Shown in pieces: positions 1 to 28,829 of a stretch of 28,829 bases of DNA; within the stretch, counting starts at the first letter, position 1; each line of letters starts with the position of its first letter. The position numbers were made by a program, and so were the translations under genes. The DNA is from a virus. The notes below the pieces were generated by a model. That model searched no databases. It was not told the DNA's origin and saw only the letters and a list, made by a program, of their open reading frames with translations. The stretch lies in IMG/VR virus record IMGVR_UViG_3300027969_000338, positions 1-28,829 of that record. The stretch is one strand, 5' to 3'.

Positions 1-41
1 CTCTCCGGCGGAAAACGGAATTTTTTAGTTTATCCGTTATA

Positions 42-125
42 AATCAATGAGATAGGATTTTCTTATTATAATCAATAAGTTACAAAATAGGTAATAAAAT
101 CAATTAGATAGAGATTGAATAAGCG
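42..125 (+). repeat. Three tandem 28-bp iteron-like units (AATCAAT-n-AG-W-TA)
   Basis: Units start at exactly 42, 70 and 98, giving a 28-bp period. Each opens with AATCAAT followed by GAGATAG, AAGTTAC or TAGATAG; the second half of each unit is not conserved. Further loose copies start at 173 (AATCAATGAGTTAAC) and 363 (AATCAATAGTTAAC). Regular spacing of a short core is the usual look of initiator or repressor iterons. No initiator gene is recognised nearby. Confidence 0.5.
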
Positions 126-375
126 CATCGATCGCCCCGGTTTATCGCTTAAATCGATCATAAGGGTATATAAATCAATGAGTTAACGATCATATGGTTA
201 TCGCCTAAGATCGCCATTAATGGGGTTTTATAAGGATTTATAGGGTTTTATTGATAACCGCTCTATATAAAACCGGTTTAATGGATCGCCCCGGTATATA
301 TCCGGATCGTTTACGATCGCCCGGTTATTAATTGAATGATATCTATTGAATGTATTAATAAGAATCAATAGTTAA

Positions 376-502
376 CCGGCGCATGATCGCTTACAAGTAC
401 TCTATTGATCCCGGCGCATGATCGCCCGGGTACGAATAACCCCGGCTTATGATCGCTCTATATATGATCGATCTATAGATATGATCACCCCGGCGCATGA
501 TA
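376..502 (+). repeat. CCGGCgcATGATCGC direct repeats
   Basis: The 15-mer CCGGCGCATGATCGC occurs exactly at 376-390 and 411-425. A variant, CCGGCTTATGATCGC, is at 442-456, and CCGGCGCATGATA is at 490-502. Start-to-start distances are 35, 31 and 48 bp. The repeats lie just upstream of the promoter at 541-569, so they could be binding sites for a regulator or initiator. Confidence 0.55.
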
Positions 503-540
503 CCCGGATCGCATGAATAACCCTATAAATTGATCAAGTA

Positions 541-569
541 TTGTATTATTGTTAGATTGTTGTTATACT
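541..569 (+). promoter_or_regulatory. Predicted sigma70-type promoter for the left operon
   Basis: The -35 candidate is TTGTAT at 541-546, followed by a 17-nt spacer and the -10 hexamer TATACT at 564-569. TG at 561-562 is placed correctly for an extended -10. The first gene starts at 616. Prediction is by eye only. Confidence 0.45.
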
Positions 570-615
570 TCCGTTAGTAGTTAAATTAAATCAATCTATA
601 AAGGGTAAAAATATC

Positions 616-828
616 ATGGAAAAAAGTACAAAAATAAACGGATTTGAGTTAGCTTTTTATGAATACGAAGAGTCTAACGATCTAACAGTAATCAAAGGGC
701 GATATAGCGGAAGTTTAGCTTTATTACAGCATTTAGGCGGCTTAGAGGATCAAGAAGGTAATTTTTTAGAGGTTAACGAATTAACTATCAATAAAATAGA
801 ATCATGGGCGATCGCTCAAGGTTATTAA
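616..828 (+). CDS. Hypothetical protein, 70 aa
   Basis: This small acidic protein opens the left operon and I do not recognise it. It has no membrane segment or cysteine motif. The ATG follows AAAGGG at about 600-605, a somewhat long Shine-Dalgarno distance. A perfect GCGATCGC (the cyanobacterial HIP1 octamer) lies inside the gene at 808-815. A 29-aa membrane peptide follows after 9 nt and probably shares the transcript. Confidence 0.6.
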   Translation: MEKSTKINGFELAFYEYEESNDLTVIKGRYSGSLALLQHLGGLEDQEGNFLEVNELTINKIESWAIAQGY

Positions 829-837
829 GGGGAAATA

Positions 838-927
838 ATGAATAAATTTTTTGACTATTTAGCACTAACAATTTTTAGCATAGTTTTTTCTTACTTTTTT
901 ACAATTGCTTTACTATCTAACTCATAA
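838..927 (+). CDS. Putative 29-aa single-pass membrane peptide
   Basis: The frame runs from ATG 838 to TAA 925-927 and is almost entirely hydrophobic: MNKFFDYLALTIFSIV, then SYFFTIALL. It could be one transmembrane helix. A strong Shine-Dalgarno (AAGGGGA) stands a few bases before the ATG, and the peptide sits neatly between two genes. Translation is therefore plausible, but the function is unknown and the size makes this a modest call. Confidence 0.45.
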   Translation: MNKFFDYLALTIFSIVFSYFFTIALLSNS

Positions 928-940
928 GGAATTTTTAACA

Positions 941-1327
941 ATGCATACACTTAAAGAAGCTTTAAGAATTACTCTTAATAAACTAAGTAAAGAAGAGTTA
1001 GTAAAACAGTACTTACAATTGGAGGATGAATTCGCTAGTAAAAGTATTGAATGCGAAAAAATTCAAAATGTACTTGAAAGTAATTACAATCCGTTAAATG
1101 ATAAACCCTCATTAGAATATAAAATTATTGAATACAATGAGATTTTTTATCAGATATTGGCGGATTTTAAATCAATTCGATCGGTTTTATTTATGCAAGA
1201 TCACTATATACAAAATAACAAAAAAGAATTAAACCGGGATATGTTATCCGGCGGAATAGATAGTTTAAGGAATTCTATAAACTATATAGAAAATGAGATA
1301 GTGGATCGCACCGGAATATATAACTAA
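941..1327 (+). CDS. Hypothetical protein, 128 aa, helical/coiled
   Basis: The chosen start is ATG 941 (MHTLKEAL), preceded by AAGGA at 926-930; an upstream TTG at 905 would overlap the preceding membrane peptide. The protein is rich in Lys, Glu, Asn and Ile and looks largely alpha-helical, with heptad-like Leu/Ile spacing. No family is recognised. It lies 57 nt upstream of the Gp88-like gene, probably in the same operon. Confidence 0.6.
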   Translation: MHTLKEALRITLNKLSKEELVKQYLQLEDEFASKSIECEKIQNVLESNYNPLNDKPSLEYKIIEYNEIFYQILADFKSIRSVLFMQDHYIQNNKKELNRDMLSGGIDSLRNSINYIENEIVDRTGIYN

Positions 1328-1384
1328 TTTTTTTTACTAGTATTTTAACAATTATCTAACAATCAATTACAAGGATTACACAAA

Positions 1385-2137
1385 ATGAATAAATTCAATC
1401 GCCGCCGCCTACTATCCGAAGATTCTAATAGTAAGACAATCAAGGGGCAACAATTCGGATTTTTAACCGGCATTCTATACTTATCGCCCTATACATTATC
1501 CGGGGTGAATTTATGCGCAAATGCTAAAGCCGCCGAATGTTTTAAAGGATGTTTATTTTATGCCGGGAGGGGCGCATTTAATAGCATTCAAGCCGCCCGG
1601 CTTAGTAAAACACAATATTACCTAGAAAATAGAGCGGATTTTTTAATCAATTTATGTATGGATATAGAACTATTAATCATTCATGCAAAAAACAAGGGTT
1701 TAACCCCTTTAGTACGATTAAATGGTACAAGTGATATCCGTTGGGAAAATTACCCGGTTGAATATAAGGGTAAAACATATAAAAATATTTTTGCGGTTTT
1801 TCCGAATATTCAATTTTATGATTACACAAAATTAAGTAATCGTAAGGATATTCCAAAAAATTATGATTTAACATTTTCTTACAGCGGATTACCCGGATTT
1901 TCTAGGTTTGTAGATCAAGCTTTACAGAATAAAATGCGGATCGCTGTAGTTTTCCGGGATATTGCAAGTATCCCAAAACGATTTTTAGATCGTAAAGTAT
2001 TGCCCGGCGATAATTCAGACATTCGCCATTTAGAACCTAAAAATTGCATTGTCGCATTGTATGCCAAAGGAAAAGCGAAAAAAGACTATTCCGGCTTTGT
2101 GATCGATCGCCCGGTTATCTATTTAAAGGCGGCTTAA
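1385..2137 (+). CDS. Gp88-family phage protein, 250 aa
   Basis: Residues 31-63 match the hallmark of the phage gene-product-88 family: L-S-P-Y-T-L-S-G, then three cysteines (C44, C52, C56; spacing C-x7-C-x3-C), then an A-G-R-G turn. The following part has I-R-W-E and the F-x-D-Y-T-K segment typical of this group. The family is spread over unrelated phages and plasmids. Its biochemical role is not established as far as I know; the Cys cluster suggests metal or Fe-S binding. ATG 1385 has AAGGA upstream. The gene is full of CCGG and GATC words, like the rest of the island. Confidence 0.75.
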   Translation: MNKFNRRRLLSEDSNSKTIKGQQFGFLTGILYLSPYTLSGVNLCANAKAAECFKGCLFYAGRGAFNSIQAARLSKTQYYLENRADFLINLCMDIELLIIHAKNKGLTPLVRLNGTSDIRWENYPVEYKGKTYKNIFAVFPNIQFYDYTKLSNRKDIPKNYDLTFSYSGLPGFSRFVDQALQNKMRIAVVFRDIASIPKRFLDRKVLPGDNSDIRHLEPKNCIVALYAKGKAKKDYSGFVIDRPVIYLKAA

Positions 2138-2144
2138 AGCTTAT

Positions 2145-2196
2145 CCGGTAATATCGCTCTTTACCGGGGCGATATTGCCGGGTAATTTTGCCCGGC
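2145..2196 (+). promoter_or_regulatory. Two mutually exclusive RNA hairpins between genes
   Basis: Hairpin 1 pairs CCGGTAATATCGC (2145-2157) with GCGATATTGCCGG (2169-2181): 12 Watson-Crick pairs and one G-T wobble, with an 11-nt loop. Hairpin 2 pairs GCCGGG (2177-2182) with CCCGGC (2191-2196) over an 8-nt loop. They share bases 2177-2181, so only one can form. They lie 17 nt before the next ATG (2213). This could be an attenuator-like or RBS-exposure switch, or simply palindromic island DNA. Confidence 0.45.
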
Positions 2197-2212
2197 TTTA
2201 AAGGGGTTTTAT

Positions 2213-2428
2213 ATGCAAAATATCATTTTATCTAATGATGATCTTATTCTTTTAATTAAGAGCCTACACGATCCTATAAATCGTTTATATAACAATCATT
2301 TAGATCATAAGGGTAGATCCTCTTATGATAACGATCTTTTACCCGAATTAAATAGATTAATAGAATTAAGAAAAATATTCACGAATGAATTATTAAGCCG
2401 CTGTAATCTATCCGGGAGCGATCTATGA
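2213..2428 (+). CDS. Hypothetical protein, 71 aa
   Basis: This is a small, probably helical protein with no recognised family. AAAGGGG lies about 10 nt before the ATG, just after the paired hairpins at 2145-2196. Its TGA overlaps the next ATG as ATGA at 2425-2428, so the two are probably coupled in translation. Confidence 0.6.
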   Translation: MQNIILSNDDLILLIKSLHDPINRLYNNHLDHKGRSSYDNDLLPELNRLIELRKIFTNELLSRCNLSGSDL

Positions 2429-2616
2429 GCGATCTATATATTATTTTGAGCGAATTCCTAGAAAATTCCCGGATCAATTTTAAAGAAGAGATATTAAACA
2501 ATCTTAGAATCACTCTATATAAAACCCGGGGTTTTAAAGTAAGAATGTATTCATATGACAATATCACCGGTGAATTTTTAGGTAAAGATACTATTGATTT
2601 TTCAACCATTATTTAA
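2425..2616 (+). CDS. Hypothetical protein, 63 aa
   Basis: This is the last gene of the left operon. It starts in an ATGA overlap with the gene before. It has no recognisable domain, cysteines or membrane segment. The C-terminal half alternates beta-type residues with Gly (around Y-D-N-I-T-G-E-F-L-G), suggesting a small beta fold. A strong terminator follows 31 nt after the stop codon. Confidence 0.55.
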   Translation: MSDLYIILSEFLENSRINFKEEILNNLRITLYKTRGFKVRMYSYDNITGEFLGKDTIDFSTII

Positions 2617-2647
2617 GGGGTTAACATCCTAAAATAATTTAAACCAT

Positions 2648-2670
2648 AAACCCCGGATAGGGGTTTTTTT
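2648..2670 (+). terminator. Rho-independent terminator of the left operon
   Basis: The stem is AAACCCC (2648-2654) with GGGGTTT (2660-2666), the loop is GGATA, and the T-run continues to 2670. Seven perfect pairs plus the uridine tail make this a textbook intrinsic terminator on the + strand. Confidence 0.85.
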
Positions 2671-3081
2671 ACTTTTAAGGGGCGCATATGTAAAGCCGGA
2701 TATATCTATTTTTTCTACTATCTTGATTGATAGGGGCGGCGGCTTATCTATTTTTTTTAGATCGCCGGGCTTATCTATTTTTTAAAAAATCCGGGCTTAA
2801 TCCGGGGATATTTTTCGCCCCGGTTAACTGTATTTTTTAAGAGTTAGATCATGCGATTAAATCGCCGGGTTATATCGCCGGGTTTTTTCCGGGCGATATG
2901 GTTTATCTATTCCGGGGTGATTGTTTTATTTTGTAATCGCCGGTATATTGTAGTAATATCGATTAGATTGATTTATAGCGGTTTTGAGGGGTTTTAAGGA
3001 TTTTATGCGCCCTTAGTATTAAAAAAAACGATCGCCAATTATGCGCCGTTTTGTTGGGTTTTGGTATGAAAACAGTTAATT
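2671..3081. other. Mostly non-coding tail of the island with short repeats
   Basis: There is no clear gene apart from one doubtful 48-codon frame listed separately. TTATCTATTTTTT-like words recur near 2703, 2744 and 2771, with a shorter copy at 2903. A perfect 8-bp inverted repeat (ATATCGCC 2872-2879 with GGCGATAT 2892-2899) encloses a T-rich loop. GATCGCC and CCGGG words remain dense until about 3,050, after which the composition becomes that of the phage. Confidence 0.45.
2851..2997 (+). CDS. Doubtful 48-aa ORF with one hydrophobic segment
   Basis: The frame runs from ATG 2851 to TAA 2995-2997. It encodes a basic N-terminus and a hydrophobic stretch around AIWFIYSGVIVLFC that could span a membrane. 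The Shine-Dalgarno is weak (AAGAG), it lies beyond a terminator, and it contains a hairpin. It may be chance. Confidence 0.2.
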   Translation: MRLNRRVISPGFFRAIWFIYSGVIVLFCNRRYIVVISIRLIYSGFEGF

Positions 3082-3133
3082 TTGTAAGGGTTTACCCTAA
3101 TCTGTATAAAAAAACACTAGGGTTTACCCTAAT
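3082..3133 (+). promoter_or_regulatory. Operator-controlled rightward promoter, two copies of the phage operator
   Basis: TTGTAA (3082-3087), a 17-nt spacer and TATAAA (3105-3110) form a good promoter-like pair. Operator copies GTAAGGGTTTACCCTAAT (3084-3101, mostly in the spacer) and ACTAGGGTTTACCCTAAT (3116-3133, at the expected start site) are exactly 32 bp apart, about three helix turns. The same 18-mer with four transitions recurs at 6993-7010. Nothing is encoded on the + strand downstream before the antisense HNH gene. Confidence 0.6.
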
Positions 3134-3243
3134 TACCCCCCCTAGAAATGACCCTAAATAGGGGTGTCAGGGTTTTTGAAAAAAAAAAATAAGTCAGTTT
3201 CCAAATATAAATTGACCTTGCCAAAATCTTGGCTAAAAATCAA
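3134..3243. other. Non-coding segment after the operators; weak terminator candidates
   Basis: On the + strand GACCCT (3150-3155) can pair with AGGGTT (3169-3174), followed by a few more T, and an alternative CCCCTA/TAGGGG pairing exists; either could end a short transcript begun near 3117. An A10 run follows the G at 3178, which is a T-run for the leftward operon, but no solid stem precedes it on that strand. GCCAA-AATC-TTGGC (3220-3233) is a small 5-bp hairpin. Confidence 0.3.
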
Positions 3244-3669
3244 TTAAAAATAATTTTTTACAACTAAATAATTATAGTCTTCATCAGAATAATCTTTTAC
3301 CCCTGTAGGCAGGTAATGCCTGTAGATTCCTTTAGATTCTAGCGCAGTCTTTTGTGTATGGCAGGAAATACATAAGCCTTGGAACAAGTTAACCATGAAT
3401 CTATCAAACTTTCTGCGGTGCGGTATGACATGGTCTATATGATCTGTTTGAGTTACCCGACCATCGATCAAACAACAGGCGCAAAGTGGGTGAATTGATC
3501 GCATAACTGTGCGCTGTTGCTTCCAAGCTGTGGAGTTGTACAACTTTGCATTAGTCTTATATTTATCTGATCTTTCTGCCCCATGATTTAAGCAGTAACC
3601 AGTTCCAAACGATTTTTTATCCTTGCACCCCAAAATATTACAGACCTTGGGGTTGGGCATGATCGGCAT
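3244..3669 (-). CDS. HNH endonuclease, 141 aa
   Basis: The HNH core is visible: C63-x2-C66, D76-H77-I-D-H80, N94, and C100-x2-C103-H104. This is the zinc-finger type of HNH nuclease. An extra N-terminal metal site is likely (C10, C15, C26, H29). HNH proteins of this type often assist terminase during packaging, or are free-standing homing-type nucleases; here the gene is last in the leftward early operon and no terminase is in view. It starts at a TAATG overlap with the DUF5856 gene. Confidence 0.85.
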   Translation of the reverse strand: MPIMPNPKVCNILGCKDKKSFGTGYCLNHGAERSDKYKTNAKLYNSTAWKQQRTVMRSIHPLCACCLIDGRVTQTDHIDHVIPHRRKFDRFMVNLFQGLCISCHTQKTALESKGIYRHYLPTGVKDYSDEDYNYLVVKNYF

Positions 3670-4160
3670 TATGATAAGAATCTAAGTTTGTATAAAGTGC
3701 TGTCTAACAAGGATGCTATTTCATCTAAGATGTTCTGTAGTTCTGAGTCCTGTGGCAGGTAAGGTCTAGCTTCTGCTAAGTATGCAGATAAGCCAACCAC
3801 ATATTCTATGGCAGGTTGTGGTAGTTTGTAGTTATCAGGATAGTCCTCGATGATGCCATACTTACCTTGGTATGCTTCTACAAAACCATCTACTAAATCA
3901 CCGATCTCTGTATACAGGCTTTCAAGTGCTTTGTGTTCAGCATAGGACTTAGTTTGCAAGTGCAAAATATGTGCATTAGTAACCGCATGAAGCAAATAGA
4001 TTACACAATTTTGGACTGAGTATTCCTTATTATCTGCCATATTTTCTTCCTTGTAACCTCTAGAATATGCCGCCTGTGCTACTTGCAAAGCTTTAGCTTT
4101 AGATGGAAATGGTCCTTGTGATCCCCAATACCAACCTTGATCAGTATGTCTAAAAGGCAT
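3669..4160 (-). CDS. DUF5856-like protein with N-terminal MPFRHT...GWYWG module, 163 aa
   Basis: The C-terminal part, from MADNKEYSVQ onward, resembles the phage DUF5856 family: helical, with H-A-V-T-N-A-H-I-L-H-L-Q and Y-x-E-H-K-A-L segments like a Dps/ferritin-type bundle. The N-terminal ~40 residues (MPFRHTDQGWYWG) are a separate short module often seen as its own small phage protein. ATG 4160 is chosen because GGGGGA stands 7 nt upstream; the TTG at 4214 has little support. A second start is likely at ATG 4040, behind AAGGAAG, which would give DUF5856 alone. The function is unknown. Confidence 0.65.
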   Translation of the reverse strand: MPFRHTDQGWYWGSQGPFPSKAKALQVAQAAYSRGYKEENMADNKEYSVQNCVIYLLHAVTNAHILHLQTKSYAEHKALESLYTEIGDLVDGFVEAYQGKYGIIEDYPDNYKLPQPAIEYVVGLSAYLAEARPYLPQDSELQNILDEIASLLDSTLYKLRFLS

Positions 4161-4166
4161 AAGAAT

Positions 4167-4190
4167 TCCCCCGAACTTGTGATCCGGGGG
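4167..4190 (-). promoter_or_regulatory. Hairpin that sequesters the RBS of the DUF5856 gene
   Basis: On the - strand CCCCCG (4190-4185) pairs with CGGGGG (4173-4168) around an 11-nt loop. The right arm is the Shine-Dalgarno (GGGGGA, 4172-4167) of ATG 4160. Closed, the stem should block translation from 4160 but leave the internal start at 4040 free. It could alternatively be a weak terminator, although no U-run follows. Confidence 0.45.
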
Positions 4191-4239
4191 GCTTCCCACG
4201 GAAAAATCAATCAATCAGACTGTCTACTACAAATTCATT

Positions 4240-4530
4240 TTAAATCAAATCATTGGTGATTGCCAACAATTCTTCTTCTGTACAATATTCTCGCTCAAAT
4301 GCTTTTCTTCCCATGCCATGAATTCCTGTTCCTGATCCTCGATGGTGGTATGGGCAAAGTCCAATGACAGGGGCTGTTGATCGCTTACCTGCCCGGCGGA
4401 TGTGATGAATTTCGCATGGAGTTCCTTGGTTTCCCAGTTTATAGCAAAGAATACAGCCGAATTCTGCAATTTTTCTGTAATGTTCTCGCTCATTTTTGGT
4501 CAAAACTAATTTTCCTGTATTTAACTCCAT
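4240..4530 (-). CDS. Ref-like HNH nuclease, about 96 aa
   Basis: The motif C-E-I-H-H-I-R-R, then G-L-C-P-Y-H-H-R-G, then G-I-H-G-M-G-R-K-A-F-E-R-E-Y matches the phage Ref family (RecA-dependent HNH nuclease of P1) and related DUF968 proteins. A Cys pair (F-G-C-I-L-C) precedes it. Ref proteins cut DNA within a RecA-made displacement loop. The start is uncertain: ATG 4530 is listed, ATG 4560 gives 106 aa, and TTG 4503, with AGGA 8 nt before it, would give 87 aa and the usual short overlap with the upstream gene. Confidence 0.75.
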   Translation of the reverse strand: MELNTGKLVLTKNEREHYRKIAEFGCILCYKLGNQGTPCEIHHIRRAGKRSTAPVIGLCPYHHRGSGTGIHGMGRKAFEREYCTEEELLAITNDLI

Positions 4531-4948
4531 CACTCCAAACACCGGGTACACCTTTATCATACAAACTCATAACAGTTTCAGGATACACCCAAATTGGCTT
4601 AAACTCATTGCCGGGTTGCGGATTAAAGCAAAATACATACTGCAACACAGCTTGTTTAGAACTGTAATAAGACATAAACAAGGGAATATTGTCATATTCT
4701 GTGGCTTTAATATTTGGCGAACCTTTGACTTGTACAACTCTTAATTCTGAGCCAGTATTCACAACATAATCAGGCAAGTTTCGCAAGAAGAAGTTTAGAT
4801 CACCAAAGTAAGAAATTGAGTTTTGTTTCTCATCAAACCCTATTTTGTGTATTTTATAACCTTTTTTAGCACAATATTCCTCAAACAATACCTCACCTTG
4901 ATTAACTACACTATTTCTTTCTGCATAGGTATTACTTCCATTAGCCAT
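4490..4948 (-). CDS. Possible PD-(D/E)XK-type nuclease, 152 aa
   Basis: L-P-D-Y-V-V-N, about ten residues, then L-R-V-V-Q-V-K-G gives the PD...(x)XK pattern of the restriction-endonuclease fold, with Gln in place of the usual Glu/Asp before V-K. An N-terminal helix with A-E-R-N-x-V-V-N-Q-G-E and a Y-F-G-D-L-N segment fit small Holliday-resolvase or restriction-like phage proteins. The gene has no clear Shine-Dalgarno. It lies between NinB and Ref-like genes, so a recombination or DNA-repair role is likely but inferred. Confidence 0.5.
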   Translation of the reverse strand: MANGSNTYAERNSVVNQGEVLFEEYCAKKGYKIHKIGFDEKQNSISYFGDLNFFLRNLPDYVVNTGSELRVVQVKGSPNIKATEYDNIPLFMSYYSSKQAVLQYVFCFNPQPGNEFKPIWVYPETVMSLYDKGVPGVWSDGVKYRKISFDQK

Positions 4949-5007
4949 ATTAATTATTAATAGATATATAAGATTGGAGGGGTGTTAAGTTGCATAACAG
5001 GTAGGTG

Positions 5008-5385
5008 TTAACTTTCATTCCACCTTACCTCATGCTCTATGCCAAAAGCAGTTATTAAATCCTGCATATCAATCATTTCTTTGCGGCTCATGTTTGAAGT
5101 AGATGCGCCAAGGACTACAAAACCAGTTCCATCCAAATTTGGCACAACATCCATTTTCTTAATTGAGGTGGAAAAAATATGCTTCCAATCTGTGGCTGAC
5201 AACTTTCGACCATGCCAGTTCACTTGATGGCTCACAGAATCGAGCATAGCCCACATACGAGCATTTTGCTCTAACGAACGAGTCTTAGCCTTAACTTCTA
5301 CAACAAAGCCGTCAGGGGCTTGTTTAACGGCTTTAATCGCATTCTCTCTTGCAGTCTCATGGACAAGTATGAATAATTGCTTCAT
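5008..5385 (-). CDS. ninB: NinB-family recombination protein, 125 aa
   Basis: The protein shows the NinB (Orf) family layout: a short beta start, then R-S-L-E-Q-N-A-R-M-W-A-M-L-D-S-V-S, then the central W-H-G-R-K-L-S-A-T-D-W-K-H-I-F and the C-terminal S-T-S-N-M-S-R-K-E-M-I-D-M. NinB binds single-stranded DNA and SSB and supplies RecFOR-like activity for phage recombination. The length fits the family (about 125-150 aa). It starts in an ATGA overlap with the DUF7696-like gene. Confidence 0.85.
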   Translation of the reverse strand: MKQLFILVHETARENAIKAVKQAPDGFVVEVKAKTRSLEQNARMWAMLDSVSHQVNWHGRKLSATDWKHIFSTSIKKMDVVPNLDGTGFVVLGASTSNMSRKEMIDMQDLITAFGIEHEVRWNES

Positions 5386-5552
5386 TTCTTACTTTCCCAT
5401 AGTTCCACAAGTGATTTTTGCAGTTTTTCTTTTTCTGCCATCCCCCTAGCTTTTTCAATCATGGCTAAGATTTCTCTGCGCTTCTTTAAAGGCTGTTTTG
5501 CAATGTGCTGTACTTCGCACTCATGCCGCCATTCTTCGCTATAGGTATCCAT
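5382..5552 (-). CDS. DUF7696-like small protein, 56 aa
   Basis: The frame begins MDTYSEEWRHECEV and continues with R-R-E-I-L-A-M-I-E-K-A-R-G-M-A-E. This resembles a small helical protein found next to replication genes in phages of Proteobacteria. Its TGA overlaps the NinB ATG (ATGA), and its ATG overlaps the stop of the DUF1376 gene (ATGTGATGG context). The function is unknown. Confidence 0.65.
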   Translation of the reverse strand: MDTYSEEWRHECEVQHIAKQPLKKRREILAMIEKARGMAEKEKLQKSLVELWESKK

Positions 5553-6292
5553 CACATAGCCTTTCTAATCATGTCTTCATACTGACCAATAGTGGCGCAA
5601 CCACTTGGATCAATGCCCAACTCAGCACCCTTGGCTTTAATCCCATCGATAGTATCGAACCATTTTTTCTCTACAGGCTTATCTTGAGTCTTTAAAAAGG
5701 TGGCTTTTGTATTCCTAACCCAGTTTCGCCAAGTAGCAAACCAGTCTAATTTTGCACCCTTTTGACCGCCTTGAGCAATCCAGTAGTCTTTAAACTGAGC
5801 AAAAACAGATTCGGGACTCAAATCCTTTCTTTCCGTCCTGCAAAACTCAATCCATTCTGTAGGCAAAATAAAATCTTTAGATAATCTTTGAGCCTTAGTC
5901 GCTTTAGCGACACTAATAATATGGTTATTGGTTAATGGTTCTTGGTTCTTGGTTAGGATCTGATCCGCATCTGATTTCAGATCTGATTTGGACTGCCATC
6001 TGATCTCATTTGCCTTACGAGCAGAATCGCTTTTAGCCTTATACTTATTGATTTCTTCATCTGCTCTCTTGCTGTGCCAACCATCATTTTCTAGTACAAA
6101 AAACTCCTCTAACAAAAGTAACACAATTTTAGGTGTAGATTTTATTTTTCGAGCAACAGAAATTTCATCTGCAAAAGGTGTCTCATTTTGATAGTAAAGA
6201 TCGATCATCCTACGATAAGCAAGATCTTCTTTATCGCTTAAATGGCGAGTATGCGATATGTAATCGCCAATGTGAAAGGGGTAAAAGTTCAT
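5552..6292 (-). CDS. DUF1376 (YdaU-like) replication protein, 246 aa
   Basis: The N-terminal ~100 residues match DUF1376/YdaU: F-Y-P-F-H-I-G-D-Y, then L-S-D-K-E-D-L-A-Y-R-R-M-I-D-L-Y-Y. The R-K-A-N-E-I-R-W-Q-S linker and a C-terminal W-x3-R-x-W-V-R-N segment are typical of phage replication initiator-like proteins. These winged-helix proteins sit where other phages keep an O-like initiator, so origin recognition is a reasonable inference. ATG 6292 is preferred because AGAGGAA lies just upstream; the TTG at 6307 lacks one. Confidence 0.8.
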   Translation of the reverse strand: MNFYPFHIGDYISHTRHLSDKEDLAYRRMIDLYYQNETPFADEISVARKIKSTPKIVLLLLEEFFVLENDGWHSKRADEEINKYKAKSDSARKANEIRWQSKSDLKSDADQILTKNQEPLTNNHIISVAKATKAQRLSKDFILPTEWIEFCRTERKDLSPESVFAQFKDYWIAQGGQKGAKLDWFATWRNWVRNTKATFLKTQDKPVEKKWFDTIDGIKAKGAELGIDPSGCATIGQYEDMIRKAM

Positions 6293-6384
6293 TTGTTCCT
6301 CTGTCAAAGGTAGTCAAAAAGGGTGGGCAGGAAATCGGTGACTAATCGACTTGTCGGGGTGCATCCCTATCCATACCCATAAGC

Positions 6385-6735
6385 TTACTCTACTTCTTCA
6401 ATCTTTACAAACAGTCTGCCGCCCTCTATTGGTGATCCTCTGCGAATAGTTAATTCATCGATTTGGAAATCATCATTAAATAAACCGGCATCTTGAAGCG
6501 CATCTAAGACCGATTTAATTCGGTTATCAATGTCTATTTTTCGCTTGTCTCTTGGCTGTAGTATTAGTTCTATTTTCAATTTTGCATCTTCCAAAGGTTT
6601 CAATCCAAGCAACATAACATACTCTCGGACTGCTTTTTTATATTTACGACCCTCTGCGGATAGCAAAATTCGGTTATTAAAAACCCTATAGTAAGAGTTA
6701 ATACTTGGGGGAAATGGTAGGACAAAATGCATCAT
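6385..6735 (-). CDS. rusA: RusA-family Holliday junction resolvase, 116 aa
   Basis: The protein fits RusA (about 120 aa): P-F-P-P-S-I-N-S-Y-Y near the N-terminus, K-x-D-I-D-N-R-I-K-S-V-L-D-A-L in the middle, and N-D-D-x-x-I-D-E-L after it. Asp68, Asp70 and Asp89 correspond to the catalytic aspartates of E. coli RusA. It should cut four-way junctions during recombination and before packaging. It begins at ATGATG in overlap with the repressor-like gene and is followed by a 92-nt gap without a clear gene. Confidence 0.92.
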   Translation of the reverse strand: MMHFVLPFPPSINSYYRVFNNRILLSAEGRKYKKAVREYVMLLGLKPLEDAKLKIELILQPRDKRKIDIDNRIKSVLDALQDAGLFNDDFQIDELTIRRGSPIEGGRLFVKIEEVE

Positions 6736-6938
6736 TGAAACTTGTCCGGGCGCAACATTTGGCGAGTAATTCTACCATTGCTTAATTGCTCAATTTTAGT
6801 CACATTTCTTAATGGAATGCCTTTGTTTCTAGCTTTCCACATATACACTCCGTTGTAAGTCATATTCAATAATTCAGATAGTTTTTTAAGACTACCAAAT
6901 TCAACTGTTAGTACATCAAAAATATTTGCTTGGCTCAT
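6732..6938 (-). CDS. Cro/YdaS-like HTH transcription regulator, 68 aa
   Basis: A small HTH protein: helix 2 is L-K-K-L-S-E-L-L-N-M, the turn is T-Y-N-G, and the recognition helix is V-Y-M-W-K-A-R-N-K. The I-P-L-R-N-V-T-K-I-E-Q-L-S-N-G tail is typical of YdaS/Cro-like phage regulators. AAGGAGGA lies 7 nt before the ATG. It is first in the leftward operon and faces the operator at 6993-7010, so autoregulation and control of the early genes is the natural inference. Confidence 0.85.
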   Translation of the reverse strand: MSQANIFDVLTVEFGSLKKLSELLNMTYNGVYMWKARNKGIPLRNVTKIEQLSNGRITRQMLRPDKFQ

Positions 6939-7088
6939 ATAGTGATCCTCCTTTGTTTGAGATTATACATACTTTTGTTATAAAAGACACATATTAGGGT
7001 TTGTCCTAGTGTTTATTTGTTGCAAAAGTGTCAAATAGGAGTATTATCAATACTGTAGTAACAATGTTTAACAATTTAAGGACACAAT
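6939..7088. promoter_or_regulatory. Divergent early promoters with a central operator
   Basis: Rightward promoter: TTGCAA (7020-7025), 16-nt spacer, TATTAT (7042-7047), leading to ATG 7089 with AAGGA before it. Leftward promoter: a perfect TATAAT on the - strand (6967-6962) but no good -35, as expected for a regulated promoter. The operator ATTAGGGTTTGTCCTAGT (6993-7010) lies between the two and is a weak inverted repeat. The same 18-mer occurs twice at 3084-3133. Confidence 0.7.
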
Positions 7089-7376
7089 ATGAAAAACTAT
7101 GATGCATGGCTTGAAAAACCTTACCAAGATCAGGCGGCTCAAGATGAATTAATCGAGTCAGAAACTTGGGAATTACTCCACTCTAGCAAAATGTTAACTT
7201 CTGTATCTTCTTTATGCGAAGCTATATCAGAAGATATTTTGTACAAAAAACAAGCCGAACTTGAAGAAGCAATGGATAAACTAGACTATAAAAAGTTTGG
7301 TGAAATAATTTACCATTTAAATTTAGACTTTTGGGAAGACTTTTGCACCCGACAAGTTATTAAGGATTTGGAATGA
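7089..7376 (+). CDS. Hypothetical early protein, 95 aa
   Basis: First gene of the rightward early operon. It is acidic, probably all-helical, with Tyr/Trp-rich ends, and I do not recognise it. ATG 7089 lies about 40 nt after the predicted transcription start. Its TGA overlaps the next ATG as ATGA at 7373-7376. First genes after a phage early promoter often counter host functions, but nothing in the sequence shows that here. Confidence 0.65.
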   Translation: MKNYDAWLEKPYQDQAAQDELIESETWELLHSSKMLTSVSSLCEAISEDILYKKQAELEEAMDKLDYKKFGEIIYHLNLDFWEDFCTRQVIKDLE

Positions 7377-7516
7377 AATATAAAATCTTTAATGAATTTA
7401 ATGAATGGATCAGGATTGGCTCATATAGCGATGCTGTCCACTATAAAAATGTTTATGGTTGGTCTTATAAACGAATTCCTGTAGTTAAACCTGTGTATGA
7501 AGATGCACCCTTTTAA
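7373..7516 (+). CDS. Hypothetical protein, 47 aa, acidic-PF C-terminus
   Basis: The frame runs from the ATGA overlap at 7373 to TAA 7514-7516. It starts MKYKIFNEFNEWIRIG and has an aromatic-rich middle. It ends in E-D-A-P-F, similar to the acidic tip of single-stranded-DNA-binding proteins that recruits repair enzymes. Placement between coupled genes supports translation. The function is unknown. Confidence 0.5.
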   Translation: MKYKIFNEFNEWIRIGSYSDAVHYKNVYGWSYKRIPVVKPVYEDAPF

Positions 7517-7525
7517 GGAAATAAA

Positions 7526-7681
7526 ATGGATTACTCCGAACATATATTAAGAATTAGCACCCTTATTCGATTGATGCATGATGCCTGTAATGCAAAAGAT
7601 TGGATAACAGCAACTGGATTTGCCAATGAAATTGAAGCACAAGCCAAACAACTCAAACACAATTTAGGACAAAACAAATGA
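7526..7681 (+). CDS. Hypothetical protein, 51 aa
   Basis: The frame runs from ATG 7526, preceded by AAGGAA, to the TGA overlapping the ERF start (ATGA, 7678-7681). It is a short two-helix-like protein with A-K-D-W-I-T-A-T-G-F-A-N-E-I-E-A-Q-A. Similar short frames commonly precede ERF genes, but I cannot assign a family. Coupling to ERF suggests co-expression with recombination functions. Confidence 0.55.
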   Translation: MDYSEHILRISTLIRLMHDACNAKDWITATGFANEIEAQAKQLKHNLGQNK

Positions 7682-8310
7682 ATATTTACCAAGCAATTTC
7701 AGGAGTACAAAAAGATTTGGCAGGAATGGGTATTGCCAAAAACAAAGAAAACAAAATGCAGGGATACAAGTTTCGGGGAGTTGACGATATATACAATGCG
7801 CTGTCTTCTATACTGCCAATGCATGGTGTTGTAATTCTGCCACGGATGTTATCTAGGGAATGTGTAGAAAGGGTTAATCAAAAAGGTACTGCCCTGTTTT
7901 ACACCACAGTAGAAGCTGAGTTTGACATTGTTAGCACAGTAGACGGCACAAAACATACTGTCAAAACCTACGGAGAGGCAATGGATAGTGGCGATAAATC
8001 CACTAACAAAGCAATGTCTGCCGCTTATAAATATGCTTGTATACAGTCATTCTGCATACCTACTGAGGGTGACAATGATACTGAGAACACAACACATGAA
8101 ATTACTTCAGTTAAAAAAACTAAGCTAACACAGCCTGAAATTCTATCCGGGATAAAGATTATTTTTGAAAGTAAAGATGAATCAGAACTAAAGCAAAACT
8201 ATACCAAGGCATATAGGTTTGCTTATGGGCAAGATGACACAACAGCGGTTGAACAGTTTACTGCCGCAAAGGATCAGCGCAAAGCCCAGTTGGAGAGTAC
8301 AAATGTCTAA
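7678..8310 (+). CDS. erf: ERF-family single-strand annealing protein, 210 aa
   Basis: The N-terminal half shows the ERF superfamily signature: Y-K-F-R-G-V-D-D-I-Y-N-A-L-S-S-I-L-P, then G-E-A-M-D-S-G-D-K-S-T-N-K-A-M-S-A-A-Y-K-Y-A. ERF proteins form rings on single-stranded DNA and anneal complementary strands for phage recombination and genome circularisation. The C-terminal ~70 residues are charged and helical, as usual. Gp157 (a common ERF partner) and an SSB-like gene follow; NinB and RusA stand in the opposite operon. Confidence 0.92.
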   Translation: MNIYQAISGVQKDLAGMGIAKNKENKMQGYKFRGVDDIYNALSSILPMHGVVILPRMLSRECVERVNQKGTALFYTTVEAEFDIVSTVDGTKHTVKTYGEAMDSGDKSTNKAMSAAYKYACIQSFCIPTEGDNDTENTTHEITSVKKTKLTQPEILSGIKIIFESKDESELKQNYTKAYRFAYGQDDTTAVEQFTAAKDQRKAQLESTNV

Positions 8311-8806
8311 CTTAACTTTATATCAAGTTTCAGACCAGTACCTAGCCGATCTAGAAAAACTCAATGACCTAGAGTTAGATGATCAAACATTTAAAGATAC
8401 CTTGGAGGGATTAACCGGTGATTTTGAACTTAAAGTTACTAATGTTTCTATGTATGTTCGTAATATTGAGGCTTCTGTCGAGGCTATCCGGGAGGCTGAA
8501 AAACAAATGTCCAATAGAAGAAAGGCAATGGAAAATAAAATAAATCGGCTTAAACAATATCTAAAAGACAATATGATTCGCACAGGCATTACTAAGGTTG
8601 ACTGCCCTTACTTTCAGTTAAGCCTAAGAAACAATCCTGAAACAGTTGAAGTAATTAACCTTGATGAAATACCACCGGAATACTTTGACATACCGCCATT
8701 ACCTGCGCCTGTGTTAAATAAAAAGGCAGTAAAAGATGCTATCAAAAGTGGCATTGAAATAAATGGAGCAAAACTAATTCAAAACCAATCTTTACAAATT
8801 AAATAA
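8303..8806 (+). CDS. Siphovirus Gp157-family protein, 167 aa
   Basis: This matches the phage Gp157 family: an N-terminal L-Y-Q-V-S-D-Q-Y, a long coiled helix with V-R-N-I-E-A-S-V-E-A-I-R-E-A-E, then R-N-N-P-E-T-V-E-V-I and an I-P-x-E-Y-F segment. The family is regularly found beside ERF or RecT genes; its biochemical role is unproven. ATG 8303 is chosen because TTGGAGAG stands just before it and it gives an 8-nt overlap with ERF; an upstream ATG at 8219 would overlap far more. Confidence 0.88.
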   Translation: MSNLTLYQVSDQYLADLEKLNDLELDDQTFKDTLEGLTGDFELKVTNVSMYVRNIEASVEAIREAEKQMSNRRKAMENKINRLKQYLKDNMIRTGITKVDCPYFQLSLRNNPETVEVINLDEIPPEYFDIPPLPAPVLNKKAVKDAIKSGIEINGAKLIQNQSLQIK

Positions 8807-8816
8807 GGAAAATATT

Positions 8817-9047
8817 ATGGGTATTAAATATGATGCAATTGCAAAAAATGGTTCTTACACAGACAAAAATGGTGTAGAAAAGTTTAAATGGTGCAAGGTA
8901 GGTATTGTAGTAGAAACTAAAAATGGCGGTCTAGCCATGAAAGTAGAACAGCTACCAGTACCTTTTGATGGGTGGATTCAGTTGGCTATACCAAAGCCAA
9001 AAGATGAGCAGTCTTCTGATATGCCTAATGACGATATACCTTTCTAA
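8817..9047 (+). CDS. SSB-like small protein, 76 aa
   Basis: The body is beta-rich (K-F-K-W-C-K-V-G-I-V-V-E-T-K-N-G-G-L-A-M-K-V-E) like a minimal OB fold. The last residues N-D-D-I-P-F are almost the exact SSB C-terminal tip that binds replication and repair partners. It follows ERF and Gp157 directly, with AAGGAAA before ATG 8817. A single-stranded-DNA-binding role is inferred from the tip and the context, not from a clear family match. Confidence 0.6.
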   Translation: MGIKYDAIAKNGSYTDKNGVEKFKWCKVGIVVETKNGGLAMKVEQLPVPFDGWIQLAIPKPKDEQSSDMPNDDIPF

Positions 9048-9048
9048 C

Positions 9049-9246
9049 ATGAAAGATAAAACTTTAACATTAGCTATTTGTACTGGGATTATTCTTTGCG
9101 GCTTTGTTATTTTCTTAACCGAATTAGCAAGGAAAGAAGAATATAAATTAAGCTGTGAACTTTTGATGGGGGGTTGGCATCCCGACCTGCCTCAGAAGTT
9201 TAGACAAGCTTGTGAAGATGCTAAAAAAGAAAGGAGTAATAGATGA
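9049..9246 (+). CDS. Small membrane protein, 65 aa
   Basis: The start chosen is ATG 9049 (MKDKTLTLAICTG), one nucleotide after the stop of the SSB-like gene; an earlier ATG at 8965 would overlap that gene by 83 nt. Residues ~4-23 form one strong transmembrane helix. The remainder is a cytoplasmic or periplasmic charged tail with two Cys. It overlaps the next gene by 4 nt. The function is unknown. Confidence 0.6.
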   Translation: MKDKTLTLAICTGIILCGFVIFLTELARKEEYKLSCELLMGGWHPDLPQKFRQACEDAKKERSNR

Positions 9247-9695
9247 ACAATTTAAAACAAAACATTGAAATTCTTTTTAAAACAAGTTTGGCAGACTGTG
9301 AGGCATTAGAAGATGCAAAAATGACATTAGAAGCTATTAAAGAAGCATTACCAATAGTATTTGATGAAATAATTAAAGAATCTTTAGATTTAATAGAAAA
9401 AGCTTTAGATGCCGATTCGACAAGCCCCTTAGAAAAACTTGAAGAATTTATAGACTTTTATGAGAATACTAAAATGAAGCCAAGCGCATACATATCAGAG
9501 GGTGGCATATTGTTTAAAGAGTCACCACCTGACTCAATGATTAAATTAACACCTTTGTATACAGCATTAAAAGATTTAACAGATGATGAAATCTTAGAGG
9601 TGGGCAATGAAATTGAACCATTAAAAGGTGGCACGATGGAACAAGCATTTATTTATTTTGCAAGAGCAATACTACAAAAAGCGAGTGAGGAATGA
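9243..9695 (+). CDS. Hypothetical protein, 150 aa
   Basis: This acidic, largely helical protein begins in an ATGA overlap with the membrane-protein gene and ends in another at 9692-9695. The middle (S-A-Y-I-S-E-G-G-I-L-F-K) may be a loop or strand region. No family is recognised. Its position fits early accessory functions. Confidence 0.65.
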   Translation: MNNLKQNIEILFKTSLADCEALEDAKMTLEAIKEALPIVFDEIIKESLDLIEKALDADSTSPLEKLEEFIDFYENTKMKPSAYISEGGILFKESPPDSMIKLTPLYTALKDLTDDEILEVGNEIEPLKGGTMEQAFIYFARAILQKASEE

Positions 9696-9865
9696 ACCAA
9701 AATATTTTTTGTAGCAAATGCCACAGAATACCTAGTCAATGTTGTTGTTCAAGCGAGTGGGGGATGAATAAAGAAATTATTATGAACCCTGACATACTTC
9801 CAACTTTAGAAGAATGGAAATTTTTTTGCAGGATGGTTAAACAAATGGAAGCAAAAATAAAATGA
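9692..9865 (+). CDS. Cys-rich small protein, 57 aa
   Basis: The frame runs from the ATGA overlap at 9692 to TGA 9863-9865, which overlaps the next ATG. The N-terminus has C7-x2-C10-H11 and then C17-C18-C19, so a small zinc knuckle is likely. The rest is a short helical tail (L-E-E-W-K-F-F-C-R-M-V-K). No family is assigned. Confidence 0.5.
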   Translation: MNQNIFCSKCHRIPSQCCCSSEWGMNKEIIMNPDILPTLEEWKFFCRMVKQMEAKIK

Positions 9866-10047
9866 ATAAAAAGTATGATGTAGTTTGTTTTAATCCAAAA
9901 TTGAATACAATGATTTGCCATTTGTCTTCTATATTGGAAGAAGAAAGTTTTGTAGAAGTACCATCTTTAAAACAGTTAGCGCAGGACAATTTAGACTTAG
10001 CTATGCGCTTAACTAGTAAACCTTATATCAACTCACCTTGGAGGTAG
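9862..10047 (+). CDS. Hypothetical protein, 61 aa
   Basis: It begins in an ATGA overlap with the Cys-rich gene and ends 1 nt before the next ATG. It has no clear domain. The central Q-L-A-Q-D-N-L-D-L-A-M-R-L segment is helical. It is part of the string of coupled small early genes. Confidence 0.55.
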   Translation: MNKKYDVVCFNPKLNTMICHLSSILEEESFVEVPSLKQLAQDNLDLAMRLTSKPYINSPWR

Positions 10048-10048
10048 T

Positions 10049-10240
10049 ATGAATAATTATTACAATACAGGCAAAGTAAAAATAGGTGTTAATTACAAGC
10101 CTAAACCATATGTCGAAAAAGATAAAGATATGCTATATCTTCAAACCTGCTTACTAGAAAAAACTCATCCTATTGAATATTTTCTAGTACCGGTCTTATC
10201 AATGATTAGGGCTTGTTTTCTTGGTAGATCAGTAGGCTGA
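10049..10240 (+). CDS. Hypothetical protein, 63 aa, 3' end overlaps the endolysin gene
   Basis: The N-terminal part (Y-Y-N-T-G-K-V-K-I-G-V-N-Y-x-P-K-P-Y-V-E-K-D-x-D-M-L-Y-L-Q) resembles short phage proteins of about 50 aa that I have no function for. GGAGG lies just before the ATG. The last ~25 codons run antisense through the 3' end of the convergent endolysin gene (10165-10240), so the C-terminus may be an extension after loss of an earlier stop. Confidence 0.55.
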   Translation: MNNYYNTGKVKIGVNYKPKPYVEKDKDMLYLQTCLLEKTHPIEYFLVPVLSMIRACFLGRSVG

Positions 10241-10599
10241 TTAGGTATACTCAGATGAGTCCACCGATCGAATTCTCTTATGAGTTGATCATAGGGCAAG
10301 TCTGAGTCCATAATAGCTTTAACAACCTCATCAGGAGTCAGTCCCGGCACTCGAAAGTCACAAGCAGTACCTACCCTATGCTGAGAACTAGATTTGCTAC
10401 CACAAGCATTATTGACCAACTCACTACGGAAAGCACTATTAACCATAATGGGTTTTCCATATAAAACAGCTTTGACTTCTTCAAGGAAATTTGCAAGTCT
10501 TTTAAGATTTTCAAGTTCAGCCTCATTGGGTGTATTGTCAAATTCTCGATGATTGGTAATAGTTAATTCGTCATAAGTAAAGTGTTTTGATAGATTCAT
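10165..10599 (-). CDS. M15-family peptidase endolysin, 144 aa
   Basis: This is a D,D- or L,D-carboxypeptidase-like lysin of the M15_3 type. The zinc site is visible: H74 and D81 (S-S-Q-H-x6-D) and H115 (W-T-H-L-S-I). The S-A-F-R-S segment at ~55-59 and an N-terminal F-T-Y-D-E-L-T start are typical. It should cut peptidoglycan cross-links at lysis. No signal peptide is present, so a holin is needed; holin candidates lie directly upstream. It starts in an ATGA overlap with the holin gene. Confidence 0.9.
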   Translation of the reverse strand: MNLSKHFTYDELTITNHREFDNTPNEAELENLKRLANFLEEVKAVLYGKPIMVNSAFRSELVNNACGSKSSSQHRVGTACDFRVPGLTPDEVVKAIMDSDLPYDQLIREFDRWTHLSIPNQPTDLPRKQALIIDKTGTRKYSIG

Positions 10600-11051
10600 T
10601 TTCTTACCATTCCTTGTATTTCTTTAGTTTTGTCTTTAGAGCCTTGGCTTGATCCAAAATAAAATGATAACACTTGACCTGCGGCACTTGTTACAAAACC
10701 TAATGCAAAAATAACTAATTGTTGTTGATTATCAGGGGTATCAATAAACATTAAAACAGCTATTAACATAAATGCTAGTCCTACTACACCAAGGGCTAAA
10801 ATAGGCACTACAGCTTTGTCTAAGGCTGTTGAATTGGCACTTGTGGCAACTTCAGCATGAGCCTTTCGAGCGGAATCTCTATCTTCTGCTTCTGCTTTAA
10901 ACCTATCGATGTCAGCTTGTATATGGGCTAATTCGCCTTGCTGTGCAAGTGTTTGTAAGTCTAATTGTGCCTTAGCTTTTTGTTCAGGATCAGGAATTAC
11001 TTTGTCTAAAACTTTCATTCCAACTGAAACAATATCATCTAGTCCAAACAT
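10596..11051 (-). CDS. Holin of the 3TM (GTA-holin-like) superfamily, 151 aa
   Basis: A long charged N-terminal part (P-D-P-E-Q-K-A-K-A-Q-L-D) is followed by two strong membrane segments, at about V86-F104 (V-P-I-L-A-L-G-V-V-G-L-A-F) and Q110-Y131, and a short basic tail. This is the layout of the GTA_holin_3TM family, in which the first segment is weak or amphipathic. It would form inner-membrane holes releasing the endolysin. It is linked by TAATG to the gene before and by ATGA to the endolysin. Confidence 0.8.
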   Translation of the reverse strand: MFGLDDIVSVGMKVLDKVIPDPEQKAKAQLDLQTLAQQGELAHIQADIDRFKAEAEDRDSARKAHAEVATSANSTALDKAVVPILALGVVGLAFMLIAVLMFIDTPDNQQQLVIFALGFVTSAAGQVLSFYFGSSQGSKDKTKEIQGMVRK

Positions 11052-11320
11052 TATTTTTTCCCATATTTTTCTCGCTCTTCAAGTAACTGCACTTTAACTT
11101 GTAATTGGTGTATATCTGTATAAATTTCATTTCTTAATTTATGCCTTGCTTCAGCAGACAAAGGTGAATCAGTTGGCACATTTTCTTTAGTTATTAGGGC
11201 AGGCATCTGCCCCTCAATCTTAGTTAGCCTAGTAGAAAAGTCAGATACCTGACCAAGTAGCCATGCAAGACAAGCTACAACAATAGGCAAGACTGCTTTT
11301 AAAATATCTTGAATGTTCAT
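11051..11320 (-). CDS. Small lysis-cassette membrane protein, 89 aa
   Basis: An N-terminal transmembrane helix (I-L-K-A-V-L-P-I-V-V-A-C-L-A-W-L-L-G) is followed by T-R-L-T-K-I-E-G-Q-M-P-A-L-I-T-K-E and a coiled-coil C-terminus. Similar proteins are common next to holins in phages of aquatic Proteobacteria. It may be an accessory holin, a spanin-like protein, or an XhlA-like factor. It is coupled on both sides. Confidence 0.65.
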   Translation of the reverse strand: MNIQDILKAVLPIVVACLAWLLGQVSDFSTRLTKIEGQMPALITKENVPTDSPLSAEARHKLRNEIYTDIHQLQVKVQLLEEREKYGKK

Positions 11321-11463
11321 TTTTTGTTAATGATGTCAAATAAAGATTTTACTTTTTCTTCAAGAACGGCAATCTGATTATGCATTTTAGCTAACACAAT
11401 AACAAGAGTTACAAATCCAATTAACAAACTAGATAACTTTGAAATTGTATCAAGCAAGTCCAT
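11317..11463 (-). CDS. Putative 48-aa membrane protein (holin-like)
   Basis: The frame runs from ATG 11463 (shared TAATG with the gene before) to TGA in ATGA overlap with the 89-aa gene. It has one transmembrane helix (L-L-I-G-F-V-T-L-V-I-V-L-A), then a coiled-coil-like tail (I-A-V-L-E-E-K-V-K-S-L-F). The architecture copies the 89-aa neighbour in miniature, hinting at duplication or partner formation. The function is inferred from context only. Confidence 0.6.
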   Translation of the reverse strand: MDLLDTISKLSSLLIGFVTLVIVLAKMHNQIAVLEEKVKSLFDIINKK

Positions 11464-11621
11464 TATTGAAGTTTTAAAACAACTGCGATTAAACTAGCCA
11501 TAATAAATCCTGCACTACCAATCATTATTTTTTCTAGTCTTTTTAATCGAGCATTAATAGTTTCGTACCGGAAAGCACAAACCGCTTCATGGCTATTTAG
11601 CCTTGCTTCTGTTTCATCCAT
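11463..11621 (-). CDS. Putative 52-aa membrane protein with N-terminal coiled region
   Basis: The frame runs from ATG 11621, with TTGGAG before it, to TAA in a TAATG overlap with the 48-aa gene. The order is reversed relative to its neighbours: a charged coiled part first (E-T-I-N-A-R-L-K-R-L-E-K), then a transmembrane helix at the C-terminus (I-G-S-A-G-F-I-M-A-S-L-I-A-V-V). This is the XhlA-type arrangement. A lysis or holin-accessory role is inferred. Confidence 0.6.
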   Translation of the reverse strand: MDETEARLNSHEAVCAFRYETINARLKRLEKIMIGSAGFIMASLIAVVLKLQ

Positions 11622-11654
11622 ACCAACTCCAATAAAGTTAATTATTGTTTTATT

Positions 11655-12104
11655 TTATATGGGGCTAAGATATTTTACTACCTCTTGAGGTTTTACAAAA
11701 GCATCAGGATTATGTTCTAAAAATTCCCACCAAAGAAATTGGTTTTTTGTAAGGGAAGACCTATCCTTTAAGAGATTAACATTTTCAGGATGACCAAAGA
11801 TTAACGGATCACTAACAGACCATAACACAATACCTCTTTTACCCTGATGCCAAGCTAAATGTTGAAAGAATGAATCGCACCCAATCCATATATAACATTC
11901 TTTTATTAAACTTTTAAGTTCCTCGATGCTAAGATTCTTTCTAAAATCTTCAACTAATTGTTTCTCGCCCTCGATGCCAACTTGCACAATCTCAAATCCT
12001 ATATTGATTTGTATTAATGCAATCAGTTCTTCCCAATAAGGATAGTTCTTAGGGTTTTGTTTGCCATTAGTTAAAGCTTTAGCATATGGAGCAATAATAA
12101 TCAT
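11655..12104 (-). CDS. C-terminal half of a GT9-like glycosyltransferase, 149 aa
   Basis: The pattern I-I-I-A-P-Y-A-K, then N-Y-P-Y-W-E-E-L-I, then V-Q-V-G-I-E-G-E, then C-Y-I-W-I-G-C-D-S-F-F-Q-H-L-A-W-H-Q-G-K-R-G-I-V-L-W-S matches the nucleotide-sugar-binding half of heptosyltransferase-like (GT9) enzymes. The N-terminal Rossmann half is absent here but seems to be fused to the end of the upstream glycosyltransferase. The ATGA overlap (12101-12104) would keep the two halves in step. The substrate is unknown. Confidence 0.7.
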   Translation of the reverse strand: MIIIAPYAKALTNGKQNPKNYPYWEELIALIQINIGFEIVQVGIEGEKQLVEDFRKNLSIEELKSLIKECYIWIGCDSFFQHLAWHQGKRGIVLWSVSDPLIFGHPENVNLLKDRSSLTKNQFLWWEFLEHNPDAFVKPQEVVKYLSPI

Positions 12105-13090
12105 AAATACAGCTTTCTAAATGCGCCCTCGATGCTATCTTGCCACCTCCATTGATCCATCTTTTTATAAATGCTCCATTGATCTATACTCCCAAATAAT
12201 TCTTTAGCTTCCGCAATTGATCTTCCGGGTATGATCTCAGGATAGCAAGTAAACACCACAGGGTTATCGATGTAAGGCAGTACATGAGTAAATACCAAAT
12301 GATCACCCATACCACAATTAAGCACCACAATGGTTTTATCATTAAATCGAATAAAGTTTCTAAAAATCTGCTCATCATGCTCAAACATTTCCGCTTTAGT
12401 TTCTGATCGAATACCACCACCAGGATTTTTCATATGCCAAGTCACAGCATTAGGCACAGCATGAATGTCATAACCCTTTTGATGCAGTCCATAGGTAAAC
12501 AATGTTTCTTCCCTGTGCGCCACCCTAGACAGTCCTAGATTGTAATCATAAACCCCTGCACGATAGAGAAAAGAACAATGCAGATGCTCAACCTTTTTTG
12601 AGTTCTTAATCTTTTCCCATTGGATATTTGGCTCAATGCTAATATGCTCAATCTTGCCTGTAGATAATGAAGTATCAAAATTTGTTGGTGGAGTCAGTAT
12701 CGAGCCGCCTACAGCACCAGTATTTAAATTGTAAGTAGTATGAAAATATAGATTCTCTAAGACATTAGGTTCAGGAATAGCATCATCATCAACTCGCCAT
12801 ACCCAATCAAAGCCCATTGTATTAGCCCTTTGATGGATATAATGCTGACCTTTTTTCTCAGCATACTGCCATTCCCATGCTATCTTTTTACTGTCTAGCA
12901 TCTTAAAGAAATAGGAATAAATCATCTCATTCCGCATATCTTTGGGTTCATCATTGTCATCAAAGATAATCAGTTTATCTACTGGCTTAGTTTGATTAAT
13001 AATGGCACTTAAAACTAAAGGTAGAGTTGTAAAGTATCTACCCCTAGTTGCTACAGAACAAAGAACCTTACCCACGATTCCAAGCACCAA
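12101..13090 (-). CDS. Family-2 glycosyltransferase with GT9-like C-terminal extension, up to 329 aa
   Basis: Residues 1-~245 are a GT2 (GT-A fold) domain: C-S-V-A-T-R-G-R-Y at the start, I-I-F-D-D-N-D, and the metal-binding R-V-D-D-D-A at 99-104. From ~250 the sequence I-V-V-L-N-C-G-M-G-D-H-L-V-F-T-H-V-L-P resembles the N-terminal Rossmann half of GT9 enzymes. The start is uncertain: TTG 13090, GTG 13087 or GTG 13075; the last gives the usual short overlap with the methyltransferase gene. It probably glycosylates a virion protein or host surface glycan. Confidence 0.8.
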   Translation of the reverse strand: MVLGIVGKVLCSVATRGRYFTTLPLVLSAIINQTKPVDKLIIFDDNDEPKDMRNEMIYSYFFKMLDSKKIAWEWQYAEKKGQHYIHQRANTMGFDWVWRVDDDAIPEPNVLENLYFHTTYNLNTGAVGGSILTPPTNFDTSLSTGKIEHISIEPNIQWEKIKNSKKVEHLHCSFLYRAGVYDYNLGLSRVAHREETLFTYGLHQKGYDIHAVPNAVTWHMKNPGGGIRSETKAEMFEHDEQIFRNFIRFNDKTIVVLNCGMGDHLVFTHVLPYIDNPVVFTCYPEIIPGRSIAEAKELFGSIDQWSIYKKMDQWRWQDSIEGAFRKLYL

Positions 13091-13649
13091 TCATTAGATT
13101 GCATCTATTATCTTTGGTAATTTCCTGTGGACTATCTGAAATATGTCCTGCTTCATTAATATATTGCCACTTAAAGCCGTCAAAATGAGATTCATTAAGC
13201 CTGTGCAGTTTATGATGCTCACCCCAAAAGCCTACTGGTTCTTCATGCGGCACAGTAATTAACAATCTCTTACAATGCAGTTTAAGCATTTCGACTATCT
13301 GTAAGCCATTGCTTAAATGTTCTATGACTTCAAAGGCTACTATAGTGTCATAGTTCCATAGTTGTACTTTGTTAATGTCACCATGCAGAAAAGTGCAATA
13401 CTCTGCCCAGTTCTGTTTTGTGGCTACCTGTATGATAGTTTGGTCATAGTCTAATCCTGTGTAGACAATATCGTCATCAAAGAACTGCCGACCATAACCA
13501 GTAGAGCATCCTAATTCAAAGATGTCATTACCCAATAGGTTCTTACTTGCCCATTGGTATCTAGTGGCTTCCCTAGGATAGACTACATCACCTTTAAGAA
13601 AAACTGCTCTCTCAAAGTTATTGCTTAGGTGATACCGAAACTCATCCAT
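13068..13649 (-). CDS. Class I SAM-dependent methyltransferase, 193 aa
   Basis: Motif I is E-L-G-C-S-T-G-Y-G (45-53), then G-L-D-Y (65-68), H-G-D-I at 89-92 and the E-V-I-E-H-L post-motif at 107-112. This is the UbiE/Methyltransf_11-like group. A central V-P-H-E-E-P-V-G-F-W-G-E-H-H-K-L-H segment is common in glycan O-methyltransferases. With two glycosyltransferase genes directly downstream, methylation of a sugar is the best guess. ATG 13649 lies 1 nt after the previous stop. Confidence 0.85.
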   Translation of the reverse strand: MDEFRYHLSNNFERAVFLKGDVVYPREATRYQWASKNLLGNDIFELGCSTGYGRQFFDDDIVYTGLDYDQTIIQVATKQNWAEYCTFLHGDINKVQLWNYDTIVAFEVIEHLSNGLQIVEMLKLHCKRLLITVPHEEPVGFWGEHHKLHRLNESHFDGFKWQYINEAGHISDSPQEITKDNRCNLMIGAWNRG

Positions 13650-13650
13650 T

Positions 13651-13797
13651 TTATTGGACAGTTTCAGTTGGCACTTGGGGAGTAGCCTGTTCCTTTATTT
13701 TGTTAAGTAATACCCATGCACCAGTCTTAGTTGGTAACTCGCCTAGTGTCTGTAATAAGGCATTAACTTCTTCAATAGTAAGTTCTAGTTTTATCAT
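13651..13797 (-). CDS. Small phage protein, 48 aa
   Basis: The frame runs from ATG 13797, with AGAGGAAA before it, to TAA 13651-13653. The sequence (E-L-T-I-E-E-V-N-A-L-L-Q-T-L-G-E-L-P, then W-V-L-L-N-K-I-K-E-Q-A) follows a pattern common to short helical proteins near phage tail and lysis genes. The function is unknown. The next ATG is 1 nt away. Confidence 0.65.
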   Translation of the reverse strand: MIKLELTIEEVNALLQTLGELPTKTGAWVLLNKIKEQATPQVPTETVQ

Positions 13798-13827
13798 ATA
13801 TTTTCCTCTTATGTTGTTTGAAAAATT

Positions 13828-14121
13828 CTACCACGGAACTCCACTTGCTGAAACAGGATTTTTAAGTAATTCTATTTGCTGTGCAAGGGATGCCTCTGTT
13901 GCATCTTTGTCTACTCCACTAGCCCAACACCAATCCAAGACTTCTTGCATAGTTACATTAGCATAAGGAATAGTAGGTGTGCCATCTGCCCATGAGCAAG
14001 TTGAGTATGTAGATGTTGTGTATTCGCCATCAACAGCATTACATTGCCAATGTGCTGTAGTTATAAAACCATTTGCAGTTTCATAGTTTGTCTGTGATAC
14101 ATTCCATGTAAAAGTTGCCAT
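13828..14121 (-). CDS. DUF7936-like small protein, 97 aa
   Basis: It starts M-A-T-F-T-W-N-V, has a T-A-H-W-Q-C strand early and ends A-S-L-A-Q-Q-I-E-L-L-K-N-P-V. This layout is shared by small proteins beside tail-fibre genes in many aquatic phages (DUF7936-like). AAGGAG lies before the ATG. It may be a virion or chaperone-like protein; the position right behind the large fibre gene favours a fibre-related role. Confidence 0.65.
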   Translation of the reverse strand: MATFTWNVSQTNYETANGFITTAHWQCNAVDGEYTTSTYSTCSWADGTPTIPYANVTMQEVLDWCWASGVDKDATEASLAQQIELLKNPVSASGVPW

Positions 14122-14143
14122 TTAATTCTCCTTAAAAATATAA

Positions 14144-17100
14144 TTAACTTGCTATTAAAATTGAAGTTGCAGTAGCATCTAATGCAGAACCAATTGCATT
14201 TGTTATTTGAATATTTGCACCTGAAAGAGTTAAAACACAATTAGTGCCACTTCCATTTGTAACAACTCTAAAACTTCCAGAATTAGCAACAACAATTAAC
14301 ATTCCCCCATATATTTCCGCACCTTGAGAACCAAAATTTGCTTGAATAATATATGTTCCATTAACACTAGATGATAAAGTTAAAATTGTTGCTGTTGCAA
14401 GTCCTGCAACTGCTATTGAACTATATGTACTTCTAAAATTACCTGCAATTAAACCAGTATTTGTTGGTGGTGCTGTAGTGAATCCTGTAGTGCTTACCAA
14501 CAAATTCCCATCATTTGTAAGTCGCATCCGTGTTGAAATTGTAGAGCCATTGTTTGTATTAAAATCAAAAAACCCTTTGTTAGTTGCCCCATCTGCAACA
14601 ACATCTATTGCACCAAGTAATGTAGAACCATTAAAAAATGCAACAGTCCCTGCCGCTCCAGTTGTGCCAGTAGAAGTGTTTTGTAGACTTAATCTTCCTC
14701 TATAAGTTGCATTACCTGTTATTCCTAAAATTCTTTCTGTTCCTCCATAAGAACCATAATCAGGATTTACTGTATTTATACCTACATTACCAGTTGTTGT
14801 AAATGTAGCAACAAGCGCACCATTAGTTGTTATTGCTGTTGGATAAGCATTTAAACTGCCAAAATAAGCAGTATTGTTTGGCACTCCTTGTCCATTTGTT
14901 GAGCCAGTATTATTAAAACCCATTACAGTATTATTTATACCTATGGTTGTTAATAATAATTGGGTATCTAATCCAGCCGCATTTTGAATATAAATTGGAA
15001 CATTAGTAGCAGTAGAAGCCTGTCCTCCAACACCAATGTTGTTTAAGACATTTAAATTACCTGCACTAGTAATTTTTATTGCCTCAGATGTTCCAATTTT
15101 CCATGAATAAAAAGAGGCTCTGTTTTCATTTGCTACATAAACAGAAGAAGCATAATTGTAATTTTGTACTAAATTTAAATTTGACGAAAATGCAGTAAAA
15201 ACTTGGAAAATTTCATTATTGCCATTAGCAACTCCAAAATTTGCACCTCCAGTAGAAGTATGCCCAAGAGCCAATTTTCCACTAGCATCTAGTGTCATTG
15301 CTTGGGTAAAAGTTACTGCATCACTTCCTGTTCCACTCCATGATGTTGTAGATGTTTGCCATTGATGTTGCCCACCTGTTTGAACATATTCTGAAGCATA
15401 CCCTGTGCCTATAAATTTATTTGCACCATCGTAATAAAAATTATTACCTAAATACAAACCAGTATTACCAGTAAATGCACTAAGTGAAACTGTAGCACCA
15501 ACTTGTATTGCTTTAAATGAACTAGCCCAAGCACTAGGAGTAACTCCAAGACCTAGGTTGCCTGATGAGTTAAGTTTTAATTGAGGTGTAGTAGTGTTAC
15601 TAGCAAAATTAAGATACCCACCTTGTATTCCTATATAACCATTATTTACAACACTATCTGTAAATGTAATACTTGCATCAGCACCGCTTGCAAGTGAACC
15701 AACTCTGAATAATTGATTTGCAAATGGTGTAGTTGATGTAAATGTGCTTCTAAGAATGTCTAAAGGAATAGTAGGATTACTAGTTCCTATGCCTACATTG
15801 ACTCCACTTGCTGTGTATACATATTGAGAATCTATTGTTAATTTATTTGTTCCTTTTATATAAAACCTAATATCATCCCATTCACCAGCAGTTGTAGCAT
15901 TACCAATTTGTAAAAAATTACTGGTATAACCTGCTAAAGTCCAACCTGCGACAAGATAGCCTTTAACTGCTGTGTTGGTATTTATATTTCCATCAACATC
16001 TAACTTCCAATTAGGGGACATTCCTATACCTACATTACCATTAGGTATTACTGCTAGTTTTACACTTGCAGTACTTCCACCATATAAATAAAAACTATTT
16101 GGTGCTATAGAACCACTTCCACCAAAACCTATATCGTATCCATAGCCTGTTGTTGTATTTGCAAAAGAAATACTTGAATATACATTTGTACCAACTGATG
16201 TAATTAATTGCGAAGTGCTACCTGAATTTGATAAATGCAAAGTAGCAGTAGGAGTAGGAGTTCCAATACCTAATCGAACATTAGAATTATCCCAAACTAA
16301 ATTTACATTACCACCCAACACTCCACTATTGTTGTATTGAACCATTGTGTTAGTTCCACCAATAGTAGGAGTAATTCCTGAGTAACCTGAATAGCCTGAT
16401 ATTCCTGAGAACCCTGAGTAGCCTGATACACCTGAACCACTATAGCCCGATATACCACTCCATCCGCTGTATCCGCTTGTTCCTGATGCTCCATTCTGTC
16501 CTGAGATACCTGAGTAGCCTGATGCACCATTTGTGCCTGATATGCCTGAATAGCCTGAAAAACCTGATGCACCATTCTGTCCTGAGATTCCTGAGAATCC
16601 ACTATAACCTGATATGCCTGAAAAGCCTGATGCACCTGATATGCCCGAATAACCTGATACACCATTCTGTCCTGAGATTCCACTAGCACCTGAGTAACCT
16701 GATATGCCCGACCACCCTGAAATTCCTGAGAACCCCGAATACCCTGAGTAGCCCGATGTTCCACTTACCCCTGCTGTAATGGCTAAAAATAATGGATGAT
16801 TGTCTGCAAAATCAGTTGTGCCTGTGCCACCTGAAGATATAAGGCTTACTGGGACTGTCCAATAACTATTACTTGTATTTGGATTTATGTTTGTAGGTGT
16901 TCCAGTTATTAACCATGACTGATAATTACCTGATACATTTTGGTCTTGAATAGTAAATTTTTGTGTAGGTTGTAACAATGCTAAAAATATATCTATATCA
17001 TCGCCATTATTTGTAAGATGCGAAATATTTATTTGTGTAGCATTGCTCTGTGTTGCAGTATTCCAAAGTAAAAATCCATTAGCAGGTTGTCCACTTGTTT

Positions 17101-18469
17101 GGACTGCTTCTGCATAATATAAAAATAAACTAGATGATTGTCCTATAGCACCCGAATATCCGCTATAGCCTGAAATTCCTGAGAAACCACTAAACCCACT
17201 AGTTCCTGAGAAGCCTGATGTGCCAACTGCACCGCTATAGCCTGAGTAACCCGAAGTTCCTGAGAATCCTGATGCTCCATTTTGTCCGCTGATACCTGAG
17301 AATCCGCTATACCCACTAATCCCTGAAAAGCCTGATTGACCAACAGCACCTGAGTAACCGCTAATTCCTGAGAAGCCACTCCATCCACTAATTCCGCTGT
17401 AGCCCGATTCGCCTACTGCACCTGAGTAACCTGAGTATCCTGAAGTTCCAACAGCACCCGAATATCCCGAATAACCTGATACTCCGCTTCCGCTGTAGCC
17501 CGATATGCCTGAAAACCCACTATATCCCGATTGACCTGAGAAGCCCGAAGTACCTACTTCTCCCGACCATCCACTATAACCACTAATTCCTGAATCGCCT
17601 GAGAAGCCCGATATACCTGAATCTCCACTCCATCCCGAAATTCCGCTATCACCTGAATACCCTGAGATGCCTGAATCGCCTGACCATCCTGAGATTCCCG
17701 AATCACCGCTAAACCCACTATAGCCCGATATTCCTGAATAGCCCGAATCTCCATTGAGTCCTGAATATCCTGATTCACCGCTGAACCCTGACCAACCACT
17801 TATTCCGCTATCACCGCTGAAGCCCGAAATTCCTGATTCGCCTGACCATCCCGATATACCGCTGTCACCACTAAAACCTGAGTAACCTGATTCACCCGAA
17901 TAACCTGAGAAGCCTGACAAACCCTGTGGTCCAACTATCTGCCCTGCATCATACCAAGCAGAGCCATTCCATACCCAAAGGTTTCCATCAGCAGTAACAA
18001 TGTATGCATCATTAACTTGATTGCCTGTTGGTGGTAAATCGCCAACTGTAGGCACTTCACCTTTAACATTAATGCTTGTACCTTGCTGACCACTATAACC
18101 CGAATATCCGCTTGTTCCTGACTCGCCACTATATCCACTAATCCCCGAATCACCACTATACCCTGAGATGCCGCTATCGCCACTATATCCGCTTATGCCT
18201 GAATCGCCACTAAATCCTGAGATTCCTGAATCACCCGAATATCCTGATATGCCACTAAATCCTGAATAGCCCGACTCGCCCGACCAACCCGATATTCCGC
18301 TAAATCCGCTGTATCCTGAAATACCGCTATATCCGCTGTAGCCCGATATACCTGAGTAACCTCTTGGTCCAAGTATGCCTCTATCGACATTTACTATTTG
18401 TGTTGGTGTAGGAGTAACTGCAATAGTTACATTGTTTTGGTCTACAACTGTTACATTCATATTTCCCAT
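14144..18469 (-). CDS. Large collagen-like tail fibre protein, 1441 aa
   Basis: A short N-terminal part leads into a Gly-X-Ser collagen-like block (~34-132). A small domain follows (V-G-D-L-P-P-T-G-N-Q-V-N-D-A-Y-I-V, then W-V-W-N-G-S-A-W, ~133-178), often seen in phage fibres. Then come a long block (~179-442), a beta domain (~443-562), a third block (~565-699) and a long beta-rich shaft/tip (700-1441) with repeating L-G-I-G-T-P-T-P, V-G-I-G-T-S-N-P and V-G-I-N-T-V-N-P turns. No peptidase-S74 C-terminus is seen. It is probably the host-binding fibre, assembled as a trimer. Confidence 0.85.
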   Translation of the reverse strand: MGNMNVTVVDQNNVTIAVTPTPTQIVNVDRGILGPRGYSGISGYSGYSGISGYSGFSGISGWSGESGYSGFSGISGYSGDSGISGFSGDSGISGYSGDSGISGYSGDSGISGYSGESGTSGYSGYSGQQGTSINVKGEVPTVGDLPPTGNQVNDAYIVTADGNLWVWNGSAWYDAGQIVGPQGLSGFSGYSGESGYSGFSGDSGISGWSGESGISGFSGDSGISGWSGFSGESGYSGLNGDSGYSGISGYSGFSGDSGISGWSGDSGISGYSGDSGISGWSGDSGISGFSGDSGISGYSGWSGEVGTSGFSGQSGYSGFSGISGYSGSGVSGYSGYSGAVGTSGYSGYSGAVGESGYSGISGWSGFSGISGYSGAVGQSGFSGISGYSGFSGISGQNGASGFSGTSGYSGYSGAVGTSGFSGTSGFSGFSGISGYSGYSGAIGQSSSLFLYYAEAVQTSGQPANGFLLWNTATQSNATQINISHLTNNGDDIDIFLALLQPTQKFTIQDQNVSGNYQSWLITGTPTNINPNTSNSYWTVPVSLISSGGTGTTDFADNHPLFLAITAGVSGTSGYSGYSGFSGISGWSGISGYSGASGISGQNGVSGYSGISGASGFSGISGYSGFSGISGQNGASGFSGYSGISGTNGASGYSGISGQNGASGTSGYSGWSGISGYSGSGVSGYSGFSGISGYSGYSGITPTIGGTNTMVQYNNSGVLGGNVNLVWDNSNVRLGIGTPTPTATLHLSNSGSTSQLITSVGTNVYSSISFANTTTGYGYDIGFGGSGSIAPNSFYLYGGSTASVKLAVIPNGNVGIGMSPNWKLDVDGNINTNTAVKGYLVAGWTLAGYTSNFLQIGNATTAGEWDDIRFYIKGTNKLTIDSQYVYTASGVNVGIGTSNPTIPLDILRSTFTSTTPFANQLFRVGSLASGADASITFTDSVVNNGYIGIQGGYLNFASNTTTPQLKLNSSGNLGLGVTPSAWASSFKAIQVGATVSLSAFTGNTGLYLGNNFYYDGANKFIGTGYASEYVQTGGQHQWQTSTTSWSGTGSDAVTFTQAMTLDASGKLALGHTSTGGANFGVANGNNEIFQVFTAFSSNLNLVQNYNYASSVYVANENRASFYSWKIGTSEAIKITSAGNLNVLNNIGVGGQASTATNVPIYIQNAAGLDTQLLLTTIGINNTVMGFNNTGSTNGQGVPNNTAYFGSLNAYPTAITTNGALVATFTTTGNVGINTVNPDYGSYGGTERILGITGNATYRGRLSLQNTSTGTTGAAGTVAFFNGSTLLGAIDVVADGATNKGFFDFNTNNGSTISTRMRLTNDGNLLVSTTGFTTAPPTNTGLIAGNFRSTYSSIAVAGLATATILTLSSSVNGTYIIQANFGSQGAEIYGGMLIVVANSGSFRVVTNGSGTNCVLTLSGANIQITNAIGSALDATATSILIAS
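16372..18370 (-). repeat. Gly-X-Ser (GYSGFSGIS) coding repeats in three blocks
   Basis: The blocks are about 18370-18075, 17935-17145 and 16770-16372, each made of 9-bp units for Gly-X-Ser. X is most often Tyr, Ile, Phe, Trp, Asp or Glu; proline is nearly absent. Synonymous codons vary between units (TCA, AGT, AGC and TCG for Ser), so the DNA is less uniform than the protein. The array could expand or shrink by recombination. Confidence 0.9.
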
Positions 18470-18470
18470 A

Positions 18471-18962
18471 TTAACTTTCTACCACAATTCCGTCACTACG
18501 GACTAGGAATAAAAGAAAAATAATATAATCATTTTGTGGAGTAGTTCCTACAGATGGAAAACTAATTTTTATTCTTCCGGAAAATCCTACACAATCTTGT
18601 GCATTAATATCTAATTCAGGGTCTGTATCAATTAGACTCCATGCTGAATCATCTATAACTAAAGTAAAAAAGCCTGTAGCATCATTCCTGTTTGTAATAG
18701 AAAGTGCAACTGGACTTGGTGGTGGATCATAGTTTGCTATGTCAAAAGTAAGCCCATTGCGAGTATCTGTAATGTTTGACATGGCTCTGCGAATAATAGA
18801 AGCATCAATAGTCGCACCAGTTAAATCAATAGGAGTTACATTGTCATTGGCAGTTAATGCTAGATTCCAGTAGGTGCTTTGCTCCCATACCAGTTCCCCT
18901 GCAATGATAGGATTGTCAAATCCGCTCACCTGAGAAAGTGAGTTTTTGTTAAAAATCGCCAT
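18471..18962 (-). CDS. Putative virion protein upstream of the fibre, 163 aa
   Basis: This beta-rich protein contains T-P-I-D-L-T-G-A-T-I-D-A-S-I-I-R-R, then A-T-G-F-F-T-L-V-I-D-D-S-A-W and R-I-K-I-S-F-P-S. That order resembles an Ig-like or baseplate-upper-type N-terminal fold. It ends 1 nt before the fibre start and is probably a connector or baseplate-decoration protein. There is no firm family assignment. Confidence 0.6.
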   Translation of the reverse strand: MAIFNKNSLSQVSGFDNPIIAGELVWEQSTYWNLALTANDNVTPIDLTGATIDASIIRRAMSNITDTRNGLTFDIANYDPPPSPVALSITNRNDATGFFTLVIDDSAWSLIDTDPELDINAQDCVGFSGRIKISFPSVGTTPQNDYIIFLLFLVRSDGIVVES

Positions 18963-19042
18963 GATTACTCTTTCGCTTAGTTAATAGCCCTATACCCTTA
19001 CAGAGCCACGAATCATGTATTGTTTTGTTTTCTTATTGTAAC

Positions 19043-19198
19043 TTAATTTGTTTCCATTTGTTCAGTTTTTACAGGCATCCATTTGCCTATATAACCTTGC
19101 ATAGAATTAATATATCGAACCATCATTTCCATAGTCCCATCAGGTTTTTGAACCATCTTAAACTCAGGAGTCGAATTAGGATATATGCGATATTCCAT
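19043..19198 (-). CDS. Small protein, 51 aa
   Basis: The frame runs from ATG 19198 (TAATG overlap with the gene before) to TAA 19043-19045. It begins MEYRIYPNSTPEFK and contains D-G-T-M-E-M-M-V-R-Y-I-N. Pairs of short proteins like this often lie between tip and fibre genes. The function is unknown. An 80-nt gap without a clear gene follows before the 163-aa gene. Confidence 0.55.
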   Translation of the reverse strand: MEYRIYPNSTPEFKMVQKPDGTMEMMVRYINSMQGYIGKWMPVKTEQMETN

Positions 19199-19401
19199 TA
19201 TGCTATTTCATAAGAAGCTACTGTTCCAAATTCTCCCTTTTTAGCCCGATTATATATATCCCGACCATAATCCATCTCATCATAAGATGTTGCAGTAAAT
19301 GGTAAAACTTCTTGCATTTCTACAAATTTAACTTCTAAATTAATTGCAGTCATTTCTGCATTTGCATAGACTGGGTTTGTTGCTGATTCTAAAGTAAGCA
19401 T
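19198..19401 (-). CDS. Hypothetical protein, 67 aa
   Basis: It follows the 201-aa fibre-type gene after a 9-nt gap. It contains the acidic segment Y-D-E-M-D-Y-G-R-D-I-Y-N-R-A-K-K-G-E-F-G, which reads like a small folded protein of unknown function that recurs near phage tail fibres. Its stop overlaps the next start (TAATG). Confidence 0.6.
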   Translation of the reverse strand: MLTLESATNPVYANAEMTAINLEVKFVEMQEVLPFTATSYDEMDYGRDIYNRAKKGEFGTVASYEIA

Positions 19402-19410
19402 AATTTTCCT

Positions 19411-20016
19411 TTAAGCAATTCGAAGCCATAGATTACCTGAATTTATTGTGCCATCATCTCCTGAGGTACTTAGAGAAATTGTACAAGCCCTCCATGTGCC
19501 TGATAATCCTAAACCAACTAAACCCCCAACATTTGGTGCATATGAAACAAATGCATTATACCAACTACCACCACCAAGATTTCCTGCCGCATAATTAAGA
19601 GAAGAACCTGCTACAGTACTACCAATAGCATAAAGTGTATTGTTACTATTAATCATTCCTGCTGTATATGTTCCTACTGAACTACCACTTGGTACACCTA
19701 ATGCAACACTTACAGAAGTAGAGCCTGAAGTAGAAATACCATTGCCTCCTGATACAGAAGTTACTCCACTTGATAAAGTGTTTGAGATAGTTACAGAGCC
19801 AGTAGAAGCGGATACAGATATACCAGTACCTGCCGTTAATGAAGTTACTCCTGCATTAGTTAATGTAACAGAACTACCTAGGGCAACAGAACCACCTCCC
19901 GACATTCCTGTTCCTGCTGTTACAGTTAAAGAAGAATTTTGCAATCCATTATTACTTGCTTGTCCTGAAGAATTTACAGTATTAGCAAATTGGCTAAGAT
20001 TAAATGCTTGTGTCAT
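19411..20016 (-). CDS. Gly/Ser/Thr-rich tail fibre protein, 201 aa
   Basis: The N-terminal ~115 residues are imperfect beta repeats: T-A-G-T-G-M-S, T-A-G-T-G-I-S and V-S-G-G-N-G-I-S, each followed by S/T-rich strands such as G-S-V-T-I-S-N-T. This is a common shaft motif of phage fibres. The C-terminus (W-Y-N-A-F-V-S-Y..., ending L-W-L-R-I-A) forms a short tip. It begins in an ATGA overlap with the gpJ-like gene. Confidence 0.75.
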   Translation of the reverse strand: MTQAFNLSQFANTVNSSGQASNNGLQNSSLTVTAGTGMSGGGSVALGSSVTLTNAGVTSLTAGTGISVSASTGSVTISNTLSSGVTSVSGGNGISTSGSTSVSVALGVPSGSSVGTYTAGMINSNNTLYAIGSTVAGSSLNYAAGNLGGGSWYNAFVSYAPNVGGLVGLGLSGTWRACTISLSTSGDDGTINSGNLWLRIA

Positions 20017-23000
20017 ACCGGTCCTGTTCTTGTAAAGGTTTGCTGTACTAAAATATTTAAATTAGTTGTTGGTGAATTTGCTAGTGTATAAGTACCTGTG
20101 CCTGTTGTAAAGTCTGTTCCTTGTAATAACATTACACCATTTTTGTATATATTAAATGCATTTGGGTTAAATTGGAATGGGTATGTTATTTGTCCAACAT
20201 TGGTATAAATATCCACATTAACAGGCAATCCTACTGGTAGACCTAAATTAGAACTAGCCCATTGCACAACTTCTAAATCGCCAGTTGTTGCGGCAATAAA
20301 TACAATTTCTTGTCCATTTAGAGTGTAATCTTGTGCATTAACTACAGTACCATTTAAAAATAGTAACTCATGTCCATCATTAATGGTAAAGCCTGAAGCA
20401 GTATAAGTGGATTGATCTGTTAATGTAACAGTATTTCTAGTAAAGGAAGTATATACAGGGTCTGTAAAAGTTATAGTTCCACCCGATATTTGACTTCCAG
20501 TTGTAGCATTTAAATAAGTAACCTGTGAAGTTGTACAAGTTACTACAGTATATGTGCCGTTATATCCGGCAGGATTTAAATCTGTAATAGTAATACTTTG
20601 ACCAACTGCAAATGGCGCAAATGTTTTTGGTGTAAATGTTAAAGTTGCAGTAGTGCCATCGCCTGATGCGGCAGTAGTTAATATAGAAGTTGCTGAAACA
20701 GACTTAACAGAAATAATTGTAATAACATCTCCGGCAACTGCTCCAACACTTAAAGTAACTGTGCCTGTAGTACCGCCTGTATCAGTATATTGAGTTGTAT
20801 TGTAAATAAGACCATTGCTAAATACTAAACATTGTCCTGATATATATCCGCTACTTCTAGTAACATTAAATACTGTCTGTCCTGAAGTTGCAGTAAAAGA
20901 TTCTCTTGTGTAATAAAAACTATCAGGAGGCTCAAAACCTACTACTCGACCATAAATATCTATAGTGATATTAGCCAAATTAACTGTTTTAGTATAATCA
21001 CCGCCAAAATCTAAATACTCTTGCAGTCCTGCAACAATAGTTCCATCGGGATTATTAGTAATACCAATCTGTCCTGTGCCTACTGTGGTTGTTCCTGTTT
21101 GAATAACCTGCCCTGTTCGAACATCTAAATCAATAATATTTTTCCCATTAGGCAATCCAAGCCATGAAGATGGATCAAAAGTTGCTATATCGGTTGGCAC
21201 AAAAGATGCCGATCCTGCCGCTTGTCCTGCTGTACCGGTAGCAAAACTAAACTTTCTACCTGTTCTATTTGAGTAAAGTAAAAAAACAATAGTTCCAAAA
21301 TTAGGAATAGCTTGATACCAAGTGTAATCAGATGCTAAAGTTGGCACAGCAGTTGATGATACATTTGCTAAACCATAATAAGTTTTATTTGTGGGAGTAA
21401 GACTAAAACCTGCACCTACAATTGATGTTCCATATGCTACTGCAATATATTTATTTACATATTGGAAAGTGCTTGGTCTCCATTGTAGTAAATCAGATGC
21501 AGGACTAAATACAGAAGATGCCAAACTATTAACCATACGACTGAAGAAATACCAATTACCCGATGGAATGTCCGACACAGTAACTGGTGGCATTGCAGTA
21601 TTAATTGAATAAGGATTGCCATTACTTTGTATTGCGGTTGTTCCGGCAAAAATTCTTTGGTCTGTTGTTGGAAATTCAAAAGCCGAATACCATATCTCGC
21701 CATACTGAACTATGCCTGATGGACTTGTAGAAACATTAACTTGAAATGATGGGTTAGTTGCTGTTGGTTGTTGACCTGATATTGTTGGTCTAGGTGGTAT
21801 TCCAAAGAAAGTAGGATTACCTATTCCCGAATTATCAGCAGGAGTAAATTGAGTTATATTTCTATCATCATAAACTTGAGGATTAAACTCACTTAATAAT
21901 AAATTAGTAGCTATCTGTCCGCTATCTGCAAAAGTTTGTGTAACTTTTTGGCATCTAAATAGTTTATTAGTCCACCCATAATTAACATTGGTAACAGTAA
22001 CTATATCTCCGGCATCTAGCTGTAAGCCAATATAGTTAATTGTAAAAGACACTTGCAAATCTTCTCTAACAGATTCTAAGAATCGATTAGCCAAATATTG
22101 AGCAGTTACAGAATTGTTAACTAATGGTAAAGAAATTGATTGTTTATTAACCGGCTCATTAGGATATAGAAGTTCAGGAGCAATTTCAGCAAGATCAAAT
22201 ATTGAACTAGCAAAAGCATCTTGAGCATCATTGTCTATAAATTTAACTTCAGCAACATTAAATGAATTTGCTATATCAGTTGGCGATACAGTTATGCCTG
22301 AAATAATATTAGAATCATCTAATGCCATAGAAACTACATAATCAGGGGTTTGTACAATAACTCCCCAAGTTCCAAACATTTCAGCATACTTAATTAAACA
22401 ATCACAACAAGAAGCCATGTCTTGCAAATTTTGCATAATGCTTCGAGTTGTTTGCACTACACCATTAAACTCAAATCTTTTTTGTGTAGCCGAACCACCA
22501 TCATAAGGTATATAAGTAAAGTTCTGATTTGAATAAGTATTAAGCGCAGTTAAAGAAGTTGTATCTATTTGAGCAGATGGTATTGCACCGCCATATCTAG
22601 TATTTAAAAGGTAGTCATAAATAACATCACCAGGAGCAGAAACATTACTTGTTATCTGAAACTTAGTCTGTTGAAGACCTGTTATACCTGCCGGTTGATT
22701 GTAAGATAAATGAATAATTGCAAATGCACAATTTGTCATTAACTTATTAGCATCCCAAGTATATACAAGACCGGCTGTTTGCATTACTTGTATAGCAGTT
22801 AATCCTGAGTTAGTAGGAGTGTTAGAACCATTTCTATACAAGTAAATTTGTATTAAACCACTTACAGCAGTATCTGAAACACCAGTAGATTCATCTAACA
22901 AAGAAGCAACTGTATATCCATCGCCTTGGAAAGTTACTAATTTACCGCCATAATAAATATCTCCAAAAGTAAATGTGCATGGAGTTTGTCCTGTTTCTGT

Positions 23001-23378
23001 TCCAGTAACTTCTGACAAAGCTAGTACATAATATAATTCTTGATTGTTTTCACTAATGCTTAAATCAACAGTTGTTCCACCAACATAAGCTGATCCATAA
23101 ACTACAGGCAATTTATTATCTGTTGCAGGTGGGACTTGCTGATTGTTGCCGGGGTTTGGGCTTGTTCCTGATAAATCATTTGCCGGTTGTGGAGCATTAT
23201 ATAAAACTTTACTAATAACAGCAGATACAACCATATTAATTGCAAAAGCTGTAGCTATAGCGGCAATACTTCCTGCCGTCATACCTATTGCATATACAGC
23301 AATCATTGTCCCAAATGCAAATGCAGAACTTGGCAATAACAGTAAAGCAATTAACAAAGATGCAAAAATTTTATGCAT
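20013..23378 (-). CDS. gpJ-like tail tip / host specificity protein, 1121 aa
   Basis: The tip-protein pattern includes K-L-P-V-V-Y-G-S-A-Y-V-G-G early, a middle T-R-S-I-M-Q-N-L-Q-D-M-A-S-C-C-D-C-L-I segment as in lambda gpJ, a fibronectin-III-like stretch around 520-640, and three related beta units at the C-terminus. ATG 23378 overlaps the GNAT stop as TAATG; a TTG at 23390 is less likely. The N-terminus MHKIFASLLIALLLLPSS followed by A-F-A looks like a signal peptide and is followed by more hydrophobic sequence. It should sit at the tail tip and contact the host. Confidence 0.85.
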   Translation of the reverse strand: MHKIFASLLIALLLLPSSAFAFGTMIAVYAIGMTAGSIAAIATAFAINMVVSAVISKVLYNAPQPANDLSGTSPNPGNNQQVPPATDNKLPVVYGSAYVGGTTVDLSISENNQELYYVLALSEVTGTETGQTPCTFTFGDIYYGGKLVTFQGDGYTVASLLDESTGVSDTAVSGLIQIYLYRNGSNTPTNSGLTAIQVMQTAGLVYTWDANKLMTNCAFAIIHLSYNQPAGITGLQQTKFQITSNVSAPGDVIYDYLLNTRYGGAIPSAQIDTTSLTALNTYSNQNFTYIPYDGGSATQKRFEFNGVVQTTRSIMQNLQDMASCCDCLIKYAEMFGTWGVIVQTPDYVVSMALDDSNIISGITVSPTDIANSFNVAEVKFIDNDAQDAFASSIFDLAEIAPELLYPNEPVNKQSISLPLVNNSVTAQYLANRFLESVREDLQVSFTINYIGLQLDAGDIVTVTNVNYGWTNKLFRCQKVTQTFADSGQIATNLLLSEFNPQVYDDRNITQFTPADNSGIGNPTFFGIPPRPTISGQQPTATNPSFQVNVSTSPSGIVQYGEIWYSAFEFPTTDQRIFAGTTAIQSNGNPYSINTAMPPVTVSDIPSGNWYFFSRMVNSLASSVFSPASDLLQWRPSTFQYVNKYIAVAYGTSIVGAGFSLTPTNKTYYGLANVSSTAVPTLASDYTWYQAIPNFGTIVFLLYSNRTGRKFSFATGTAGQAAGSASFVPTDIATFDPSSWLGLPNGKNIIDLDVRTGQVIQTGTTTVGTGQIGITNNPDGTIVAGLQEYLDFGGDYTKTVNLANITIDIYGRVVGFEPPDSFYYTRESFTATSGQTVFNVTRSSGYISGQCLVFSNGLIYNTTQYTDTGGTTGTVTLSVGAVAGDVITIISVKSVSATSILTTAASGDGTTATLTFTPKTFAPFAVGQSITITDLNPAGYNGTYTVVTCTTSQVTYLNATTGSQISGGTITFTDPVYTSFTRNTVTLTDQSTYTASGFTINDGHELLFLNGTVVNAQDYTLNGQEIVFIAATTGDLEVVQWASSNLGLPVGLPVNVDIYTNVGQITYPFQFNPNAFNIYKNGVMLLQGTDFTTGTGTYTLANSPTTNLNILVQQTFTRTGPV

Positions 23379-23809
23379 TACTGAATCCAACTTTCATCTG
23401 TTTTCTTAAAGCCATATTTTTCATATTTAATATTTGGACTTGTTGGCAATTTACCCATGACAAAATATTTAATCCTTTTTTCATCTTTTAGCTTTTTACC
23501 ATACTTAACATAAGCATCAAATAATCTATACCCTATTGTTGATTTTCGATATTCCTTTTTTACAAACCACATTACCTCATGCAAAATTAAACTTTTGTCA
23601 CACCATACACTAGGAGTGATTAACCCCATAATCAAACCTTTACCATCTTCTATATAAATAATCCCTGCACCGGCTAACATGGTATCTAGCAATCGATTCC
23701 ATTGTTCTTCATTCTCAAACTGTAATTCTTCTATTTCGCTCTCATCTCTTATTAATCTTATTAAATCTATTATTTGTTTTTTGTCATGTTTTGTTGCTTG
23801 TCTTATCAT
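23378..23809 (-). CDS. GNAT-family N-acetyltransferase, 143 aa
   Basis: GNAT topology is visible: I-R-Q-A-T-K-H-D at the start, G-I-I-Y-I-E-D-G-K-G-L-I-M-G, then W-F-V-K-K-E-Y-R-K-S-T-I-G-Y-R-L-F-D-A-Y (acetyl-CoA loop position, although the usual R/Q-x-x-G-x-G/A is K-S-T-I-G) and a final K-Y-G-F-K-K. It sits between hub and tip genes, coupled by ATGA and TAATG, so it is co-expressed with virion proteins. It may acetylate a tail protein or a host target. Confidence 0.8.
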   Translation of the reverse strand: MIRQATKHDKKQIIDLIRLIRDESEIEELQFENEEQWNRLLDTMLAGAGIIYIEDGKGLIMGLITPSVWCDKSLILHEVMWFVKKEYRKSTIGYRLFDAYVKYGKKLKDEKRIKYFVMGKLPTSPNIKYEKYGFKKTDESWIQ

Positions 23810-24399
23810 GCAGTCTTTCCAAAAGCATAATTGATGTTAGTTATAAAAGATACTCTATTCATACTGGTATCATTGGGACTAAAGAATTGCCAAGAATTAT
23901 TATTAGTAAATCTGCCTCCAACTCTGTTTTGCAATACAAGTTGAATAGAAGATGCCGATAAACTTATAGTACCAACATAAGCCCTAGCTTCTTCCATCCA
24001 TTGTTCAGAAATTGCAAAGCTATTTATATATCCATTAAAAAATTGATATAAACCACCTGAACCGCCAGTAGTAATTAATGCGCCATTAGTGTTAAAGAAC
24101 CCATGCCACATTTGCACTTGCGACCCTTTAATATCTTGACCCAATACCCAACCAAGATAAGCAGTATCTAATCCTACAAAAGTAAGTGTAGTTTCATTAG
24201 CAGTAGATTTAATATCTCGAACTGCATCGCCAATTTTAATTAAACCACCAAGGGCTGTAAATGGTAATGCATCTACCGCAGGAATAGTAAGTGCTGATGC
24301 TGTTGTAGCAAATCGATAAGTAGTTCCACCTGATACTATGCGAACAAAATCAGCAATTCGAATATTGTTTGTATCGTCAACTGGAGTTATGATATTCAT
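23806..24399 (-). CDS. Hub-type minor tail protein, 197 aa
   Basis: This beta-rich protein resembles hub proteins next to tape measures: I-R-I-A-D-F-V-R-I start, a central W-H-G-F-F-N and F-N-G-Y-I-N-S-F, and a C-terminal R-V-G-G-R-F-T-N-N-N-S-W-Q-F-F-S-P-N-D-T-S-M pattern close to that of lambda-L or DUF2163-type tail proteins. It is probably part of the distal tail hub. It is coupled by ATGA to the genes on both sides. Confidence 0.65.
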   Translation of the reverse strand: MNIITPVDDTNNIRIADFVRIVSGGTTYRFATTASALTIPAVDALPFTALGGLIKIGDAVRDIKSTANETTLTFVGLDTAYLGWVLGQDIKGSQVQMWHGFFNTNGALITTGGSGGLYQFFNGYINSFAISEQWMEEARAYVGTISLSASSIQLVLQNRVGGRFTNNNSWQFFSPNDTSMNRVSFITNINYAFGKTA

Positions 24400-25076
24400 A
24401 GTACAGCCTCAAATGCTGTAAATGATCCTGACCAACTAATAAAAGAATCATTTTGCATTGGCATTAAAGTATAAGTAGGATATGCTCTTAAAATAACTTG
24501 AAAGGTTGTGCCTGTATATGTGCTACCGCCCATGCTAACAGTTGTGCCATACTCACCAATAACAGCATTTAATGGACTTGTAAGAGTTGTTATTAAATTC
24601 CGATGCACAGGTATGTTAACAGTTGAACCCTCTCCTCTATAAACATCTGCTGTAGCAATATAAGGATATAAACCAACCTGACAGAAATCACCTGCCTTAA
24701 CTATATAAGCACCGGGATCGATAGCAGGAAGACTTCCCAACACTAAATTTTTATTAGCAGAACTAGTTTGCCATTGGCATCCAACTATTTCGCCTTGATT
24801 CATATCACCTTGATAAGTAATATAGTTAGTCCATCCAGTTGTACCAAAGTTTAAATATTGCTCTAAAGCCATATCAGGAATTCGAAGACTATTAAGCAAA
24901 GCCCTGTTTTGGCTATATAAAAGATAGTTCATCGGCTTTAAATCAAATGAAAATGGCACAACAGTAATAACTTCACTAGTAGATATTCTTTGATTGCGAC
25001 TTAACATTTGACCAACAAATCGATGATCATTAACTTGTACTGATTCGCTAATTGCGAGGATTTGATTTAGACTCAT
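24396..25076 (-). CDS. Minor tail protein (distal-tail type), 226 aa
   Basis: It follows the tape measure by two nucleotides, the position of the distal tail or M-like protein in lambda-type tails. The sequence is beta-rich, with R-N-Q-R-I-S-T-S-E, W-T-N-Y-I-T-Y-Q-G-D and a conserved-looking A-G-D-F-C-Q-V-G-L-Y-P-Y. The family is not identified with certainty; the role comes from its place in the operon. Confidence 0.65.
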   Translation of the reverse strand: MSLNQILAISESVQVNDHRFVGQMLSRNQRISTSEVITVVPFSFDLKPMNYLLYSQNRALLNSLRIPDMALEQYLNFGTTGWTNYITYQGDMNQGEIVGCQWQTSSANKNLVLGSLPAIDPGAYIVKAGDFCQVGLYPYIATADVYRGEGSTVNIPVHRNLITTLTSPLNAVIGEYGTTVSMGGSTYTGTTFQVILRAYPTYTLMPMQNDSFISWSGSFTAFEAVL

Positions 25077-25078
25077 AA

Positions 25079-27493
25079 TTATCTCGATGTTGGCATCGAC
25101 CTCGATGCTGACTGATTAGCCGCCCAAATAGTTTGTTTATTTTGAACTAAGAATTGTGTTGCAGATTGAGTATCAATGGCAGACATACTCGCTACATAAG
25201 TACCATTGTAATTAATAGTTGTACCGCCCATTGCACCTAAAGCATGATTAGGAATAATTGTTCCTGCTGTCCTAGGTATAAATAATTCAGGACCTCTATC
25301 TCCAACAATAGCAGGAACTCCAACTGGAGGTTCTCCACCATTTCCATATATAGAAACATCACCTATTGGCAATGGACCACCTGATGGGTTTGGCGCAAAA
25401 GGACTTTGTGATCCAAAAAATCCACCTAAAGATGCTCCTGCCATTCCCAACAATTTAGTTGCTTGTGCTTTTAATTGAATAGCAATAATGTCTTGTATAA
25501 CAGATCGAGTAAAATCTTTAAATGCAAACTTTCCTGTTCGTACAAAGCCCTCTATAGCCGAAGTCATATTATTAAATACAGCATTATGAATGCTTTGAAC
25601 AAGAAGTAATTGTTCGCCAAGGCGAATTACACCCTCTCTTTGCATTTGTATAGTTCTTTCTTTTTCTGAATCTAAAATTCTATCTTCAGGCTTTAACTTT
25701 TGATTTCGCATAATTTCTGCAATTTTTTGTTCTGTTCTTAATCGATCTAAAGCTATTTGTTTATCATTGTCAGATAAAAGAATATTTTCTCGATAAACTT
25801 GTAATTTTTCTCTTTCTCTAGCAAGGCTATCTAAATCTGATTGTTGTCTTTCAGAAATGTTTAATTGTTCTTTTCTAAATATTTCTTCTTTAGTTTGAGC
25901 GGCTCTTAAATCCTCATTAATATTAAATTGAGTAACAAGCTTTGCTCTATCTTTTGCAAATACACCTTTTTCTTGTTCTGATTTTCTTTGTTGATCTACA
26001 GCAAAATCTGCTTTTTTCTTTTCGGATTCCATTTCAATCCGAGTAACTTCATTAACTGCAAATACATTTCTTTGAAATGCTTCATCAGCTTTTAATTTAG
26101 CATATTCAGATTTTAAATCTTCAGCTTTTTGTAATCCACCGGCTTCTTGATAAGCATTTATTTTTGCATTTTCTCTTGCTTGTGCATCAGCTTCTTTTTT
26201 TACTTTTGCCGCATCTTCAGCAAACTTTTTCTCCATTTCTTGGAGCATCTGCCTTTTTTCTTCTAATTGCTTTTGTATTTCTGCTTTGTATGCTTTTTCT
26301 TTTGCCGGACCAGTAGTTGCACCTAAAGTTTTTTCTAATGATTCTATTTCTTTCTTTATTTTATTGATGGCATCTAAAGGAGTATCATCTCTGCCAAGTC
26401 CTTTTAATGCATCCCAAAATCCACCAAAAACTTTACCTAATCCCTCCCAAGCTTTTTCTAAAGTGCCAACATTCCTTTCTTGTTTTTCTAATGAATTAGT
26501 AAGTAGATCAGCGGTTAATTTAACAGCCTCTTGTCTTTTGTTTTGCTGTGCTAATAATTCAATTTGTTTATATTGAGCAAGATTTAAAAAGTTATATTTT
26601 TCATTTAATTTAGCGGCTGAACTAGCAGAGCCATCTAAAGAGCCAATTAAATCTTTAGCTACTGTTGAAGCTGTTTCACCTGACAGTTTTGCAATAAGAG
26701 CAATAGCATTAGCAACAGAACTTAAACTAGTTGAAGTAAACTTCCCGGATGCAACAAGTTCCATAAATACATCATTTGTTTTACCAATAGATACATTTAG
26801 TTTGTCCGACAATGCGGCAGACATCATTTGGAATTGACTTGCTGTTATTCCTGCAATATTGTTAGTAAGAATTAAGCTATCTCTAAACTTGGATGATTCT
26901 TCTGCTCCTTTATATGCGGCAAAAGCTAATGCCGCAATAGCTACTGTTGTCCCCCCAATAGCAATTTTCATTGGGGTTAATACACTTGTAATTGCTTTAA
27001 ATAATGGAACAAATCCACCAAACTGATCTCGCAACTGACCGCCCTGTTGTATCAAAACCATCATAGGATTTTGACCACCAAGTAAGCTAGTTACAATGTC
27101 GGTTGTTTGATAGCCAAGTGCGGCTTGTAAATGAGGCGGTAATTTTCCACCTGCGCCACCCATCTGAGCAAGATTGGCTTTTGTTGCAGATGCGGCTACA
27201 GCATCATAAGCTTTAGCTTGTTCTAAAAGTCTATCTTTTGCTTCTTTTGTTGCTCCAACAAATTTACCTTGTGTTATTGCATATTGAATTTCTTCTGTTT
27301 TTGTTAATGATTTGTTGTAATTATCTGTGGCATATTTTAAAGATAATATTTCTCTAGCGGCGGCATTAGAATCAGCTTTAATAAGCTGACCCATTTTTTT
27401 ATTGGCGGCAACAGCTTTATCTATCCCTGCTTGGAATTCGGCAGAGTCTAATCCTAAAACAACACCTAATCGAGCAATATTTTGACTAGCCAT
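25079..27493 (-). CDS. Tail tape measure protein, 804 aa
   Basis: This is a lambda-gpH/TMP_2-type tape measure. The N-terminal part has L-G-L-D-S-A-E-F-Q-A-G-I-D-K and G-G-Q-L-R-D-Q-F-G-G-F, then a hydrophobic stretch around 170-195. A long charged coiled coil runs at about 365-640, and the lambda-type C-terminal domain contains G-K-F-A-F-K-D-F-T-R-S-V-I-Q-D-I-I-A-I-Q. The end has the usual A-I-V-G-D-R-G-P-E-L-F-I-P motif. It sets tail length and is ejected with DNA; about 0.15 nm per residue suggests a tail near 120 nm. Confidence 0.93.
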   Translation of the reverse strand: MASQNIARLGVVLGLDSAEFQAGIDKAVAANKKMGQLIKADSNAAAREILSLKYATDNYNKSLTKTEEIQYAITQGKFVGATKEAKDRLLEQAKAYDAVAASATKANLAQMGGAGGKLPPHLQAALGYQTTDIVTSLLGGQNPMMVLIQQGGQLRDQFGGFVPLFKAITSVLTPMKIAIGGTTVAIAALAFAAYKGAEESSKFRDSLILTNNIAGITASQFQMMSAALSDKLNVSIGKTNDVFMELVASGKFTSTSLSSVANAIALIAKLSGETASTVAKDLIGSLDGSASSAAKLNEKYNFLNLAQYKQIELLAQQNKRQEAVKLTADLLTNSLEKQERNVGTLEKAWEGLGKVFGGFWDALKGLGRDDTPLDAINKIKKEIESLEKTLGATTGPAKEKAYKAEIQKQLEEKRQMLQEMEKKFAEDAAKVKKEADAQARENAKINAYQEAGGLQKAEDLKSEYAKLKADEAFQRNVFAVNEVTRIEMESEKKKADFAVDQQRKSEQEKGVFAKDRAKLVTQFNINEDLRAAQTKEEIFRKEQLNISERQQSDLDSLAREREKLQVYRENILLSDNDKQIALDRLRTEQKIAEIMRNQKLKPEDRILDSEKERTIQMQREGVIRLGEQLLLVQSIHNAVFNNMTSAIEGFVRTGKFAFKDFTRSVIQDIIAIQLKAQATKLLGMAGASLGGFFGSQSPFAPNPSGGPLPIGDVSIYGNGGEPPVGVPAIVGDRGPELFIPRTAGTIIPNHALGAMGGTTINYNGTYVASMSAIDTQSATQFLVQNKQTIWAANQSASRSMPTSR

Positions 27494-27979
27494 TTATTTC
27501 TTTCTCATCCTTGAAAGCTTTTTAGCATACTCAGGAATAATTGTTGACAACTCTGATTTTAATTCATCTAAGACTTTTTGAGTATTTTTTTCTAAGGCTA
27601 TTCTTAAAAAAGGTTGTGCTTGAGTTCGAACATTACCAAACTCTTGAGAAAGTGAAACAGCAGATTTTTTTACAGAGACAACAGCAATGGCGGCATCTGT
27701 ATCACTAACAAAACTAGACATTCGATCTTTGGCAGATGGAATACGAGCATCTAATCTTGTTGTCATTTTTAAATGAGGTTTTCCTGCATCTGTAGCCGGT
27801 CTATCAGAATCATAGGGCGCACGAGCAGTAGCTTCAAGTAAAACAACTTCCATAGCTTTTTTAGCGGCTTTTACAAGAGTTTGTCTAGCAACAAGATCAT
27901 CTCGATAACCTTTTCCTAAAGCTATTATTTGCTGTTCAAATTCAGCAAACCCCTCTAGCTTAAAAGTAACCTTATCCAT
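27494..27979 (-). CDS. HK97 gp10-like head-tail/tail completion protein, 161 aa
   Basis: It shows the gp10 family order: an N-terminal F-x-L-E-G-F-A-E-F-E-Q-Q, then A-x-A-R-A-P-Y-D-S-D-R, R-L-D-A-R-I-P and V-S-L-S-Q-E-F-G-x-x-R-T-Q-A-Q-P-F-L-R-I-A-L-E. Such proteins sit near the head-tail joint. The usual place is before the major tail protein; here it lies between the chaperones and the tape measure. It overlaps the chaperone frame by 8 nt. Confidence 0.8.
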   Translation of the reverse strand: MDKVTFKLEGFAEFEQQIIALGKGYRDDLVARQTLVKAAKKAMEVVLLEATARAPYDSDRPATDAGKPHLKMTTRLDARIPSAKDRMSSFVSDTDAAIAVVSVKKSAVSLSQEFGNVRTQAQPFLRIALEKNTQKVLDELKSELSTIIPEYAKKLSRMRKK

Positions 27980-28768
27980 TTAACAGTTTCTTTGGCGCAT
28001 TAGGCGCAGACTTAACAAAAGCCAACAAAGCCTTTTGAGTCTGATCTTCTTTTTGTTCATCGCTTAATGGAGGAATAATATACTCATGCGCCATTGGCAA
28101 AATGTCATGCATTTTATATGCCTTGGCATTTGTGCCTAGCTTGGAATTGAGATTGCCAGTAGTCAAAGCACTCAGAGCAAGTAAGACTGATTTTTGTCCT
28201 ATCATTCCATCGCTAAACATAATCTCAATGCTCCTCATGTCATCAGCAGGAATATTATCGGGACAACCGCCATGCGCCCATATATAGGCTCTTACCTGTT
28301 GGCGAATGTCCCTAACTAGTTTTTTCTAGTTTCCTTGTATCCCGGCTGTATTACTTCAGTAATCTTTTCTACAATCTCTAACTGAGTCTGCAAAGTAAAT
28401 TCTTCATCGATTTCTTGATATGTCAGGTTTTCTAAACTGCCCTCTTTAGGAACAAGCAATTTAATATATTCGGTAATCTTGTTTTCCATTTGTACAATAG
28501 AAACAATTGTGTCTTTAGTAGATTTGCCATCAACTACAACATCATCTTCGACTACTTCAACACCCTCAATCTTTTCGGCTGTCAAAGCGGCAGTCATCTT
28601 CTTCAATCTTTCTTTGACTACTTTAGGAGGCGCATCTGCTATCCTTTTCATCATCTCATCAAGTTCATGGCTCAATGGTACTTTAACTTGGAACTTCTGA
28701 TTTGCTATTTCAAATTCTTTAATGCGGATTGAATCATTAACATTTAAAGCCAATGAAAGTTTTGTCAT
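27972..28768 (-). CDS. Tail assembly chaperone gpGT-type frameshift product, 265 aa
   Basis: Translation starts as the short chaperone at 28768, slips -1 on A AAA AAC (28325-28319) and continues in the second frame to 27972. The join removes the stop at 28318 and adds 115 residues beginning L-V-R-D-I-R-Q-Q. No independent Shine-Dalgarno of quality serves the second frame, and its frame is open across the whole gap. Long and short forms together bind the tape measure and load the major tail protein. Coordinates span both frames. Confidence 0.85.
28260..28325 (-). promoter_or_regulatory. -1 programmed ribosomal frameshift signal
   Basis: The slippery heptamer A AAA AAC (28325-28319, in the correct register) is followed by a 6-nt spacer, then a stem: GGGACATTCGCC (28312-28301) pairs with GGCGGTTGTCCC (28271-28260) as 6 + 4 Watson-Crick pairs around a small internal mismatch, with a 29-nt loop. 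The zero-frame stop is directly after the heptamer. All three parts of a classical frameshift site are present. Confidence 0.85.
28316..28768 (-). CDS. Tail assembly chaperone gpG-type (short form), 150 aa
   Basis: This is the unshifted product, ending in K-E-T-R-K-N at TAG 28318. It lies just before the gp10-like and tape-measure genes, the fixed position of tail chaperones. Residues 1-~110 start with a beta part (I-K-E-F-E-I-A-N-Q-K-F-Q-V-K-V-P) followed by helices. AAGGTG precedes ATG 28768. It should be made in excess over the frameshift form. Confidence 0.85.
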   Translation of the reverse strand: MTKLSLALNVNDSIRIKEFEIANQKFQVKVPLSHELDEMMKRIADAPPKVVKERLKKMTAALTAEKIEGVEVVEDDVVVDGKSTKDTIVSIVQMENKITEYIKLLVPKEGSLENLTYQEIDEEFTLQTQLEIVEKITEVIQPGYKETRKN

Positions 28769-28770
28769 GG

Positions 28771-28827
28771 TTATTCACCTTTTATTATCTTAGTATATAT
28801 TTTGTTGTTTAAATTGATTACAAAGTT
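28771..28827 (-). CDS. 3' end of an upstream tail gene (partial)
   Basis: The last 18 codons of a frame (ending K-I-I-K-G-E) stop at TAA 28773-28771, 2 nt before the chaperone ATG. The frame is open to the window edge. In this gene order it would be the major tail protein or a tail terminator. The fragment is too short to identify, and could be chance. Confidence 0.35.
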   Translation of the reverse strand, partial: NFVINLNNKIYTKIIKGE

Positions 28828-28829
28828 AA

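Follow-up and report, generated by a model that had tools for sequence, protein, structure and literature searches.

The left and right operators of phage lambda belong to one operator family that is present at more than one distant place, and they overlap promoters. In mycobacteriophage L5 and cluster A, the operator/stoperator sites are 13 bp long and asymmetric, and their orientation is tied to transcription (PMC9283540). In prophage CP-933P, the target of YdaT is an inverted repeat, TTGATT-N6-AATCAA, with half-sites 6 bp apart (PMC8630535, PMC9986795).

The window analysed here, i.e. the whole stretch of 28,829 bases that constitutes one IMG/VR virus record, holds a family of sites that can be set beside each of these systems. 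As in L5 (PMC9283540), there are several copies per genome, some at promoters and some remote from them, in short gaps between genes; unlike the L5 sites, those described here are near-palindromic, 16-17 bp long and of mixed orientation. The L5 operator/stoperator system may serve as the closest working analogy, yet the present sites are not a member of it, for they occur in either orientation and a repressor of that kind was not identified. The closest known setting for the gap between the divergent early operons (the early gap) would be the YdaS/YdaT regulation of CP-933P, in whose immunity region a YdaS-type Cro-like gene likewise lies at the divergent early region (PMC8630535, PMC9986795). 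The TTAGG-N6-CCTAA arrangement has the same spacing as the CP-933P YdaT site, but the half-sites differ and the copies here recur at distant operon borders; no relative of YdaT was recognised in the window. Unlike in lambda, a -35 box is here preceded by the early-gap site, and other copies are found at a convergent junction. Here, I show by sequence comparison that these sites share a sequence, recur at corresponding positions, keep a preferred spacing to a promoter and are mostly intergenic.

Three related sites in the window

The leftward early operon (minus strand) opens with a gene for a YdaS/P22-Cro-like HTH protein at 6732-6938 (PF15943, 46.9 bits with a cut-off of 30; phrog_35, E 5.8e-9) and continues, at 3244-6735, with RusA, a primosomal protein, NinB, a RecA-dependent nuclease, DUF5856 and HNH. 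The rightward early operon (plus strand, 7089-9047) starts with a 95-aa protein (7089-7376), for which one relative only was found, followed by the Erf annealing protein and further genes. A rightward block carrying the GP88 gene (1385-2137, plus strand; PF17338, 125.9 bits) converges on the leftward early operon. Tail and neck genes lie at the right end of the window and no terminase or head gene was identified in it; the window is therefore probably a phage fragment. Among the tail genes, at 14144-18469, a protein of 1441 aa is encoded in which long collagen-like repeats of the SGYSGFSG type occur.

All three sites were read on the minus strand. The early-gap site, between the divergent early operons, lies at 6993-7010 (CTAGGACAAACCCTAA at 6994-7009; 25.5-26.4 bits), while the junction of the leftward operon with the GP88 block holds two copies, one at 3084-3101 (TTAGGGTAAACCCTTA at 3085-3100) and the other at 3116-3133 (TTAGGGTAAACCCTAG at 3117-3132), the latter with a terminator-like hairpin followed by GTTTTTTTAT. 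An earlier note, made from the letters of this DNA, had described these sites as copies of one operator, and on the sequence of the window its description holds in every detail: the three positions are correct, the sites at 6993 and 3116 differ in direct comparison by four bases, every one a transition, they agree at 18 of 22 bp when one is reverse-complemented (ATTAGGGTTTGTCCTAGTGTTT and ATTAGGGTAAACCCTAGTGTTT), and the two junction copies are spaced by 32 bp. The latter two also have AGGGTTTACCCTAAT in common, without any difference. Two matches with three or fewer mismatches to the 3116 site were reached in none of 100 shuffles; likewise, a score of at least 14 against the consensus of the family is reached by three 16-mers of the window and by none in 20 shuffles. 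The three sites are real and beyond chance. A literature search on the site sequences returned only unrelated papers.

The phage contig L003 is the close relative of the window, with about 96% identity over most of 5,031-12,995 and 88% over 938-4,949. The early-gap site is kept in it, 166 of 166 bases around the site being identical. At 3084-3133, by contrast, sequence has been replaced between conserved flanks and both junction copies are absent; these two copies are therefore dispensable. The alignment with L003 starts at 938 and takes in GP88, a phage-type gene, so that phage DNA extends at least to 938, and the claim that it begins by 3,082 was mistaken. The first 3000 bases of the window have an unusual short-word composition, rich in GATCGCC and CCGG, with a GC content of 0.33; since L003 has the same composition from 938 on, at 88% identity, this part is phage and not a chimera.

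The site family in the early gap of other phages

The sequence TTAGGRYAAACCCTAA, or the one-base-longer form TTAGGGWAAACACCTA, was found between divergent early operons in about 30 recovered phage loci. For the early-gap comparison, 80 loci with relatives of the primosomal gene of the window were fetched; in these, scored with a 16-bp matrix, the divergent gap upstream of the primosomal-gene module reaches a site score of 22-28 bits or else does not exceed 11 bits, a two-peaked distribution obtained with matrices that were trained partly on sites from these same phages. The longer form, TTAGGG(A/T)AAACACCTA, takes the same early-gap place in L313, L318, L324, L326, L332, L342, L348 and others, and L004, L210 and L211 carry the identical 15-base core. 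Both forms occur in L343, about 31 bp apart, which is close to the 32 bp of the junction pair, and the early-gap site of L343 is inverted relative to that of L319. At a wider scale, the palindrome ATTAGGGTAAACCCTA was found in at least 120 IMG/VR stretches, versus 12 for the same letters read backwards, and 87 of 124 palindrome matches are intergenic by a simple gene call, among the matches listed. Relatives of DUF5856 led to no further sites, no site of the Methylophilaceae phage P19250A reached the threshold applied, and Curvibacter phage P26059B has only a weak match (15.3 bits).

The position of the early-gap site with respect to the Erf operon deserves attention. The window has a sigma-70-like promoter at 7020-7047 (plus strand; TTGCAA-16-TATTAT, a match to the consensus only), the -35 box of which starts 10 bp from the site. 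A promoter of this kind with its -35 box 10-11 bp from the site, on the Erf side, was found in 7 of 19 non-redundant flanks, the window included; in shuffles the mean was 0.8 and none of 2000 reached 7, nor did any pair of adjacent spacings in 300 shuffled sets. In L362 a promoter matching at 12 of 12 positions is placed one more turn away, the gap being 21. Such a fixed, turn-spaced position suggests contact with RNA polymerase, with which activation and repression would both be compatible. On the other side, a TATAAT at 6962-6967 (minus strand, read from the sequence) is the likely -10 box of the leftward operon; it was missed by the promoter scan and a good -35 box is lacking.

The early gap of the window also contains two dyads, CTTTTGTTATAAAAG at 6972-6986 over the leftward promoter and AGTATTATCAATACT at 7040-7054 over the rightward -10 box, both of them, by their position, candidate operators of the HTH protein. 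They bear on the reading according to which the HTH protein itself, as a Cro- or CI-like autoregulator, would be the repressor of all three sites. Its gene, of the YdaS/P22-Cro-like type, has its start 55 bp from the site; a YdaS-like gene is the first gene beside the site in the window, L343, L360, L338 and L345 and adjoins it in many site-bearing phages, and the longer form lies in the early promoter region of L004, L210 and L211, in which, L003 aside, the HTH protein has its closest relatives (close relatives are few). Still, the same site stands beside unrelated first genes, namely one for a 59-aa protein, behind which a winged-helix-like protein is encoded (L319, L320, L350, L374, L380), or one for a 124-aa protein (L321, L354, L355, L375, L376), and it is common to YdaS-like genes with differing recognition helices. 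Nor does it track the YdaS-like gene, being absent with some of them (e.g. L344 and L356), and L344, whose HTH protein is similar, has no site above background. In L124, which was found via the palindrome and has the same early module, a YdaS-like HTH gene and the site in its divergent gap, GTAAGC-type dyads at 5340-5440 flank the shared site and are better candidates for the operators of its YdaS-type HTH protein. Because the site survives a change of the adjacent gene, and other dyads are available both in L124 and in the window, the HTH protein of 6732-6938 is probably not the binder, and a repressor role for it at all three sites is an unlikely reading. A DNA-binding gene present in all site-bearing contigs and absent from the controls was not found, the contigs being incomplete.

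The earlier note had proposed one repressor, probably this HTH protein, acting on distant sites. The idea of one regulator at distant sites, also away from promoters, is supported, for independent phages have members of the site family at operon borders of corresponding kinds; the choice of the HTH protein as the binder is not, and the term repressor is premature, since a position that precedes a -35 box by one helical turn is equally typical of activators and repressors.

Sites at other operon borders

In 12 site-bearing contigs, some of them incomplete (383,658 bp), which had been picked for their early-gap site or, in the case of L062, for the palindrome, 42 sites were counted and 38 of these are intergenic; the nine contigs taken as controls (330,522 bp), in which a related early module is present and an early-gap site is not, hold seven sites, one of them intergenic. 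The phages within groups are related and genes were called as simple open reading frames, which applies to all such counts. About 24 of the 38, by my own count, lie outside the early gap. The convergent junction between the GP88 block and the early operon is occupied in L385 (3325), L386 (2020) and L389 (6472), so that the pair at 3084 and 3116 of the window has counterparts there. Other copies occupy the gap in front of the terminase genes (L385 61-90, L387 1839, L389 3841, L400 11744), and further ones in gaps between co-directional early genes.

At the junction, the copies might simply be intrinsic terminators of the leftward early operon, their likeness to the early-gap site being secondary. 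On the minus strand 3116-3133 scores as a terminator and is followed by GTTTTTTTAT, 111 bp past the last stop codon, and the same hairpin with TTTTTT stands at the same junction in L385 and L386. Neither the copy at 3084 nor the junction site of L389 has such a T-run, however, and the hairpins are weak, with -4 to -8 kcal/mol and z-scores of -0.2 to -1.6 (for 3116-3133, where a T-run is present, -8.1 kcal/mol and z -1.63). Moreover, L003 does without the junction hairpin, and terminators would leave the early-gap sites and the pre-terminase copies unexplained. That the junction copies are plain terminators is therefore improbable; a double role of 3116-3133, as regulator site and terminator, is possible.

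A host regulator as a possible binder

It may be asked whether a regulator of the host binds the sites and is borrowed by the phages. The sites are common to phages with different structural genes that have no obvious DNA-binding gene in common, paired AGGGTWWACCCTA dyads occur in promoter regions of some Burkholderiales, and the longer form is present in the Limnohabitans phage DC31 (L466), as TTAGGGTAAACACCTAG at 20006, in a gap of about 930 bp (19820-20750). Against this, TTAGGRYAAACCCTAA was found in two of 150 Burkholderiales genomes, with phage genes alongside in one of the two, and the longer form was found in one of 251; the AGGGTWWACCCTA dyad pairs number only 1-5 per genome and are arranged differently. 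Borrowing of a host protein is thus quite unlikely, and a global host regulon was rejected by the counts, the sites being nearly missing from Burkholderiales chromosomes. The Burkholderiales assembly with TTAGGRYAAACCCTAA beside phage genes, together with phage DC31, suggests a Burkholderiales host for these phages.

The AGGGTWWACCCTA dyads, which are probably operators of host regulators, were seen in Alcaligenaceae and Rhodoferax-type genomes (L125-L196), 1-5 dyads per genome and mostly paired at 23-24 bp, near CoA-transferase-like, glycerol-kinase-like and other genes. The gap of DC31 also contains repeated TTATCCACA-like sequences and iterons, of the kind seen in a replication origin.

Proposed regulation at the operon borders

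The explanation favoured here, with moderate confidence, is that one sequence-specific DNA-binding regulator, most likely phage-encoded, acts at operon borders and has these sites as its targets. In the early gap its place would be one helical turn before the -35 box of the Erf operon, from which RNA polymerase could be contacted, while the YdaS/Cro-like protein would probably work on the separate dyads over both promoters. The tandem sites at 3084 and 3116 would mark the meeting of leftward early transcription with the GP88 block, and protein bound to them would most likely limit read-through, one copy perhaps being aided by its hairpin. I infer the binding itself, its being due to a single protein at all sites, and the block to read-through. 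Against this explanation speak the negative result for a DNA-binding gene specific to the site-bearing contigs, the lack of both junction copies in L003 and the T-run beside the sites at 3116 and in L385 and L386, which fits a plain terminator.

On a bolder and more doubtful view, freshwater phages of differing structural genes would share one code of operon-border sites, and the regulator reading it would contact the polymerase from upstream, in phase with the helical turn, and would halt transcription at convergent operon ends; this might represent a second, independently evolved stoperator-like system. Freshwater bacteria have abundant phages whose gene control is little known, and a set of sites recognisable from sequence alone may mark the transcription units of these phages and predict which of them have a regulator in common, with cross-immunity or shared control as possible consequences. 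The site DNA would furthermore be a direct bait for finding the regulator.

Other repeated elements were met along the way. In L008, L039 and L075, a LexA-box-like CTGT-N8-ACAG lies between copies of the palindrome, and in Tenacibaculum loci (L129, L133, L163 and others), which belong to a distant phylum, paired AGGGTTAACCCTA dyads recur about 21 bp apart.
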